In this document: piece by piece, positions 1-64,000 of the stretch
How positions within the stretch are numbered: the stretch's first letter is position 1
Layout of the letters: the number at the start of each line of letters is the position of its first letter
NCBI GenBank assembly: GCA_902610175.1
Contig: CACLUR010000002.1
Coordinates: 169,116 to 233,115, forward strand
From: an uncultured Alphaproteobacteria bacterium
GTDB taxonomy: Bacteria > Pseudomonadota > Alphaproteobacteria > HIMB59
Length of the DNA: 64,000 nucleotides
Direction of reading: 5' to 3'
Notes under the pieces: model-generated
Databases searched by the model: none
What the model saw: the letters and a program-made list of their open reading frames with translations, nothing else
What the model was told of the DNA's origin: nothing
Program-made: the position numbers and the translations under genes

Positions 1-165
1 TATATAAATAATAAAGAAGCTGTCGATTTATTTCATTCTACTGCAATAAGTTTAGGTGCAAAAGATGAAGGCGCCCCAGGTGAGAGATATGAAGGTGAGT
101 ATTATTCTTATATCAGAGATTTAGATGGCAATAAAATTTGTGGTTACACTTACCTTAATAAATAG
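1..165 (+). CDS. VOC (glyoxalase/bleomycin-resistance) family protein, C-terminal end
   Basis: Reading frame 1 is open from the first base to a TAG at 163-165, giving 54 residues; the start lies outside the window. The fragment holds GAPGERYEG, then YYSYIRDLDGNKI, the usual final strand of VOC-fold proteins, where a conserved acidic residue binds metal. VOC proteins are small metal-dependent enzymes or binding proteins; substrate cannot be inferred from this piece. The next gene starts 17 bp downstream on the same strand, so they may be co-transcribed. Confidence 0.7.
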   Translation, partial: YINNKEAVDLFHSTAISLGAKDEGAPGERYEGEYYSYIRDLDGNKICGYTYLNK

Positions 166-182
166 AGATTTATTTTATCTTT

Positions 183-1103
183 ATGTCTTATTCTGATATT
201 GAAAATAAATTAAACTCAGGAAAAATTATTATTCTTGATGGTGGGATGGGTGCTGAACTAGAAAAACTCGGAGCATCTATGGATAGTAATCTTTGGTCTG
301 GCAGATGTTCTGTAGATAATCCTGAAATCGTGTACAAAGCCCATCAAAATTTTATTCAATCAGGCTCAGATATAATTACGACTAATACTTACGCTAGTAC
401 TCCAATTTCAATGAAAGAATATGGCTATGAAAACCATATTGAAGAATGGAATAAAGCGAGTGTAAAAATAGCTAAAAATGTTATTGATAATTCTAATTCC
501 AATGTATGTGTAGCTGGTTCGGTTTCTACATATGGTAGTTGGGATAGAATTGAACCAAAATTCTTAAAACCAGGTTTTTTAAAACAATTAAGTATTTTAT
601 CTGAAGCAGGTGTTGATTTAATTATCCTTGAAGCGATGACTTCATCGACAAGAACCATAGAGGCATTATTAGATTGTTCTAATAAATTTGATATATCAAT
701 ATGGCTTTCAATATCGTGTGCATTGAACAGAGATAGAAATCAACTTATGCTTGGATATCAAGAAAGTATAAGTAATTCTGAAGCATTCTTTTACGATGAT
801 TTTGAAAATTCTATTAATGAATTTAAAAAAATTCATGATGGTCCTATATTAATAGCTCATTCCGATATAAAGGTGATAAATCAAGGAATTCAAATAATCA
901 AAAGTAATTATAATGGTGTTATTGGGGCATATCCGAATAATGGTTTTTTTAAAAAACCACATTGGAATGTGGTAGAGAGTATTTCTCCACAAGAGTATTA
1001 TGAAGAAGCTAAATTATGGGTTGAAAGTGGAGCACAAATTATAGGTGGTTGCTGTGGAGTCAGCCCTAGTCATATTAAAGCATTATCAGTTTTAAAGAAT
1101 TAA
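183..1103 (+). CDS. homocysteine S-methyltransferase family protein (BHMT/MmuM type), paralogue 1
   Basis: This 306-residue protein is a zinc-dependent thiol methyltransferase of the Pfam S-methyl_trans family, which moves a methyl group from betaine, S-methylmethionine or a similar donor to homocysteine. The N-terminal LDGGMGAELEKLG is the family's first strand. The expected zinc ligands are Cys179 (SISC) and Cys290-Cys291 in the C-terminal GGCCG motif, so it looks catalytically intact. It covers only the stand-alone catalytic domain, not a full MetH. A second, diverged copy lies 1.1 kb away on the other strand (2235-3221). The donor is unknown; the nearby betaine-type transporter makes a methylated osmolyte plausible (inference). 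Confidence 0.85.
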   Translation: MSYSDIENKLNSGKIIILDGGMGAELEKLGASMDSNLWSGRCSVDNPEIVYKAHQNFIQSGSDIITTNTYASTPISMKEYGYENHIEEWNKASVKIAKNVIDNSNSNVCVAGSVSTYGSWDRIEPKFLKPGFLKQLSILSEAGVDLIILEAMTSSTRTIEALLDCSNKFDISIWLSISCALNRDRNQLMLGYQESISNSEAFFYDDFENSINEFKKIHDGPILIAHSDIKVINQGIQIIKSNYNGVIGAYPNNGFFKKPHWNVVESISPQEYYEEAKLWVESGAQIIGGCCGVSPSHIKALSVLKN

Positions 1104-1106
1104 TTT

Positions 1107-2231
1107 TTAAGTTAATTCTGTTTCTCTGTAAGAAGATGTATCTTCCATTAACAATTTAGTATCAATATTTATACCTAAACCTTCATTGTCCTCTATTTTG
1201 ACAAATCCATCTTTTATTTCATAGTTTTGATTACTAAATTTTAATGAGTATGGAATATATTCAGGAAAAAATTCTGCCATTTCTGTATTTGTAAAACTCA
1301 TACATACATGTACCATCGCAGATGCTGCAATTGACATAGAATTCCAACAATGAGGAGAAACTGTAACTTTTTTTTCATTAGATAATTTGATTATTTTTAT
1401 CATATCAATAATTCCCCCAACGCCTGAAATATCTGGATTGAAAATATCAACTGCATCCAAAGCTAAAGTTTCAATAAAATGATTTAATCCACATTGCTTT
1501 TCACCTGAAACAATTCTCAAACTTGTTTTCTCTCTAATATCTTTAAGTGCTCTTGTTGCTTCACCATCAACTGGTTCTTCAAACCAATAAGGTCTAAATT
1601 CTTCAACAAGTGAAGCTAGTTTTAATGATATATTTGTATCTTTAGGGCAGGCTAGATCTAACATAAGAGGTATTTTATAGCCTAAAACATCTCTAATTTT
1701 TGAAACACATTTTGCTGCTTGTTCAACAGTTCTATTTTGAAGTGGATATATTTTAATTCCACCATAACCATCTCTTAGTGTTTCTATACATCTTGATGAT
1801 AAATTTTCATCATTTTTAAAATCCTCACTCCATATTGTTGCATAAACAGGAACTTTTTCTCTATAATCCTTTGATAATATTTTATAAAGAGGTTTTTTTT
1901 CTTTCTTCCCCTCTATATCCCAAAGGCTCATTTCTATAGCACTTGTTGCAGCGGAAAAGTCAATTCCACGATGTCCATCAGCTATTAAATTTGACTCTGT
2001 ATAAAATCTATCTGGTGTTATGTCTTTTACATGAGATAAAGAGCTCATTAAATTATGAATAATTTCAACAATTCCTTTTTCTCTTGCAGGTAATGAAAAA
2101 GCCTCACCCCAGCCCTCAAAACCATCAGATTTAGTTAATTTTAAAAATATAAATGGTTTTATATGCGACCATCCATCTTCAGTTTGTTTTGAATTAGTTA
2201 TCCATGTCTCCACTTTTCTTATGAATGTCAT
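1107..2231 (-). CDS. mandelate racemase/muconate lactonizing enzyme family protein (enolase superfamily)
   Basis: A 374-residue enolase-superfamily member. These enzymes remove a proton alpha to a carboxylate and then racemise, dehydrate or cycloisomerise the Mg2+-bound enolate. Visible features are Lys160 (GGIKIYP), metal ligands Asp192 (LMLDLA), Glu218 (WFEEP) and Glu244 (VSGEK), then Asp267 (NPDISG) and His294 (SPHCW). The Asp/His pair is the mandelate-racemase-type base dyad. Its neighbours are two homocysteine methyltransferases, an amidase and a transporter, which suggests sugar-acid or amino-acid-derivative catabolism. Exact substrate is not inferable. It ends 3 bp after convergent gene 183-1103 and is 3 bp downstream of the next minus-strand gene, so it closes a minus-strand operon. 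Confidence 0.88.
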   Translation of the reverse strand: MTFIRKVETWITNSKQTEDGWSHIKPFIFLKLTKSDGFEGWGEAFSLPAREKGIVEIIHNLMSSLSHVKDITPDRFYTESNLIADGHRGIDFSAATSAIEMSLWDIEGKKEKKPLYKILSKDYREKVPVYATIWSEDFKNDENLSSRCIETLRDGYGGIKIYPLQNRTVEQAAKCVSKIRDVLGYKIPLMLDLACPKDTNISLKLASLVEEFRPYWFEEPVDGEATRALKDIREKTSLRIVSGEKQCGLNHFIETLALDAVDIFNPDISGVGGIIDMIKIIKLSNEKKVTVSPHCWNSMSIAASAMVHVCMSFTNTEMAEFFPEYIPYSLKFSNQNYEIKDGFVKIEDNEGLGINIDTKLLMEDTSSYRETELT

Positions 2232-2234
2232 TAT

Positions 2235-3221
2235 TTAAAATCTTTCAATTAATTTCTTTAAATGATTGTCACTTACACCACAGCATCCACCAATGATTTG
2301 TATTTGATCATCAATAAATTCTAAGCAAGTATTTGCAAATTCATCTTCATTATATGTAGCAATAGCTTCATGTGTGCTTGTATCAAATTTATGTATTTCT
2401 GGATAATACATCATAGGGCCACTCCAATGATCTTTTATAATTTTCAATCCACCATAGCTATCTTGAAACCACGTGTGCATAATACCATAAACATCTCCAC
2501 CAATATTTGTTAGTGTTTTTATAATATCTTCAAATAAAATTATATCATCTTCAGGTAAAAATTTCGGCTGTTCTTGATATATCTTTTCATCATAAATTAG
2601 TGATTTTTCTTTTTCAGCTCTAAAATTTCTTCCTACTATCGTATTATCATATTTACTTACACAACAACTTAATCCAACCCATACGGGTAAACCAGTTTGT
2701 AAAGCAGCATTCAATAATAATTGTGAATGGTCTATGTCTAATAACATTTCTAATATTAAAATATCTACACCAGAATTTTTTAATGTGTTAGCTGCCTCTA
2801 TATAATTCTCTTCTTCTTGTTTAAATGACGGAATAAACCTTGGATCAGGTACAAATTCATTTTCCTTTAAAGCAAAAAAATTGGAGAGACTTCCAGCTAT
2901 AGCAACTTGATTTTCCTTATTACAGTTTTTTAATGCTTTTCTTGCTAATTCGACAGATCCAGTTAAAAATTCTATAGTTTCATTTTCACGATTTAAACTT
3001 TGTAAAACGTGTCTACTGGTTGCAAAAGTGTTAGCGGTGATGATATCACATCCAGCATTGATGAAGTTTTCATGAACTTTTACAACAATATCAGGAGATG
3101 TAATTGTTGATAATGCTGCAAAAGCAGGGCTCATATCACCACCTAATTTAGCAATCTCAGAACCATTTCCACCATCGAGGAAAATTTTTGAATTGTTATT
3201 TAATTTTTCTTTATAAATCAT
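2235..3221 (-). CDS. homocysteine S-methyltransferase family protein (BHMT/MmuM type), paralogue 2
   Basis: This 328-residue zinc thiol methyltransferase is diverged from the copy at 183-1103. It keeps the FLDGGNGSEIAKLGG start, a Cys186-Cys187 pair (GLSCC) and the C-terminal GGCCG with Cys313-Cys314, so the zinc site appears complete. Its ATG overlaps the stop of the upstream DMT transporter (3218-4111) by 4 bp, a sign of translational coupling. Having two such enzymes within 3 kb is more than methionine salvage needs and suggests distinct methyl donors (inference). It could equally be an S-methylmethionine or selenocysteine methyltransferase. Confidence 0.85.
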   Translation of the reverse strand: MIYKEKLNNNSKIFLDGGNGSEIAKLGGDMSPAFAALSTITSPDIVVKVHENFINAGCDIITANTFATSRHVLQSLNRENETIEFLTGSVELARKALKNCNKENQVAIAGSLSNFFALKENEFVPDPRFIPSFKQEEENYIEAANTLKNSGVDILILEMLLDIDHSQLLLNAALQTGLPVWVGLSCCVSKYDNTIVGRNFRAEKEKSLIYDEKIYQEQPKFLPEDDIILFEDIIKTLTNIGGDVYGIMHTWFQDSYGGLKIIKDHWSGPMMYYPEIHKFDTSTHEAIATYNEDEFANTCLEFIDDQIQIIGGCCGVSDNHLKKLIERF

Positions 3222-4111
3222 GATTTTTTTGTGTTTGGTGCTAGTACTACTGCTAAAATTCCACCAAGCACAATCATTGAACTTCCTATTATTTCACGCC
3301 AGCCAAAAGGCTCATCTGTCAAAATACTAGAACTGGTCACACCAACAAGTATTTCTGATAAAAAAAGAATGGAACACAAACCGGCACCTAATTTGCTAGG
3401 AGACCAGAATATTACTACACCTGTGGGTATAAAATAAAAAACAGATATAAAGAAAAGAAATGAAGACATTTCAACGAAAGAGTCCATTGTAGGCATAGGT
3501 CCTAAATAATCTCTCAAAAAGATGCCAGCGACAATGTTAAATAAAGTTCCATAAAAAAAGAAAGAAAAAATTGTTGGGAATACACCATCTGTCTTTGCGA
3601 TTTCTAATTTTATCATCCCGCCAGCAAATAATGCCCCTCCAGCAAAAGCTAACCAATCACCAGCATTCTCTGGTAAAGGGATTATCGTTTGCTTACTAAA
3701 TACTACCCATAGCCCCCCTAAAGCTAAACCAAGTGTTATAGCTCTTTCTATCCCAGGTCTTTTTTTCAAAAATAAAATTTCAAAAATAGTAGTCCATATT
3801 GGTGTCATGTAAAAAAGTATTAATGCTCGAACTACATCAGTTAAAAGAAAACTCAACGCATAACAAATAAAGCCGCCCCCACAAAGTAAGCCTGTTATCG
3901 GTAGCTCTAAACCAAAAGTTCTTCCATTAATTTTACGCCACACTGCAATTGGAGATAAAATTAAAACTCCAATAATCATTTGTGCGATGGTTCCCCAACC
4001 ACCAGTAAGACCACCGTCTTCTAATATTCTTTGTGGTAACCAATATATACCCCATGATCCAGCTGATATAGCTAGGGCAGCTGCTATTTTATAATGATGA
4101 GGGTGCCTCAT
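3218..4111 (-). CDS. EamA/DMT-family inner-membrane transporter
   Basis: A 297-residue hydrophobic protein with about ten predicted transmembrane helices and the duplicated EamA layout of the drug/metabolite transporter superfamily. Glycine-rich helix contacts such as ALFAGGMIKLE and an SEILVGV segment near the C terminus are visible. Such proteins usually export amino acids, amines or metabolites by proton antiport. It sits between the amidase and a homocysteine methyltransferase in an apparent minus-strand operon and overlaps the latter by 4 bp. Substrate is unknown. Confidence 0.85.
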   Translation of the reverse strand: MRHPHHYKIAAALAISAGSWGIYWLPQRILEDGGLTGGWGTIAQMIIGVLILSPIAVWRKINGRTFGLELPITGLLCGGGFICYALSFLLTDVVRALILFYMTPIWTTIFEILFLKKRPGIERAITLGLALGGLWVVFSKQTIIPLPENAGDWLAFAGGALFAGGMIKLEIAKTDGVFPTIFSFFFYGTLFNIVAGIFLRDYLGPMPTMDSFVEMSSFLFFISVFYFIPTGVVIFWSPSKLGAGLCSILFLSEILVGVTSSSILTDEPFGWREIIGSSMIVLGGILAVVLAPNTKKS

Positions 4112-4116
4112 TATTA

Positions 4117-5532
4117 TTAATCTAACAGAGGTTTAAACTTACTAAAGTTAAATATTTCCTCATATTTTTTTGCAAAAGCAAATAATTGTAAATCACTTTT
4201 CCTTTTTCCAATTATCTGCATACCCATTGGCATACCAAGTTCATCAAATCCGACAGGGATAGTGAATGTCGGTAATTCAAGAAGACTAGACAATATAAAA
4301 ATTTCTAACCAACGGTGGTAAGTATCTAACTGAAAAGAATTTATTTTTTCAGGAAACTGTTGATTTTTATCAAACGGAAATAGTTGTGCAGAGGGTAAAG
4401 CTAGAAAATCAAAGTTTTTAAAAATATTTTCAATTTGTTCTTCACACTTTTTTTTTTGTTTATAAGCACTATCTAAGTCTTCATTATTTATATTTTTTCC
4501 TTGATTGTACTCCCATATAGCTTGGTAAGTCATTGTATTAATATCTTTTATGTTCATTGCTAAAGTATCTTCGTAAATACTTTTTGATCTAAACGTAATC
4601 CAACTATTCCATAGAGCTTCATTATCAAAATCTGGTTTTAATCTTTCAATTTTTACATACAAGTTTTCTAATTTTTTAAGTTGAGACTCACACATATCTA
4701 AAATTTTTGTTTCAATTTTATAATTGTTATTCATATTAGATAACCAACCTATTTTGATATTGGTTAAATCTTCATCTTTTATTTTTTGATTTTTAAAAAG
4801 TTCTTTTAAATCAAAAGAATAGTTATCCCTTGTGTCACTTCCAATCATTTCATCTAATAAAAATGCCATATCATTTGGTGATTTTGCTAAACAACCAGGT
4901 GTTGTGAGTATGGGAATTTTTGATAATTGGTTCCCTCTATCAACTGAAATTAAGCCAGGTGTAGGTCTGTATCCATAAATATTTGCATATGCTGCTGGTC
5001 CTCTGCATGATCCCATTTGATCAGTGCCGTCTGCAAATGGTATTAGTCCTGCTGCTACAGCAGTACTGGCTCCTCCACTTGATCCTGCTGCAGATTTTGT
5101 ATTATCAAAATAATTAGAAGTTGGGCCAAACAATCTGTTTATTGTATGTCCACCAACACCTAATTCTGCTGTGTTAGTCTTTCCAATGATAATAGCTCCG
5201 CTTTTAATAAGACGTTCAACAAACAATGAATTTTTTTTGGGAAAATAATCTTTTGTTCCAGGATAGCCATATGTTGTTTTAATGCCAACTACATCACTTA
5301 AATCTTTAATAGCTATGGGAATTCCATTTAAAGTCTTCTCAGATTGAGTTGAATTATCTTTATATATAGCTTCTTTTATAAGATCCCCTCTATCCTTGAG
5401 AAGCACTATTGCATTTAAATCTGGATTAAATTTTTCAATTCTATCCAAATAGTATTCCATTACCTCTTTAATAGATATTTGTCGCTGATTTATATTGTGT
5501 ATTATTTCTTCAACAGATTGATCCTCAAGCAT
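4117..5532 (-). CDS. amidase-signature family hydrolase
   Basis: A 471-residue amidase-signature enzyme that hydrolyses a carboxamide to acid plus ammonia or amine. The Ser-cisSer-Lys triad is readable: Lys76 (AIKDLSD), the first Ser of GSSGGAS (Ser151), and nucleophile Ser175 in DQMGSCRGPA. The usual DxGGSxRxPA motif has Met-Gly in place of Gly-Gly and Cys after the nucleophile, a mild deviation. It has the normal family length and no signal peptide, so it is cytoplasmic. It is not GatA, because the usual gatC/gatB neighbours are absent. It lies 5-6 bp from the genes on both sides in a minus-strand operon, suggesting use of an amide-containing nutrient. Confidence 0.88.
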   Translation of the reverse strand: MLEDQSVEEIIHNINQRQISIKEVMEYYLDRIEKFNPDLNAIVLLKDRGDLIKEAIYKDNSTQSEKTLNGIPIAIKDLSDVVGIKTTYGYPGTKDYFPKKNSLFVERLIKSGAIIIGKTNTAELGVGGHTINRLFGPTSNYFDNTKSAAGSSGGASTAVAAGLIPFADGTDQMGSCRGPAAYANIYGYRPTPGLISVDRGNQLSKIPILTTPGCLAKSPNDMAFLLDEMIGSDTRDNYSFDLKELFKNQKIKDEDLTNIKIGWLSNMNNNYKIETKILDMCESQLKKLENLYVKIERLKPDFDNEALWNSWITFRSKSIYEDTLAMNIKDINTMTYQAIWEYNQGKNINNEDLDSAYKQKKKCEEQIENIFKNFDFLALPSAQLFPFDKNQQFPEKINSFQLDTYHRWLEIFILSSLLELPTFTIPVGFDELGMPMGMQIIGKRKSDLQLFAFAKKYEEIFNFSKFKPLLD

Positions 5533-5538
5533 ATAGTC

Positions 5539-6729
5539 TTAGCGAGCTTGTTTTATACTTTGAGTAACAATGTCTTTCATTTGCAACAATGATGCTTCTT
5601 TTGGATTTGTTGCATAGGCTTGATCCTGCATAGCTTTTTTTGCAATCCTTTCAGCACAGTCTTCAGGAACATCAATTTCACTTAAACTTTTAGGGATATT
5701 TAATCTATCAAGTAACAATTCAATATTTTGAGTAAATTCATTTACTGTATGATTGTCAAATTGCATGGCTTCTGACATTCTTTGAACTTTTTCATCCATA
5801 CCTGGTAAATTGAAATGAAGAACAGGCGGTAATACAATAGCATTCGTTAAACCATGATGAGTATTAAATTCTGCTCCAACCATGTGGGATATTGAATGAA
5901 CATTACCTAATCCCTTTAAAAAGGATATTCCTCCCAAATATGATCCTATGATCATTGCACCTCTTGCCAACAAATTATTTGGTTCTTCTACAGCTAAAAC
6001 AAGAGATTTTGAAATTAAATTAAGACTTTCCAAAGCAGCTCCATCACAAAGTGGATGAAAACCTGGCACACAGTATCCCTCGATACTATGTACAAGAGCA
6101 TCAACACCTGTCCACGCTGTTAATTTTGGAGGTAATTCTAATGTTAACTCTGGATCTACTAGTGTGAATATAGGTCTTACATCTGGATGCCAGATGCAAA
6201 ATTTCATTCCTTTTTCTAAATGTGTAACCATTGCTGTTATTTCTGTTTCAGCTCCGGTTCCTGCAGTTGTTGGGACAGTTATTATTTTTGGAAATGCATT
6301 TTCTTTTGTTATTTTTGGTACTGGTTGTTCAAACTCAAAATCCCATAATGGGGTTTCACTATTAACAGTTAAACATATAGACTTACCACCATCCATAGCA
6401 CTCCCACCACCAATAGCTATGATTGAATCGTGACTTCCATTTTTAAACTGGTCACATCCTTTGGATATCTCATCATCTCGTGGGTTAGGCGATATATTAT
6501 AAAATAAATCTGATTTAATATTATTTTTTGATAATAATGCTATTAACTTCTTAATAAAAGGAAGATCCTTGCTGCCACTATCTGTTACAATAAGAGGATT
6601 TTTAATATCAAATTCCTCACAAAATTTTGCAATTTCATTAAATCTTCCTGGTCCGTAATATGTGGTTGTCGGAAAAGTCCAGTCTTGGTTAGACAGGATA
6701 TCTTTTTCGTTTAGTTTAAAGTTTTTCAT
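5539..6729 (-). CDS. iron-containing alcohol dehydrogenase
   Basis: A 396-residue group III (Fe-type) NAD(P)-dependent alcohol dehydrogenase. The nucleotide-binding GGGSAMD lies at residues 107-113 (IIAIGGGSAMDGGKS). Likely metal ligands are Asp210, His214 (ALVHSIEGYC), His282 (SISHMVG) and His292 (NTHHG). These enzymes oxidise short alcohols, diols or hydroxy acids. It heads the minus-strand operon running down to the enolase-superfamily gene and is divergent, 41 bp away, from the DMT transporter at 6771. Substrate is unknown; a hydroxyacid or amino-alcohol would fit the neighbourhood. Confidence 0.9.
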   Translation of the reverse strand: MKNFKLNEKDILSNQDWTFPTTTYYGPGRFNEIAKFCEEFDIKNPLIVTDSGSKDLPFIKKLIALLSKNNIKSDLFYNISPNPRDDEISKGCDQFKNGSHDSIIAIGGGSAMDGGKSICLTVNSETPLWDFEFEQPVPKITKENAFPKIITVPTTAGTGAETEITAMVTHLEKGMKFCIWHPDVRPIFTLVDPELTLELPPKLTAWTGVDALVHSIEGYCVPGFHPLCDGAALESLNLISKSLVLAVEEPNNLLARGAMIIGSYLGGISFLKGLGNVHSISHMVGAEFNTHHGLTNAIVLPPVLHFNLPGMDEKVQRMSEAMQFDNHTVNEFTQNIELLLDRLNIPKSLSEIDVPEDCAERIAKKAMQDQAYATNPKEASLLQMKDIVTQSIKQAR

Positions 6730-6770
6730 TTAGAATAATAAAGTTTATAACAAGTTAATAGTGATATGAA

Positions 6771-7682
6771 ATGATTAATTTTATTTATAATCAAAAAAAT
6801 ACATTTCTTGCAATCTCTGCAATGGTTATTGGAGTTATATTCATAGATATACATGGATTGATTGTAAAATATTTAGGAGGTGAGTATTCTACAATTCAAC
6901 TAGCTCTTTTTAGAAATACTTTTGCGATAATCCCCCTAATACTTTTACTAATTTATAATAAAGAAAGCTCAGACCTTTTTAAAAATTTAAATAAAAAATT
7001 TATTTTATTTTGTTTTATCAGAGGTTCTTGTTTTTTGGCTATTAATATCTTGTATTACATTGCAATAAATAATATGGAATTTGCTACAGCATCTACACTA
7101 ACTTTTTCCTCTACATTTTTTATAGTAATTTTATCAATCTTCTTTTTAGGAGACAAAGTGGGTATATATAGATGGTCAGCTGTTATAATTGGCTTTGTTG
7201 GAGTTGTAATGATTATGAAACCTAATAGTAGTATTTTTTCTTATTATTCTATTTTACCAATACTAGTTGCTTTCTTATGGGCTGTCCAAGTGATAGTACT
7301 AAAATTTATACCAGATAATTTTTCTACAGGAAAAATTCAATTCTATTCTCTCTTTTCATCTTTTCTTGGTTCATTAATATGTATTTTTTTTACAACTGGT
7401 CATACATATATTGAGAGCAATACTGACTTTTTAATTTTATCATTAATTGGTATTTTTGGAGGAACAGCTGCAATTCTATTTATTTACTCTTATAGGTTAA
7501 TAGCAGCAAGTAAAATCGCAGTTTTTGAATATTTAGCAATACCCTCATCTTTTATTCTAGCATGGATATTTTTTGGTGAAGCACCTTTTGATCAACTTTT
7601 CCCTGGAGTTTTATTAATAGTTTTCGCTGGAATGATTATTATTTGGAGAGATAAAAATAAGAAAATTAATAAACCAAACTAA
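6771..7682 (+). CDS. EamA/DMT-family inner-membrane transporter
   Basis: A 303-residue polytopic protein with about ten hydrophobic helices in two EamA repeats. The first repeat has HGLIVKYLGGEYSTIQLALFR and the second has FEYLAIPSSFILAW, the family's usual late-helix signature. Such proteins often export amino acids or small metabolites; some act as importers. It lies between the divergent alcohol dehydrogenase and the convergent proV-like gene and has no co-directional partner, so its link to either cluster is by position only. Confidence 0.85.
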   Translation: MINFIYNQKNTFLAISAMVIGVIFIDIHGLIVKYLGGEYSTIQLALFRNTFAIIPLILLLIYNKESSDLFKNLNKKFILFCFIRGSCFLAINILYYIAINNMEFATASTLTFSSTFFIVILSIFFLGDKVGIYRWSAVIIGFVGVVMIMKPNSSIFSYYSILPILVAFLWAVQVIVLKFIPDNFSTGKIQFYSLFSSFLGSLICIFFTTGHTYIESNTDFLILSLIGIFGGTAAILFIYSYRLIAASKIAVFEYLAIPSSFILAWIFFGEAPFDQLFPGVLLIVFAGMIIIWRDKNKKINKPN

Positions 7683-7691
7683 ATGTTTATA

Positions 7692-8726
7692 TCATTTAGA
7701 TTTCATAGACTTCATGACTATGGTTCGATCAATTTCTCCAACTAACTCACCAGATTGTGCATTTATTATAGGGTAAGCTGTATCATCCTCACATATCTGG
7801 TCAATTAATGTTTCAATTTTAGCATTTTCATCAATGCATTTAGTTTTATCTGAAAATAATTTCTTTGACTCATCAGAACATTCCTTACGCATAACTTTTC
7901 CAGCACTTAATACTTTATATTTTGGAACATCTTCACAAAAATCTTTAACGTATTTGTCAACTGGATTTGCAACAATTTCTTCAGGCGTTCCAACTTGAGA
8001 AATCTCTCCATCTTTCATGATAGCAATATGATCTCCCATTTTTATTGCCTCTAAAAAATCATGTGTAATAAAAACCATAGTTCGTTGTAATTTTTTTTGA
8101 ATGTCTAAGAGTTCATCTTGCATTTCTCTTCTAATCAATGGGTCTAAAGCAGAAAATGGCTCATCAAATATTAAGATTTCTGGCTCAACTGCCATCGCAC
8201 GTGCTAAACCAACTCTTTGTTGCATTCCACCTGATAGCTCTCTTGGATAATTATTATGCCAACCTTTTAAACCAACAAGATTTAAAGACTCTGTAGCCTT
8301 GTCTAATCTTTCTTGTTTTTTTTCTCCCCTAATTTCTAAACCATAAGAAATATTTTCAAGAACTGTTCGATGTGGAAAAAGTCCAAAGTGTTGAAATACC
8401 ATACTCATTTTATTTCTTCTAAGATCAAGAAGGCTATTTCTGCTTATTTTTGTAACGTCAATATCATCAATAATTACCGATCCAGATGTAGGTTCAATTA
8501 ATCTAGTTAAACATCTTACTAAAGTTGATTTTCCACTACCTGATAATCCCATTACAACAAATGTTTCACCTTTTTGAATGGAAAAGCTGACATTTTTTAC
8601 AGCTACTACATGTCCGGTTTTTTCTTGGACTTCGTCTCTACTTAAATTTGGATCTAAATTGTCTAAAATTCTTTTTTCATCATTGCCAAAAATTTTCCAT
8701 ATATTTGAGCAAACAATTTTATCCAT
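7692..8726 (-). CDS. proV: glycine betaine/proline-type ABC transporter ATP-binding protein (ProV-like)
   Basis: A 344-residue ATPase of the quaternary-amine uptake family. Walker A is GLSGSGKST at residues 60-68, followed by the signature LSGGMQQRVGLARAM and Walker B ILIFDEPFSALD. The N-terminal extension before the ATPase core and the VAVKNVSFSI segment are typical of ProV. The C-terminal part resembles a reduced CBS region, which in relatives senses ionic strength. It is divergent from the fused permease gene, with 87 bp between their starts. The binding protein gene (16274) is separated from both. Likely ligand is glycine betaine, carnitine, DMSP or a similar compound. Confidence 0.9.
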   Translation of the reverse strand: MDKIVCSNIWKIFGNDEKRILDNLDPNLSRDEVQEKTGHVVAVKNVSFSIQKGETFVVMGLSGSGKSTLVRCLTRLIEPTSGSVIIDDIDVTKISRNSLLDLRRNKMSMVFQHFGLFPHRTVLENISYGLEIRGEKKQERLDKATESLNLVGLKGWHNNYPRELSGGMQQRVGLARAMAVEPEILIFDEPFSALDPLIRREMQDELLDIQKKLQRTMVFITHDFLEAIKMGDHIAIMKDGEISQVGTPEEIVANPVDKYVKDFCEDVPKYKVLSAGKVMRKECSDESKKLFSDKTKCIDENAKIETLIDQICEDDTAYPIINAQSGELVGEIDRTIVMKSMKSK

Positions 8727-8813
8727 ATTATTAAGGTTTAAGGCTATTATAATTGTGAATTAATACTATTAAAATAAAATTATTTTTATAAATTCTTATA
8801 TAGTTGAGTAAAT

Positions 8814-10937
8814 ATGTCTTTAGATCAAAATATAGCTACTAAAAATAAATTAAATAAAAATATAATTTTTTACTTAAGTATTTTTATCATTGGGGCAGTA
8901 GCTTATTATCTGTCGATTATTAATGAGGACCCTACTGTATTTCCTAAATCTATTACTGATGAATTTAAATTTACCGCATGGATAAATGCTGGAGAGGATT
9001 ATTTAAAAGATAACTATAGATGGATAACGAGATTATTTGCCTCTTTTTTACAAGCTGGTTACATGGCATTGGAAAATTTCTTTGTTGAGTCTCCATGGAT
9101 TTTAATAATGTCTTTAATGGCTCTTCCAGCTTTAGCATATGGTGGTATTAAACTAGCTCTATTTTGTATGTTTACAGTTTATTTCTGGGGTGCTGTGGAT
9201 ATGTGGGAAGTCTCAATGCAAACATTAGCATTAATGGGCTTATCAGTAATTTTATCTGTAATTTTTGGAGTTATCCTAGGGATACTCAGTTCTCAAAGTG
9301 ATAGATTTGAAAATTTTCTAAAACCTATTTTAGACACCATGCAAGTCATGCCTGCCTTTGTATATTTATTCCCTGCTATGTTTTTTTTCGGAATTGGTGG
9401 TGCTCCAGCAATACTTGCTACACTAATTTATGCTATGCCTCCAATTATTAGGTTAACAAATTTAGGAATAAGACAAGTATCTAAAGAAACAATAGAGTCA
9501 GCTGAGTCATTTGGATCTAATAAATTTCAGCTTTTATTTAAAATTAAAATTCCAATGGCCTTACCAAGTATCATGATGGGTGTTAATCAAACAATTATGA
9601 TGGCCTTAGCTTTAGTTGTTCTTGCAACTTTTATCGGTGCTGAAGGTTTAGGAGGTCAAGTATGGCAAGCAATTAGAAAATTAGATGTTGGTTGGGCGAT
9701 GGAAGGAGGCTTGTGTATTTTATTTATGGCAATTATGTTTGATAGAATAAGTAGTGCTATTAGTAAAGAAAAAGAAACCTTACCTGATGATGTAAAAAAA
9801 TTTTACTTATTGCCGCAAAATCTACACAGAAACCCTGTAGCAAACTTAATTGAATTACCTTTGAGAATATCTGTAAAGCTCATAAATATATTTTTTACAA
9901 CTATTGTTAATGTTTTTGCTAGTTTAATTGCTAGCTTTATTTCTTTTTTTAATAAGTCTCAAAAAGGTTCAGTTAAAAATTTTATAAATCAACGATATTT
10001 TTTATTTTCATCATTTTTAATTTTTATCTTTATTTATATTTTTGATGCATACATTTATAGTATAGGTACTTTTCCAGAAACTTGGGCAATTGATATTCAA
10101 AAACCAATAGAAGATACTGTAAAGGCAATGACTCTTGATCCTGGTTTTATATCATTTGCAAAAGGTATGAAGTATTTTGTTTACTTATATTTGCTAAATC
10201 CATTAAATTTATTTCTAACTCAAATACCTTGGTGGTATACAATGATTGTTTTTATACTTATAGGATATGTGACAGTTGGAATAAAGTTTGCCACCATTAC
10301 AGCAATATTATTAGCCTTTATTGGGGCTACAGGTATGTGGGTGCATTCAATGATTACTCTATCTTCAGTATTAGTTTCAGTTTTAATTTGTTTTGTAATA
10401 GGAGTACCACTTGGAGTAATAGCATCCTACAATAAATGGTACAGAGATATCCAAAATGTTGTTTTAGATGCAATGCAAACTTTGCCATATTTTTGCTATT
10501 TAATTCCTGTTTTAATGTTTTTTGGAGGAAATATAGTATCTGCAGTTATTGCAACAGTTATATATTCTGTGCCACCAATAATAAGATTAACAGCTCTTGG
10601 TTTGTCACAAGTATCAGGGAGCTATTCTGAGGTATCTAAATCTTTTGGAGGAACAGGAATTCAAACTTTAAATAAAGTAAAATTTCCACTAGCTGTTCCC
10701 AGTCTCGTCATGGGTTTTAATCAAACTGTAATAATGGCTTTTGCAATGCAAATTGTTACACCATTGATTGGAGGAAAAGGTCTAGGACTCCAAGTATTTA
10801 ATGCACTTCAAAGATCAGATACGGGAAGAGGTCTATCAGCCGGTTTAGCTATCGTTCTTCTAGCTATTATCATCGATAGGATAACCCACGCCTGGACTAA
10901 GAAACAAAGACAAGCCCTTGGATTAGATAAATCCTAA
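8814..10937 (+). CDS. fused double permease of a glycine betaine-type ABC transporter (ProW-ProW)
   Basis: A 707-residue membrane protein holding two complete ProW-like permease domains in tandem. Each domain has a W(V/Q)HSM-like or WEVSMQTLAL helix, a loop with LDTMQVMP or LDAMQTLP, and an EAA loop that contacts the ATPase (ESAESFGSNKF near residue 225; SEVSKSFGGTG near residue 605). A long hydrophilic linker with extra helices joins the halves. Family permeases are normally about 280-350 residues and homodimerise, so this fusion supplies both halves in one chain. Its TAA shares one base with the ATG of the molybdoenzyme gene (TAATG at 10935-10939), implying coupled translation. Confidence 0.9.
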   Translation: MSLDQNIATKNKLNKNIIFYLSIFIIGAVAYYLSIINEDPTVFPKSITDEFKFTAWINAGEDYLKDNYRWITRLFASFLQAGYMALENFFVESPWILIMSLMALPALAYGGIKLALFCMFTVYFWGAVDMWEVSMQTLALMGLSVILSVIFGVILGILSSQSDRFENFLKPILDTMQVMPAFVYLFPAMFFFGIGGAPAILATLIYAMPPIIRLTNLGIRQVSKETIESAESFGSNKFQLLFKIKIPMALPSIMMGVNQTIMMALALVVLATFIGAEGLGGQVWQAIRKLDVGWAMEGGLCILFMAIMFDRISSAISKEKETLPDDVKKFYLLPQNLHRNPVANLIELPLRISVKLINIFFTTIVNVFASLIASFISFFNKSQKGSVKNFINQRYFLFSSFLIFIFIYIFDAYIYSIGTFPETWAIDIQKPIEDTVKAMTLDPGFISFAKGMKYFVYLYLLNPLNLFLTQIPWWYTMIVFILIGYVTVGIKFATITAILLAFIGATGMWVHSMITLSSVLVSVLICFVIGVPLGVIASYNKWYRDIQNVVLDAMQTLPYFCYLIPVLMFFGGNIVSAVIATVIYSVPPIIRLTALGLSQVSGSYSEVSKSFGGTGIQTLNKVKFPLAVPSLVMGFNQTVIMAFAMQIVTPLIGGKGLGLQVFNALQRSDTGRGLSAGLAIVLLAIIIDRITHAWTKKQRQALGLDKS

Positions 10938-13282
10938 TGGGTTTTAAGAAAGATCTTCCCTTAACTAGTTCGCATTGGGGAACATATAGAGCAAAAGTAA
11001 ATAATGGGAAAGTCACAGAATTAATTGGATGGGAAAATGATAAAGATCCATCACCAATAGGCCCAGGTATTGTAGACATTCACGATAATAAAACGCGAAT
11101 TGATAAGCCTATGATAAGAAAAAGTTGGATTGATAATGGACCAGGAACAAACAATAACTTAAGAGGGATAGATCCTTTTGTGGCTGTATCTTGGGATGAA
11201 GCTGAAAATATAGTAGCCAAAGAATTAAACAGAGTAAGAGAAAACTTTGGTAATTCCTCAATATTTGGTGGATCTTATGGCTGGGCTAGTGCTGGGAGAT
11301 TTCATCACGCTCAAAGCCAACTACATCGTTTTTTAAATTGCATTGGTGGCTACACAAGATCAAAGTTTACCTATAGTTTTGCAGCAGCAGAAGCAATGGT
11401 TCCCCATATACTTGGAAGTTATAGAGCTTATCTTGATACCTGCACTAGTTGGGACTCAATCGAAGAAAACACAGAACTATTTGTATGTTTTGGAGGTGTT
11501 CCTTTAAAAAATGGTCAAATAGCTCAAGGTGGAACCGGAAGTCATAATCAAAAAGAAAAACTAATTAGTTCTGCAAAAGCTGGCATAAAATTTGTAAATT
11601 TGAGTCCACTGAAAAGTGACTTGTTAGACGAAGTTAAAGGAAAATGGTTACCCTTAAGACCTAATACTGATGTAGCAATTATGCTCGGTCTAGCACACAC
11701 TCTATACAAAGAAAATTTATATAATGAAATATTTATTAAAAAATACACAGAAGGTTTTGATATTTTCTTACCATATCTTTTAGGAGATTTAGATGGGGTA
11801 GTAAAAGATGCTAATTGGGCTTCAGAAATAAGTGAAATCTCTTCAGAAGAAATTATCTCTCTAGCAAGAGACATGTCCTCAAAGCGAACTATGATATCTG
11901 TTAGTTGGTCTTTAACTCGCCAAGATCATGGTGAACAGCCATTTTGGGCAGCAATTATGTTGGCATCAATGTTGGGTCAAATAGGTTTACCAGGTGGTGG
12001 TTTTGGATTTGGTTATAGTGCAACTAATCACATTGGTGGGCAGTTTTCTATTATTCCTGGTGCTGCTTTTCCACAATCTGACAATAAAATTGATAATTTT
12101 ATTCCAGTTGCAAGGATAAGTGATTTACTTTTAAATCCGGGTGAAACTTTTCATTTTGATGGCAAGGAGTATGAATATCCTGATATTAAATTAATTTATT
12201 GGGCAGGTGGAAACCCATTTCATCATCATCAGGATATTAATAAACTTTTACTAGCTTGGCAAAAACCTGAAACCATTATTTCTAATGAATGGTGCTGGAA
12301 TTCTTTAGCTAAATATTCAGATATTATCTTACCTTGTACCACTCCACTTGAAAGACAAGATATAATGCTTACCCCAAGAGATCCTTACGTAATTTCAATG
12401 TCAAAATTAGTTGAACCTTTTGAAGAGGCTAAAAGTGATTTTGATATTTTTAAAGGAATTGCAAAAAAAATGGATATTGAAAATCTTTTTACTGAAGGAA
12501 GAGATGAAGAAGATTGGCAAAAATGGATTTATCAAGAAACATCAGTCAAGTCAAAGTCATTAAAAAATATTGATTTTCCTAGCTATCAGGATTTTAGAAA
12601 AATAGGGTGGTTTAAAGTTCCACCACCAAAAGAAAATACAATAATGTTAAAAGATTTTAGAGAAGATCCCACTAAATTCCCACTCTCAACTCCAAGTGGA
12701 AAAATAGAAATATATTCTAAAACAGTAGATAGTTTTAATTATGATGATTGTCCTGGTCATCCAACCTGGTTAGAACCCTGTGAATGGCTTGGAAGTAAAA
12801 ATAAAAACTATCCTTTACATTTAATATCTAATCAACCAAAAAATAAATTACATAGTCAAATGGATCACGGAAGTTATAGTAAATCTTTTAAAATTAAAGA
12901 TCGTGAACCAATTGAAATGAATAGTGTAGATGCTAGTAGTCGAGGTATAAATGAGGGAGATATAGTAAAACTTTTCAATGACAGAGGTGCCTGTTTAGCT
13001 GGTGTAAACATTAATGATAATATACGCCCTGGAGTTGTTCAAATTAGTACAGGTGCATGGTATGATCCTGAGGATACTAAAAATTTAAAAACTATCTGCA
13101 AACATGGTAATCCTAATGTCCTTACAAAAGACAAAGGAACTTCGAAATTAGGTCAAGGTCCTATAGCACATTCATGTCTCATCGAAGTAGAATTAGTTAA
13201 AGATAAAATTTCACCTGTGACCGCATTTGACCCTCCTGTTATTATTCGTGACTATAAATCTAATAGAGTCATTGATAAATAA
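10937..13282 (+). CDS. molybdopterin-dependent oxidoreductase, DMSO/TMAO/biotin-sulfoxide reductase family
   Basis: This 781-residue protein aligns by eye along its length with the single-subunit DMSOR family. It has the N-terminal SSHWGTYRAKV, the Mo-site segment SYGWASAG (residues 113-120, whose Ser is the probable Mo ligand), FAAAEAMVPHILG, the guanine-dinucleotide-cofactor strands KFVNLSP and WAGGNPFHHH, and a C-terminal cofactor domain with ISNQPKNKLHSQ. There is no N-terminal Fe-S CxxC motif and no Tat signal, so it should act in the cytoplasm like BisC, unlike TorA/DorA. The family reduces S- or N-oxides; some members run the other way. It is coupled by TAATG junctions to the permease upstream and the GcvT-like gene downstream. 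Confidence 0.88.
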   Translation: MGFKKDLPLTSSHWGTYRAKVNNGKVTELIGWENDKDPSPIGPGIVDIHDNKTRIDKPMIRKSWIDNGPGTNNNLRGIDPFVAVSWDEAENIVAKELNRVRENFGNSSIFGGSYGWASAGRFHHAQSQLHRFLNCIGGYTRSKFTYSFAAAEAMVPHILGSYRAYLDTCTSWDSIEENTELFVCFGGVPLKNGQIAQGGTGSHNQKEKLISSAKAGIKFVNLSPLKSDLLDEVKGKWLPLRPNTDVAIMLGLAHTLYKENLYNEIFIKKYTEGFDIFLPYLLGDLDGVVKDANWASEISEISSEEIISLARDMSSKRTMISVSWSLTRQDHGEQPFWAAIMLASMLGQIGLPGGGFGFGYSATNHIGGQFSIIPGAAFPQSDNKIDNFIPVARISDLLLNPGETFHFDGKEYEYPDIKLIYWAGGNPFHHHQDINKLLLAWQKPETIISNEWCWNSLAKYSDIILPCTTPLERQDIMLTPRDPYVISMSKLVEPFEEAKSDFDIFKGIAKKMDIENLFTEGRDEEDWQKWIYQETSVKSKSLKNIDFPSYQDFRKIGWFKVPPPKENTIMLKDFREDPTKFPLSTPSGKIEIYSKTVDSFNYDDCPGHPTWLEPCEWLGSKNKNYPLHLISNQPKNKLHSQMDHGSYSKSFKIKDREPIEMNSVDASSRGINEGDIVKLFNDRGACLAGVNINDNIRPGVVQISTGAWYDPEDTKNLKTICKHGNPNVLTKDKGTSKLGQGPIAHSCLIEVELVKDKISPVTAFDPPVIIRDYKSNRVIDK

Positions 13283-14478
13283 TGGGAAATTTACAAGAAG
13301 AAGCTGATCTAAATAAAACAATTCAAATTAGTGCACGTAGATTTGAAGAGTCTCCATTCATTCAACGTACTAATACTTCGAATATGGTTAGAGGCGTCTA
13401 TGCAGGAAGATACTTTCCTATGAAAATTGATGAAGATCCTATAGAAAAATATTGGCTTTTAAGACAAAAAGCTCTTTTATTTGATGTTCCAGAAAAACCG
13501 ATAGAAATATCAGGAAAAGACTCAGTTTCTTTTTTGAATAAAGTGCTGACAAGAGAAATTTCAAAAACTAAAATTGGCAGAGGTTATTATGCACTTGCCT
13601 GTACACCAAAAGGTGGAATTTTCATGGATGGAGTTTTATTTAGGTTTGATGAAGAAAAGTTTTGGTACGTTCAAGCGGATGGCCCATTTGAAGATTGGCT
13701 TATTGCTCATAGTTCAAATTATGATATTCAAATAAAAGACCCTAAATCCAGAGTTCTTCAAATTCAAGGTCCGGCATCAATCGATATTATGAAGTTAGCT
13801 TCTAATGGAAAGATTGATGAAAATATGCCTTATTTTACATCCAATTTTTTTGATCTAGGAGGGCAAACTTTATATGTTTCAAGAACAGGTTTTACAAATG
13901 AATTAGGATTTGAAATTTTTTGTGATGGTTTTAACACAGACCATTTGGCTCTATGGGACCATCTTATTGAATGTGGTAAACCATATGGTATGCAATTTTC
14001 AGCCTCTAGAGCTATGACTATTAGAAGAATTGAGGGTGGTATTTTTGGAAATTTAACTGATATAGATACAACAATTACTCCTTTCGAAGCAGGGCTGGGG
14101 TATTTTGTGAATATGGATAAAGATTTTATCGGTAAAGATGCATTAATTAAAAAAGATAAAAGGACTTGTTTATTTGGAATAACATGTAAAACAGCAGTTC
14201 CTAAAGCAGGAAGTAAAATAAAAATTAATGATAAACAAGTCGGCTACATAACAGCAGGTGTACCGTCTCCAACTCTCCAACAAGGAATTGGTTATGTAAG
14301 ATTTTATGAACCAAATGATTATATAAATAAAGAGATAGAAATGATTCTCCCAGATAATTCTTCACACACCGGAGTCGTTGTAGATTTACCTTTTTATGAT
14401 AAAGAAAAAAAAATTGTAAAGGGTATAGATAGATCTATTCCCATTAAACCTGATAGTAATTCTTTTGATGCAAAATAA
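13282..14478 (+). CDS. GcvT/DmdA-like tetrahydrofolate-dependent methyltransferase
   Basis: A 398-residue aminomethyltransferase-fold protein (GcvT domain plus C-terminal barrel). Visible segments are ARRFEESPF, VEISGKD-like IEISGKDSVSFLN, GRGYYALACTPKGGIFMDGVLF, LQIQGPASIDIM, SRTGFTNELGFEIF and TPFEAGLGYFVNMDKDFIGKDAL. The opening layout (RRxxxSPF followed by a YxxxYFPM segment) resembles DMSP demethylase DmdA more than glycine-cleavage GcvT, and no gcvH or gcvP is nearby. Members move a methyl or methylene group from an amine or sulfonium compound to tetrahydrofolate. The start ATG shares a base with the upstream stop. Substrate is unresolved: DMSP, dimethylglycine, sarcosine or another methylated osmolyte. 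Confidence 0.8.
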   Translation: MGNLQEEADLNKTIQISARRFEESPFIQRTNTSNMVRGVYAGRYFPMKIDEDPIEKYWLLRQKALLFDVPEKPIEISGKDSVSFLNKVLTREISKTKIGRGYYALACTPKGGIFMDGVLFRFDEEKFWYVQADGPFEDWLIAHSSNYDIQIKDPKSRVLQIQGPASIDIMKLASNGKIDENMPYFTSNFFDLGGQTLYVSRTGFTNELGFEIFCDGFNTDHLALWDHLIECGKPYGMQFSASRAMTIRRIEGGIFGNLTDIDTTITPFEAGLGYFVNMDKDFIGKDALIKKDKRTCLFGITCKTAVPKAGSKIKINDKQVGYITAGVPSPTLQQGIGYVRFYEPNDYINKEIEMILPDNSSHTGVVVDLPFYDKEKKIVKGIDRSIPIKPDSNSFDAK

Positions 14479-15256
14479 TTTACTTAAAAATAAAAAAATT
14501 ATTTTATCTGCTGGTGCTTCTGGGATAGGTCTAGCTATTGTAAAATTATTACTATTACAAGGTGCTATTGTTTATACTTGTGATATTGATAAAAAAAATA
14601 TTAATAAACTGAAAAAAAATTCATACTTTAATAAAAAACTTTTTATATTTGAATGCGATGCTTCAAAAGAAGATGAGGTGAAAAAATTTTATAAAGAAAT
14701 ATCAAATAAAACAAAAAAAATAGATGGACTTATAAATAATATTGGAATAGCTGGACCCACATCTCCTTTAGAGAAAATTAAATCTGATGATTGGGAAAAG
14801 ACCTTACATGTAAATATTAATAGTCATTTTTATTTTACTAAATATGCAATACCCATGATTAAGAAATCTAAAAATGGCTCAATCATCAATATTTCCTCTA
14901 CAGCTGGTATTGATGGTTTTCCTAATAGATCACCTTATGCGGCAAGCAAATGGGCCTTAGTTGGTATTACTAAAACTTTAGCAATGGAATTAGGTAAATT
15001 TAATATACGAGTAAATGCAATATGCCCGGGTTCTGTTAAAGGTGCGAGAATGATGAGAGTCATAAAAGCGAAAGCAAAAATGTTAAACCAATCTGTAAGA
15101 TCAATTGAAAAAGATTTTGTTTCTATGAGTTCTTTAAAACAATGGGTTTATGAAGATGATATAGCAAAAATGTGTTCCTTTTTAATTTCTCAAGACTCCC
15201 TTAGAGTCTCAGGTCAAGTAATTTCTATTGATGGAAATACTGAGAGAATGGATTAA
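14468..15256 (+). CDS. short-chain dehydrogenase/reductase (classical SDR)
   Basis: A classical SDR of about 262 residues. It has the cofactor loop SAGASGIGLAI (the usual TGxxxGIG with Ala for Gly near its start), the NNIGIAG strand and a catalytic Ser-Tyr-Lys set in NISSTAG and SPYAASK (about Ser144, Tyr157, Lys161), then the ICPGSV loop. I chose the ATG at 14468 over a TTG one codon upstream. The gene overlaps the GcvT-like gene by 11 bp, so it is the fourth coupled gene of the permease-molybdoenzyme-methyltransferase operon. It probably oxidises a hydroxyl group in the same pathway (inference). It ends in a 4-bp tail-to-tail overlap with the BKACE gene. Confidence 0.88.
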   Translation: MQNNLLKNKKIILSAGASGIGLAIVKLLLLQGAIVYTCDIDKKNINKLKKNSYFNKKLFIFECDASKEDEVKKFYKEISNKTKKIDGLINNIGIAGPTSPLEKIKSDDWEKTLHVNINSHFYFTKYAIPMIKKSKNGSIINISSTAGIDGFPNRSPYAASKWALVGITKTLAMELGKFNIRVNAICPGSVKGARMMRVIKAKAKMLNQSVRSIEKDFVSMSSLKQWVYEDDIAKMCSFLISQDSLRVSGQVISIDGNTERMD

Positions 15257-16140
15257 GTTTTTTTAAGCTTTAAATAATCTCTAGTCTCTTGGGGACTCAT
15301 AATAGAGGAGCCCAACTCATGAACTATTTTTATTGCCTTTTCAACTAATTGTGGATTAGTTGCAAGTTTTCCCTTTGATAAATATAAATTATCTTCAAGC
15401 CCAACTCTGGGATTACCTCCAAGTAAAACTGTTTGTGCAACAAAGGGCATTTCATTTCTTGAAATTGCAAAGCCTGACCAAATAGCATCTTTAGGCATGA
15501 CATCTAACATTGCAATCATAGCTGTAGTTTTTGCTGGAGCTCCCCAGGGAATTCCTAAACACATTTGATATAAGGGTGGGTCGCTAAGTAGTCCTTCTTC
15601 ATAAAGCTGAGCACCAAACCACATATTACCTAAATCAAATGCTTCAACTTCAGGTTTAACCCCAATTTCTTTTAATCGTTTTGCTGCTTTTCTTAAATCA
15701 TTTGGAGTATTGACTGCCAACACAGAACTATCACCAAAATTTAAAGTTCCAGCATCAAGTGTACAAATTTCCGGAAGTAATTCCTCTACATGAGATATTC
15801 TTTCCATAATATTAGCCATATCTGTATATGGACCAAAATCCATTGGGTTATCTCCTTCACCTATATCTAAATCACCTCCCATACCGGTTGTTAAATTAAT
15901 AATTACATCAGTGTCACTAGATCTAATTATTTCAACTACTTCCTTATAAAATTCAAATTTTCGACTAGGCGTTCCATCTTCCTCTCTGACATGAATATGA
16001 ACTATAGATGCACCTGCTTGAGCAGACTCTATTGCGGATTTAGCTATTTGTTTTGGAGTCTTTGGAAGATCAGGATGTTTTGATGCAGTGTCACCGGATC
16101 CATTAACAGCACATGTAAGAAATACTTTAGTTTTCATCAT
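15253..16140 (-). CDS. beta-keto acid cleavage enzyme (BKACE, DUF849 family)
   Basis: A 295-residue zinc-dependent TIM-barrel enzyme. The family condenses a beta-keto acid with acetyl-CoA and cleaves it to acetoacetate plus a new CoA ester; one known branch acts on 3-dehydrocarnitine to give betainyl-CoA. The zinc motif is His48-x-His50 in IVHIHVREEDGTPS, preceded by ITCAxxG-like FLTCAVNGSG. Later family segments include NLTTGMGGD, LDAGTLNFGD and GNPRVGLEDNLYL. It is transcribed against the SDR and away from proX. Beside a betaine-type transporter and an SDR, dehydrocarnitine-like cleavage is an attractive but unproven role. Confidence 0.88.
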   Translation of the reverse strand: MMKTKVFLTCAVNGSGDTASKHPDLPKTPKQIAKSAIESAQAGASIVHIHVREEDGTPSRKFEFYKEVVEIIRSSDTDVIINLTTGMGGDLDIGEGDNPMDFGPYTDMANIMERISHVEELLPEICTLDAGTLNFGDSSVLAVNTPNDLRKAAKRLKEIGVKPEVEAFDLGNMWFGAQLYEEGLLSDPPLYQMCLGIPWGAPAKTTAMIAMLDVMPKDAIWSGFAISRNEMPFVAQTVLLGGNPRVGLEDNLYLSKGKLATNPQLVEKAIKIVHELGSSIMSPQETRDYLKLKKT

Positions 16141-16273
16141 TTTTGATAGTATTACACTTAATTAATTAATAAAAAACATATTTTATAGAGTTTTGTTACC
16201 TATTAATGAATAAATAACATATGTACTTTGACTATTTTTTGTTAATATAAACACTTTATGGGAGGGATAATCT

Positions 16274-17275
16274 ATGAGAATATCTAAAACAATTATAACT
16301 TTTATTCTATCCTCTATTCTTTTTACCGCAACATTCAGTAAAGCTAATGCTGAAAAATTATTAGCAGCGATCGCTGACTGGACAGGTGGAGAGATTTCAT
16401 GTCAAGTAGCTGTAAGCATACTTGAAGATGAGTTAGGATACGAAATTGATAGAATCGTATTTGCTTCAGGAACTGGCTTGTGGGAAGCTATTGCTGCAGG
16501 CGATATTGATTTTGCATGTGAGTCATGGCCTAGTTATGCTGAAGCTGATGAGGTTATGTTAAATGGCGACTTAATTCATGGTGGGGAAGTTAAAATGACT
16601 TACTCAGGTGATGGAAGTGTAAAATTACTTGGAACTGTTGGTATTACTGGTATGTCAGATTACTATGTTCCAAAATATTGGGCTGATGCAAACCCAGATT
16701 TTTCTGGTTATGCTGATTTAAATAAATTTAAAGAAGATTTTGCTACTATGGAGTCTGGTGGAAAAGGTAGATTAATTGGTTGTCCAGTTGCTGGTTGGAA
16801 CTGTCATGATCAAAAAAGATTAGATTTACTTGGTTTAGACTTTGTTGCTGATGAATTGGGAACCGAAACTGCTGCTCTTGCTGAAGCGCAAGGTATGTAC
16901 GACAGAGGCGAGCCTTTCTTAATGTACCTTTGGGAGCCACATTGGTTCTTTGGTGTTAACGAATTAGTAGGTGTAAAATTAGCTCCAAACAAAACTTGTG
17001 ATAGCTTTACTGAGGCAAACAACTGGGAAACTTGTGGAGCTGACGCTTGGCCAGCAACAGGTTGGGCTGTTGACTATCCAATGAACTACGGTAATCCTGA
17101 TACATTTGCTAAACCAGAAAACCAAAAAGCACTTGAATTCTTTGGTAAAATGGCATTATCAAATGCAGATCAAGCAGCGATGCTCGTTAAAGTTCGTGAA
17201 GGTGGAGAGCTTAATGATGTTGTTGCTGAATGGAAAGCTAACAATAAATCTACTTGGGAGAAATGGTTACCATAA
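16274..17275 (+). CDS. proX: glycine betaine-type ABC transporter substrate-binding protein (ProX-like)
   Basis: A 333-residue periplasmic binding protein of the OpuAC/ProX family. A signal peptide covers residues 1-26 (cleavage after KANA). The mature protein has IADWTGGEISC, FASGTGLWEAIAAGDIDFACESWPS and a Trp-rich half (YLWEPHWFF, NNWETCGADAWPATGW) able to supply the aromatic cage for a trimethylammonium or dimethylsulfonium group. A strong Shine-Dalgarno sequence, GGAGG at 16261-16265, lies 8 bp before the ATG. It is G+C-richer at silent sites than its neighbours, as expected for a highly expressed gene. Its partners are the ATPase at 7692 and the fused permease at 8814. It is followed by a perfect hairpin at 17312-17332. 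Confidence 0.92.
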   Translation: MRISKTIITFILSSILFTATFSKANAEKLLAAIADWTGGEISCQVAVSILEDELGYEIDRIVFASGTGLWEAIAAGDIDFACESWPSYAEADEVMLNGDLIHGGEVKMTYSGDGSVKLLGTVGITGMSDYYVPKYWADANPDFSGYADLNKFKEDFATMESGGKGRLIGCPVAGWNCHDQKRLDLLGLDFVADELGTETAALAEAQGMYDRGEPFLMYLWEPHWFFGVNELVGVKLAPNKTCDSFTEANNWETCGADAWPATGWAVDYPMNYGNPDTFAKPENQKALEFFGKMALSNADQAAMLVKVREGGELNDVVAEWKANNKSTWEKWLP

Positions 17276-17311
17276 TCCTAGAATAATCTAGATTTTTTAT
17301 TTTATTTATTA

Positions 17312-17332
17312 GGCCCTGTATATTGCAGGGCC
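17312..17332 (+). other. perfect 7-bp G+C-rich hairpin between proX and the matB-like gene
   Basis: GGCCCTG (17312-17318) and CAGGGCC (17326-17332) form a perfect stem around a 7-base loop, the most G+C-rich stretch in this very A+T-rich spacer. No T-run follows, so it is not a canonical intrinsic terminator. A 3'-end or mRNA-stabilising hairpin behind an abundant binding-protein message is the simplest reading. Confidence 0.55.
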
Positions 17333-17357
17333 AACCTAATTACTCCGTTGATATACT

Positions 17358-18854
17358 TTGACAGACTCACTTTATTCAAATCTTATTGAAACTAATTTAG
17401 ACAATAATAAAGCTTTTTTAATATTAGATGATGGATCCGAAATTACTTATAAAAATTTCATAATTCTTGCATCAAAAATTTCTCACAAATTATCAAAATT
17501 AGGGTTAAAAGCAGGGAGTCATATTCTTGTAAAGTCTGCCAAATGTAAAGAGACTTTAGCTCTTTATTTATCATCTATTCTTACTGGATCAGTTTTTTTT
17601 CCACTTAATACAAGTTATACAGTTAATGAAACAATTTATTTTATAAAGGACTCAAAACCATCTTTTCTTATCTGTGATAAATCAGAAATTGATAGCTTAA
17701 AACCAATTTGCGATGAAATTGGCTGTAGAATTTTATCTTTAAATGCAAACGGAATTGGAGAGATTACTGATGGTTTAGAAAACCTTGATAGTTTTTTTGA
17801 ACCATCAAAAAGAACATATAATGATTTAGCAGCACTTTTATATACCTCTGGGACTACAGGAAAACCTAAAGGTGCTATGTTAACTGAACAAAATTTAGTT
17901 TCAAATGCTCAAGAACTAATAAATTTATGGAATATAAATCGCAATGATACTTTAATTCATTCACTTCCAATTTATCATACTCATGGATTGTTTGTTGCTA
18001 TTAATACCTCCATGATAAGAGGGGCTACTATAAGATTTATAAAAAATTTTAATACAGACTCAATTATTGAAGCATTTAATTATTCAACTCTGATGATGGG
18101 TGTACCAACTTTTTATACGAGATTGTTGAATGACAAAAGACTAGATAAGAAATTAACACAAAATATGAGATTATTTATATCTGGAAGTGCTCCATTGTTA
18201 AATCAAACATTTATAAATTTTTATAGAGTAACCGGCCATCAAATATTAGAGAGATATGGTATGACTGAAACTAATATGAATGCTTCTAATCCTTGTGATG
18301 GGGAAAGAAAGGCAGGATCAGTTGGTAAACCTTTAAAAGATATTAAAATAAGAATAAATAATATTCAAAGTGACAATACAAAATCAGAAAATGATATTGG
18401 AACAATAGAAATAAGTGGTCCTAATGTATTTAAAGGTTATCTAAATAATCCAAAAAAGACAAAAGAGGCATTTACTAAAGATGGTTTTTTTATAACCGGT
18501 GATATTGGATATTTTGATAATGATGGATATCTATTCATATCCGGAAGAAATAAAGATTTAATCATAAGTGGTGGATATAATGTTTATCCTAAAGAAATTG
18601 AAGATATTATTAATCAACACGAATTAGTTTTAGAGTCTGCTGTTTTTGGTATCCCTAATGACGATTTAGGTGAAGTACCTATTGCAGCAATAGTTATGAA
18701 GAATAAATTTACAGATTTAAATGATCTTAAAGATTTTTTAAAAAAACACTTAGTGAAATATAAAATTCCATATAAATATATATTGTTGGATGAACTTCCA
18801 AAAAACGTCATGGGAAAAGTTCAAAAAAATACTTTAAAAGAAAAATATTCCTAA
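17358..18854 (+). CDS. matB: AMP-forming acyl-CoA ligase, malonyl-CoA synthetase-like (MatB)
   Basis: A 498-residue ANL-superfamily ligase that would activate a carboxylate with ATP and CoA. The phosphate loop LYTSGTTGKPKG is at 161-172. Further motifs are SLPIYHTHGLFV, MMGVPTFYTRLL, FISGSAPLL, ERYGMTETNM, FFITGDIGY and the hinge SGRNKDLIISGGYNVYPKEIE. The HTHGLFVA, MGVPTFYTRLL and FISGSAPLL wording closely matches MatB, which makes malonyl-CoA from malonate; a methylmalonate or other short diacid role is possible. The start is a TTG at 17358. It lies 82 bp after proX and has no malonyl-CoA decarboxylase gene beside it. Confidence 0.82.
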   Translation: MTDSLYSNLIETNLDNNKAFLILDDGSEITYKNFIILASKISHKLSKLGLKAGSHILVKSAKCKETLALYLSSILTGSVFFPLNTSYTVNETIYFIKDSKPSFLICDKSEIDSLKPICDEIGCRILSLNANGIGEITDGLENLDSFFEPSKRTYNDLAALLYTSGTTGKPKGAMLTEQNLVSNAQELINLWNINRNDTLIHSLPIYHTHGLFVAINTSMIRGATIRFIKNFNTDSIIEAFNYSTLMMGVPTFYTRLLNDKRLDKKLTQNMRLFISGSAPLLNQTFINFYRVTGHQILERYGMTETNMNASNPCDGERKAGSVGKPLKDIKIRINNIQSDNTKSENDIGTIEISGPNVFKGYLNNPKKTKEAFTKDGFFITGDIGYFDNDGYLFISGRNKDLIISGGYNVYPKEIEDIINQHELVLESAVFGIPNDDLGEVPIAAIVMKNKFTDLNDLKDFLKKHLVKYKIPYKYILLDELPKNVMGKVQKNTLKEKYS

Positions 18855-18902
18855 ATTCCAAAAATATTCTTTTTTTTAATAATTTTAATGTATAAGTTTT
18901 AT

Positions 18903-19559
18903 ATGTCTTCGGCAGTGATATTTGGTGCTACTGGTTTAGTTGGCAGTTATTTATTAAAAAATTTAATAAATGATGAATATTATACTAGCATTAAAATTTT
19001 TACTCGTTCAGAAGTTAATATAAAACATCCAAAATTAGAGATTATTAATACAGATTTAAAAAATATTGAGAGTATTAAAGATCAGATTATTGCTGATTGT
19101 TGTTTTTTTTGTATTGGTACAACAAAGAAAAACTCTCCTGAAAGAAGTGAATATCAAAGGGTAGAGCTAGATTTACCCAAGGAAATAGCCCATATATGTA
19201 AATCTAACTCAATAAAGTCCTTCGTCTATATCTCATCTGGTTTTGCTGATCCTAATAATAAAGGTGAATATTTAAGGTTTAAGGGCCTAGTTGAAGAGGA
19301 GTTGAAAAGATTAAACTTTGATAACCTTGGTATTTTAAGACCATCTTTTTTACTTGGAAAAAGAAAACAGTTTAGACTTGCTGAGAAAATTGGAATACCC
19401 ATTTTCAAACTATTAACACCATTATTTTTAGGCCCGCTTAAAAAAATGAGACCAATTCATGCAAAAAAAGTAGCTAATGCAATGTCAAATATTGTAAAGA
19501 AGAACTTAGATAATACCACATACGAGTCTGACGAAATAGTTAAGATTAGTCAGCATTAA
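18903..19559 (+). CDS. atypical SDR / NAD(P)-binding epimerase-like protein (HTATIP2-like)
   Basis: A protein of about 218 residues with an N-terminal Rossmann motif VIFGATGLVGSYLL, then ICKSNSIKSFVYISSGFADPN and YLRFKGLVEEEL, and the LGILRPSFLLG strand. This matches the small atypical-SDR group related to HTATIP2/YwnB. Such proteins bind NAD(P)H and are often oxidoreductases of unknown substrate. I prefer the ATG at 18903, five codons after the longest frame, because the strand begins right behind it. It is 15 bp upstream of the deacetylase-like gene, so they probably share a transcript. Confidence 0.75.
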   Translation: MSSAVIFGATGLVGSYLLKNLINDEYYTSIKIFTRSEVNIKHPKLEIINTDLKNIESIKDQIIADCCFFCIGTTKKNSPERSEYQRVELDLPKEIAHICKSNSIKSFVYISSGFADPNNKGEYLRFKGLVEEELKRLNFDNLGILRPSFLLGKRKQFRLAEKIGIPIFKLLTPLFLGPLKKMRPIHAKKVANAMSNIVKKNLDNTTYESDEIVKISQH

Positions 19560-19574
19560 AGAAAATTCAAATCC

Positions 19575-20483
19575 ATGAAAAAACTAAATGTTGTTTACAA
19601 TGATAACTATGACATTCCTCTTCCAGAGGGCCATAGATTTGTTGGAACTAAATTTTCTGATTTATATAATTATATCAAAAACTCAAATTTATATACAAAT
19701 TTAACAATTCATCAAAGTAAGTCAGCACCTATAAATGATGTACAAGTAGTACACAACAGTGATTATGTTTTGAATGTTAAAGAAGGTAATCTATCAAGAG
19801 ATCAGGAGAGAAGAATAAATTTACCATGGAGTGCTAGATTAGCTAAAAGATCTTTTTTAGCTATACAAGGCACACTACAAACATCTCAATTGGCGTTGGA
19901 TTATGGTATTGCATGTCATTTAGCAGGTGGAACTCACCATGCATTTAAAGATTGTGGATCTGGTTTTTGTGTATTTAACGATTTAGCCTATGCCTCGATA
20001 ACTTTACTTAATCAAAAAAAATTAAATAAAATTTTAATATTAGATTTAGATGTTCATCAAGGTGATGGAACTGCTTCTATTTGTGAAAATATTGATAATA
20101 TTTTTACATGTTCAATTCATTGTAAAAATAATTTTCCATTTGACAAAAAAAATAGCAATTTAGATGTACCAATAGATGATGAAGTAGATGATGTTAAATA
20201 TATAAATATCCTCACAAAAACGCTTGATCAAATTGAGTCTCATTTTACACCAGATATTGTTTTTTATGATGCAGGAGTTGATGTTCACTCTAACGATGAT
20301 CTAGGTAATTTAAACCTTACTGATGATGGCATTAAAAAAAGAGATGAAATTGTATGTGAGTATTTCAAAGAAAAAAAAATACCTCTTTGTACTGTTATAG
20401 GTGGAGGATACAGCAAGAATAGACAAGAATTGGCATCTCGGCACTTTTCAATATTTGAAACTGTAAGTAAAACTTATTTATGA
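19575..20483 (+). CDS. histone-deacetylase-family amidohydrolase
   Basis: A 302-residue member of the HDAC/acetoin-utilisation/acetylpolyamine-amidohydrolase superfamily. The His-His pair is in GGTHHAFKD (His121-His122). Zinc ligands are Asp159 and His161 (LDLDVHQGDGT) plus the later Asp in YDAGVDVHSND, and the final GGGY supplies the transition-state Tyr. Bacterial members remove acetyl or other acyl groups from small amines or proteins. The opening YNDNYDIPLPEGHRF is typical of the short bacterial group. It is in line with the atypical SDR upstream and convergent with bioY, overlapping it by 6 bp. Confidence 0.88.
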   Translation: MKKLNVVYNDNYDIPLPEGHRFVGTKFSDLYNYIKNSNLYTNLTIHQSKSAPINDVQVVHNSDYVLNVKEGNLSRDQERRINLPWSARLAKRSFLAIQGTLQTSQLALDYGIACHLAGGTHHAFKDCGSGFCVFNDLAYASITLLNQKKLNKILILDLDVHQGDGTASICENIDNIFTCSIHCKNNFPFDKKNSNLDVPIDDEVDDVKYINILTKTLDQIESHFTPDIVFYDAGVDVHSNDDLGNLNLTDDGIKKRDEIVCEYFKEKKIPLCTVIGGGYSKNRQELASRHFSIFETVSKTYL

Positions 20484-21032
20484 ATTTTTTCGATTAACTC
20501 TTTGAATCAAACCAAAAATTATAGCTATAGCCAATACAATCTTTAGGAATTCACTATACAAAAATGGTAATAAACCAAGATTTATTGCTTGTTCAAGACC
20601 TACAAAAAACGAAAGGTGACTAATACCACATAAAAATATTACAAATGCACCAGCAAGAATAGTAGCCGATAACTTGATCAAACCTGTGTTTACTTCAGAT
20701 TTGATAATATATGCAATCATGAACGCAGAAATTACCATTCCGTATAAAAAACCAAATGTTGGAGAAAAAATGTAGCCAATTCCTCCACCATTAGCGAATA
20801 AAGGCAGTCCTAGCACACCTAAAACCACATAAATTAAGGTTGAATAAAACCCAATCATGCCCATTGATGCAGCTATAAAGAAAACCACCAAAGTTTGCAA
20901 TGTCATAGGAACAGGGTAAAAGGGAATAGAAATTTTAGAAGATACAGTCAGTAAAATCACTCCTAGTATAGTTAAATAGTACTTAGAAAAGAAGTGAGTA
21001 CCAAAAAGATTTTCTGTAATTGTTCTACTCAT
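20478..21032 (-). CDS. bioY: biotin transporter BioY (ECF S component)
   Basis: A 184-residue integral membrane protein with about six helices. The BioY signature is visible: ISIPFYPVPMTLQTLVVF, followed by YVVLGVLGLPLFANGGG and a GFLYGMVISAF helix. BioY binds biotin with high affinity, either alone or with ECF ATPase/T components, which are not in this window. No biotin synthesis genes occur here, so it probably serves biotin scavenging. A 70-codon gene lies 7 bp upstream on the same strand. Confidence 0.92.
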   Translation of the reverse strand: MSRTITENLFGTHFFSKYYLTILGVILLTVSSKISIPFYPVPMTLQTLVVFFIAASMGMIGFYSTLIYVVLGVLGLPLFANGGGIGYIFSPTFGFLYGMVISAFMIAYIIKSEVNTGLIKLSATILAGAFVIFLCGISHLSFFVGLEQAINLGLLPFLYSEFLKIVLAIAIIFGLIQRVNRKNS

Positions 21033-21039
21033 CGTGCGA

Positions 21040-21252
21040 TTATCTTACTTTATCTTCGTCCTTATAAAATCTTGGATCAAACTCATCTAATTTTATACCT
21101 CTAAATGTCTTATAAAATGAGCCAAATTTATAGCTACCAAGTTGTTCTAATGGTGTATTTGTAAACTTTGCTTTAGCTGCTTCCTCCGACTCAGCCTCTA
21201 TAGTTACCTGAAAGTCATATGACATAGTCATATCTATAATGAATTTTCTCAT
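21040..21252 (-). CDS. conserved-looking small protein of unknown function upstream of bioY
   Basis: A 70-residue soluble, acidic protein. It starts as a beta strand (RKFIIDMTMSYDFQVTIEAESEEAAKAKF), reminiscent of small DpnD/PcfM-like alpha-beta proteins, but I cannot assign it to a family with confidence. It has a perfect Shine-Dalgarno AGGAGG about 7 bases before its ATG, which supports it as a real gene. It is 7 bp upstream of bioY, so the two are likely co-transcribed. Its ribosome site is much stronger than that of most genes here, which suggests high expression. Confidence 0.65.
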   Translation of the reverse strand: MRKFIIDMTMSYDFQVTIEAESEEAAKAKFTNTPLEQLGSYKFGSFYKTFRGIKLDEFDPRFYKDEDKVR

Positions 21253-21377
21253 AACTAACCTCCTATTAATAATTAACTAAATATCATAAATATAGTGATT
21301 TTAACCAAAAAAATATAAAAATATTTAAAATTATACCCATTGGGAATGATAAAATCTTTGATATAAGTTCAATAAAA

Positions 21378-21812
21378 ATGGACAATAAAATTTTAATTAT
21401 TAATGGCCCTAATCTTGAAATGTTAGGTAAACGCAAAGAGAGTGTTTATGGAAATTTCACATTAAAAGATTTGGAAAACGAGCTACTTAAGGAGTCTGAA
21501 ACATTAGGATGTAATCTTGATTTTTTCCAAAGCAATATAGAAGGAGAGATCATTAATAAAATAAATGGCTTAGACGAGTCGTACGTTGGTATCATAATCA
21601 ATCCTGGTGGTTTGACTCACACCTCGGTTTCATTACACGACTCCCTTGAAATTAAAACAATATTTAAAATAGAAGTTCATTTATCCAATATATACTCTAG
21701 AGAGGACTTTCGAAGAAAGTCTCTTATAGCACCAGCTTGTAATTGTTCAATTATAGGTATGGGTAAAGATGGATTTATTTACGCATTAAGATATTTAATA
21801 AAAAATATATAA
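21378..21812 (+). CDS. aroQ: type II 3-dehydroquinate dehydratase
   Basis: A 144-residue type II dehydroquinase that converts 3-dehydroquinate to 3-dehydroshikimate, the third step of the shikimate pathway. The N-terminal IINGPNLEMLGKR, the SVYG with the catalytic Tyr, FFQSNIEGEII, IINPGGLTHTSVSL and EVHLSNIYSREDFRRKS (catalytic His and a specificity Arg) are all present. It is the normal family length and forms dodecamers in characterised species. It stands alone between a divergent bioY unit and the ugp operon; accB/accC, a common neighbour, is absent. Confidence 0.95.
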   Translation: MDNKILIINGPNLEMLGKRKESVYGNFTLKDLENELLKESETLGCNLDFFQSNIEGEIINKINGLDESYVGIIINPGGLTHTSVSLHDSLEIKTIFKIEVHLSNIYSREDFRRKSLIAPACNCSIIGMGKDGFIYALRYLIKNI

Positions 21813-21941
21813 ATCAAAGCTTAATCCTAAAATTTCATAAATATTTAATATTTTTTTATTAAGTTATTCACAACCAAACTATTCCTGAGAATAATAAATA
21901 GTTATATAATGTCATCAGGAACGTTCTAATAGGAGGACATA

Positions 21942-23249
21942 ATGAAAAAACTAATTAGTATTTTTGTACTTTTAGTTTCTTTTGCATTCACTTCAAACAG
22001 TTACAGTAAAACCGAAATTCATTGGTGGTATGGTAACAGTGGTTTTTTAGGTGATGTAATCATAGAAATAGCTAATCGATTTAACGAGTCACAAGATGAG
22101 TATATGGTTATCCCTACAGGTAAAGGAAGCTATGAGGACAATATGGCAGCTACAATAGCTGCTTTTAGAGCAGGTGATCAACCTCATTATTCACAAGTCT
22201 ATGATGCAGGTGCAGCTATCATGGTAGCACAAGTTAAAAATGGAGTTGTGATCGGCTTTGAAGAGATGGCTGAAAAATATGGTATTGATGTTGATGCTGA
22301 TAATTACATTCCTGGTATAAAAAACTTTTATGCTGATGGTGATGGAAAAATGATCGGTGTTCCATTTAATAGTTCTACATGTCTCATGTATGCCAATATG
22401 GATATCTTGAACGAAGTTGGCATTGAAGAGGTTCCAAAAACTTACGAAGAATTTGAAGGTATGGCTCAAAAGATACTCGATGCCGGATATATTCCTCTTC
22501 TTCAAAGTCACAGTCCTTGGATTTGGACTGAAAATTTCTTCTCAAGGCATAATTTATTGATGACAGATGGCAATAATGGCTATGATGCTGTTCCAACAAA
22601 AACACTTTTTGCTGAAACAGAAGCTTTTGTTTATCACTGGACTAAAGTTAAAGAATGGTACGAAAAGGGTTACTATGGCTACAAGGGAAGAGCATGGGGA
22701 GATAACCAGGCACCTTTTACTAATGGTGAGGCTGCATTTTGGTTCGGATCTGCTGCTTCTTTTGGGGGTATGAAAGGTGTACTTCCAAACTTTACAACTA
22801 ACCCAATACCATATTGGGATTCAGTAACAGGCGGAAAAGAGTATCCTACATTTATTGGTGGTGCTGCTAATTGGATTTTAAACGGTCATACAGAAGAAGA
22901 GTATAAAGGACTTGCAAAATTTATTGAGTTTATGGGTTCACCAGAAATGGATTTATACTATCACAACATGACAGGTTATGCTGCTGTAACAAAAGGTGGT
23001 ATCGAATTAGCTGAAACTATAAATTTTTATAGAGCTTCTCCCTATCATAAAGCTGTTGGTGATCAATTAGGTCTTGAGGGTTCAACTATCCCTGGTGGAT
23101 ATAGAGCAGGTAACTGGCCTCAAATTCGTGAAGTAATATACGAAAATGTTGAGCCAATGCTTAATGGTGATATCACTGTTGAAAAAGCTCTAAGCAATAT
23201 GGATAAGGGTGCAGCAAAACTATTAAAACAGTTTGCTAAAACTCTATAA
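21942..23249 (+). CDS. ugpB: glycerol-3-phosphate-type ABC transporter substrate-binding protein (UgpB-like)
   Basis: A 435-residue family 1 extracellular solute-binding protein with a signal peptide (about residues 1-22, ending SNSYS). The UgpB features include IHWWYGNSGFLGDVI, ETEAFVYHW and GAANWILNGHTEEEYKG. It should deliver sn-glycerol-3-phosphate or a related phosphodiester to the UgpAEC complex, giving carbon and phosphorus. AGGAGG at 21931-21936 lies 5 bp before the ATG, and a TATAAT sits at 21905-21910 without a clear -35 match. A strong hairpin follows at 23264-23294. No Pho box is obvious. Confidence 0.9.
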   Translation: MKKLISIFVLLVSFAFTSNSYSKTEIHWWYGNSGFLGDVIIEIANRFNESQDEYMVIPTGKGSYEDNMAATIAAFRAGDQPHYSQVYDAGAAIMVAQVKNGVVIGFEEMAEKYGIDVDADNYIPGIKNFYADGDGKMIGVPFNSSTCLMYANMDILNEVGIEEVPKTYEEFEGMAQKILDAGYIPLLQSHSPWIWTENFFSRHNLLMTDGNNGYDAVPTKTLFAETEAFVYHWTKVKEWYEKGYYGYKGRAWGDNQAPFTNGEAAFWFGSAASFGGMKGVLPNFTTNPIPYWDSVTGGKEYPTFIGGAANWILNGHTEEEYKGLAKFIEFMGSPEMDLYYHNMTGYAAVTKGGIELAETINFYRASPYHKAVGDQLGLEGSTIPGGYRAGNWPQIREVIYENVEPMLNGDITVEKALSNMDKGAAKLLKQFAKTL

Positions 23250-23263
23250 TTTATATTATTTTA

Positions 23264-23294
23264 AAAAGGAGGGTATTTATAATATCCTCCTTTT
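23264..23294 (+). terminator. strong intercistronic hairpin between ugpB and ugpA (partial terminator/stabiliser)
   Basis: Bases 23264-23277 pair with 23281-23294 to give a 14-bp stem with one G-U pair and a three-base loop; the right arm ends in TTTT. The left arm contains AAGGAGG and the right arm CCTCCTT. The right arm ends 6 bases before the ugpA ATG at 23301. It can act as a leaky terminator or a 3' protector that favours binding-protein synthesis over permease synthesis. Confidence 0.75.
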
Positions 23295-23300
23295 AACTTA

Positions 23301-24179
23301 ATGAAAAAAGTTCAATTTAAATCAAATTATTCTCAATATTTTTTCTTAGCTCCTCAGCTATTAATTTTATTAATTTTTTTATATTGGCCAATTATTCAAA
23401 CGTTTAAAGATGCATTTACTATGCAAGACGCTTTTGGATTTGGTTCTCAGTTTGCTGGTTTTGATAATTTTTTATTTATTTTTTCTGATCCCTCTTATTT
23501 CACTGCTTTCAAGTTTACAATTATCTATAGTTTCGTAATTACTCTTATTACAGGTTCAATTGGTTTATTACTTGCTGTGCAAGCTAATAAAGTAATGCAT
23601 GGGAAAAGTGCTTATAAAACACTTTTAATTTGGCCTTATGCTATTGCACCAGCTGTTGTTGGTGTTATGGCTAATTATTTCTTCAGTGAAAGATATGGTT
23701 TACTTCATCATTTATTTAATAATTTATGGGGGTTTAATTGGTATGAAAATGTATTTGATGCATATATTTATGTAATTATTGCTGGTTCCTGGAAACAAAT
23801 AAGTGCAAATTTTATTTTCTTTTTAGCAGGACTTCAGGCTATTCAAAAAACAGTCATTGAAGCTTCTATTATTGATTGTAAAAGCAACATTCGAAGATTT
23901 TGGACAATTACTTTTCCTTTATTAATGCCGACTACTTTTTTCTTAATTATTATTAATATAACTTATGCCTTCTTTGATACATTTGGAATTATAGATACAA
24001 CTACAATTGGAGCTCCTGGTAGCGAAACTAAAACTTTAGTTTATAAAGCCTATATTGATGGCTTCAAAGGTTTAGATCTTGGAAGTGCTGGTGCCCAATC
24101 AATTATGATGATGATAATAGTTCTTGTTATCACAATTTTTCAATTCAGATACATAGAGGGAAAAATTCACTACAATTAA
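23301..24179 (+). CDS. ugpA: glycerol-3-phosphate-type ABC transporter permease (UgpA-like)
   Basis: A 292-residue inner-membrane permease with six predicted helices and an EAA loop, VIEASIIDCKSNIRRFWTITFPLLMP. It forms half of the channel with a UgpE-type partner. The upstream hairpin at 23264-23294 ends 6 bases before its ATG, and no free Shine-Dalgarno sequence lies between, so translation probably depends on how that RNA folds. It ends in a 1-base overlap with the first ugpE gene (TAATG). The EAA loop has Cys-Lys where most have Asp-Gly, a modest deviation. Confidence 0.9.
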   Translation: MKKVQFKSNYSQYFFLAPQLLILLIFLYWPIIQTFKDAFTMQDAFGFGSQFAGFDNFLFIFSDPSYFTAFKFTIIYSFVITLITGSIGLLLAVQANKVMHGKSAYKTLLIWPYAIAPAVVGVMANYFFSERYGLLHHLFNNLWGFNWYENVFDAYIYVIIAGSWKQISANFIFFLAGLQAIQKTVIEASIIDCKSNIRRFWTITFPLLMPTTFFLIIINITYAFFDTFGIIDTTTIGAPGSETKTLVYKAYIDGFKGLDLGSAGAQSIMMMIIVLVITIFQFRYIEGKIHYN

Positions 24180-25000
24180 TGAAAAAATATATATCTTCAA
24201 CTATTAATCATTTTATTCTTTCAATAGGTTTACTTATTATGATTGTTCCAATATGGATAATTTTTGCTAGCTCAACACATTCAAGCCTATTTATAAATAC
24301 TAACGGTTTACAATTTTTTTTAGGAGATAATTTTATTGAAAATTATTCTAGGGTTTTATTTAAACAATCTGGTTTTTTTAATGAAATAACAGCTCTTAAA
24401 ATGTTTTTTAATAGTTTCGTTATGGCAACAGGTATAGCGACTTTATCTGTAATTACATCACTTATGGCAGCTTATGGTTTAGTTTATTTTAAAGTCAAAT
24501 ATGCGACTATTATATTTTGGTTAATTTTTATTACTTTATTGGTTCCTTTAGAACTTAGAATTATGCCCTCATACATAGTCATGTCAAAATTAAATCTTGT
24601 AAATACATTTGCTGGTTTAATTCTCCCTATTTCTGCCTCTGCAATAGCAACATTCTTTTTTAGACAATTTTATAAATCAATTCCTGATGAACTATTAGAA
24701 GCGGCTAAATTAGATGGAACTAATAGTCTGAGATTTTTTCTAGATTTTTTAATTCCTTTGTCTAAAACAATGATTGCTGCTGTTTTTATATTTATGTTTG
24801 TATTTGGCTATAATCAATATCTTTGGCCATTAATAATGACTACTAGTGAGCAATATTGGACTGTTGTAATGGGTCTTAAGACAATGTACGGATCTATATC
24901 TGACCGTTTTGCTTTTGTAATTATGTCAATGATCCCACCTATAATTATAATTATTTTTTTACAAAAATTATTTATTCAAGGAATATTTCAAAATAAATGA
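24179..25000 (+). CDS. ABC transporter permease, first of two tandem UgpE-like paralogues
   Basis: A 273-residue carbohydrate-type permease with six helices and the EAA loop DELLEAAKLDGTNSLRFF. Segments such as FWLIFITLLVPLE, ATFFFRQFYK, FGYNQYLWPLIMTT and YWTVVMGLK are nearly identical to the following gene, so the pair arose by tandem duplication. It lacks the 10-residue insertion (near NYEGVALPRTGE) of the second copy and has a more diverged N-terminal half. It overlaps ugpA by 1 base and ugpE by 4 bases. It looks intact, and could form an alternative UgpA partner. Confidence 0.88.
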   Translation: MKKYISSTINHFILSIGLLIMIVPIWIIFASSTHSSLFINTNGLQFFLGDNFIENYSRVLFKQSGFFNEITALKMFFNSFVMATGIATLSVITSLMAAYGLVYFKVKYATIIFWLIFITLLVPLELRIMPSYIVMSKLNLVNTFAGLILPISASAIATFFFRQFYKSIPDELLEAAKLDGTNSLRFFLDFLIPLSKTMIAAVFIFMFVFGYNQYLWPLIMTTSEQYWTVVMGLKTMYGSISDRFAFVIMSMIPPIIIIIFLQKLFIQGIFQNK

Positions 25001-25848
25001 AGTTCAAACCATTAGAAATATTAACACACATAATTCTTATACTTGGAGTTTTATTAATGGTATTGCCAATCTGGTTTTCTTTTGCTACTTCAACTCATGA
25101 TAATGTTTCAATAATGACTGAGGGAATGAAATTTTTTTTAGGTGAGAGTTTTACTTATAATTACAATGAAGTTTTAAATGAAAAAGGGGGATGGTCTGAG
25201 GAAGTTACTGCTGCAAGAATGTTTGTAAATAGCTTTATTATGGCTCTTGGTATTGCAACATTGAAAGTAATCATCTCAGCTATGTCAGCTTATGCATTAG
25301 TCTATTTTAGATTTAAATTAGCTGTTCCAATATTTTGGCTAATCTTTATTACTCTATTAGTTCCACTAGAAGTAAGAATTTTTCCGAGTTATAAAATTGT
25401 ATCTGATCTTGGTCTCACAAATACGTATACAGGTCTTATACTTCCACTGGTTGCTTCTGCCACTGCAACATTTTTCTTTAGACAATTTTATAAAACAATT
25501 CCTGATGAATTGTTAGAGTCTGCAAAATTGGATGGTGCAAATAGTTGGAGATTTTTTATTGACTTCTTATTACCTCTCTCAAAAACAATGTTAGCAGCTA
25601 TGTTTATATTTATGTTTGTCTATGGATATAGCCAATATTTATGGCCTTTAATAATGACTACTGACGAAAAATATTGGACAGTAGTGATGGGAATGAAAAT
25701 TATTTTTACAGAAAACTATGAGGGTGTTGCTTTACCTAGAACAGGTGAGAGATTTGCTTATATTATATTGTCAATGCTACCACCTGTGTTAGTCGTTGTA
25801 ATTCTTCAAAGATGGTTTATCAAAGGATTGATTCAAACAGAAAAATAA
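24997..25848 (+). CDS. ugpE: glycerol-3-phosphate-type ABC transporter permease (UgpE-like), second paralogue
   Basis: A 283-residue permease with six helices and the EAA loop DELLESAKLDGANSWRFF. It keeps the segment YEGVALPRTGERFAY typical of UgpE between the last two helices, so I regard it as the orthodox UgpE. It starts inside the stop of its tandem paralogue (ATGA-type overlap) and ends 2 bp before the ATPase gene. The two copies are clearly homologous along their full length. Confidence 0.9.
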   Translation: MKFKPLEILTHIILILGVLLMVLPIWFSFATSTHDNVSIMTEGMKFFLGESFTYNYNEVLNEKGGWSEEVTAARMFVNSFIMALGIATLKVIISAMSAYALVYFRFKLAVPIFWLIFITLLVPLEVRIFPSYKIVSDLGLTNTYTGLILPLVASATATFFFRQFYKTIPDELLESAKLDGANSWRFFIDFLLPLSKTMLAAMFIFMFVYGYSQYLWPLIMTTDEKYWTVVMGMKIIFTENYEGVALPRTGERFAYIILSMLPPVLVVVILQRWFIKGLIQTEK

Positions 25849-25850
25849 AA

Positions 25851-26897
25851 ATGAGTTTTTTAGAATTACAAAATATTACTAAAATATATCCTAATGGCAC
25901 TAAAGCTGTTAATGAGACCTCTTTAAATATTGAAAATGGAGAATTTGTTGTATTTGTTGGACCTAGCGGATGTGGTAAATCAACGTTATTAAGAATGATT
26001 GCAGGACTAGAGGATATTACAAATGGGGAAATATCTCTAGATGGTAATGTTATCAATAATATTGATCCGTCTGAAAGGGATGTAGCAATGGTTTTTCAAA
26101 ATTATGCACTTTATCCTCACATGTCAGTATTTAATAATATGGCTTATGGTCTTAAAAATAGAGGAATATCTAAAGAAGAGATCAATAACAAAGTTAATGA
26201 TGTTGCTAAACTCTTGGAAATAGATCAATTACTCACAAGAAAACCAAGTATGCTTTCAGGAGGCCAGAGACAACGAGTTGCAATGGGAAGAGCAATAGTT
26301 AGAAATCCAAAAATATTTTTATTTGATGAACCATTATCTAACTTAGATGCAAAATTAAGAAATCAAATGCGTTTGGAAATCAAACGTCTTCAAAGACAAA
26401 TGGGCGTAACAAGTATTTTTGTTACTCATGATCAAACAGAGGCGATGACACTAGGAGACAGGATAGTAGTAATTAACAATGGTGTTGTTGAACAAGTTGG
26501 TACACCTAAAGAGATATATTCTAAACCAAACACTAAATTTGTTGCTGAATTTATAGGATCCCCACAGATGAATTTATTTAATTGCAAAATTGAAAATGGC
26601 ATTGCTCATATAGCTGATATAAAAATTAACCTTAATAATTCTAAAAATATAGAGGATGCTAGTTTAGGTATTAGGCCAGACGATATTCTAATTTCAGATA
26701 ATGGACAGCATACTTGTGTAGCAAACCTAGTGGAATATTTAGGGTCAGATATGATTATTTATTCAAAAATTGGTGATCAAGAGTTTAGTTGTAAATTGTC
26801 TTCGAAAATAAATCTAAATTCAGGAGATACTTTTAAATTTGATATATCTTATACATTAGTGCACCTCTTTGATAACACTTCGGGTTCAAGAGTATAA
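25851..26897 (+). CDS. ugpC: glycerol-3-phosphate-type ABC transporter ATP-binding protein (UgpC/MalK-like)
   Basis: An ATPase of about 348 residues. It contains Walker A GPSGCGKST, the Q-loop MVFQNYALYPHMSV, the signature LSGGQRQRVAMGRAIVR, Walker B IFLFDEPLSNLDAKLR and the switch His in FVTHDQTEAM, followed by a C-terminal OB-like domain (LGIRPDDI). I chose the ATG at 25851, which follows the upstream TAA by two bases; a longer in-frame ATG would extend into ugpE. It energises both UgpE variants and UgpA, and closes the operon. The gene is convergent with nadE. Confidence 0.92.
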   Translation: MSFLELQNITKIYPNGTKAVNETSLNIENGEFVVFVGPSGCGKSTLLRMIAGLEDITNGEISLDGNVINNIDPSERDVAMVFQNYALYPHMSVFNNMAYGLKNRGISKEEINNKVNDVAKLLEIDQLLTRKPSMLSGGQRQRVAMGRAIVRNPKIFLFDEPLSNLDAKLRNQMRLEIKRLQRQMGVTSIFVTHDQTEAMTLGDRIVVINNGVVEQVGTPKEIYSKPNTKFVAEFIGSPQMNLFNCKIENGIAHIADIKINLNNSKNIEDASLGIRPDDILISDNGQHTCVANLVEYLGSDMIIYSKIGDQEFSCKLSSKINLNSGDTFKFDISYTLVHLFDNTSGSRV

Positions 26898-26909
26898 GTT
26901 TTACAAAGT

Positions 26910-27641
26910 TTATTTTGGTAAAATACAAACAGGGATTGGGTTCATTTTATGAACGTTATTTTTTCTAATATCAAGATACTTTTTTCTATTTGATGATTTC
27001 TCATTAAGCATTGCCTCTTCAATTTCAGAGTAACTTAAACCAACTTGATCTTCATCAGATCTTCCATCAGTCCATAAACCATCTGTTGGGGCTGCATCTA
27101 TTATGTCTTGGTTTATATTTAATTCCTTCCCCATATCCCATACTTCTGTTTTGAGACAATCTGCGATTGGAGAAATATCAACCCCTCCATCACCGTATTT
27201 TGTATAGAAACCTATTCCAAAGTCTTCAACTTTATTTCCTGTGCCAACAACGATTCCGTTATTGCTAGCTGCTATTTGATACAAAGTCATCATCCTTAAT
27301 CGAGCCTGAGAATTTGCATAACCGTGTTCTGAGTCATTTTTATCAAGAGCTGACTTAAAACTGTCAAATACAAGAGAGAGATCTATTTTAAAGTCCGTTA
27401 CATTACTAAAATTCTTTTTTAACCAGTCTATGTGATTTATACCTCTTTCATTAGTTGTTTTGTGGTCAAGTATAGGCATGTTCGCAACAAACGTTCTCAA
27501 ACCTGTTTTTGCTGACAACGTACTTGTAACAGCAGAGTCAATACCTCCTGAAATACCAATAACTAACGCTTCAACATTATTTGAATGTGCATATTCTTTT
27601 ATCCAATTTGATATAAATTTAATTTTTTCTTTGGTATGCAT
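26910..27641 (-). CDS. nadE: NAD+ synthetase
   Basis: A 243-residue NadE domain that amidates nicotinate adenine dinucleotide to NAD+ with ATP. The pyrophosphatase loop ISGGIDSAVTS, the GTGNKVEDFGIGFYTKYGDGGVDISPI block and DGLWTDGRSDEDQVGLSY are diagnostic. There is no N-terminal glutaminase (nitrilase) domain, so it uses free ammonia or a separate partner. It is convergent with ugpC, 12 bp away, and divergent from cfa over a 125-bp A+T-rich spacer that should hold both promoters. Confidence 0.93.
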   Translation of the reverse strand: MHTKEKIKFISNWIKEYAHSNNVEALVIGISGGIDSAVTSTLSAKTGLRTFVANMPILDHKTTNERGINHIDWLKKNFSNVTDFKIDLSLVFDSFKSALDKNDSEHGYANSQARLRMMTLYQIAASNNGIVVGTGNKVEDFGIGFYTKYGDGGVDISPIADCLKTEVWDMGKELNINQDIIDAAPTDGLWTDGRSDEDQVGLSYSEIEEAMLNEKSSNRKKYLDIRKNNVHKMNPIPVCILPK

Positions 27642-27766
27642 AATTTGTACTACGTCAGCTTAATATCAAAAGTTCAATTATTTAATTGATATTTTAATTC
27701 ATTTTATTAATCAATATATGATAAAATTTTATAAATTTTGTATATATAGATATTTATAAGAAAATT

Positions 27767-28954
27767 ATGTCTTTTAGGGTACTCAAATTTTTAATTAAAC
27801 ACTTAATCAAAACAAGATCTGTTATTATAAAATTTGAGGGAAATGACCATCTTATTGACAACGGCACAGATCCGATAATTTTACAGATCAATAATAAGAA
27901 ATTTTTAAATAAAATTTTTTATGCACCTTCTCTCGTGCTTACAGAAGGATATATGGATAAAGATTACGAGTTAAGCAATTCGACTTTTTATGAGTTTTCT
28001 GAATTACTTATTGAAAATTATAATAAATACCTTGAAAAAATATCAAATACGCTAATATTCAGAATTATTTTAATCATTAATCCACTATTTCAGTTAAATT
28101 TTGTTAAGAGTTCAAAAAGTAATGTCGCAAGTCACTACGACTTATCTGATAGGTTGTATGACTTATTTTTGGATGAAACTAGGCAATATTCATGCGCATA
28201 CTTTGAAAATGAAAACGATTCATTAACACAAGCACAAACTAACAAAATGAGCAGATTAGCTGACAAATTATTATTAAATTCCAATGATAGAGTTTTAGAC
28301 ATAGGTTGTGGGTGGGGATCACTTAGTAGACATTTTGCTGATCATCATGACTGTAAAGTAAAGGGTGTTTCATTATCTGAAGAGCAAATTAAATACTGTA
28401 ATGACCAACTTAAAAAGTCAGATAAAAAAGAAAATTTATCTTATTCTTTACAAGATTATAGAGATGAAGAGAATTCTTATACAAAAATAGTTTCTGTTGG
28501 AATGTTTGAGCATGTAGGAAAACCCTTTTACAAAACATATTTTAAAAAAATATATAATTTATTATCTGATGATGGCATAGCGGTAGTACATACAATCGGC
28601 AATATTAGAGTACCGAAAATGACTCCTGCATTTATTAGAAAATATATTTTTCCTGGTGGCTATATACCATCTTTGTCTGAGATAATGCCAGCTGTAGAAA
28701 AATCTGGTCTTATAATCTCAGATATAGAGGTTCTTAGATTACATTATGCTAAAACACTTTCTCATTGGTTTAAAAATTTTAAAAAAGAAGAAAAAGAGGT
28801 TCTTAAATTATATGATGATAGATTTATAAGGATGTGGGAAGCTTATTTAAATTTAAGTGAATTATCATTTACTAAAGGTGACAATGTGATTTTCCAACTA
28901 GTTTTAACTAAAAAAAGAGACTCATTTCCTTTGGTAAGAAAAAAAATTAATTAA
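27767..28954 (+). CDS. cfa: cyclopropane-fatty-acyl-phospholipid synthase family methyltransferase
   Basis: A 395-residue SAM-dependent enzyme that adds a methylene bridge across unsaturated acyl chains of membrane lipids. The SAM loop VLDIGCGWGSLSRH, the YSCAYF segment (QYSCAYFEN), SLSEEQIKYC and MFEHVGKPFY are all family signatures, followed by HTIGN and FIRKYIFPGGYIPS. Length is normal. It has its own upstream region divergent from nadE. Cyclopropanation typically stabilises membranes in stationary phase or stress. A close alternative is a methoxymycolic-type or other Cfa-like lipid methyltransferase. Confidence 0.92.
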   Translation: MSFRVLKFLIKHLIKTRSVIIKFEGNDHLIDNGTDPIILQINNKKFLNKIFYAPSLVLTEGYMDKDYELSNSTFYEFSELLIENYNKYLEKISNTLIFRIILIINPLFQLNFVKSSKSNVASHYDLSDRLYDLFLDETRQYSCAYFENENDSLTQAQTNKMSRLADKLLLNSNDRVLDIGCGWGSLSRHFADHHDCKVKGVSLSEEQIKYCNDQLKKSDKKENLSYSLQDYRDEENSYTKIVSVGMFEHVGKPFYKTYFKKIYNLLSDDGIAVVHTIGNIRVPKMTPAFIRKYIFPGGYIPSLSEIMPAVEKSGLIISDIEVLRLHYAKTLSHWFKNFKKEEKEVLKLYDDRFIRMWEAYLNLSELSFTKGDNVIFQLVLTKKRDSFPLVRKKIN

Positions 28955-28995
28955 ATATCTCTGTTTTTGAATTCATATTCAATTATATTTATTTA

Positions 28996-29940
28996 ATGTC
29001 ATATGAGCAAAAAATTATTAATTATTTTGAAAAGAATTATAAGAAAGTAGGTGATGATTGTGCTTATATAAACACAACAAAACAATTAATCTCTTCTGAT
29101 ACTTTAGTTGAAAATAAGCATTTTGATTTAAAGCATTTTACTCCTCAAAACATAGCACACAGACTTTTTCTTTCAAATTATAGTGATATTCAATCCTCAG
29201 GTGGCGTATCTAAATATGTTTTACTAAATATTAGTTTCCCAAATAAAAACTATAAGTTTGTGCAACAAATCATCACTAATTTTCACAGAATATGTCTTAG
29301 AAATAAGGTCGAGATAATAGGTGGAGATACCACTTCTTCTGAGAAAATATTTTTATCTTTAACAATTATTAGTGATAAAATTAATAATACTAAAATAATA
29401 AAGAGATCTAATGCTAATATTGATGATAAAATTTATACATTTTCAGGTATTGGATATTCAAAACTAGGATACTTAAGTTTATATAGTAAGTTTAAATTAC
29501 CTAATAATTTAAAAAGATTATCAGTAAAACAATTTTTAAAACCTAAAATGTATATTTATCAAGATATATTTAAGCATCTAAATATTACAAGTTGTATGGA
29601 TTTATCAGATAGTCTTTTATCAACTTTAGAAACTATTTCTTTGAAATCCAAAAAAAAAATTAAATTAAATAATCTCAACTCTGTTAATTCTAAGCTTTAT
29701 AAGTTCTTTAAAGAAGAAAAATATATTTCACTTATTTTATCCAGTGGGGAAGAGTATGTTCCAGTTTTTACCTCACCTAAAAACTTATTATATTTAAATA
29801 AAAAAAAACTTTTAATTGAAAGGGGTATTAAGATTATTTGTATTGGAAGTGTAGAAAAAGGTAAGGGTGTAAATCTAAAAAATTTTAATCTTGGTAAAGT
29901 AAAAAAATTTGACCATTTTAAAAATAATTACTCTCTTTAA
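28996..29940 (+). CDS. thiL: thiamine-monophosphate kinase
   Basis: A 314-residue AIR-synthase-fold kinase making thiamine diphosphate from the monophosphate. Near the N terminus GDDCAYI corresponds to the Mg2+-binding GDDAA motif and SSDTLVENKHFDL to the following VDTLVEGVHF segment. The IGGDTTSS strand and SCMDLSDSLLSTL, the equivalent of the DISDGL motif, are present. C-terminal GEEYVPVFT matches GEDYEL. The sequence is Lys-rich and more diverged than most ThiL. The 3' end overlaps the mnmH 3' end by 23 bp. No TPP riboswitch is visible. Confidence 0.88.
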   Translation: MSYEQKIINYFEKNYKKVGDDCAYINTTKQLISSDTLVENKHFDLKHFTPQNIAHRLFLSNYSDIQSSGGVSKYVLLNISFPNKNYKFVQQIITNFHRICLRNKVEIIGGDTTSSEKIFLSLTIISDKINNTKIIKRSNANIDDKIYTFSGIGYSKLGYLSLYSKFKLPNNLKRLSVKQFLKPKMYIYQDIFKHLNITSCMDLSDSLLSTLETISLKSKKKIKLNNLNSVNSKLYKFFKEEKYISLILSSGEEYVPVFTSPKNLLYLNKKKLLIERGIKIICIGSVEKGKGVNLKNFNLGKVKKFDHFKNNYSL

Positions 29941-30958
29941 TAACTCTTTTAATATTTATTAAATTGATTTTATTTAAATATATCTCTTTATAAATATTAC
30001 TGTCATTTTCAGCTCGAGTCTTTCTATAGGCTCTATCGTAATGATATTCAATTAATGATTTCACAAACTGAAAGTATTCTTTTTTTTTTAAATTTACTTC
30101 AATCAGTTTAAATTCTTCTTTTGGAATAATTTTTTTTAATACAATAAGCGCATTATTCATTAAATCTGGTGAATTAGTAAAATATTTGTAATCTTTTAAA
30201 ATGAATTTTACCCTCTCTTTTAAATTACTCTTTATTTTTACATTTTTACCCAAAGGCATATTTTTCCAGATTTTACTTGGAATACTTAACTTTCCCACTT
30301 TAATACTTTCCGCTTCAACCCATATATTTTTTCTTGAATTGAATGAGTGAAGTTTTTCATAAATTAATGTTTCAAATAATTTTTGTGATGGTTGAACAGT
30401 ATTTGGTATATTTCCTAAAATAGAGCCTTTATGTTTAGCCAAACCTTCAAAATCGATCACTTGATATTTTTTTGATAATTCTTTGATAAAAAGTGTTTTT
30501 CCTACACCTGTTACACCCATAATTTGGTTAAATTTAAATTTATCAGTATTATTTTCAAAAAAATCTACTACATAGCCTCTGTAAGTCTTATATCCACCCT
30601 CTAATAAAGTCACGTCGTAACCGATTTGTTTAAGAACTAAATATAAACTAAGTGATCTGAGACCACCTCTCCAACAATAAATTAATGTTTTATTTTTTTT
30701 ATCAAATTTTATTTTATTAATAATTTTAGAAATATTTACACTAATAATACTAGCTCCTTCTTTTTTAGCTAAAAAAGAATTTTCTTTATATTTCAATCCT
30801 ATTTCATGACGTTGTTTATTTGTTAATACGGGATAATTTATCGATCTTGGGATATGGTCTTCATCAAACTCTAATGGGGTTCTTACGTCAATTATAGTAT
30901 TATAATCATCGATAGTAGTACTTTTATACGATGTTTTATTTATGCGCATATTTTTCAT
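29918..30958 (-). CDS. mnmH: tRNA 2-selenouridine (geranyl-2-thiouridine) synthase
   Basis: A 346-residue SelU/MnmH/YbbB protein with an N-terminal rhodanese domain and a C-terminal P-loop domain. The rhodanese catalytic loop is YCWRGGLRS, followed by LLEGGYKTYRGYVVD and the ATP-type loop GVTGVGKT. The enzyme replaces sulfur at U34 of some tRNAs with selenium, using selenophosphate, or geranylates it. selD is not in the window. The first ATG (30958) overlaps the head of the divergent DUF3108 gene; a second ATG three codons in (30949) is equally possible. Confidence 0.9.
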   Translation of the reverse strand: MKNMRINKTSYKSTTIDDYNTIIDVRTPLEFDEDHIPRSINYPVLTNKQRHEIGLKYKENSFLAKKEGASIISVNISKIINKIKFDKKNKTLIYCWRGGLRSLSLYLVLKQIGYDVTLLEGGYKTYRGYVVDFFENNTDKFKFNQIMGVTGVGKTLFIKELSKKYQVIDFEGLAKHKGSILGNIPNTVQPSQKLFETLIYEKLHSFNSRKNIWVEAESIKVGKLSIPSKIWKNMPLGKNVKIKSNLKERVKFILKDYKYFTNSPDLMNNALIVLKKIIPKEEFKLIEVNLKKKEYFQFVKSLIEYHYDRAYRKTRAENDSNIYKEIYLNKINLINIKRVIKESNYF

Positions 30959-31691
30959 AATTTTTTTTATAATATATCCATATTACCTTAACTCTAAAGT
31001 AATAAATCTAAAATATGAAATTGATTGGAAATCAATTCACCTAGCAGATTTACTCTGGAAAATTAAAATTGAAGATAATTTTTATGAAATTGATTTCACA
31101 ATTAAAAGTTATGGTATGACTGACAAAATATATGAATATGAGTCTGTTACAAAAGTTAGTGGAGAAGTTAAAGATGATAGCTTCAATCCGATAATTTACA
31201 AAAGTAAAACGAAAAGCTCTAAACAGGATAGATATGAAAATATTATTTTTGACGAGAATGGTACAATATCTAATATTGAAATTTCAAAAGAACTTTCTAG
31301 TGATCAAATAAATTTGCAAAATATTTTAATTAAAGAATATCAATTTTTCACAGATCCGATATCACAATTAGTCCAATATTTTATTTACCAAACAGACTCA
31401 GAAAGGTTAATTATTGATGGAATAAACATTTATGAATTATCATCAAATAAAAAAAACACAGAACACTTAAAATCTAATAATCCTTCAATACACAAGGGAA
31501 GTGCTGAAGTCATAGATTTAGTATTTCCTTTTTTTAAAGGGCTTTACAAAGAGAATAAAAAAAATAATTTGAAAGTTATAACAGTTTATTCTTTTGAAAA
31601 GGAAAAAATTAAAATTCCTGCTAGATTTATAATTAATTCAAAAAAATTTAAAGCTAATCTTTATTTAAAAGAATATGAAATTCTCCAATAA
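30942..31691 (+). CDS. DUF3108-like exported protein
   Basis: A 249-residue protein with a short, very hydrophobic N-terminal signal segment (residues 2-17) and a beta-rich remainder (YEIDWKSIHLADLLWKIKI, YGMTDKIYEYES, KTKSSKQDRYENIIFDENG). This matches the DUF3108 pattern of periplasmic or lipid-binding-like proteins of unknown function common in Alphaproteobacteria. Its head overlaps mnmH by 17 bp on the opposite strand. It shares one base with the next gene's start, so it is the first gene of a small membrane-protein operon. Confidence 0.7.
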   Translation: MRIFFIIFFIIYPYYLNSKVINLKYEIDWKSIHLADLLWKIKIEDNFYEIDFTIKSYGMTDKIYEYESVTKVSGEVKDDSFNPIIYKSKTKSSKQDRYENIIFDENGTISNIEISKELSSDQINLQNILIKEYQFFTDPISQLVQYFIYQTDSERLIIDGINIYELSSNKKNTEHLKSNNPSIHKGSAEVIDLVFPFFKGLYKENKKNNLKVITVYSFEKEKIKIPARFIINSKKFKANLYLKEYEILQ

Positions 31692-32122
31692 TGCAAGTAA
31701 CAAAGAATAGGTCAATATTAAAAACTATAAGTTATAGAATAGTTGGTTTTATAAATACTTTTCTGATTAGTTTTTTTGTTATTTCTTATGGTTCAGAAAA
31801 TTTTGATGCTACTTCTCCTTTCTATGTAGCTTTAATTGTAATGATTTTAAAAATGATTGCATACTATATTCATGAAAGAGTATGGAATTTATACAAATAT
31901 GGAAGAATTAATCAAAAAGTAATTAGACTCAGATCACTTTTCAAGGCACTTACATGGAGATTAGCCGCATCTACAATAACATTTATTTCTGCTATGTTTA
32001 TTACATCAAACTTAGTTTGGACAAAATCCATTGTCATTTATGAAATAATGAGCGGTTTATTAATTTATTATATTCACGAGAGAGTTTGGAATAAAACTCA
32101 ATGGGGAAGAATTAGATTATGA
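31691..32122 (+). CDS. membrane protein with two DUF2061 repeats
   Basis: A 143-residue integral membrane protein made of two similar halves. Each begins with a Lys/Arg-Ser-x-xK-x-xxxR/WR amphipathic lead (RSILKTISYRIVGF and RSLFKALTWRLAAS), has two helices, and ends YYIHERVWN. This is the DUF2061 fold, here as an internal duplication. DUF2061 occurs alone or fused to other domains; its function is unknown. It overlaps the following gene by 4 bp and the preceding one by 1 bp. Confidence 0.8.
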   Translation: MQVTKNRSILKTISYRIVGFINTFLISFFVISYGSENFDATSPFYVALIVMILKMIAYYIHERVWNLYKYGRINQKVIRLRSLFKALTWRLAASTITFISAMFITSNLVWTKSIVIYEIMSGLLIYYIHERVWNKTQWGRIRL

Positions 32123-32466
32123 ATTTCATAATTAAAATTGAAAATAATCTCATGGAGCTTTTTAAAGGTAATTTACCTTTATACAAAAGTTATTGGATTT
32201 ATTATGTTCTTGTTAATTTCCTTATTTCGGCACCTCTATTGCTCGTTACAAAAATACACATACAAAATTTTATTTATACATTTTCATTATATCTTGTACT
32301 AAATTTAATCTATTACTTTACATCTTGCATTGGTGTTTGGAGAAGTTCTCAAAAATATAAAGGCAATAAAATACTATCTTTTTTAGCTAGATTAATCGTA
32401 GTAATAGGCATATCTACAACTATCTTAGAATTGAAAACTATCCTTACAATCATTTATAGTTTTTGA
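32119..32466 (+). CDS. small inner-membrane protein of unknown function
   Basis: A 115-residue protein with three or four hydrophobic helices and a central SCIGVWRSSQKYKG segment that occurs in several short membrane proteins of unknown role. The N-terminal half is basic and amphipathic. It overlaps the DUF2061 gene by 4 bp, so it is translated with it. I cannot assign a function. Confidence 0.6.
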   Translation: MNFIIKIENNLMELFKGNLPLYKSYWIYYVLVNFLISAPLLLVTKIHIQNFIYTFSLYLVLNLIYYFTSCIGVWRSSQKYKGNKILSFLARLIVVIGISTTILELKTILTIIYSF

Positions 32467-32514
32467 TTATTTAAAAGCCTTCAAATATTAAAAAAAATCC
32501 ATATTATCAATTTT

Positions 32515-32694
32515 ATGGATGATGAAACACAATTAAAAGTTAGAAAATTTCTGAAAAGGCTAGGGATTAGCTCACAACAAGAGCTTAATCAATTTATTGA
32601 AAATAACCCTGATGTAAAAGATCTATCAATAAAAGTATCTTTTGAAATTAATAATAAAAATGTTTTTGAGTTTGAAGATAAAATAAAAAATTAA
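32515..32694 (+). CDS. small protein resembling DUF6494
   Basis: A 59-codon frame from ATG 32515 to TAA 32692-32694. The product begins MDDETQLKVRKFLKRLGISSQQELNQ and ends with a beta-strand-like tail (IKVSFEI). This wording strongly recalls the small DUF6494 proteins of Alphaproteobacteria (pattern: acidic start, RKFLKKxGxxSQ, short beta tail). It fills the only gap between the membrane-protein operon and the DUF502 gene, which begins 5 bp later. Function is unknown. Confidence 0.65.
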   Translation: MDDETQLKVRKFLKRLGISSQQELNQFIENNPDVKDLSIKVSFEINNKNVFEFEDKIKN

Positions 32695-32699
32695 TTTAA

Positions 32700-33347
32700 A
32701 TGAAAAAGATTCAAAACCATTTTATTAGTGGCATTTTAATTGTTGCACCATTAGCTTTATCTATTTATGTTGCTTGGGTAGTCGTTGGTATTGCAGATAA
32801 AATATTTAGACCTTTCATACCTCTAAATAAATTTGGTATTCCATCTGAAATACCTGGAGTTGGTTTAATAGTTGCTTTTCTATTTTTTACAATTTTAGGA
32901 GCCATAGCAGGAAGTTTTTTTGGAAAACTTTATCATCGAGTAGTTGATGCTGTTTTATCCAAAATACCTGGCTTAAACTCAATCTATAATACAGTAAAAC
33001 AGATTATTGATACATTTGCTACGACACAGTCTAATGCTTTTAAAGAGGTTGTTCTTATTGAATATCCTCAAAAAGATATTTTTGCTCTTGCATTTTTAAC
33101 AAGTGAAACAAAAGGGGAAATAGCAAAAAGAAAAAATCAAAAGATGATAAATGTTTTTATGCCTTCTACACCTAATCCAACTACAGGATTCTTAATGTTT
33201 GTTCCATTATCAAAATGTACCAAACTTAATATGTCTGTCGATCAAGCAATCAAATACATAATTTCTGCAGGACTAGTTACACCCAAAGCACCAGAAATTA
33301 AAAAAGCACTTCCTAAAAAGAAAAAAATTAAAAAGTTAACTAAATAA
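32700..33347 (+). CDS. DUF502 family membrane protein
   Basis: A 215-residue protein with two N-terminal helices (residues 8-30 and 55-75) and a soluble domain. The DUF502 features are FISGILIVAPLALSIYVAW, IPGVGLIVAFLFFTILGAIAGSFFGK, IPGLNSIYNTVKQI and VFMPSTPNPTTGFLMFVP. Function is uncharacterised; plant relatives act in membrane trafficking. The C-terminal tail is highly basic (KKKKIKKLTK). It converges on recG, overlapping its 3' end by 12 bp. Confidence 0.85.
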   Translation: MKKIQNHFISGILIVAPLALSIYVAWVVVGIADKIFRPFIPLNKFGIPSEIPGVGLIVAFLFFTILGAIAGSFFGKLYHRVVDAVLSKIPGLNSIYNTVKQIIDTFATTQSNAFKEVVLIEYPQKDIFALAFLTSETKGEIAKRKNQKMINVFMPSTPNPTTGFLMFVPLSKCTKLNMSVDQAIKYIISAGLVTPKAPEIKKALPKKKKIKKLTK

Positions 33348-35405
33348 TAGTTTTATTGCTTCTTGCTGCTTAAAAAACATAAGTAGCTTATATATATCTT
33401 TCTTAAATTTTTCATTTTCATACTCTTTTTTTTCAATCAATTTTTTTACATATTGAAGTGCATCTATTATTAGTTCTTGATCATGATAAACATTCACAAA
33501 CTTGAATAATGAGTCACCACTTTGACGATATCCTAATATGTCACCAGTGCCTCTAATTTCGAGATCTTTTTCGGATAATTTAAAACCATCTAAGTTTTCT
33601 TTAAATATTTTTAGTCGATTTATCGTATTATCAGGTAAATCCTTGCCATATAAAGCAAAACAATAGCCTTGATTGTTACCTCTTCCTACTCTTCCTCTTA
33701 ATTGATGTAATTGAGATAAGCCAAATTTTTCTGCATTTTCAATTACAATATAATCTGCATTTTTATTATCTATACCTACCTCTACTACAGTAGTAGCAAC
33801 TAATATTTTTATATTTCCTTTTTGAAAATTTTGAATAATTCTTTCTTTTTGATCACTCTTAATTTTACCATGTAACATTTCAACTTCTGAACCAAATATT
33901 TTCTTCAAAGACTTAAATCGTGTCTCTACATCTTTATACTTTTGAGTCTCTGATGCTTCTACTAAAGGACAAATCCAGTAAACTTGAGATACATTTGAAA
34001 TTTTTTTCTTTAACAAAATTTCTATATCTTTAATTTTGTCAATATTTGATACTTTAGTTATTATCGGTTTTTGAAAAGCTGGCTTTTCTTTTAGTATTAC
34101 CTGTTCTATTTCACCATATTGAGCTAATGCCAAGGTTCTTGGGATCGGTGTGGCAGACATTAATAGAATATTTGTATTTATTCCTTTTTCAGCTAAATAC
34201 AGTCTCTGTTGAACACCAAATCGATGTTGTTCATCGATTATTACATAAGCTAAAGATGAGAAATTTAAATTTTCTTGAAAAATAGCATGAGTACCAATAA
34301 TAAAATTAAAAATACCTTTTTCTATTTTTTCATAAATTTTACTTTTATTTTTACTACTTCCAGTAAGCAATATAGGATTTACTTCTTCACTATCTAAGTG
34401 ATTTAATACATTACTATAAATTTGATTAGCTAATATTTCTGTAGGCGCCATGTATGCAACTTGTTTATGTTTCTGAATAAAAGGGATTGCTGTTAATAAG
34501 GATACAATAGTTTTACCTGATCCTACATCACCTTGTAATAGTACTGTTTCTCGATATTGAGTATTATTATAATTATTTATATCGTTTATGATTTTATATT
34601 GATTTTTTGTCAACTCAAAAGGTAGCTCATTTATCAATTTTTCTTGTAAAATAAATTTAAGATTTAAACTTTCATTTTTTCTTTTTGTTTTTTCTTTTAA
34701 GTATCTAATAGCAAAATAATTTGATACTAATTCATCAACTGCCAACCTTTTTCTAAAATTCTCTCTATTTTCAATATCTTCTTTTACAGAGGGAAAATGC
34801 ATTTTTTTTAATGATTCATTAAAACTTGAAAAATTATATTTTTTAATAATATTTTCGTTCAACCATTCATCAAATTTATTTAAATAATTTTTTGCACCAT
34901 TTAAAACTATTCTGATATCTTTTAATGTGATACCCCTTGTTAAAGGATAAATATTTTCAAAAGTTCTTAACTTATCTTCATTTTCTATCTCTTCTATGTA
35001 ATCAGGGTGTGCTACACTAAGGTTACTTTTATAAAATGATACTTTTCCACTAATAATTAATTCTTTGTTTTCAGGATATTTTTTCCTAAGAAAATTTCCT
35101 CTTATTGAAAAATAAATTATGTTTATAATTAAAGATCCTTTTTCACATTCAATCACGTAGGGTAGTTTAGGATTGAAGGGAAAATGATGTTTTTTTACCT
35201 TAACGAGAGTGGTGATAGTTTGTCCTTTTTCAAGATTTTTAAAGTCAATATCCTGAGTACGATCTATTGATCTAGTTGGTAAATTATAAAATATATCAAT
35301 AACTGTGTTTATATTTAGATTTTTAAAATAGGACGCTTTCTTTGGACCTATTCCTTTAAGTTTTTCTACATTCTGATATAAAAAATCGAAACTATTGTCG
35401 TTCAT
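33336..35405 (-). CDS. recG: ATP-dependent DNA helicase RecG
   Basis: A 689-residue superfamily 2 helicase that reverses stalled forks and processes branched DNA. It has an N-terminal wedge/OB domain (IGPKKASYF, YNLPTRSIDR), Walker A GDVGSGKT, the DEQH-box in IIDEQHRFGVQQR, ATPIPRTLA, the TTVVEVGIDN strand, and the helical-hairpin QLRGRVGRG with ExRGTGDILGYRQSG. Length is typical. The ATG complement at 35403-35405 interlocks with the sdhE ATG on the other strand (CATG). Confidence 0.95.
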   Translation of the reverse strand: MNDNSFDFLYQNVEKLKGIGPKKASYFKNLNINTVIDIFYNLPTRSIDRTQDIDFKNLEKGQTITTLVKVKKHHFPFNPKLPYVIECEKGSLIINIIYFSIRGNFLRKKYPENKELIISGKVSFYKSNLSVAHPDYIEEIENEDKLRTFENIYPLTRGITLKDIRIVLNGAKNYLNKFDEWLNENIIKKYNFSSFNESLKKMHFPSVKEDIENRENFRKRLAVDELVSNYFAIRYLKEKTKRKNESLNLKFILQEKLINELPFELTKNQYKIINDINNYNNTQYRETVLLQGDVGSGKTIVSLLTAIPFIQKHKQVAYMAPTEILANQIYSNVLNHLDSEEVNPILLTGSSKNKSKIYEKIEKGIFNFIIGTHAIFQENLNFSSLAYVIIDEQHRFGVQQRLYLAEKGINTNILLMSATPIPRTLALAQYGEIEQVILKEKPAFQKPIITKVSNIDKIKDIEILLKKKISNVSQVYWICPLVEASETQKYKDVETRFKSLKKIFGSEVEMLHGKIKSDQKERIIQNFQKGNIKILVATTVVEVGIDNKNADYIVIENAEKFGLSQLHQLRGRVGRGNNQGYCFALYGKDLPDNTINRLKIFKENLDGFKLSEKDLEIRGTGDILGYRQSGDSLFKFVNVYHDQELIIDALQYVKKLIEKKEYENEKFKKDIYKLLMFFKQQEAIKLLFS

Positions 35406-35652
35406 GAATAATAACTACAAAGATAAATTAAAAAAAATAAAATATCGATGTCAAACATTAGGTATAAAAGAATTAGATGTAATTTTTGAGAGAATTTATT
35501 CAAAACTTGTAAACACTAATGATGAGGCTCTAATTGATCAATTAGATGATTTATTAAAGAATGAAACACAATACATATTTGACGTATTTTTTAATGAGTC
35601 TTTCAAAGAAGATAGAACTAAGTACCTTAAAATAATAAATTTATCAAAATAA
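35404..35652 (+). CDS. sdhE: FAD assembly factor SdhE (succinate dehydrogenase assembly factor)
   Basis: A small helical protein of about 82 residues that flavinylates SdhA. YRCQTLGIKELDVIFERI is the family helix, in which the usual RGxxExD motif reads LGIKELD, so the Arg-Gly is altered. The remainder, LIDQLDDLLKNETQYIFDVFF, fits. I chose the ATG at 35404 over a TTG at 35395 that would overlap recG more. The recG-sdhE-mfd order is conserved in Alphaproteobacteria, which supports the call. Confidence 0.85.
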   Translation: MNNNYKDKLKKIKYRCQTLGIKELDVIFERIYSKLVNTNDEALIDQLDDLLKNETQYIFDVFFNESFKEDRTKYLKIINLSK

Positions 35653-35654
35653 TA

Positions 35655-38600
35655 TTGGAAAATCCTATTTCTAAATTTGGCAATAAATCAATTTTATTAT
35701 GTGAAGATGATAAGATAGCTCTAGACTATGAAAATATTCTAAATATACATTATCCCCATAAGAAAATATGTTATTTTCCAGCACATGACTCTTTACCTTT
35801 CAGTTCTGAAAGTTCATCATCTGACATCTTACTTGATAGGTCAGAAAAATTACAGACATTAACTCACAATGATATAATAATAATAACTTGCAATAATCTT
35901 TTAAAAAAATTTCAAATAAATAAAGACTCTAATCATTTTTTAACATTAACTAAAAATCAAACTATTGAAGCTAATACTATTTTAGAAAAATTAGTTGAAT
36001 TTAATCATTCAAACCAAGCAAATGCTTATAACAAACTTGAATTTTCACTAAGAGGGGATATTTTAGATATTTATAACAGTAATAATAATCCTTATAGAAT
36101 TTCATTCTTTGATAATGTGATTGAAACAATAAAAGAATTCAATCCTCAAACACAACTTACTTTTAAAGATGAGAAAGTGAGGATTGATATATTTAATCCT
36201 AATATTGAGTTATTAGAGCCAAGTAACAAAGATAGTTATTTTGAGGATATCATTATGGGATATTCCATTTATACAATTAATAGATGTGACATAATATTAA
36301 AAGAAAAGCTAAATTTTCTTAAAACAATTTTTGATCAAGTCCAACCCGAGTTCCCTTTTTCAAATTATTATTTAGATGATAATAAAATAAAAAATTTTAA
36401 ATTTACAAATATATTATCTAGCTCTCCTAAATCATTAAAAATTACATCTAATACCTCTTTAGATGAATTTTCTAAAATGAGTAATAAAATATATTTTCAT
36501 AATGGAAAAAATCCCTCCTCAATTGACAACGAATTTCATCACAAAAAAAATATTGAACCAAATTATGGTAATAATTTATATTTCCATAAATCTGTTATCT
36601 CAAAAGACTATCTATTTGATGGTGTCGTTCACCTCAATAAAAACACTCATACTACAAAACAAACGAATTTAGATACTATAATCAATTTTAATGATCTTTC
36701 ATTAGGAGATGCAGTTGTTCATCAAAAGCATGGTATTGGTAGATTTATATCCATTGATAATATTGAAATTAATAATCGAATTAAGGAGTTTATTAGATTA
36801 ATTTATCGAGGTAACGACAAGCTTTTACTACCAATTGAAAATTTAAACTATATTTCAAGATATGGGTTTGATGAAAATAATCTACTTCTTGATAAATTAG
36901 GCACGAATGATTGGATTTTAAGAAAATCTTCAGTTAAGAAGAAAATTCGTTTTCTAGCTAATAAACTTTTAAAAAATGCAGCAAAGAGATCCACTATAAA
37001 CATAAAAGAGTTTCAATATAATAATTCTGATCTTGAGAAATTTAATCAACAATTTCCATTTGTTGAAACTGAGGACCAATTAAACTCAATTGAACAATCT
37101 TTAAATGATTTAAAACAAGATAAACCATCTAATCGCCTTATATGCGGCGATGTAGGATTTGGTAAAACTGAAGTGGCTTTAAGAATTGCATGTGCAACAT
37201 ATTTATCAGGTTTTCAATTTGTAATAGTTGTTCCCACCACGTTACTAGCAATGCAACACACTAATACTTTTAGCGAGAGGTTTTCAATTTTTAACATTAA
37301 GGTTGCATGTCTATCTAGATTTACTTCGTCAAAAGAAAAAAATGAAATTTTAATTTCATTAAAGTCAGGTGATATTCAAATTCTTATTGCAACACATAGT
37401 CTTTTTAAAAAAGACATAGAATTTAATAATTTAGGTACTCTTGTAATAGATGAAGAACAAAAATTTGGTGTCGATCAAAAGGAATATTTGATCAACAAAT
37501 ACCCAACTATTCATTTATTTTCATTGTCTGCCACACCTATTCCTAGAACACTTCAGATGTCTTTATTAGGCTTAAAAGATTTAAGTATTATTGGAACACC
37601 TCCATCAAATAGAATTAGTATAAGAACTTATGTTCAAAAATATGAGTCTGTTGCACTTATTTCAGCAATAAAGAATGAATTAGAAAGGAATGGACAAATT
37701 TTTATTGTTGTACCAAGAATAAGCCATATTCCTTTTGTCGAGAATGAAATTAAAAAATTAAATATAGATCTTTCTTACGGAGTAGGTCACAGTAAAATGA
37801 AAGAAAAAGATATTGAGGATGTGTTCATATCTTTTACAAAAGGTGAGATACAGTGCCTCATTTCTACAAATATTATTGAGTCTGGAATAGATATTAAAAA
37901 TGCAAACACACTAATAATTTTTAATTCTAATTTATTTGGTTTATCTCAATTATATCAATTGCGAGGTAGAGTAGGTCGTTCAAATAAAAGAGCATATGCC
38001 TATTTATTTCATGACAGTGAAAAATTAATCAATAAAACAGCTCTAAAGAAACTTCAAGTTTTAGCTAACTATGAAAATCTAGGATCAAATTTTCAGTTAG
38101 CTAATGAGGATTTAGAAATAAGAGGAGCAGGTAATTTACTTGGTGATGAGCAAAGTGGTCATGTGAAAAATATTGGAATAGAGCTTTACCAAAGTATGTT
38201 AAAAGAAGAGGTGGAAAGACAAAAAAATAATAATGCAGAAACTGAAGATGATTATGATGAATTTGAATTCGATGCATTTTTTGAGTATTACATTCCTAAG
38301 AATTACATATCTGATGATATTTCCAGGTTGATTATTTATCGTAAATTTACTAACTCAAAGAATATTCAAGAGCTCAAGAATGTTTTAGATGAGATATATG
38401 ATCGATATGGTAATTACCCAGTTGAAGTTACTAATTTATTTAATTTACTAACTATTAAAATTAAATCTCTTACCCTTGGTATTTCAAAAATAAATATAAA
38501 AAGAAATTTTATTGATATTACTTTCAAAAAAGCAAGTCAAAAAACACTAGATGATTTAATTCAAATGGCACAAGAAAATATTATTAAAATGCAAAGTTCT

Positions 38601-38684
38601 AGTTCTATTCAGATAAAAAATAATGACAGTAATGACTTATTTTACACTATAAATCTTTTCTATAAAAAGTTAGGATTAAAATGA
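35655..38684 (+). CDS. mfd: transcription-repair coupling factor
   Basis: A 1009-residue protein that removes stalled RNA polymerase and recruits UvrA. The RNA-polymerase-interacting domain begins near residue 345 (LGDAVVHQKHGIGRF), Walker A GDVGFGKT is near residue 497, and the DEEQ box (VIDEEQKFGVDQK), TATPIPRTLQM, QLRGRVGRS and EIRGAGNLLGDEQSGH follow. E. coli Mfd has about 1150 residues. The shortfall is all before the RNA-polymerase-interacting domain, so the UvrB-like N-terminal part is compact. The start is a TTG at 35655, 2 bp after sdhE. Confidence 0.93.
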   Translation: MENPISKFGNKSILLCEDDKIALDYENILNIHYPHKKICYFPAHDSLPFSSESSSSDILLDRSEKLQTLTHNDIIIITCNNLLKKFQINKDSNHFLTLTKNQTIEANTILEKLVEFNHSNQANAYNKLEFSLRGDILDIYNSNNNPYRISFFDNVIETIKEFNPQTQLTFKDEKVRIDIFNPNIELLEPSNKDSYFEDIIMGYSIYTINRCDIILKEKLNFLKTIFDQVQPEFPFSNYYLDDNKIKNFKFTNILSSSPKSLKITSNTSLDEFSKMSNKIYFHNGKNPSSIDNEFHHKKNIEPNYGNNLYFHKSVISKDYLFDGVVHLNKNTHTTKQTNLDTIINFNDLSLGDAVVHQKHGIGRFISIDNIEINNRIKEFIRLIYRGNDKLLLPIENLNYISRYGFDENNLLLDKLGTNDWILRKSSVKKKIRFLANKLLKNAAKRSTINIKEFQYNNSDLEKFNQQFPFVETEDQLNSIEQSLNDLKQDKPSNRLICGDVGFGKTEVALRIACATYLSGFQFVIVVPTTLLAMQHTNTFSERFSIFNIKVACLSRFTSSKEKNEILISLKSGDIQILIATHSLFKKDIEFNNLGTLVIDEEQKFGVDQKEYLINKYPTIHLFSLSATPIPRTLQMSLLGLKDLSIIGTPPSNRISIRTYVQKYESVALISAIKNELERNGQIFIVVPRISHIPFVENEIKKLNIDLSYGVGHSKMKEKDIEDVFISFTKGEIQCLISTNIIESGIDIKNANTLIIFNSNLFGLSQLYQLRGRVGRSNKRAYAYLFHDSEKLINKTALKKLQVLANYENLGSNFQLANEDLEIRGAGNLLGDEQSGHVKNIGIELYQSMLKEEVERQKNNNAETEDDYDEFEFDAFFEYYIPKNYISDDISRLIIYRKFTNSKNIQELKNVLDEIYDRYGNYPVEVTNLFNLLTIKIKSLTLGISKINIKRNFIDITFKKASQKTLDDLIQMAQENIIKMQSSSSIQIKNNDSNDLFYTINLFYKKLGLK

Positions 38685-38875
38685 TGGAAGATCAACAACT
38701 CCCAAAAACTAATGCAGAGTGGGCAAACTATTATGAGTCTATAATAGCCGAACTTACTGAAAATCAAAAAAAAATAGGTGAACCAATTTCAATAGATGAA
38801 TTTTATGAACTTCCTATAAAAAGGAAACAGAAATATATCAAAAAACTATATTTTAAAATTGGCGATGCAGAGTAA
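38681..38875 (+). CDS. small hypothetical protein coupled to mfd
   Basis: A 64-residue soluble protein (MMEDQQLPKTNAEWANYY, then ELPIKRKQKYIKKLYFKIG) with two predicted helices. It starts with tandem ATGs; the first overlaps the mfd stop (ATGA). I do not recognise the family. It is the right size and in the right place for a translated small gene, since it exactly fills the interval up to the oxygenase gene. Confidence 0.55.
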   Translation: MMEDQQLPKTNAEWANYYESIIAELTENQKKIGEPISIDEFYELPIKRKQKYIKKLYFKIGDAE

Positions 38876-39842
38876 TTATATTCCAAATATAGATTTATCT
38901 AATATTATAGATAAAGATTTTAATAGTGATGCTGCTAAACAAGTATCAAAGAATATAAAAAAAGCATCTGAAGAAATTGGTTTTTTTACAGTTACAAATC
39001 ACGGTATTCCAATTTCAAAAATAAATAATCTTTTAAAAACTTGTAAAAAATTTTTTTACTTAAAAGACGAAGAGAAACTAAAAATAGCTCCTAAAAAATG
39101 GAACCCAAATACTAATACTGTTTATAGGGGTTATTTTCCTAGTTCTGTAAATGGTAAAGAGGGTTTAGATATAGGAGATCCGCTTTTAAAGCAAAATATG
39201 GTTGATTTGTTAAAAAAGGAAAAATTTGAAGTTAATCACGATATGTCTTTTTTAGATCCAGAGTGGCAAATTACGATAAACAATTATTTTGATGATCTTC
39301 ATAACTTAGGAATAACCATATTTAAATCTATCATATCTTCATTTTCCTCAGATTTATCTTTAGCTGAAAAGGCTTTTCAAAGACCTAAAACACTCTCTAC
39401 TCTGAGATTTAATTACTATCCAAAGCAAGATAAACCTGTTGAAGTCTCTTCACAAGACGGTGTTGCTTTAGGTTGTGAAACCCATGTAGATAGTGGGATA
39501 ATGACTATCTTGTATCAGGACAAAAAAGGTGGTTTGCAAGTTCAAAATAGACATTCTTTAAAGTGGTATGATGTTCCTCATGACCCAAATGCTTTCGTTA
39601 TTAATACAGGTTTAGCATTAGAGTGTTTAACAAATGGTAAAATGAAAGCAACTAATCACAGAGTATTATTTAATCAAGAGGAGCGAGTATCAATACCTTT
39701 CTTTTTTGAGCCATCATTTGATTTCATATTAGATCCAAAATATTTGGATATTAATGAAAATATCAATTATAATATAGATAATTATGAAAATTTTCTCACC
39801 AATTCGCTTAAAAAATTTGTTGAATATGACAGACCTGCCTAA
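38865..39842 (+). CDS. 2-oxoglutarate/Fe(II)-dependent dioxygenase, isopenicillin-N-synthase-like
   Basis: A protein of about 325 residues with the DIOX_N lead (EEIGFFTVTNHGIP) and the double-stranded beta-helix. Iron ligands are visible as His-x-Asp in ETHVDSGIMTILYQD and a distal His in ATNHRVLF, whose Arg, or the Arg in NQEERVSIPFFFEP, can bind 2-oxoglutarate. Substrate is unknown. I prefer the ATG at 38865 to a TTG two codons earlier. It overlaps the previous gene by 11 bp and the lipoprotein gene after it by 17 bp. Confidence 0.85.
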   Translation: MQSNYIPNIDLSNIIDKDFNSDAAKQVSKNIKKASEEIGFFTVTNHGIPISKINNLLKTCKKFFYLKDEEKLKIAPKKWNPNTNTVYRGYFPSSVNGKEGLDIGDPLLKQNMVDLLKKEKFEVNHDMSFLDPEWQITINNYFDDLHNLGITIFKSIISSFSSDLSLAEKAFQRPKTLSTLRFNYYPKQDKPVEVSSQDGVALGCETHVDSGIMTILYQDKKGGLQVQNRHSLKWYDVPHDPNAFVINTGLALECLTNGKMKATNHRVLFNQEERVSIPFFFEPSFDFILDPKYLDINENINYNIDNYENFLTNSLKKFVEYDRPA

Positions 39843-40284
39843 ATTACCTTTTTTATTTTTATTCGCATTGATAACAGCGTGTGGTGATTTTAATACTGGG
39901 GTAAAAAAATCAGATACACAAAAAGTTAACACAGTAAAATATGGAACACTCGTTGCAGCTGAACCAGTCAAAATTACTGGTGAAAGCTCTGGTATTGGTG
40001 CTCTTACAGGGGGTTTAGTAGGTTTTGTCGTAGGATGTGGAGAGGGTATTTTTGACGATGACTGCAGAGATGCTGCTGCTGTAGTGGGAACTATTGGTGG
40101 TGCTATAGTAGGTTATGTTGCTGGCTCGTCACTAGGAGATCATACAGGATTTCAATATGTTGTAGATGTCGATGACACAGATGATGATATTTCAATAGTT
40201 CAATCAGGTGCAGAACAAATACCCATTGGTTCTAGAGTAACTATTGCAATAGGAACCAACACAAGAATTATAATTTCAGAATAG
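39826..40284 (+). CDS. outer-membrane lipoprotein with glycine-zipper domain (SlyB/Pcp-like)
   Basis: A lipoprotein of about 152 residues. The signal FLFLFALITAC carries a lipobox ITAC, giving a lipidated Cys. The mature part has a VAAEPVKI strand, a glycine-zipper (GALTGGLVGFVVGCGEG, then GTIGGAIVGYVAGSS) and a final beta-rich segment with VDVDDTDD. The architecture matches the 17-kDa surface antigen/SlyB group. I chose the ATG at 39826, 17 bp inside the oxygenase 3' end, as the signal peptide begins there. The zipper is split by an acidic insert (DDDCRDA). Confidence 0.75.
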   Translation: MTDLPKLPFLFLFALITACGDFNTGVKKSDTQKVNTVKYGTLVAAEPVKITGESSGIGALTGGLVGFVVGCGEGIFDDDCRDAAAVVGTIGGAIVGYVAGSSLGDHTGFQYVVDVDDTDDDISIVQSGAEQIPIGSRVTIAIGTNTRIIISE

Positions 40285-40301
40285 CTCATAGGAGATAATA
40301 A

Positions 40302-40604
40302 ATGTTTATTGCAATGAATAGATTCAAAGTAAAATTAGGAGAAGAGAAAAATTTTGAAGATATTTGGAGGAATAGGGATACTCATTTAAACCAAGTCCCT
40401 GGTTTTAAGAAATTTAATTTAATTAAAAGTGAGTCTAATGAAGAATATACACTGTATGCTTCGCATAGTGAGTGGGGTTCAAAACAAGATTTTATAAATT
40501 GGACTAAATCTGAGGCTTTTAGAATGGCACATCAGAATGCAGGTGGGCATAAAAGTGTTTACTTAGACCACCCACAGTTTGAAGGTTTTGAAGTAGTATT
40601 ATAA
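40302..40604 (+). CDS. antibiotic biosynthesis monooxygenase-like (IsdG/HmoB-like) small protein
   Basis: A 100-residue ferredoxin-like alpha-beta barrel protein. MFIAMNRFKVKLGEEKNFEDIWRNR, then VPGFKKFNLI, YTLYASHSEW and FINWTKSEAFRMAH match the ABM family that includes heme-degrading IsdG/HmoB. The His in FRMAHQNAG is in the expected position for an axial heme ligand. It could degrade heme for iron or be a monooxygenase. AGGAGA lies 9 bp upstream of the ATG. Confidence 0.75.
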   Translation: MFIAMNRFKVKLGEEKNFEDIWRNRDTHLNQVPGFKKFNLIKSESNEEYTLYASHSEWGSKQDFINWTKSEAFRMAHQNAGGHKSVYLDHPQFEGFEVVL

Positions 40605-40606
40605 TT

Positions 40607-40969
40607 TTACCTTATCGAAACAAATACACTGCCACCCATACTTAAAACTTTTCCATAGTCATTTAGTATTTTAGCAAAATCTGGAAAATAATCATTTTTA
40701 CTGGCATTTTCGACATGTCTTTGAACACTCTCCATAGAAACAAATTGTTCATTTATAGTAAATAATGTATTTCCTGTTTCTCCCTTACTTGGATCAGTTG
40801 GGTCTTTAAATTCTGGTGCTTTAGTAAAATAAGCATTTAACAAATGATCTTTTCCATCCGAATAAAATTCAGTCATCCATTTTCCATGAGTGCTAAAAAT
40901 ATTTTCAACTTCAGCAGCTTTATCATTTGGTACAGCATAGGAAAGATTTATACACACACGATCAGTCAT
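40607..40969 (-). CDS. hypothetical protein with probable dimeric alpha-beta barrel fold
   Basis: A 120-residue soluble protein. It starts with a beta strand (RVCINLSYAVPNDKAAEVENIF) and has alternating alpha-beta segments with VSMESVQRHVENASKNDYFPDF, similar to stress-responsive or ABM-type barrels. I cannot name a family. It is convergent with the IsdG/HmoB-like gene, 2 bp away, and it has an AGGAGA ribosome site 7 bp upstream of the ATG. Confidence 0.6.
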   Translation of the reverse strand: MTDRVCINLSYAVPNDKAAEVENIFSTHGKWMTEFYSDGKDHLLNAYFTKAPEFKDPTDPSKGETGNTLFTINEQFVSMESVQRHVENASKNDYFPDFAKILNDYGKVLSMGGSVFVSIR

Positions 40970-41035
40970 ATTTTCTCCTTTTAAATAAAAATATTAATAA
41001 TAATTATACATTTGGAAAATTGTAAATAGATCAAA

Positions 41036-41125
41036 TGGCGGAAGGACTGGGATTCGAACCCAGGAAAGAGTTGCCCCTTTGCCGGTTTTCAAGACCGGTG
41101 CTTTCAACCGCTCAGCCATCCTTCC
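41036..41125 (-). tRNA. tRNA-Ser (anticodon UGA)
   Basis: On the minus strand a 90-base class II tRNA folds from GGAAGGA at the 5' end to TCCTTCC plus discriminator G and a genomically encoded CCA. The anticodon stem CCGGT/ACCGG encloses CTTGAAA, with anticodon TGA at 41089-41091. A long variable arm with AAAGGGGCAACTCTTT and a TTCGAAT T-loop follow. UGA decodes UCN codons. It has its own promoter upstream. Confidence 0.96.
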
Positions 41126-41145
41126 AAAGATAAAAGCGTCTAAAA

Positions 41146-41173
41146 TGTATATATTAGGTTATTTTTAAATCAA
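41146..41173 (-). promoter_or_regulatory. sigma70-type promoter of the tRNA-Ser gene
   Basis: Reading the minus strand, TTGATT (41168-41173) is followed by a 16-bp spacer and TATACA (41146-41151). The -10 ends about 20 bp before the tRNA 5' end. A GACGC stretch near the expected start is the kind of G+C-rich discriminator seen in stable-RNA promoters. It overlaps the region upstream of the divergent TauE/SafE gene. Confidence 0.55.
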
Positions 41174-41229
41174 TTATAAATTTACCTTTTAATAAATACA
41201 TTACTAAGCATCTCATGTTATGTTTGTAA

Positions 41230-41985
41230 GTGATTTATAGTAATCTAACATTATTAACAGTTGTTTATATTTTATTCGCCTATTTCTTAGGTGGAATAAC
41301 TCAAGGGATATTAGGAGTAGGTCTTATAACAGTCGTTATATCCTTGCTCTCATTAGTTATTGATGTAAAAGAGACTATTGCACTTGTTATAATTCCAACA
41401 ATTATTACAAGTTTTTTTCAAATGAAGAATGGCAGTAATTTAATAGCCATAATAAAAGATACTAGATATTTTCTTGTTTTTTCAACATTAATCATAGTAC
41501 CGGGTGTCTTTTTACTAAAAGTTCTTGAGTCAGATCTAATATTGATATTCATAGCGATTTTGCTTTTCATAAATTCCTCATTATCACTTTCTAATAGAGT
41601 TGTTGCTATACCTAATCACCAAAATTCTATCATACAACTTTTAGTGGGATCTCTTAATGGATTTATCATAGGACTAACTAGTATCTAAACCATGCCCTTT
41701 GTTTTCTTATTACAATCACTTAAATATAATAAAGAAAAAACAGTGCAATTTATGGGATTAGCATTTTTACTATATAGTTGCATGCAATTTTTATCACTTT
41801 CGTATAGTAAGCTGATTAGTATTAATACAATTATTCCCTCATTAATTGTTACTCTCCCAGTAATTATTGGCTTCCTTTTAGGAAAAAAAATTAGAAGTTT
41901 TAACTCAGAAAAATTATTTAAAAAATTATTTTACTTAATGTTATTAGTGATGAGTGGAATAATATTGATAAATGCTTTTTTATAA
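41230..41985 (+). pseudogene. TauE/SafE-family permease interrupted by an in-frame stop
   Basis: One reading frame carries both halves of a TauE/SafE permease, broken only by TAA at 41686-41688. The first half (GTG 41230, 152 residues) has GGITQGILGVGLITVVISLL and the GSLNGFIIGLTSI repeat. The second half resumes at once with TMPFVFLLQSLKYNKEKTVQFMGLAFL, the normal continuation of the family (usually an aromatic residue where the stop stands). There is no frameshift, so a single substitution in a Tyr codon would restore the gene. An alternative is a base-calling error. TauE/SafE proteins export or import sulfonates, sulfite or organic acids. Confidence 0.75.
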
Positions 41986-41991
41986 ATTTAA

Positions 41992-42378
41992 TTAATTACT
42001 AGTGGTTCCATCAACTCGATTAACACTGTAAATAGTACCTAACATAAAAACAATTACAGATGATGGAAATAAAAAATAACCAATAGTGTAGGTATCTGGA
42101 TAATATTGCATTCCCATGTATAAGACTATACCGTTCATTAAACAAAGTAGTAAAAAAACAATATTTGTGCCAATTTTTGATAATAACAAAGCTAATGGCT
42201 TTAAAACAACAATAGCCACAGCACACACGAATATAACAGCAGGAATAACATTCATGAGCAAGCCCATTGACTCAGAATAAGTATAATCCTCTAGTGAGTC
42301 CCAAGGAAGTACCATTGAAAGTAGCATCATTAAAACAGATGCATATACAAATTTTTTTCCTGTATTTGTTAAAATCAT
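41992..42378 (-). CDS. small integral membrane protein of unknown function
   Basis: A 128-residue protein with four predicted helices (FVYASVLMMLLSMVLPW, MNVIPAVIFVCAVAIVVL, NIVFLLLCLMNGIVLYMGM, YFLFPSSVIVFMLGTIYSV). I recognise no family. It is convergent with the broken permease gene (6 bp gap) and divergent from mltB (112 bp gap, room for both promoters). Confidence 0.6.
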   Translation of the reverse strand: MILTNTGKKFVYASVLMMLLSMVLPWDSLEDYTYSESMGLLMNVIPAVIFVCAVAIVVLKPLALLLSKIGTNIVFLLLCLMNGIVLYMGMQYYPDTYTIGYFLFPSSVIVFMLGTIYSVNRVDGTTSN

Positions 42379-42490
42379 GAAATATTTATAGCAAATATCA
42401 TCTTTTTTAACAGTAACTAATATAATTTGGTAAATTTTAAGAAATAACTATTAGATTATAATGGTTATATAATAGTGCAGGAATCAGATT

Positions 42491-43543
42491 ATGATTAAAA
42501 TTTTACTTTATATATCCTTGAATTTTTTTTTAATAAATAATCTTATTGCCCATGATCCCAAAAATTGTGATGTGCTTCAAAATTATGATTTTTCGGGATT
42601 TGATGATTGGAAAGAAGAAATAGTAAATAGATCTGCTGATTTTGACTTAAATAAAAGCTTTGTTTCTGAATTAATAGCACCATATGAGGTCAATAAAAGA
42701 GTTATTGAAAATGATAAGTGCCAGCCTGAATTTACTTTGACTTTTTCTGAATATATTGAGAAAAGAAATTCTGATTTGAGAATACAAAATGGTTTAAAAA
42801 ATAAAAGTAAATACAGTAATTTATTTAATAAAATTGATAATTATTATAATGTGCAATCTAGATTTATTTTATCTATATGGGGTTTAGAAACTGCGTATGG
42901 AAAAATCACAGGTAATTATCCCGTATTAGAGAGTCTTTTAACTATGTCATATGATGAGAGAAGAAGACGATACTTTACTAAAGAATTATATAACGCTCTT
43001 AAAATTCTTGAGCAAGGACACATTAATGTTATTGATTTTAAAGGCTCTTGGGCAGGAGCTATGGGTCAAAATCAATTTATGCCCTCTAGTTTTTTGAATT
43101 ACGCTCAAGATTTCAATAATGATGGTAAAAAAAATATTTGGACCGACACTGAAGACTCATTAGCCTCAATTGCAAGATATCTGCAAGGAGTAGGTTCAAA
43201 CAAATGGGATCCAAATTACACTTGGGGAAGGGAAGTAATACCCCCAGCAAATATAAAATCTTTAGAACCAGAATTATTCATTAAAAGAGAAAAAGGTTGT
43301 TTAGCAGTAAAAAAATTGTCTAAACAATTACCTCTAAGTAAATTTAGACTTATGAATTTTAAAAAGATGAATGGAAAATCTTTGGATAATTTAGATATTA
43401 ATAGTTATTTGTTAAGGATGGGTAGGGAAGAAGGTGATTTCAGGTATTTTATCGTGTACGATAATTATTTAAATATTCTTTCTTACAACTGCTCAAACTA
43501 TTATGGTCTTTCAGTTGGTTTATTAAGTGATAAATTTAAATAG
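42491..43543 (+). CDS. mltB: lytic murein transglycosylase, MltB type (GH103)
   Basis: A 350-residue periplasmic enzyme cutting the glycan strands of peptidoglycan. An N-terminal signal segment spans about residues 1-20. The catalytic Glu133 lies in SIWGLETAYGK, followed by GSWAGAMGQNQFMPSSF, FNNDGKKNIW and the SIARYLQGVGSNKWDP block. It begins a cluster (mltB, rlpA-like, dacC, tmk, holB, metG, tatD, MBL) that is conserved in Alphaproteobacteria. Confidence 0.9.
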   Translation: MIKILLYISLNFFLINNLIAHDPKNCDVLQNYDFSGFDDWKEEIVNRSADFDLNKSFVSELIAPYEVNKRVIENDKCQPEFTLTFSEYIEKRNSDLRIQNGLKNKSKYSNLFNKIDNYYNVQSRFILSIWGLETAYGKITGNYPVLESLLTMSYDERRRRYFTKELYNALKILEQGHINVIDFKGSWAGAMGQNQFMPSSFLNYAQDFNNDGKKNIWTDTEDSLASIARYLQGVGSNKWDPNYTWGREVIPPANIKSLEPELFIKREKGCLAVKKLSKQLPLSKFRLMNFKKMNGKSLDNLDINSYLLRMGREEGDFRYFIVYDNYLNILSYNCSNYYGLSVGLLSDKFK

Positions 43544-44300
43544 TTACTATAAAATACTGTTTTTACTTATTTTATCATCTTGTACAGTAACATCTATTGA
43601 TACTGTAGATGATTTAAAAAAAGAAGAAGAAGTCACAACTCAAGATTACTTTAAAAAATCGGATGTTATTATATCTCCACTTGATGATTATAACATTGAG
43701 TTAAGTGTTTTAGAAAAGTTTGTTACAGATGCAAGAATAGAGGGTAATAATATTCATCATTCTAATTTGCCAATACCCAGCGTTGTAAGATTATCAGATC
43801 CCAATAACTTAGATAATATTATTATTGTCAGAAATATTAAGCTAGATACTGAAAATAGGCTTTCATTAAGTCAAGAGATAATTGATAAAATATCATTAAA
43901 TACAAAAGTATATTTAGAATATTTAAAAGATGAATCAATAATTCTGAGAAATGTTGTCGACTCAAAAGAAGAGAGTAAGATAAAGATGGATGATACAGAA
44001 ATTTCATTTGAACAGTTAGATCAAGATCAAACTGAAATCAGTGAAAAACTTGATTATGAGAAAATTAAAACTCTAGATATTAAAAATTCTAAAAAACAAA
44101 ACACTATATTAGTTGAAATTTATAAAGATATAAATCTAGCAAAGCTTAAAACTAATAAAATCAAGAATTTAGAATTGTTTTACGAAGAAAATGAAGAGGG
44201 GGTTAAGGTTTTTGCTGGCCCATTTCTAAAGAGTGATATAAATCTTAAGTTAGATTTTCTAATTAAAAATGGATATTTGAATGCAAAAAAAACCCCTTAA
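43527..44300 (+). CDS. degenerate RlpA-like lipoprotein with SPOR-like C terminus
   Basis: A 257-residue lipoprotein, with lipobox LSSC at about residue 19. By position it corresponds to RlpA, the septal lytic transglycosylase. A remnant of the RlpA double-psi barrel is seen: HHSNLPIPSVVRLSDPNN resembles the usual AAHKTLPIPSYVRVTN, so the His is kept. The following VRVNDRGP reads VRNIKLDT, which removes the catalytic Asp, and the N-terminal SWYG segment is absent. The C-terminal GVKVFAGPFLKSD resembles a SPOR domain that binds denuded glycan. It is probably structural rather than catalytic. The GTG start overlaps mltB by 17 bp. Confidence 0.6.
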   Translation: MINLNSYYKILFLLILSSCTVTSIDTVDDLKKEEEVTTQDYFKKSDVIISPLDDYNIELSVLEKFVTDARIEGNNIHHSNLPIPSVVRLSDPNNLDNIIIVRNIKLDTENRLSLSQEIIDKISLNTKVYLEYLKDESIILRNVVDSKEESKIKMDDTEISFEQLDQDQTEISEKLDYEKIKTLDIKNSKKQNTILVEIYKDINLAKLKTNKIKNLELFYEENEEGVKVFAGPFLKSDINLKLDFLIKNGYLNAKKTP

Positions 44301-45408
44301 TTTATTATTTATAGCAATAATTATTCTATTTCCTAAACAATCTCTTGCTATTGAGAGTTTGGCAAAAACGGCGCTTGTAATCGATTTATCAACAAACGAA
44401 GTTCTTTTAGAAAAAAACTCTAAAACCAAGACATATCCATCAAGTATGACCAAGATGATGACCGCTCTTGTAGCCTTTGAAAAAATCAAAAATGGTACTT
44501 TATCATTAGATCAAGAGTTTTTAGTAAGTAAAAAGGCATGGAAAATGGGCGGATCAAAGATGTTTATAGAGGTAGACAAAAGAGTAAAAGTTTATGATTT
44601 GTTATTAGGAATTATTGTTCAGAGCGGAAATGATGCCTCGATTGCTTTAGCAGAGGGTATATCTGGCTCTGAGGAAATTTTTGCTATTGAAATGAATAAT
44701 TTAGGCAAGAAAATAGGACTCACAGAGACTAATTTTACAAATAGCAGTGGCTGGCCTGATGACAATCATTACACAACAGCTGAAGATCTTGCTAAAATAG
44801 CTCAGTACACGATTGAAAATCATTATGAATTATATCAAATGTACAAATTAAGTGATTTTACATACAGCGGGATCAAACAAGATAACAGAAATCCACTCCT
44901 ATATACATTTGAGGGGTCTGATGGCTTTAAAACAGGTTATACAGAAGCAGCTGGCTACGGTTTGGTTGGATCTGCTGAAAGAGGGGATAGACGCCTGATT
45001 ATTGTTCTAAATGGACTAGACTCTTCCAAATCAAGAGCCCAGGAGTCACTAAGGTTAATGGATTGGGGTTTCAACAATTTTCAATTAGTAGATTTTTTTA
45101 AAAAAAATGAGGTTATTCAAGAAGTTGATACTTGGCTAGGTAAAGACGACAAAGTAGACCTAGTTGCTTTAAACGATATAAGCGTGAGTATTCCAAAAGC
45201 GCAATTATCTTTAGCTAAAGTTAATGTGATTGTAGAGGAGCCTATTGCAACTCCAATTCAAAAAGGCGACCAAATAGCCAAACTTCAAATATCGTTTGCT
45301 GATAAGAATACTGAATTTCCTTTATTTTCAGGTGAGGACATTGAGCAAAAGAATTTCTTTTCAAGAATTTTTTCAGCTATTTATTATATCATTCTTGGAT
45401 CTAACTAA
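44281..45408 (+). CDS. dacC: D-alanyl-D-alanine carboxypeptidase (DacA/DacC family, PBP5/6 type)
   Basis: A 375-residue low-molecular-weight penicillin-binding protein that trims the terminal D-Ala of peptidoglycan stems. The signal peptide is residues 1-23 (QSLA). The active site has Ser55-x-x-Lys58 (PSSMTKM), VQSGNDAS with the SxN motif, and FKTGYTEAAG with KTG. A C-terminal beta domain and a hydrophobic/amphipathic tail (FFSRIFSAIYYIIL) anchor it to the inner membrane. It overlaps the rlpA-like gene by 20 bp. Confidence 0.93.
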   Translation: MQKKPLNLLFIAIIILFPKQSLAIESLAKTALVIDLSTNEVLLEKNSKTKTYPSSMTKMMTALVAFEKIKNGTLSLDQEFLVSKKAWKMGGSKMFIEVDKRVKVYDLLLGIIVQSGNDASIALAEGISGSEEIFAIEMNNLGKKIGLTETNFTNSSGWPDDNHYTTAEDLAKIAQYTIENHYELYQMYKLSDFTYSGIKQDNRNPLLYTFEGSDGFKTGYTEAAGYGLVGSAERGDRRLIIVLNGLDSSKSRAQESLRLMDWGFNNFQLVDFFKKNEVIQEVDTWLGKDDKVDLVALNDISVSIPKAQLSLAKVNVIVEEPIATPIQKGDQIAKLQISFADKNTEFPLFSGEDIEQKNFFSRIFSAIYYIILGSN

Positions 45409-45423
45409 ATATTATCATATAGA

Positions 45424-46023
45424 ATGAAAGTAATCAGTTTTGAAGGTTTCGAATATTCTGGAAAATCGACACAGATAAAACTTTTAAAAAAGTATTTTAT
45501 AAAAAATAATATTAAATCTACTTTTACTAGAGAGCCTGGAGGTAATAAAGATCTAGAAAAGATAAGAAATGTGATTTTAAAATCTAATTTCGATAATTTA
45601 AGTTTAATAATGTTTTTCTTTGCATCTAGATTTGCATTATTATCTTCAATTAAAAAGAACGATTTCATTGTATTTGATAGATTTTTTGACTCTACTTATG
45701 CTTATCAAAAATATAATTCAAAAGAAAAAAAACTTATTATCAATTTAATTAAGTTAATTCATAAGAAATTTATCCCAAAGGTAACTTTTTATTTGAAGTT
45801 AGATAAAAAAAATTTAATGAGTAGGAAAAACAAAAGATTATATTCAAATAAATTTGATAAAAAATATTTTGGACAATTCTCAAGAATTCAAAATAATTAC
45901 GATGAAATATCTAAAATAAAAATAGGTGAACGTAAGTTTGTTACTATTGATGCATCACTATCTGCTAATGAAGTACATGACAAAATCATATTAAGTCTAA
46001 AAAAATGCAAATTGATAAAGTAG
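45424..46023 (+). CDS. tmk: thymidylate kinase
   Basis: A 199-residue dTMP kinase. The P-loop is FEGFEYSGKSTQ (residues 5-16), followed by the TREPGG motif and the DR pair in VFDRFFDST. The LID region is short and Lys-rich. It makes dTDP for DNA synthesis. It is 15 bp after dacC and its 3' end overlaps holB by 19 bp. The P-loop Tyr-Ser replaces the more usual Gly-Ala-Gly start; the essential Gly-Lys-Ser is intact. Confidence 0.9.
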   Translation: MKVISFEGFEYSGKSTQIKLLKKYFIKNNIKSTFTREPGGNKDLEKIRNVILKSNFDNLSLIMFFFASRFALLSSIKKNDFIVFDRFFDSTYAYQKYNSKEKKLIINLIKLIHKKFIPKVTFYLKLDKKNLMSRKNKRLYSNKFDKKYFGQFSRIQNNYDEISKIKIGERKFVTIDASLSANEVHDKIILSLKKCKLIK

Positions 46024-46793
46024 TAAATACTATAAAATCTGAGAGCAGTGGCTTTTACTTATTAGAGACTACTAATAGCGAGAGTATTTTACATTTAGAG
46101 GAAGAGATTTTAAAAAGCTTCTATGAGAAACAATATGAAATAGATACAAGTTTTATTATTCTAGAGCCTGAAGAAAAATCAAAATTTATTACAATTGACC
46201 AAATAAGAAAAATGAAAAAAGAGTTTCTACATACAAATGTATTAAACCTGAACAAAGTAATATTTGTCAGAGAGGTAAATTATTTAAATATTAATGCTTT
46301 AAATGGGCTTTTAAAAATCATTGAAGAAATACCATCCAAAACCTATTTTATTTTTTGCTCTTCAAACTTAATAAGTTTACCTGAAACATTAATTTCAAGG
46401 GCCAGAGTTATCAGAGATTTGAATTCACAAATTAATTTTAGTGATTTCAATTCAATGAAAGAAGACATAGTAAGACAAAATCAAAATATTTCAGAGGAAT
46501 TAATACACTCTCTTATTAACCCCTTCATTGATTTAAAAAGTACTGATTTTTTTGAAAAGATTAAACTATTTAATAAAGATCAAATAAGTGTATGTTCATT
46601 AATATTTTTAAAAATACTTAATTACTATTTAAGAAGTAATTTAAATAATAAAAAACTATACAAATACCTATTAAAACTTCATTCAGATTATTTAATTGAT
46701 GTAGATGAAAGTTTAAAATTCAATACATTAACAAATGATCTAATTTCAATCTATTTTACAAGATTAAATTCTAATCTTATTAAGTATGTCTAA
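46005..46793 (+). CDS. holB: DNA polymerase III delta-prime subunit
   Basis: A 262-residue clamp-loader subunit without Walker A, as expected for delta-prime. Visible features are IDQIRKMKKEF, NKVIFVREVNYLNINALNGLLKIIEEIPSKTYFIFCSSN and SRARV, which stands for the usual SRC motif. The N-terminal module is short and lacks the zinc-binding cysteines found in many homologues. Between tmk and metG this is the canonical position of holB in Alphaproteobacteria. It overlaps both neighbours. Confidence 0.85.
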   Translation: MQIDKVVNTIKSESSGFYLLETTNSESILHLEEEILKSFYEKQYEIDTSFIILEPEEKSKFITIDQIRKMKKEFLHTNVLNLNKVIFVREVNYLNINALNGLLKIIEEIPSKTYFIFCSSNLISLPETLISRARVIRDLNSQINFSDFNSMKEDIVRQNQNISEELIHSLINPFIDLKSTDFFEKIKLFNKDQISVCSLIFLKILNYYLRSNLNNKKLYKYLLKLHSDYLIDVDESLKFNTLTNDLISIYFTRLNSNLIKYV

Positions 46794-48306
46794 TAATTAT
46801 TTTACAACTCCTATTTATTATGTGAACGATAAACCCCATATTGGACATGCTTATACCTCAATTGCTGTTGATATATTAAAAAGATTTTATGATTGTAGAG
46901 GTCTCGATTCTTATTTTCTTACAGGAACAGACGAGCATGGACAAAAAGTTGAAAGAGCTGCTCAAGAAAAAAATATTGATCCTCAAAAATTTACGGATAT
47001 GGTTTCAGAAAATTTTAAAGATTTAAGTAATTTATTAAATTTATCTAATGATGATTTTATAAGAACAACAGAAGAAAGACATAAAAAGTCTGTTCAAAAT
47101 CTATGGAGAGTTCTTTTGGAAAAAGATGAAATTTATTTGTCCAAATATAGCGGATGGTATTCTGTAAGAGATGAAGCTTTTGTAGCTGATAATGAAATAG
47201 TTGAAAAAAATGGTAAAAAATACAACAGTTTTGGATCTGAATTATCTTGGGTTGAAGAAGAGTCATATTTTTTTAGACTTTCTAAATGGCAAGACAAACT
47301 GTTAGATTTTTATAAAAATAATCCAAATTTCATAGTACCAAAATCTAGATCTAATGAAGTTATTAAATTTGTTGAGTCAGGGTTGAAAGATCTATCTGTA
47401 TCTAGGACAACATTTAAATGGGGGATTGATGTCCCTACAGATGAAAAACATATTGTTTATGTTTGGTTAGATGCACTAACTAACTATATTTCAGCATTAG
47501 ATTATCCAAATAAAAATTCTGATTTATATCAAAAATATTGGCCTGGGATACATGTAGTAGGGAAGGATATAATCAGATTTCATGCTATTTTCTGGCCTGC
47601 TTTTTTAATGGCTGCAGAGTTAGATCCACCAAAGCAGATCGTAGCGCATGGTTGGTGGACAAATGAGGGTCAAAAAATTAGTAAAAGTCTTGGTAATGTA
47701 ATTGACCCTAAAGAATTGATTGATGAATACGGTTTAGACTCAGTAAGATATTTTCTTTTTAGAGAGGTTCCATTTGGCAATGACGGTGATTTTTCAAAGG
47801 TGGCTATCAAAAATAGAATTAATGGTGAATTGGCAAATAATTATGGAAATTTAATACAAAGAATACTTAGTTTTATTTATAAATATTTAGAACAAAATAT
47901 TAATTTAACTGAAGATAATTTTAATTTTGAAATTTTAAAAAAAATTAACGACTCTGAAAAAGAGTTGTTTGAGTATATGGAAAATTACAAATATGACGAA
48001 TACCTTAAAAAATTATTCTTATTTATGAATGATTTAAATAATTATGTCGATAAATCTGCTCCCTGGATATTAAAAAAAACAGATCCTGAACAAATGAAAA
48101 AAGTTTTGGCTAATATTTGCCTATGCATTATCAGAGTTAGTCAATATTTAGTTCCTTTTATGCCTTCAAAAACCTCAGAAGTATTCAATTTATTCGAAAA
48201 TACGAATAATATTAAATTAGATATTTTTGATAATTTTAAAGAGCTAATGAACTTAAAATTTCTAAAAATACGACAACCTAAACCTCTATTTACTAAAATT
48301 GAGTAA
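46786..48306 (+). CDS. metG: methionyl-tRNA synthetase
   Basis: A 506-residue class I synthetase. HIGH is HIGH itself (DKPHIGHAYTS) and the KMSKS loop reads KISKSLGNV. The motif FLTGTDEHGQK and HGWWTNEGQKISKSLGN are diagnostic. It is the short form without the C-terminal tRNA-binding (Trbp111-like) domain. The first ATG overlaps the holB end by 8 bp, and its stop overlaps tatD by 8 bp. Confidence 0.95.
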   Translation: MSNNYFTTPIYYVNDKPHIGHAYTSIAVDILKRFYDCRGLDSYFLTGTDEHGQKVERAAQEKNIDPQKFTDMVSENFKDLSNLLNLSNDDFIRTTEERHKKSVQNLWRVLLEKDEIYLSKYSGWYSVRDEAFVADNEIVEKNGKKYNSFGSELSWVEEESYFFRLSKWQDKLLDFYKNNPNFIVPKSRSNEVIKFVESGLKDLSVSRTTFKWGIDVPTDEKHIVYVWLDALTNYISALDYPNKNSDLYQKYWPGIHVVGKDIIRFHAIFWPAFLMAAELDPPKQIVAHGWWTNEGQKISKSLGNVIDPKELIDEYGLDSVRYFLFREVPFGNDGDFSKVAIKNRINGELANNYGNLIQRILSFIYKYLEQNINLTEDNFNFEILKKINDSEKELFEYMENYKYDEYLKKLFLFMNDLNNYVDKSAPWILKKTDPEQMKKVLANICLCIIRVSQYLVPFMPSKTSEVFNLFENTNNIKLDIFDNFKELMNLKFLKIRQPKPLFTKIE

Positions 48307-49081
48307 TTTAATAGACAGTCATGTAAATTTTGGTCATGAATTACTTAAAAATTCAGTATCAGATATCTGTAAAGATGCTCTAGAAAATAAAATAGAGCGA
48401 ATTTTAAGTATAAATTCTAATGTATACGAGTTTCATAAAGATATTAATTTAATTAAAGATTTTAATTTTGTCGATATCACTTTAGGCCACCACCCAAATA
48501 ATACTCTTGATATCAAATCTGAGGAAATAAAGACACTTTTAAATGAAAATATTAAAAAATTTAAAGATAGAATTGTTGGAATAGGGGAAACAGGCTTGGA
48601 TTATCATTATGATATTCCTAAAAATAAGCAAATAGAAAGCTTAGAGATACATCTAGATGCAGCTAGTGTTTATAATTTACCGTGTATAATTCATATGAGA
48701 GATGCAGAAGAGGATATGATTAATATTTTAACTAAATACTCAAAAAAAATAGGTGATATTTTAATACATTGTTTCACTGGAAGTGAAGAATTTGCAAAAA
48801 AATGTATTGATTTAGGTTGTTTTTTCTCTTTGTCAGGCATTATTACGTTCAAAAATGCAAATAAATTAAGAGATACAATTAAAATACTACCAATTAAAAA
48901 AATTATTTTTGAAACTGATAGTCCTTATCTTACTCCTGACCCTTTAAGAGGTAAAATTAATAAACCAAGTTATTTAAAAATTATAGTTGAAAAATATTGT
49001 GAAATTACTGGAAACGACTACATTAATACATGCGAAATCAGTACTTATAATTACAAAAAGCTTTTTAAAATAAATGACTGA
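48299..49081 (+). CDS. tatD: TatD-family metal-dependent hydrolase with altered HxH motif
   Basis: A 260-residue TIM-barrel hydrolase related to TatD DNase/YcfH. The family pieces GIGETGLDYHYD (bridging Glu), IIHMRDAEED, LIHCFTGSEE, FETDSPYLTPDPLRGK are all present. The N-terminal HxH that ligates one metal reads DSHVNFGHE, so the second His is Asn. The protein might hold one metal, use another residue (the His two positions later), or act differently. The TTG at 48299 overlaps metG, and the 3' end overlaps the MBL gene by 8 bp. Confidence 0.85.
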   Translation: MSNLIDSHVNFGHELLKNSVSDICKDALENKIERILSINSNVYEFHKDINLIKDFNFVDITLGHHPNNTLDIKSEEIKTLLNENIKKFKDRIVGIGETGLDYHYDIPKNKQIESLEIHLDAASVYNLPCIIHMRDAEEDMINILTKYSKKIGDILIHCFTGSEEFAKKCIDLGCFFSLSGIITFKNANKLRDTIKILPIKKIIFETDSPYLTPDPLRGKINKPSYLKIIVEKYCEITGNDYINTCEISTYNYKKLFKIND

Positions 49082-49856
49082 AAAAACTGAAATAAATGTA
49101 TTAGGATGTGGCTCAAGTTTTGGAGTCCCTTTATCTCATGATATATGGGGTAATTGTGATAAATCAAATCCTAAAAACCAAAGAACGAGACCTTCAATAT
49201 TTTTAAAAAAAGCAGGAAAATCAATACTAATTGATACAAGTCCAGATTTAAGAAAACAATTTATCGATAATAAAATTGATAATGTGGGTTCAGTCCTCTA
49301 TACGCATTCCCATGCCGATCATATACATGGGATTAATGATTTAAGGACTATTTCACTGATAAATAAAAAAAAAATACCTGTTTATGCCGATAAATTAACT
49401 TTAGAAACCCTTCAAACTAGCTTTTCTTATTTATTTACAAAGTCATCTACTCATGGATATGAACCAATTTTGAACGGTAACACTCTTGATGTGAATAGTG
49501 TTGAAATAGAGGGTTTTAAAATAGAGGTTATCAGACAAAATCATGGAAATATTGACTCCTATGGCTTCATTTTTGATAATAAAATAGCCTATAATTTAGA
49601 TATAAAGTTTTTTTATGATGAGAACTACCTAGATAAAATAAAAGGGATTGAGTGCTGGTTTGTTGGTTGTTTAAGATATGACGAGCATCCTTCGCATGCC
49701 TCGTATAAAGAGGTTATTGATTGGGCCCAAAAAGTTAATGCAAATAAAACGTTTTTAAGCCATATGACGGCTCATATTGATTACGATACAGAGTACAAAA
49801 AACTGTCAGGAAATAATATATTTCCTGCATATGATGGCCTTAAACTGGAAGTATAG
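49074..49856 (+). CDS. MBL-fold metallo-hydrolase (PhnP-like phosphodiesterase)
   Basis: A 260-residue metallo-beta-lactamase-fold protein. The metal motif is THSHADHIHG (HxHxDH), and GCGSSFGVPLSHDIWG, IDTSPDLRKQF, DEHPSHAS and FLSHMTAHIDYD match the PhnP/ElaC-like branch next to tatD in many Alphaproteobacteria. Members hydrolyse phosphodiesters or nucleotides; its substrate is unknown. No phn genes are here, so a role in phosphonate use is not implied. Confidence 0.88.
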   Translation: MTEKTEINVLGCGSSFGVPLSHDIWGNCDKSNPKNQRTRPSIFLKKAGKSILIDTSPDLRKQFIDNKIDNVGSVLYTHSHADHIHGINDLRTISLINKKKIPVYADKLTLETLQTSFSYLFTKSSTHGYEPILNGNTLDVNSVEIEGFKIEVIRQNHGNIDSYGFIFDNKIAYNLDIKFFYDENYLDKIKGIECWFVGCLRYDEHPSHASYKEVIDWAQKVNANKTFLSHMTAHIDYDTEYKKLSGNNIFPAYDGLKLEV

Positions 49857-49869
49857 TAAAATTTATCTA

Positions 49870-50091
49870 TTAATCGTGGTCGTGATTAGAAATTTTTTCT
49901 TTTAATGCTAAGCAAACATCCTCTGATGAAGCCATTAAAACAGTGTCACTTATTTCACATGGAGTACTATAAGACATCTTACCTGAGGTTTTATCTTCGT
50001 CATTTGAAGAATGAGCTGTACACATACTTGCATATGAGTTGATTGACGCAAAAGATAAGATAGTAATCAATAATATTATTATTTTTTTCAT
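49870..50091 (-). CDS. small exported protein of unknown function
   Basis: A 73-residue protein with a clear signal peptide (MKKIIILLITILSFASINSYAS) and a short acidic mature part of about 51 residues with three Cys (CTAHSS, TPCEIS, DVCLAL). The C terminus is HDHD, which may bind metal. I do not recognise a family. It is convergent with the MBL gene and divergent from the ybaK-like gene. Confidence 0.5.
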   Translation of the reverse strand: MKKIIILLITILSFASINSYASMCTAHSSNDEDKTSGKMSYSTPCEISDTVLMASSEDVCLALKEKISNHDHD

Positions 50092-50193
50092 ACGTTATAT
50101 TTTATAATTTTTATTGAGATTTAGATTAACATTTTACTTAAATTTTTATTCTAGATTCTTATAATATATATTATGCAACAAATAGATATGTAA

Positions 50194-50652
50194 ATGTCAA
50201 TAAATTCAGTCAAAGAACATCTTAATATTATAGCCCCTGACCTAAAGATATCGGAATTTAAAGAGTCAACAGCAACCGTTGAACAAGCTGCAAATGCTCA
50301 TAATGTTGAGAAAGGACAAATAGTTAAAACAATTGCTTTAATTATAGAAAAACCAATTTTGTTAATGACTTCTGGAGATGTAAAAATTGATAATAAAAAA
50401 TATAAGAATTTCTTCAAAAAAAAGGCAAAAATGCTAACAGCCGATGAGACATTGCAAATCACTTCTCACCCTATCGGAGGGGTTTGTCCCTTTGGATTAC
50501 CAAATAAATTAGATATATATTACGATAAGTCCTTGAATAACTTTGAAATCGTTATGCCAGCAGCAGGATCTACCAATAGTTCAGTAAAAGTTCAAACAAA
50601 AAGGCTTATAGAATTAACTAGTGCTTTTGAAGTTGATGTATGTAAAAGGTAA
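50194..50652 (+). CDS. YbaK/EbsC-family aminoacyl-tRNA deacylase
   Basis: A 152-residue YbaK-fold protein that clears mischarged aminoacyl-tRNA such as Cys-tRNAPro or Ala-tRNAPro. Family features are TVEQAANAHNVEKGQIVKTIALII (with the conserved Lys), MLTADETLQITSHPIGGVCPFGLPN and VMPAAGSTNSSVKV. It may belong to the ProXp group rather than to YbaK itself. A second, more distant YbaK-fold protein lies at 58845-59363. Confidence 0.85.
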   Translation: MSINSVKEHLNIIAPDLKISEFKESTATVEQAANAHNVEKGQIVKTIALIIEKPILLMTSGDVKIDNKKYKNFFKKKAKMLTADETLQITSHPIGGVCPFGLPNKLDIYYDKSLNNFEIVMPAAGSTNSSVKVQTKRLIELTSAFEVDVCKR

Positions 50653-50666
50653 GTAAAAACAGTATA

Positions 50667-50939
50667 TTATTTGCTGTTATTATACTTAGATTTTACAATT
50701 TTTGGAGCAGTTGCAAAAGTAGCCGCTGTCATAAAAGTTCCAAAAATAAGAAGAAAATGTGCGCTAGCTGTGATACCGAAAATCAAAAAAGAGCCAAAAT
50801 ATAGTGAAAAAATGATACACCACATCCATGCTAAAAGTTGCATAATGAGGTGTCTCAGTGCCACACTAGGTATTTTTCTTAAAGGATTCCAATCAGCGTC
50901 CATGACTCCACTGTAAATTTGCATAAACATGTTTTTCAT
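50667..50939 (-). CDS. small membrane protein of unknown function
   Basis: A 90-residue protein with an N-terminal amphipathic part (MDADWNPLRKIPSVALRHLIMQLLAWMW) and two helices (MWCIIFSLYFGSFLIFGI and FLLIFGTFMTAATFA). It is convergent with the ybaK-like gene. No family is recognised; the second ATG is 6 residues into the frame and may be the true start. Confidence 0.5.
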   Translation of the reverse strand: MKNMFMQIYSGVMDADWNPLRKIPSVALRHLIMQLLAWMWCIIFSLYFGSFLIFGITASAHFLLIFGTFMTAATFATAPKIVKSKYNNSK

Positions 50940-51020
50940 GGCCTTTTATACATGCGACAGATGTGACCAGATCACTTATTTTTAATAATAATTTCTATTA
51001 TTTCAGTTAAGTTAGAACCT

Positions 51021-51614
51021 ATGAGAAAAATAGAATTCTGGTACTCAATAGGAAGTACATATACTTACCTCTCCACGCAAAGATTAGCGCAGATAGAGAC
51101 TGAAAATGAAGTTGTATTTGAATGGTGCCCTTTCAGTGTAAGATCAAGAATGATTGAAATGGAGAATGTCCCTTTTATGGCTGAAAAAAAAAGAGATAAG
51201 ATTGATTATATGTGGCGGGATGTTCAAAGAAGAGCTAACTTCTATGGATTTAATGCAAAAGTTCCTGCTCCCTACCCACTTAAAGAGTTCGATTTAGCTA
51301 ACAAAGTTGCAATTTTGGGAAAAGATCAAGGTTGGATCAAAGAATATACTATTTTAACCTATAAAAAGTGGTTTTTAGACCATTTGGAGCCTGGATCAGA
51401 ACCAAATCTGAGTTCTACTCTTAAAGAAATTGGACTTGATTCAGATAGTGTAATAAAACAAGCTCAAACAGACGAAATTGAACAAAAATATTTAAAAAAC
51501 ACAGAAATGGCTAAAAATAAAGGTATTTTTGGAAGTCCCACATTTATCGTTGAAAATGAGGTTTTTTGGGGCGATGACAGATGTGAAGATGCTATAAAAT
51601 GGCTTTCTAAATAG
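51021..51614 (+). CDS. DsbA-fold 2-hydroxychromene-2-carboxylate isomerase-like protein
   Basis: A 197-residue thioredoxin-fold protein of the HCCA isomerase/kappa-GST group. The active-site Ser is in the start (FWYSIGSTYTYLSTQRL), in place of the CxxC of DsbA, and the C-terminal IFGSPTFIVENEVFWGDDR with the cis-Pro loop is the classic signature. It may handle glutathione-dependent isomerisation of aromatic intermediates, but the substrate is unknown. It ends in the long non-coding spacer. Confidence 0.88.
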   Translation: MRKIEFWYSIGSTYTYLSTQRLAQIETENEVVFEWCPFSVRSRMIEMENVPFMAEKKRDKIDYMWRDVQRRANFYGFNAKVPAPYPLKEFDLANKVAILGKDQGWIKEYTILTYKKWFLDHLEPGSEPNLSSTLKEIGLDSDSVIKQAQTDEIEQKYLKNTEMAKNKGIFGSPTFIVENEVFWGDDRCEDAIKWLSK

Positions 51615-52133
51615 TGTCTATTTTCAATTTTTTTGCGTTTTTAGGTATATTGAAATTTTATTAAGTATAAATCCCTTAGTAATTTTATGAATTTGACTAT
51701 TGATTTACTAAAAAAAATATTGATAATCTTTCAATTCAAAATCCAAATATTTCAAAAATTTTGTGAGTGTCGCAATTTACATAAGCTTTTTTACCATAAA
51801 ATGTCCTGTTTTTAATGCTTTTTATAGTTTTTTTGAAATTACATATTGAATAACTGTCTTGATAGTTTTATTGGCAAGTAATGTTAACTATCACTTAATT
51901 TAGTGCTCTAATTTAATATTTAATTAGATAAAATGTGTGAATATTTATTTAATTCTCCCAAAATCAAATTAATTTTCAATATTTATTCTTAATAGCTCAT
52001 ATAATGTTTATTTTATTTTTGATTTAGTCAGATTATTTGTTTTTTTCTTTTTAAATGATATGTAGAATAAATTAAATATAATGTGTAAATACAATATGTT
52101 ATTATAAATAATTAATATAAGTTATAATATAGT
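51615..52133. other. 519-bp A+T-rich spacer between convergent genes
   Basis: No credible protein-coding frame, tRNA or repeat is seen on either strand. A weak hairpin (AAATAG-TGT-CTATTT at 51609-51623, followed by a T-run from 51628) spans the stop of the isomerase gene and may terminate it. The rest is extremely A+T-rich sequence with many stops. It is the only spacer over 300 bp in the window. Confidence 0.6.
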
Positions 52134-53951
52134 TTATAAATTTCCAACTTTGGAAAATTTTTTTCTCTCGTTTGGATCAAGATACCTTTTTCTTAGTCTT
52201 AAGTTTTTAGGAGTAACCTCCAATAATTCGTCAGAATTGATATATGTCATCATTTCCTCAAGTGACATCATCCTAGGAGCAGTTAAATTTACGGCCTCAT
52301 CAGACCCAGAAGCTCTAACGTTAGTTAATTGTTTCCCTTTTAGAACATTTATCTCTAAATCATTATCTCTGGTATGCTCACCGACTACCATACCTTGATA
52401 AACAGGTGTTTGGTGTTTAACAAACATAACACCTCTATCTTGAAGCTTCCAAATGGCATAAGCTATTGCTTTACCGTTTCCTGTTGAAATTAATGCGCCT
52501 GCCCTTCTCTCTGTAATCTCCCCTTTAAATGGTTTATACGAGTGAAACACTCTGTTTAATACACCAGTTCCTCTTGTGTCTGTTAAAAACTTGCTTTGAT
52601 AGCCAATTAGTCCTCTAGAGGGCGCAATAAATAATAACCTAGTTTTATCAATTCCAGATTTTCTCATGTCTAACATATCAGCTTTTCTTTGATTCATGTT
52701 ATCAATAACAATACTAGAAAACTCTTCATCTACATCTACCGTTACCTCTTCATAGGGCTCACACTTTGTCCCCTCTATATCTTTGTAAACTACTTTAGGT
52801 CTGGAAAGAGATAATTCAAAACCCTCTCGTCTCATTGTTTCTATTAAAACACCTAATTGCAATTCACCTCTTCCTCCAATTTCAAATGAATCTTTATTTT
52901 GATTTTCTGAGAAGGTAATAGCAACGTTTGTCTCAGCCTCAGCTATTAATCTATTTCTTATTAAAGTTGATGTTACTTTTTTCCCTTCAGTTCCTGCTAA
53001 TGGTGAGTCATTAACCATAATGTTTATTGACATAGTAGGAGGATCTATTGGTGAGGATTTTATTGGTGTTTCTATATCAGTTGAACAAATGGTGTCTGAT
53101 ACCGATGTGATTGATAAACCTGCTATGCAAACTATATCTCCAGTGTTAACTGAGTTAACAGTTATTTTTTTAGTTCCCTCAAATTTTAAAAGTTTAGTAA
53201 GTCTTCCAGTCTCAATGATTTTACCTGATAAGTTTAAAGCATGAACGCTGTCGTTTATTTTTGCAGATCCCTGCTCTACTCTTCCAATTAGACATCTTCC
53301 TAAGTATGGATCATAGTCTAAAAGTGTTGATAACATTGCAAAAGGTCTAGTATTATCAACATCTGGTGATGGTACATGACTAATAATTTTGTTTAAGAGA
53401 GGTGTTAGGCTCGATCTATCATCTGACAAATCATTAACACACCACCCACTTCTACCTGAAGCGTATAAAACTGGAAAATCTAATTGTTGAGTATTTGCAT
53501 CAAGAGAGACAAATAAATCAAAAACTTCGTTTAACACATCGTCTGGTCTTGAGTCAGATTTATCGATTTTATTGATTACTACTATCGGCTTAAGTCCTTG
53601 TTTTAAAGCCTTTCCTAAAACAAATTTTGTCTGAGGCATCGGACCCTCTGAAGAGTCTATAAGTAAGATAACACCATCAACCATTGATAAGACACGTTCA
53701 ACTTCACCACCAAAATCTGCATGTCCAGGTGTATCGATTATATTTATTCGAGTATCTTGAAAAATTATAGAAGTAGGCTTTGCTAAAATAGTTATGCCTC
53801 TCTCTTTTTCTAAATCATTAGAGTCCATAATTCTTTCTGATATTTCTTGATTATGTCTAAAAATTCCACATTGCTTCAATAAATTGTCAATAAGAGTGGT
53901 TTTCCCATGATCCACATGAGCAATGATTGCAAGATTCTTAATATCGTTCAT
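52134..53951 (-). CDS. typA: ribosome-associated GTPase TypA/BipA
   Basis: A 605-residue translational GTPase. G1 [11 protein letters not shown]2 [10 protein letters not shown]3 [13 protein letters not shown]4 NKIDKSD are intact, followed by domain II, the EF-G-like domain and the BipA C-terminal ([28 protein letters not shown]-like [15 protein letters not shown]). BipA acts in ribosome assembly and stress or cold adaptation. Length matches the family. It is the head of its own minus-strand unit; the DnaJ-like gene lies 26 bp upstream on the same strand. Confidence 0.95.
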
Positions 53952-53977
53952 TGAGATAGGTGTCTTATAGATTAAAA

Positions 53978-54637
53978 TTAACTATTTAAAAGCTTATTTT
54001 TTGCTTCAGTTATTAAATTAGATAAATAGTTATTACCATCTTTATCAGGATGGAACTTCTTCATTAAGTCATAATATGATTTTTTAATATCATCATCAGA
54101 AGCTCCTTTTTTAAGACCTAATACTGAGAGTGCTTCCTCCTCTGTCATTTGTGACTTGTCTGAAGAAGATGTAGATTGTTTATTTTGGCTAATAATTACA
54201 TTTAAAATATTAAATCCACGAGGATCATTTATTTTTAGTTCCTCTAAGAGCTTCGATACCTCATTTTGAGATAGGGAGGAAAAAGAACGGCCTTTAAAGG
54301 CACCCTCTATAACATTAATTGTAGCTTGACGTGATTGTAACACAATTTCAATTTGTAAATACTTCGTATTAATTTTTGGTTTGAACTTACTTCCAAAAGA
54401 AGATCGCGAAAACAAGTTTAATATAGTTAATAATGATGAGATCCTTCGAAAAAAAAGTAAAGCAGGAGCTAAGGCAACAGGTAGAAAATTTAATTTTCCT
54501 GAAAAAATTAAAAAACATCCTAGGATTATTATTAATGAAATAATTAAATATTTTTTATAACGAGACGATAATTGGTTACCAAAGAAAACAAAGATACATA
54601 TAGCTACAATTGAAAATAATAATAAGATCTTAATCAT
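53978..54637 (-). CDS. membrane-anchored DnaJ-domain protein
   Basis: A 219-residue protein. Two N-terminal helices (residues 1-18 and 27-50) lead to a cytosolic part ending in a J domain (about residues 165-219) with HPD (KKFHPDKDG). It has the architecture of the TIM14/DjlA-like group common in Alphaproteobacteria. It should stimulate DnaK at the membrane. The start of the gene overlaps the msrA end by 4 bp. The J domain is truncated beyond helix III/IV, as in TIM14. Confidence 0.82.
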   Translation of the reverse strand: MIKILLLFSIVAICIFVFFGNQLSSRYKKYLIISLIIILGCFLIFSGKLNFLPVALAPALLFFRRISSLLTILNLFSRSSFGSKFKPKINTKYLQIEIVLQSRQATINVIEGAFKGRSFSSLSQNEVSKLLEELKINDPRGFNILNVIISQNKQSTSSSDKSQMTEEEALSVLGLKKGASDDDIKKSYYDLMKKFHPDKDGNNYLSNLITEAKNKLLNS

Positions 54638-55209
54638 CCTAAATTAATTTTTAATTGTTTAATCCTCTGCTCTCTACCACAACTGTACTTGTAATATGTA
54701 TATCTTATCGGATTTTTTTTGTAATAATCCTGATGATACTCCTCTGCAACATAAAAATTTTTAAAAGGTAAGATCAATGTTTCCACCTTCTGTTTGTGAT
54801 TTTCTTGAATTTTATCTATGTAAAAGTTAAATTTATCTATAACAATTTGGTCATTACTGAAAAGAGCACTTTTATAAGAATAACCTTTATCACAAAATTG
54901 ACCAGTACCATCAAAAGGATCAATATTTACAAAAAAAACCCTAATGATCTTATCTAAACTAACAATATCTGAGTCAAAAATAATTTCAGCCACTTCTATA
55001 TGGCCTGTATCACCCTTCACAACTTCTTGATAAGTTGGATTTTCTAAATGACCTCCTGAATAGCCAGATCGAACGTCAATTACACCTTTTAATTTTTCAT
55101 AAACCTCCTCAACACACCAGAAACAGCCACCAGCTAAGTAAATTGTATTAATTTTTGCATAAGCTGTAATAGGTAGCAAAAATAAGAAAAGAAAAAGTCT
55201 AAAGATCAT
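54634..55209 (-). CDS. msrA: peptide methionine sulfoxide reductase MsrA, exported form
   Basis: A 191-residue MsrA that reduces Met-S-sulfoxide. The catalytic Cys29 is in GGCFWCVEE, and SGYSGGHLENPTYQEV, FDSDIVSLDKIIRVFF, YKSALF and EEYHQDYYKKNP complete the family. An N-terminal signal peptide (residues 1-18, AYA) would place it in the periplasm, unlike the cytoplasmic enzyme of E. coli. It overlaps the transaminase gene by 4 bp and the DnaJ-like gene by 4 bp. Confidence 0.92.
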   Translation of the reverse strand: MIFRLFLFLFLLPITAYAKINTIYLAGGCFWCVEEVYEKLKGVIDVRSGYSGGHLENPTYQEVVKGDTGHIEVAEIIFDSDIVSLDKIIRVFFVNIDPFDGTGQFCDKGYSYKSALFSNDQIVIDKFNFYIDKIQENHKQKVETLILPFKNFYVAEEYHQDYYKKNPIRYTYYKYSCGREQRIKQLKINLG

Positions 55210-56048
55210 ATTGTGTCGATAAATAAATTACGAAACTTCAATGTATTTAGACCGGGCTTACCGTTTGAAATAGTAAATTTATCAACTTTAACTATGGGCA
55301 TTACAAAATTAGTAGCACTTGTCATGAATGCTTCATCTGCATCAAGAAGAGATTTAATAGAAAATTTTTTTTCCTCAAATTTAAATTTATTTTTTTTTAA
55401 AATTGATATTAATTTATGCCTTGTACATCCCTTTAAAATTCTAAAGTTAAGTGGGTGCGTAATACATTTATTTTTTTTTATAATCCAAATACTTGAGGAA
55501 TTACCCTCAGTTATCATATTTCTATTATCAAATAATACTGCCTCATGTGATTTATTCTCTTTTGCATGATTTGCAGCTAGAACATTACCTAATAGAGAAA
55601 TACTTTTAATATCTGACCTATGCCACCTTATATCTGGGTAAAGAGATGTTTTTACACCTTTTAGTGCTAACTTATTTAAATATTCAAAATTTTTATTGAT
55701 TGAGTAAATAACAATATTAGGCTTAAGTTTATCAGGGTATTTATGTTCCCTTGGGTTTTGATCCCCTCTTGTAATTTGGATGTAAATTATACCCATTTTT
55801 AATTTATTTAATTTTTTGATTTTATTGGTGATATTAATTAATTGATTTCTATTGAATTTAATTTTCATGTTCATTTTTTTTAAAGAAATAAACAATCTGT
55901 TTAAATGAAGATTTAAATCTACTAATTCACCTTTGAATACAGCAATAACCTCATAAACCCCATCAGAGAATTGAAAACCTCTATCTGTTACACTGATAAA
56001 AGATTGATTTAGAGGTTTGTATTTTCCATTAATATAACAGGTTGTCAT
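55206..56048 (-). CDS. D-amino acid transaminase-like class IV PLP enzyme
   Basis: A 280-residue fold-type IV PLP enzyme. Lys148 in SDIKSISLLGNV is the Schiff-base Lys, and DRGFQFSDGVYEVI, MITEGNSSSIW and DEAFMTSATNFVMPIVKVD match D-amino acid transaminase rather than branched-chain enzymes. It would make D-Glu or D-Ala from keto acids for cell wall use, or recycle D-amino acids. It overlaps msrA by 4 bp and is divergent from the M48 protease gene, with 29 bp between starts. Confidence 0.85.
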   Translation of the reverse strand: MTTCYINGKYKPLNQSFISVTDRGFQFSDGVYEVIAVFKGELVDLNLHLNRLFISLKKMNMKIKFNRNQLINITNKIKKLNKLKMGIIYIQITRGDQNPREHKYPDKLKPNIVIYSINKNFEYLNKLALKGVKTSLYPDIRWHRSDIKSISLLGNVLAANHAKENKSHEAVLFDNRNMITEGNSSSIWIIKKNKCITHPLNFRILKGCTRHKLISILKKNKFKFEEKKFSIKSLLDADEAFMTSATNFVMPIVKVDKFTISNGKPGLNTLKFRNLFIDTI

Positions 56049-56077
56049 AAGAATAACTTTTTGATTATATTAATATT

Positions 56078-56881
56078 ATGAAACTTAAAAGACGAGATTT
56101 TATTAAAAAATTTTCATGTGCGTGTTGTGCACCTCTATTTCTGCCATCTTGTACTGAGGTAGCTATTACAAATCGTAAACAGCTCTCAATTATTCCAGAT
56201 GAAACTATTAATAAGCAAGCTCTTCATGCCTACGAACAAGTCAAAAAACAAGAAAATTTAATAAAGTCTGGGCCAAATTTTAGAACTCTAAATGAAGTTG
56301 GTCTCAGAGTTACTGAGTCAGTAGAAGAGTATTTTTTAAAAATGGGTCAGTCAGACTCTATAAAAAATTATAAATGGGAATTTATTTTAATTGATGACAA
56401 GGATACACTAAATGCTTGGTGTATGCCTGGTGGTAAAATAGCATTTTACACAGGGATCTTGGATGTTGCTGCTAATAATGATGGTTTGGCCTCAATAATG
56501 GGACATGAAATTGCTCATGCGGTTGCTAGACATAGTGTTGAAAGAGCCAGTCAAGCATTAGCAATAAATGTTGGCTCTACTATCTTGGATATTGCATTAG
56601 AGGGTGCCCTTTCTAGCACTTCAGCTGATGATTATTTGGTAAGTTTGGGATTAACTTTACCCTTTAACAGATTACAAGAATCAGAGGCTGATTATTTAGG
56701 CTTAGCCTTTATGACAATGGCCAAATACGATAATCATGAGTCATACAAAGTTTGGCAGCGAATGGCTGAGGCGCAAAAAGGAAATGCACCACCAGAGTTT
56801 CTATCTACGCACCCTTCCCCCAAAAATCGTATTGAAAAGCTTAAAAACTGGATACCTGAAGTTGATTTAAGATTTACCTAA
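56078..56881 (+). CDS. M48 zinc metalloprotease lipoprotein
   Basis: A 267-residue protein with a twin-Arg-like lead (KLKRRDFIKKF) and a lipobox-like FLPSC (Cys25), so it is probably lipidated. The catalytic HEIAH is at residues 143-147 (GHEIAHAVARH) with a downstream ESEADYLGLAFM giving the third zinc ligand. It resembles the LoiP/YcaL group of periplasmic M48 proteases that degrade misfolded envelope proteins. The C-terminal TPR part of BepA is missing. Confidence 0.88.
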   Translation: MKLKRRDFIKKFSCACCAPLFLPSCTEVAITNRKQLSIIPDETINKQALHAYEQVKKQENLIKSGPNFRTLNEVGLRVTESVEEYFLKMGQSDSIKNYKWEFILIDDKDTLNAWCMPGGKIAFYTGILDVAANNDGLASIMGHEIAHAVARHSVERASQALAINVGSTILDIALEGALSSTSADDYLVSLGLTLPFNRLQESEADYLGLAFMTMAKYDNHESYKVWQRMAEAQKGNAPPEFLSTHPSPKNRIEKLKNWIPEVDLRFT

Positions 56882-56933
56882 AGCGTTGTTTTGTCATACT
56901 TTAAACAAAACAGAAATTTAATATATTCTAAAT

Positions 56934-57152
56934 ATGAATAAAGTTATTAAGTTAAAAAAGCAGTCAAAAACAAGCGACTCTGATAGCATTAAACAGCTTA
57001 ACAGTAAGCTAAATAAACTTGATAAGAAAATCGATAACCTCTACGAAAGATTAGACGGTCATATCAACAAAATAGATAAAGTTTATTCTAGACTAGAGGA
57101 ACATTTTTCTGGTATCGAAAAGCTTTTATCCTTCTTTAAATTTAGAAAATAA
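56934..57152 (+). CDS. small coiled-coil protein of unknown function
   Basis: A 72-residue, highly charged protein dominated by an amphipathic heptad region: repeats of LNKLDKKIDNLYERL-DGHINKIDKVYSRLEEHFSGIEKLL. The heptads make a coiled coil likely, perhaps a homo-oligomer. No family is recognised. It meets the SRAP gene stop directly (convergent, no gap). Confidence 0.5.
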   Translation: MNKVIKLKKQSKTSDSDSIKQLNSKLNKLDKKIDNLYERLDGHINKIDKVYSRLEEHFSGIEKLLSFFKFRK

Positions 57153-57722
57153 CTATTTCGATAACTCATAATTTATGACATCTGAAGATCTTAGTAGCTC
57201 TTCATAACTGTTAGAAAACCATTGTATTATATTATTTTTATTAATAATGACTGGGTTTCTATTGTGAATAAATTCTATATTTTCCATAGAGGATTTAGTT
57301 AAAATTGAATAATAAACAGTATCTTCTATTAATTTATATACACCTGCAAAAAAACTGACTGGTGTATTTGTAAATAGTTTATATTTCTCTTTCAATTCTT
57401 GAGTTTTCATCCATTCAAAATAACTACTAAAAGGGACTAAACAGCGGTTATTTGCTATAAGACTATTACTGAAAGATTTTTCGTGAACTGTCTCTGATCG
57501 AATATTGAAAAGTGTTTTTCCTTTCGGAAGCCAATCAAATGACAAGCCCCAACTTGATTGTTTAAATACAAATTTTGAGTTTAGATTAAAGACAATAGGT
57601 GCTTTATTGGTTGGGCAAATATCTAGATTTTTATAATCAAATATTGATTTGAAGTTATTTATAGTTTCATTCTTAAAAGAAGAGTGATTATCTTTAAGAT
57701 TAAGCGAATATCTTCCGCACAC
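57153..57722 (-). CDS. SOS response-associated peptidase (SRAP/YedK/HMCES)
   Basis: A 189-residue abasic-site DNA-protein crosslinking protein. The N-terminal Met is removed and Cys2 (MCGRY) forms the thiazolidine crosslink. Glu103 (SSYFEWM), the NIRSET segment and a late His (FIHNRNPVI) complete the active site; the usual HxRMP reads HNRNP. It is the normal family length. It sits 2 bp downstream of the TRAP binding-protein gene, with no sign of a LexA box. Confidence 0.9.
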   Translation of the reverse strand: MCGRYSLNLKDNHSSFKNETINNFKSIFDYKNLDICPTNKAPIVFNLNSKFVFKQSSWGLSFDWLPKGKTLFNIRSETVHEKSFSNSLIANNRCLVPFSSYFEWMKTQELKEKYKLFTNTPVSFFAGVYKLIEDTVYYSILTKSSMENIEFIHNRNPVIINKNNIIQWFSNSYEELLRSSDVINYELSK

Positions 57723-57724
57723 TA

Positions 57725-58807
57725 TTAAATTTTTCTAAAATTCAAGTAGTTAGAAATATCAAAGTCCTTATATGAAGTTCTTAAACCTAAAAATTGAAAA
57801 TAATCATCCCTAATTTTTTTCCCAAGAGAGGTATCAGTATAATTATCTAAAACACCATTGATATTTTTTTTGGCTTCAATGACAATATCGTTAGGTAGTT
57901 GCCTGAATTCTACACCAAGTGACCTCAATTTTTCTATAGCCACAACCTCTTTATACATAAAATCAGACAACATTTCTTGATTTTCTGACTGACAAGCATA
58001 CTCGATGATGCTCTTAGCTTCATTATCAAAAGAGTTCCATTTATCTAAATTCATTCCTAATGAAATAGAAACTGTAGGTTTTTTAAAATCTGGATAATAA
58101 CAGTAATTTGTTACTTTATAAAAACCAAAAGCTAAATCCATAACTGGATTAGACCAATCTGCAGCGTCTATAGCACCACTTGCTAAAGACTGAAGAATTT
58201 CACCTCCTGGTATATTTATAGAAGTTGCCCCCATAGTCTTTAATAGATCTCCTCCCATACCAGGGCTTCTTATTTTAAGTTTTGAAACATCCTCGAGACT
58301 ATTTAATTCGTTTTTGAACCAACCAAATAATGTAGATCCAGTATTACCAACTAAAAAATGTTTAATGTTAAAATTAGAACCTAATTCATCCCATAATAAT
58401 TGACCATTACCAGAATATATCCATGAATTAAATTCCTCGGCAGTCATTCCAAAAGGAACCGCAGCAAAAAAAGGATATGCTTTGTTCTTTCCTCCCCAAT
58501 AAAACTCTGCTGAGTGATATAAATCAGCTGTTCCAGATGAGACGGCATCAAACACTCCAAACGGTGGGACTAGTTCACCAGCTGAGTAAACATTAACTTT
58601 TATTCTTTTATTAGATAAGTTCTCAATTCGCTGAGCCAACCTGTTTGCACCTAAACCTATACCAGGAAAATTCTCTGGCCACGATGTGACCATATTCAAC
58701 TCTGTTATGGTACTTGCGTGTACATTAAAACCAGAGAGTGCAGCTGCACCAAGTACAGGAATTGAGGCTTTTTTAATAAAATTTCTTCTGTTAATTTTTT
58801 TTTTCAT
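57725..58807 (-). CDS. TRAP transporter solute-binding protein, DctP family (orphan)
   Basis: A protein of about 360 residues with a Tat-type signal (RRNFIKKASIPVLGAAALSG), exported folded. The DctP features are MVTSWPENFPGIGLGANRLAQRI, GELVPPFGVFDAVSSGTADLYHS and the ADWSNPVMDLAFGFYKVTNYCY strand. It binds a carboxylate such as a keto acid. No dctQ or dctM gene is adjacent, so the membrane subunits must be elsewhere, or the protein has another role. I chose the ATG at 58807; a longer frame begins eight codons upstream. Confidence 0.88.
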   Translation of the reverse strand: MKKKINRRNFIKKASIPVLGAAALSGFNVHASTITELNMVTSWPENFPGIGLGANRLAQRIENLSNKRIKVNVYSAGELVPPFGVFDAVSSGTADLYHSAEFYWGGKNKAYPFFAAVPFGMTAEEFNSWIYSGNGQLLWDELGSNFNIKHFLVGNTGSTLFGWFKNELNSLEDVSKLKIRSPGMGGDLLKTMGATSINIPGGEILQSLASGAIDAADWSNPVMDLAFGFYKVTNYCYYPDFKKPTVSISLGMNLDKWNSFDNEAKSIIEYACQSENQEMLSDFMYKEVVAIEKLRSLGVEFRQLPNDIVIEAKKNINGVLDNYTDTSLGKKIRDDYFQFLGLRTSYKDFDISNYLNFRKI

Positions 58808-58844
58808 ATTTTTATATAAATAAGATAACACTTTATAAATAAAA

Positions 58845-59363
58845 ATGAAATTAGAAGCAAAAAGTTTATTAGCCGCACTTAATGATCAAAAAGTTGAATA
58901 TAAACTTTTTGAACACGAGGCTTTTTTTACCGTAGAGGAGTCTAGTAAATTAAAATCAGATTTGAATATGCAAGGTGCGCATACAAAAAATCTTTTTTTA
59001 AGGGACAAAAAGAGAAATTTTTACTTACTCTCATGCTTAAATAGCACTGATGTAGACCTAAAAATTATTAAAAACACTATACAGTGCCAAGGAAATCTCT
59101 CTTTTGGAAGTGCAGAATATTTATATGATAAACTTGGAGTCAAACCAGGCTCTGTTAGTCCCTACTCTTTAATCAATAATGTAGATAAGGATGTAAGTTT
59201 TTACTTAGATAAAAAAATCAATGACTATGAATTATGTAATTTTCACCCACTAGATAACACTAAAACAATTCAAGTAAAAACAGAGGATTGTATTAAATTT
59301 CTTAGAACAATTACGACTGTTCGATTAATTGACTTTACAACTATGGAAGTAATTAATCTCTAA
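58845..59363 (+). CDS. prolyl-tRNA editing protein, ProXp/PrdX-type YbaK-fold deacylase
   Basis: A 172-residue YbaK-fold protein. VEYKLFEHEAFFTVEESSKL, GAHTKNLFLRDKKRNFYLLS, GNLSFGSAEYLYDKLGVKPGSVSPYSLIN and CNFHPLDNTKTIQVKTEDCIKF match the freestanding ProRS-associated domain (PrdX/ProXp-ala), which deacylates Ala-tRNAPro. The Lys in the KNLFL motif is the conserved one. It complements the ybaK-like gene at 50194. It is convergent with yajQ, overlapping its end by 11 bp. Confidence 0.88.
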   Translation: MKLEAKSLLAALNDQKVEYKLFEHEAFFTVEESSKLKSDLNMQGAHTKNLFLRDKKRNFYLLSCLNSTDVDLKIIKNTIQCQGNLSFGSAEYLYDKLGVKPGSVSPYSLINNVDKDVSFYLDKKINDYELCNFHPLDNTKTIQVKTEDCIKFLRTITTVRLIDFTTMEVINL

Positions 59364-59838
59364 AATTTTGAAACTGTAAAGGAATTTTGATATCACTTGA
59401 TTTTAATAATTCGATCATTGATTGTAGATCATCTCTTTTCTTTCCAGTAATTCTTACTTCATCTCCATTAATTGAAGCTTGAACCTTTGCTTTTGATGAT
59501 TTAACAAGATTTGTTATTTTTTTTGAGTCCTCTTTTGATATTCCATTCAAAATATCAATAAATTGTCTTACTCTGTTTCCAGAGGCAGTTTCAGTTGATT
59601 TAAGATGTATAAATTTTGGATCTATTTTTCTTCTTACAATATTATTTTTTAAAATATCATTAAATTGAGTTAATTTAGTATTGTCGGTTGTCTCTATTGT
59701 AATAGAAAAATCGTTTCGTTCGATTGTTGAATTAGTGTTCTTAAAGTCAAATCTATTATCAACTTCTCTTTTTGTATTATTGATGGCATTATCAATTTCT
59801 TGAATATCTGGTGACGAGACAACATCAAAAGAAGGCAT
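59353..59838 (-). CDS. yajQ: YajQ-family nucleotide-binding protein
   Basis: A protein of about 161 residues starting PSFDVVSSPDIQEIDNAINNTKREVDNRFDFKN, exactly the UPF0234/YajQ pattern, with the C-terminal KVQASINGDEVRITGKKRDDLQSMI block. Relatives bind cyclic di-GMP or RNA and nucleotides in Xanthomonas and E. coli. I start it at the ATG at 59838; a longer frame has five extra residues but lacks support. Its start faces the GTG of the DMT gene 2 bp away. Confidence 0.9.
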   Translation of the reverse strand: MPSFDVVSSPDIQEIDNAINNTKREVDNRFDFKNTNSTIERNDFSITIETTDNTKLTQFNDILKNNIVRRKIDPKFIHLKSTETASGNRVRQFIDILNGISKEDSKKITNLVKSSKAKVQASINGDEVRITGKKRDDLQSMIELLKSSDIKIPLQFQNFRD

Positions 59839-59840
59839 AA

Positions 59841-60713
59841 GTGAACAATACAATATTTTTATTTATTTCAACACTAATAGTTTGGGGGCCTACCTGGTAT
59901 ATTATTAAATTTCAACTTGGTATTGTTGATCCAATGACATCAGTTTTTTACCGGTTTTTTTTATCATCAATAATAATTTTAATATTTTGTATATTAAAAA
60001 AAATAAATCTTATATTTACTCTAAAGGAACATTTTTTTATAGCTGCTCTGGGTATATCATTATTTAATATAAATTATGTGCTGTTTTATCTATCTACAGT
60101 TCATTTAATTAGTGGATTTGTTGCTTTATGTTTTTCATCAATATTATTTATGAATGTTGTTAATAATATTATTTTTAAAAGTAAATTTCCAAAAATTATG
60201 ACTTTGGTTGGAGGTTTTATTGGAACGTTAGGATTACTTTTTATTTTTTATGATGAAATTATTAATTTTGAATTATCAAAAAGCACAAGTATTGGGATTT
60301 TACTTGGTGTATTGGCAACATATTTTGCTTCTATTGGTAACTTAATTTCAGAGTATACCTCTAAAATTAAATTGAATGTTGTTGCCGTTACAGGATATGG
60401 GATGTTGTATGGCTCCATAACACTATTAATTTATCTTTTAATGACTGGTACTGAATTAAATTTTGATTTTAGTTACAGATATATCATATCGTTACTTTAT
60501 TTATCTATTTTTGGAAGTGTATTCGGTTTTATTCTTTATCTTTCAGTAATAAAAAATATAGGTGCCAATGATGCAGCATACATTGCAATAATAATGCCAC
60601 TTATAGCACTAATTATTTCTACAATATTTGAAGGTATGATATGGAACTTAAATTTATACATTGGGTCGTTTCTTGTGATATTTGGAAATATATTAATTTT
60701 AAAAAAAAATTAG
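59841..60713 (+). CDS. EamA/DMT-family inner-membrane transporter
   Basis: A 290-residue protein with about ten helices and the start typical of the RhaT/EamA group (TLIVWGPTWYIIKFQLG). The family segments SVFYRFFLSS and ANDAAYIAIIMPLIALIIST are visible. The start is a GTG. It is convergent with the MFS gene (overlapping stops by 4 bp). Substrate is unknown. Confidence 0.85.
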   Translation: MNNTIFLFISTLIVWGPTWYIIKFQLGIVDPMTSVFYRFFLSSIIILIFCILKKINLIFTLKEHFFIAALGISLFNINYVLFYLSTVHLISGFVALCFSSILFMNVVNNIIFKSKFPKIMTLVGGFIGTLGLLFIFYDEIINFELSKSTSIGILLGVLATYFASIGNLISEYTSKIKLNVVAVTGYGMLYGSITLLIYLLMTGTELNFDFSYRYIISLLYLSIFGSVFGFILYLSVIKNIGANDAAYIAIIMPLIALIISTIFEGMIWNLNLYIGSFLVIFGNILILKKN

Positions 60714-61852
60714 TTTTTGAATAATTTCTTTTGTAAAATTACGATGATGCTTACTATGAAAAAAAGTATAAACATAGGTGTGTATACAAATTCTATGCCT
60801 ATCATATCTGCAACATAACCTAAGGTAGGAGGTGCTATCATGAAAACCCCATATGTGCCTATTGTAATAATTGAAATACCGACAGTGGGATCAACATCTT
60901 TAATTGAGGAACCATACGTGTAACAAATTGGAATAACAGAAGAAACACAGAAACCAGCTATGATAAATCCAATTATTGCAAAAAATAAAGAACTACTAAA
61001 TGCAATAACTAAAGAACCAAACAATGAACCTACAACTGAGAAAACAAGAAAATTATAAATTCCAAACATTTGTTTTAGTTTATCTCCAATTAGTCTTCCA
61101 AAAACCATACTTCCATTAAAGGCTATTGCAGCAAGTCCAATATTGAAACCGTCTGCATTAATGTAATCTCTCATGTATAAAGACCCCCAGGAGTCGGTCC
61201 CCCCTTCCAAAAAAACTGCTGTGATAGCTAATACAACCAAAATTATAAGAAATAAGGGCCAACTAAAAAAAATTGAAAAAAAAGATAAGGGGTCTGATTT
61301 ATTATTTTCTATAGTTAAACTACTAAAAAATATTAATGGAGCTAAAAATATAATATAGACAAGAGAATTTATAAAAAAACTAATTTTAAATTCTAAGAAT
61401 AAACTTGTTAACAAAGATCCAGATAATAGTCCAATACTCCAAAATGCGTGAAAGCCTGACATCATTGGTTTATTTAGTTTTTTTTCTAAAGAAGTGGCTT
61501 GAACATTAAGAATTACTTCAAAAAGTCCATAACAAACACCAAAAATAAGACTGAGTATTGCCATTAATTTGAATGAATGGGCAAATGGTATGAGCAACCA
61601 TAAAATACAAATTAGAAATCCAGATAAAAGAGATATTTTTTTTGATGGATAAAGTTGCATTATTTTTGGCATCGCTATCATTGTCAGCACAGAGCCAATT
61701 GAAAAAATTACAAAAAGATATCCCATGCCACTATAGTCAACGTTTATTTGATCTTTTATATCAGGGATTCTAATAGCCCAAAGGCCCACAAAAAAAGAAA
61801 TAGAGAAAAAAAGTGCCTTACATGCATTTATTTCAGATATCTGTATTTTCAA
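60710..61852 (-). CDS. major facilitator superfamily transporter
   Basis: A 380-residue protein with about twelve helices. The cytoplasmic loop after helix 2 is short and basic (MQLYPSKKISLLSG), and a second-half loop GRLIGDKLKQMFG is the MFS A-like motif. The general layout matches small 12-TM MFS permeases (sugar/metabolite or drug exporters); helix 7 has EGGTDSWGSLYMRD. Substrate is not inferable. It is 24 bp downstream of the hotdog thioesterase gene on the same strand. Confidence 0.85.
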   Translation of the reverse strand: MKIQISEINACKALFFSISFFVGLWAIRIPDIKDQINVDYSGMGYLFVIFSIGSVLTMIAMPKIMQLYPSKKISLLSGFLICILWLLIPFAHSFKLMAILSLIFGVCYGLFEVILNVQATSLEKKLNKPMMSGFHAFWSIGLLSGSLLTSLFLEFKISFFINSLVYIIFLAPLIFFSSLTIENNKSDPLSFFSIFFSWPLFLIILVVLAITAVFLEGGTDSWGSLYMRDYINADGFNIGLAAIAFNGSMVFGRLIGDKLKQMFGIYNFLVFSVVGSLFGSLVIAFSSSLFFAIIGFIIAGFCVSSVIPICYTYGSSIKDVDPTVGISIITIGTYGVFMIAPPTLGYVADMIGIEFVYTPMFILFFIVSIIVILQKKLFKN

Positions 61853-61876
61853 TATTAACTCTAATTAATTAGATTA

Positions 61877-62314
61877 TTACCAACCACCATCGTCATCTAA
61901 TTTTTTGTCTTTTACAGTTTTCATAGATGATGTTTTAACTAACTTCCAAATACCATTTCCTGAAACAATAATTTCATTATTTGAAAATACTTGGCATTTA
62001 ACAAAACAAAGTGTTTTTGTCATTCTCTCTATAGAAGGAATTCCAATAAGCTCATCTCCTTTTTGTGCAGAAAAAGTAAAGTGAGTATTCATTGATATTG
62101 TTACGCATGGTCTATTACCAAACGACTTATATGCAGCATTGCCCATAACATTATCCAAAAAAGACATCAAAAAGCCGCCATGGGCAAAGTTTCCAGAATT
62201 TAAATGCTTCTCAGAAACTGTCATTCTATACTTATGTTGATTATTTTCTAATTTTGTTTCTAACTCTCCAAGTAATTGTGAGTATGAAGATTTTGATATT
62301 AACTTCCAGGTCAT
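61877..62314 (-). CDS. PaaI-type hotdog-fold thioesterase
   Basis: A 145-residue hotdog protein. The family motif is NFAHGGFLMSFLDNVMGNAAY, where the Asn-x-x-His-Gly-Gly and Asp in the central helix form the acyl-CoA thioesterase site. The FTFSAQKGDELIG strand follows. It hydrolyses a medium or aromatic acyl-CoA; the exact substrate is unknown. It is the first gene of a two-gene minus-strand unit with the MFS transporter and is divergent from the gamma-glutamyltransferase gene (69 bp). Confidence 0.85.
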   Translation of the reverse strand: MTWKLISKSSYSQLLGELETKLENNQHKYRMTVSEKHLNSGNFAHGGFLMSFLDNVMGNAAYKSFGNRPCVTISMNTHFTFSAQKGDELIGIPSIERMTKTLCFVKCQVFSNNEIIVSGNGIWKLVKTSSMKTVKDKKLDDDGGW

Positions 62315-62383
62315 ATATAACTTTATAATGCAATCATTTAAAAAAGAAATAATTTATGGAATGTCGTAAAATTATTATTTGTA

Positions 62384-64000
62384 ATGAATAGATCTTACAG
62401 AATAGTAGGTAATAGCTCTAACAGTTTTATACCGAGTTATTCTGGAACAAACGGTGCTATAGCAACTCATTCAAATCTATCATCAATTACTGCACATAAT
62501 ATCTTAAATGATGATAAAGGTAATGCCTTTGATGCTGCAGCTGGAGCTATGTTAGTTGAAGGCCTTGTAAATCCTCAAATGTTTGGCATGGGAGGTGAAG
62601 GAGTAATGATTTTAAAGCCCAAAGACCAAAGTCCTCTTGTCTTAAATGGTAATACTATATCTCCAAAAAAATTTAATTTTTTAAATTTAGTTACAAGAGG
62701 ATACACAGAAGTTCCTGATGAGGGAATTTTATGTGCTGGAGTTCCAGCAGCATTTTCTAGTATTTTTAGAATGTTGCAATTATATGGAAAACTAGATTTT
62801 AGGACTATTTCTAAATATGCTAAAGAATACGCAAAAGAGGGATATCCTTTACACACTGGAATAATAAACCAAAATAAATTTGGGTTAAAAAGTCTAAAAG
62901 GTAAATTTATAAAAGAGTGGAAAAATTCTGCAAAACTATATTTAAAAAATAATAAAATTCCAAAATTAGGAAGTTTATTTAGAAATTTGGCTTACGCAAA
63001 CTTAATAGATTATCTTAATAATTATGAAAAAAAAATCATAGGATCTCGAAGTAATAAATTTAATAAATTACATGAAGCTTTTTACAAAGGCGATGTTGCA
63101 AACTCAATTTTAAAATATTCACAAAAAAATGAAGGGCTTCTTTCAAAAGAGGATTTTGAAAACTTTAATGTGAAATTTGAAAAAACAATTTCAGAAAAAT
63201 ATGGTGATTATCAAGTTCACAAAACTAATTTCTGGGGACAAGGATTAACTAGTTTAATGATGTTGAAAATGCTCAACAAACAAAAAATTAAATCACTTAA
63301 TTCAGCAAGTGATATCCATAAATTTACAGAAATTTTAAAATTAACTTTTGCTGATAGAGAGATGTATTTCACTGGTAAGTACAATTCAAAAGTCAAAGCC
63401 AATCACCTATTAAATGACTCTTACCTTAATAAAAGAATGCAATTAATTAAAGAGAGGGCAATTGACTCTATAATTCCTGGGAACCCCCTTTCTAATAAAT
63501 CATTGCTTCCAATTGAAAACGATATTAAACCATGGGGAGCTGGCACTGTTCATATAAGTATTATAGATAAAGATAATAATGCTATATCGTGTACACCAAG
63601 TGGTGGATGGATAAGATCAAATGAAGTGATTAATGAATTAGGATTTCCCTTAGGTAATAGATTAATGACGTTTTATTTATCAAAACCAGGTCATTTAAAT
63701 TTTATAGCACCTGAACAACAACCAAGGACAACATTGAGTCCTACTTTAATTATCAATCAAAAAAAGAAAGAGATTTTAAGTTGTGGAACAATGGGTGGTG
63801 ACGCTCAAGATCAGTGGCAAGCACAATTTTTAATGAATTATATATTTTCGAATAAGTCTATTGACCAAGCATTAAATGAACCAAGAGTTTCATCAGAGCA
63901 TTTACCTGCTTTTTTTCACCCACATGATCCAAATTTGAAACAATTACTTTTAGAGGAGCGACTTTCACCCTTTATTTCTCAATTAAATAAAAAAGGACAT
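62384..64000 (+). CDS. gamma-glutamyltransferase family protein (cut by the window end)
   Basis: The frame opens at ATG 62384 and stays open to the last base, giving 539 residues; the stop lies beyond the window. The N-terminal ATHSNLSSITAHNILNDDKGNAFDAAAGAMLV and GMGGEG match GGT-like proteins. The predicted nucleophile is Thr388 in GTVHISIIDKDNNAISCTPSGG, which becomes the N terminus of the small subunit after autocleavage. The later GTMGGDAQDQWQAQFLMNY supplies the family's conserved Gly-Gly. There is no clear signal peptide, so it may be cytoplasmic, like the YwrD branch. The exact donor (glutathione or another gamma-glutamyl or acyl amide) is unknown. Confidence 0.88.
   Translation, partial: MNRSYRIVGNSSNSFIPSYSGTNGAIATHSNLSSITAHNILNDDKGNAFDAAAGAMLVEGLVNPQMFGMGGEGVMILKPKDQSPLVLNGNTISPKKFNFLNLVTRGYTEVPDEGILCAGVPAAFSSIFRMLQLYGKLDFRTISKYAKEYAKEGYPLHTGIINQNKFGLKSLKGKFIKEWKNSAKLYLKNNKIPKLGSLFRNLAYANLIDYLNNYEKKIIGSRSNKFNKLHEAFYKGDVANSILKYSQKNEGLLSKEDFENFNVKFEKTISEKYGDYQVHKTNFWGQGLTSLMMLKMLNKQKIKSLNSASDIHKFTEILKLTFADREMYFTGKYNSKVKANHLLNDSYLNKRMQLIKERAIDSIIPGNPLSNKSLLPIENDIKPWGAGTVHISIIDKDNNAISCTPSGGWIRSNEVINELGFPLGNRLMTFYLSKPGHLNFIAPEQQPRTTLSPTLIINQKKKEILSCGTMGGDAQDQWQAQFLMNYIFSNKSIDQALNEPRVSSEHLPAFFHPHDPNLKQLLLEERLSPFISQLNKKGH

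Follow-up and report, generated by a model that had tools for sequence, protein, structure and literature searches.

What does a cell do with a betaine-type ABC importer whose permease gene runs directly into genes for a molybdoenzyme and a folate methyltransferase? The question arises from a 64,000-nucleotide stretch (the window) of contig CACLUR010000002.1, from an uncultured alphaproteobacterium of the HIMB59 lineage. The original prediction took the importer, the molybdoenzyme, a 'DmdA-like' methyltransferase, an SDR and a BKACE enzyme as one pathway for a methylated and possibly oxidised osmolyte. The genes concerned are given below by window position and strand; the first two lie just beyond the window and have the coordinates of locus L098. 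Fractions refer to eight tabulated Pelagibacterales carriers (G669, G681 and the genome of L069 are further carriers outside the table).

L098:7470-8900, preceding HMT1: ALDH; 8/8
L098:8901-9281, preceding HMT1: glyoxalase-like protein, 126 aa; 8/8
183..1103, +: homocysteine S-methyltransferase HMT1 (PF02574); 8/8
1107..2231, -: mandelate-racemase/enolase family enzyme; 0/8
2235..3221, -: second homocysteine-S-methyltransferase-like protein, HMT2; 4/8, identity at least 73%
3218..4111, -: EamA/DMT-type transporter; 8/8
4117..5532, -: amidase-signature enzyme (PF01425); 8/8
5539..6729, -: iron-containing alcohol dehydrogenase; 8/8
6771..7682, +: second EamA transporter; 8/8
7692..8726, -: proV-type ATPase of a betaine/choline ABC importer (TIGR01186, above cut-off); 8/8
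8814..10937, +: permease, two transport domains fused (TIGR03416, above cut-off in two stretches); 8/8
10937..13282, +: molybdoenzyme, cytoplasmic DMSO-reductase type; 8/8
13282..14478, +: GcvT-like folate methyltransferase (GCV_T, PF01571/PF08669); 8/8
14468..15256, +: SDR oxidoreductase (PF13561/PF00106); near in 3/8
15253..16140, -: BKACE (PF05853); 1/8
16274..17275, +: ProX/OpuAC-type binding protein (PF04069); 8/8
17358..18854, +: malonyl-CoA synthase matB; 0/8

The ORF coordinates bear out the predicted layout. The fused permease, molybdoenzyme, GcvT-like and SDR genes follow one another on the plus strand with proV divergent; the permease/molybdoenzyme and molybdoenzyme/GcvT-like pairs each overlap by 1 bp (TAATG), and the GcvT-like/SDR pair by 11 bp, counted from the ATG at 14468 (a TTG lies one codon earlier; the value of -8 in the junction comparison starts from SDR codon 2). 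The tight junctions are not chance: across 76 locus records the permease-molybdoenzyme junction measures -4 to +1 bp, and across 77 the molybdoenzyme-GcvT junction -1 to +32 bp, many of these non-independent records being the same genome entered twice. No RNA switch was found at E <=2 in window positions 1-22000.

The neighbourhood comparison confirmed that the core (proV, permease, molybdoenzyme, GcvT-like gene and proX) is conserved together, both in the window genus and in all eight Pelagibacterales genomes, at 61-83% protein identity. Also kept in all eight are the two EamA transporters, the amidase, the iron alcohol dehydrogenase, the ALDH, the glyoxalase-like protein and the homocysteine S-methyltransferase, which brings the island genes found there to 12. 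Horizontal transfer of the island between the lineages is likely, since the core is this similar although a protein encoded upstream is just 55-56% identical between the two. Within the window genus at least 24 of 37 genomes, the window genome included, have the molybdoenzyme, a minimum in that G007 and G013, scored negative, have contig breaks within this stretch; 20 of these 24 carriers have the iron alcohol dehydrogenase, and the contigs of the other four end before its place. The molybdoenzyme ortholog is absent from 240 of the 247 Pelagibacterales genomes drawn, many of them incomplete, and from the single-contig genome G029. The G029 site between YtoQ-family and ugpB-type genes holds mostly different genes; what it shares with the window stretch is an ALDH (70%) and genes similar to g18888 (56%) and g21378 (67%).

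The unit was thus drawn differently from the original prediction, which had missed the additional genes kept in 8/8 and had included two that do not belong. The SDR (3/8) is probably no core member, and BKACE is rejected as one: it is near in a single Pelagibacterales genome, G442 (the G445 contig ends before its place), and there adjoins an L-carnitine-dehydrogenase-like gene. In G030, a relative within the genus, a similar gene lies between SDR and BKACE; both carnitine-dehydrogenase-type genes score below curated cut-offs. BKACE would probably represent a separate carnitine-type module. matB (0/8) is probably outside the unit too. What stands of the one-pathway claim is the coupling of the importer, physically and evolutionarily, to an S/N-oxide-reductase-type molybdoenzyme and a folate-binding methyltransferase, which gene order and conservation support. 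Among called ORFs, GcvT was found in 0/12 distant molybdoenzyme neighbourhoods and the molybdoenzyme in 0/12 neighbourhoods of GcvT relatives, so the pairing does not have an independent origin as support. No description of the three-part combination appeared among the matches listed in openly licensed PMC papers, and two HIMB59 papers (PMC10308909 and PMC10734472) contain none of the terms looked for in them.

The label 'DmdA-like' proved too specific. Among NCBIfam models the GcvT-like protein matches TMAO demethylase (Tdm) best, over the C-terminal part of that model and at 191 bits against a cut-off of 1100 (NF053776); it scores 164 bits with the GcvT model, far below cut-off, and 156 bits with the DmdA model against a cut-off of 410 (NF009133). 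In a tree with DmdA (41 rows) it clusters apart, in a separate clade with strong support. True DmdA and true Tdm are encoded elsewhere in the genome, and by tree and profile the window protein is neither but belongs to a clade of its own. A single 352-aa gene separates DmdA (482.7 bits) from an ABC importer whose ProX matches 7yle (4e-74). At a separate TMAO locus Tdm (1160 bits) and Tmm (734 bits, cut-off 675) accompany an importer whose ProX matches 4xz6 (5e-65), which we take to be TmoX; beside this Tdm stands the nearest paralog of the window protein, a standalone gene of the same clade (47%). The identification of 7yle as DmpX is ours, made because the code occurs once in PMC10030565 and all eight pocket residues listed in that paper coincide with the expected letters of the sequence. 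As the genome has separate DmdA/DmpX-type and Tdm/TmoX-type loci, the window locus is a third importer-plus-methyltransferase locus parallel to them.

This locus shares with DmpXWV and DmdA a GcvT-fold THF methyltransferase that has a betaine-family ABC importer close by, and a ProX cage with Tyr, but its methyltransferase lies outside the DmdA clade, far below cut-off, and it has an extra molybdoenzyme. With TmoXWV and Tdm it shares the importer family with fused permease, a GcvT-like protein whose paralog adjoins Tdm and a ProX nearest to 4xz6; it differs in having the molybdoenzyme in place of Tdm. For SAR11, PMC3160333 describes an aminomethyltransferase with its substrate unassigned, SAR11_1303, which is likewise GcvT-like and lies close to a betaine-type ABC transporter; that description sets it apart by a sarcosine-oxidase-like neighbour and no molybdoenzyme.

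The importer belongs to the betaine/choline family, with proV above the TIGR01186 cut-off (367 against 326.6 bits) and an OpuAC domain in ProX. The permease exceeds the cut-off of the choline-type model TIGR03416 (426 against 363 bits), and ProX has no match to the choline-binding model TIGR03414 at E <=0.001. ProX residues W36, W85, W175, W220 and Y218 align with DmpX W35, W84, W152, W202 and Y200 and are kept in 10/10 island rows. The full RnDmpX pocket set (W35, T64, W84, E113, W152, A153, Y200, W202) is not present: T64 aligns with Gly66, E113 with Ser128 and A153 with N, although Thr67 and Asp129 adjoin the first two and the alignment may be shifted by a single position. The genome's DmpX-type protein likewise has N at position 153. 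Over its whole length ProX is nearer the TmoX chain 4xz6 (113 bits, 1.9e-31) than 7yle (57 bits, 1.8e-14), yet it has Tyr218 and Ser128 where three TmoX-type rows have Phe and Glu. With Ala or Phe in place of Y200, DmpX no longer bound DMSP, according to PMC10030565. Judged by alignment, ProX combines a DmpX-type four-Trp cage and Tyr with an overall likeness to TmoX.

The molybdoenzyme aligns co-linearly with the DMSO reductase of R. sphaeroides (E 1.5e-209) and scores 946 bits with TIGR00509 (bisC_fam), below the cut-off of 1017.6. In DorA numbering it has Tyr114, Trp116 and Ser147, the last presumably the Mo ligand. SYGW and Ser147 occur in 42/42 island orthologs; SYGW is in all 71 aligned sequences regardless of context and the TorA-like rows (~38%) fall outside that set, so the motif gives no contrast with N-oxide reductases in this analysis. 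In PMC5122715 the aligned S-oxide reductases all carry Tyr114 and Trp116, Tyr114 is absent from E. coli TorA, and the Mo-ligand passage concerns an aspartate ligand. Full-length homology and the three residues, shared with DorA, BisC and MtsZ, place the protein, by sequence, among S-oxide-type members of the DMSO reductase family; it keeps the S-oxide-reductase pattern, and Tyr114 weakens a TMAO-reductase reading. It differs from those enzymes in being encoded alongside a methyltransferase in an importer operon and in scoring below the TIGR00509 cut-off, and from DorA in having no signal peptide. Distant homologs adjoin a sulfonate-type ABC importer (L163) and a cystine-type ATPase (L166) or lie two genes from a sulfatase-family gene (L156), all three neighbours below curated cut-offs.

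We infer substrate and step order as follows, and give the reading a probability of roughly 0.37. The locus would take up an S-oxidised methylated zwitterion, reduce it and demethylate it in a THF-linked step, with dimethylsulfoxonium propionate (DMSOP) or a close relative as the leading candidate, and the island would be a horizontally moved catabolic block with this dedicated import-and-demethylate locus inside it. ProX, the permease and ProV would import a methylated onium zwitterion, probably bearing a carboxylate; the molybdoenzyme would strip the S-bound oxygen in the cytoplasm and the GcvT-like protein would transfer a methyl group to tetrahydrofolate. The methyl group might leave first and the remaining sulfoxide be reduced by the molybdoenzyme, which best suits a classical sulfoxide reductase, or DMSOP might first be reduced to DMSP. 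Reduced sulfur could then supply methionine, which fits the homocysteine S-methyltransferase of the island; PMC5069961 describes P. ubique as dependent on reduced sulfur, without metE/metH and using BhmT and MmuM. The core order in two lineages, the three parallel loci, SYGW, the sulfur-type distant neighbours and the ProX cage with its Tyr speak for this reading. Against it stand the greater likeness of ProX to 4xz6, its changed polar contacts, the permease score above the choline cut-off and, from PMC10686828, the scarcity of DMSOP in open seawater (an average of 0.14 nM is quoted) and the ability of Ddd lyases to cleave it already. Seven further genes kept in 8/8 are at most partly accounted for: the reading gives no role to the amidase, to the alcohol and aldehyde dehydrogenases, to the glyoxalase-like protein or to the EamA transporters.

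Several of these same features would suit a nitrogen substrate handled by the same architecture, that is a betaine-, choline- or carnitine-like solute or an N-oxide, a possibility we regard as real if on the unlikely side. The alcohol and aldehyde dehydrogenases would turn a choline-like alcohol into an acid, the homocysteine methyltransferase and GcvT-like protein would demethylate, and the molybdoenzyme would act on an N-oxide. To the permease score, the 4xz6 profile, the paralog beside Tdm and the carnitine-type genes near the island in G442 and G030 may be added that the second-best match of the ALDH is betaine-aldehyde dehydrogenase (416 of 668.6 bits) and that the alcohol dehydrogenase matches the GbsB choline dehydrogenase (230 of 550 bits), both below cut-off. 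Tyr114, absent from the N-oxide reductase TorA in PMC5122715, points the other way, as do the Tyr of ProX in place of the TmoX-type Phe and the missing TIGR03414 match. A solute need not be shared at all if the molybdoenzyme is a BisC-like repair or salvage enzyme for methionine or biotin sulfoxide, the GcvT-like protein acts on an unrelated osmolyte and the operon serves regulation only; the sub-threshold BisC-family match, cytoplasmic location and S-oxide residues agree with this, but the tight junctions with permease and GcvT in both lineages and the lack of an ortholog in G029 and most Pelagibacterales genomes drawn ill suit housekeeping repair, and we consider it improbable.

Somewhat less probable is a scheme that keeps all the originally predicted genes: a 3-hydroxy onium acid, carnitine- or gonyol-like, would be brought in by the same importer and oxidised by the SDR, and BKACE would cleave the resulting beta-keto acid. 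In the window genus the SDR gene does overlap GcvT, and BKACE abuts the SDR, and G030 and G442 place a carnitine-dehydrogenase-type gene beside BKACE; set against the core at 8/8, however, stand 3/8 and 1/8, and no L-carnitine dehydrogenase adjoins the window BKACE, the genome's nearest homolog (52%) being on the same contig but ~40 kb distant. A reductive sink, with TMAO or DMSO as electron acceptor and the other genes as passengers, is very improbable: the enzyme belongs to the family of the respiratory DorA and TorA, but a signal peptide is missing, and neither a cytochrome nor a TorD-like gene stands among the neighbours annotated at 183-20483.

The block of a dozen genes is kept in two lineages of ocean bacteria with small genomes, which seem to pass it between them. 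Should its solute prove to be an S-oxidised osmolyte, DMSOP-type sulfur would have a fate other than lysis to DMSO; PMC10686828 states demethylation of DMSOP by DmdA as an open question. That a reductive, demethylating DMSOP route returns sulfur to the DMSP/methionine pool without release of DMSO, and spread horizontally between HIMB59 and SAR11, is an unlikely extension of the S-oxide reading. Whatever the solute, the island offers a defined gene set, with a directly screenable binding protein, for a marine one-carbon route.

An ORF check of the window located all seven genes of the original prediction where it had placed them, with overlaps of 1, 1 and 11 bp on the + strand, and a family search broadly agreed with its guesses: a betaine/choline-type ATPase, a fused permease, a DMSO-reductase-family molybdoenzyme, a GcvT-fold protein, an SDR, a BKACE enzyme and an OpuAC-type binding protein. 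We compared 24 window proteins against 73 loci. The order EamA, amidase, iron alcohol dehydrogenase (FeADH), EamA, proV, permease, molybdoenzyme, GcvT-like, proX is kept in Pelagibacterales loci as far as their contigs reach. As a conserved gene group, the prediction held for proV, proX and the permease, molybdoenzyme and GcvT-like genes, and was not supported for the SDR and BKACE. Among the matches listed from openly licensed PMC papers, none describes the combination of importer, molybdoenzyme and GcvT-like protein.

Island genes in wider stretches of eight Pelagibacterales genomes (G440-G445, G458, G460); counts come mostly from incomplete single-cell genomes
HMT1 (183..1103, +), homocysteine S-methyltransferase type: 8/8
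EamA (first): 8/8
Amidase: 8/8
FeADH (5539..6729, -): 8/8
EamA (second): 8/8
proV: 8/8
Permease: 8/8
Molybdoenzyme: 8/8
GcvT-like: 8/8
proX: 8/8
ALDH: 8/8; on the proX side in G444
Glyoxalase-like protein, 126 aa: 8/8
HMT2 (2235..3221, -), homocysteine S-methyltransferase type: 4/8 at at least 73% identity
SDR: 3/8
BKACE: 1/8; the G445 downstream contig stops shortly past the SDR, with the BKACE place beyond view
matB: 0/8
Mandelate-racemase-family gene: 0/8

Additional neighbours in the Pelagibacterales loci are a CoA-transferase and a CitE-like lyase. Near the island in G442 a single run (L103:12614-16269) encodes BKACE, an L-carnitine-dehydrogenase-like protein, a luciferase-like monooxygenase and an alpha/beta hydrolase. 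The island carrier G444, also of the Pelagibacterales, has a DddP-like DMSP-lyase-family gene (L107:2342-3577; 337 of 600 bits) adjoining an SDR 68% identical to that of the window. Downstream of the malonyl-CoA synthase gene, window 19575-20483 encodes a histone-deacetylase-family protein (PF00850) that is 88-89% identical in loci L056 and L057, where matB and the intervening gene (18888-19559) are just 70-72% identical.

The window locus is the third of three parallel importer and methyltransferase loci in its own genome (1.39 Mb, 16 contigs). In the first, DmdA, the DMSP demethylase, scores over its cut-off and is separated by one 352-aa gene from an ABC importer whose binding protein matches structure chain 7yle at 4e-74. 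The second holds Tmm, a standalone GcvT-like protein, Tdm (TMAO demethylase) and an importer with a binding protein that hits 4xz6, presumably TmoX, at 5e-65; there the standalone gene (L088:8460-9629) lies between Tmm and Tdm, though Tdm has its own GcvT domain. The window protein, predicted to be DmdA-like, does have the GcvT fold and falls outside the DmdA clade: in a tree of 41 rows, with long branches flagged by the program in other parts, it groups with the standalone protein (47% identical), the counterpart in genus member G029 and one more sequence from the Alphaproteobacteria, and this clade, supported at 100/100, is separate from DmdA and Tdm. PMC3160333 describes SAR11_1303, near a betaine-type transporter, as an aminomethyltransferase of unknown substrate.

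We treat 7yle as DmpX, the DMSP-binding protein described in PMC10030565, since residue numbers agree with that paper, which reports loss of DMSP binding when one pocket Tyr is replaced by Ala or Phe. That tyrosine and the four cage tryptophans are kept in all ten island ProX rows, whereas three TmoX-type rows have Phe in place of the Tyr. Unlike DmpX, island ProX aligns Gly with Thr64 and Ser with Glu113, with Thr67 and Asp129 adjacent. Island ProX and the genome's DmpX-type protein both carry a GWNC loop, which is similar to GWGC in E. coli ProX. The ProX family profile gives 113 bits against 4xz6 and 57 bits against 7yle, which counts against a DMSP-like ligand. The predicted ligand is an onium zwitterion, probably carrying a carboxylate, and we infer that it is not identical with DMSP.

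The molybdoenzyme aligns without gaps with the mature DMSO reductase of R. sphaeroides over residues 9 to about 165. A signal peptide would not fit ahead of it, as position 9 is preceded by 10 residues of open frame in the window and by 10-28 in 42 island orthologs. Tyr114, Trp116 and Ser147 (DorA numbering) are kept in 42/42 orthologs; in the alignment of PMC5122715 all S-oxide reductases have Tyr114 and Trp116, and E. coli TorA lacks Tyr114. SYGW occurs in 71/71 aligned rows, which are fetched best matches without TorA-like rows and so give no contrast with N-oxide reductases. Among called ORFs at 12 distant homologs (44-54%) placed in context, none is a GcvT neighbour. A family search at four of these loci gave, all below curated cut-offs, a sulfonate-type importer (L163) and a cystine-type ATPase (L166) beside the homolog, a sulfatase-family gene two genes away (L156), and a peptide/nickel-type permease at L157.

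The molybdoenzyme was found (E = 0) in 23 of 36 same-genus relatives besides the window's own genome, in 0/23 genomes of the other family of its order, and in 7 of 247 Pelagibacterales drawn, G440, the centre, counted in. The window genus is, we assume, HIMB59, of an order distinct from Pelagibacterales, consistent with the 72-75% identity ceiling of those seven matches. Loci with 86-99% identical GcvT are mostly labelled uncultured Alphaproteobacteria bacterium (two, L046 and L056, Pelagibacteraceae bacterium), and those at 73-75% Pelagibacteraceae or Pelagibacterales. FeADH (81-100% identity; partial in G036) accompanies the molybdoenzyme in 20 of the genus's 24 carriers, the contigs of the other four (G017, G019, G020, G022) stopping short of its place. 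At 80% or more it is in 0/13 non-carriers, and homologs at 52-55% occur in three of these; in two non-carriers, G007 and G013, contigs break within the window stretch, so absence there is not proven.

The island lies between a YtoQ-family gene (L098:6921-7415, upstream on the window's own contig) and a ugpB-type gene (window 21942-23249). On gene content this interval is a variable site in the genus, because G029 (one contig, 99% complete) holds mostly different genes there. Window 28001-36000 has about 25% G+C, against 27-32% in the remaining 4-kb blocks, with RecG-type and Mfd/TRCF-type helicases among the genes in it or at its edge. Identity to genus member G030 is 77% for the molybdoenzyme and 76% for GcvT; to Pelagibacterales it is 72-75% and 73-75%. 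A protein of 938 aa, whose gene lies about 6 kb outside the window on its upstream side, is 85-94% identical in three genus members and 55-56% in seven of the eight Pelagibacterales, with no match in G440. A molybdoenzyme tree built by a quick method places the copies of the two lineages as sister groups, with SH-aLRT values of 97 and 93. We infer that the island moved by horizontal transfer, since its proteins are similar between the lineages while the upstream protein is far less so.

In the proposed scheme the importer would take up an S-oxidised methylated zwitterion, the GcvT-like protein would transfer a methyl group to THF, the molybdoenzyme would reduce the S-oxide, and the product would join the DMSP/MMPA/methionine pool. 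Judged solely from neighbours and residues, the best candidate substrate known to us would be dimethylsulfoxonium propionate (DMSOP). PMC10686828 reports that P. ubique uses DMSOP and that Ddd lyases cleave it, and names its demethylation by DmdA as still to be tested; the seawater concentration quoted there, 0.14 nM, counts against DMSOP as a main substrate. The amidase, ADH, ALDH, glyoxalase-like protein and EamA transporters stand outside the scheme and may serve carbon-skeleton processing or a second substrate. The island's homocysteine S-methyltransferases would fit the methionine-centred sulfur economy of P. ubique described in PMC5069961.
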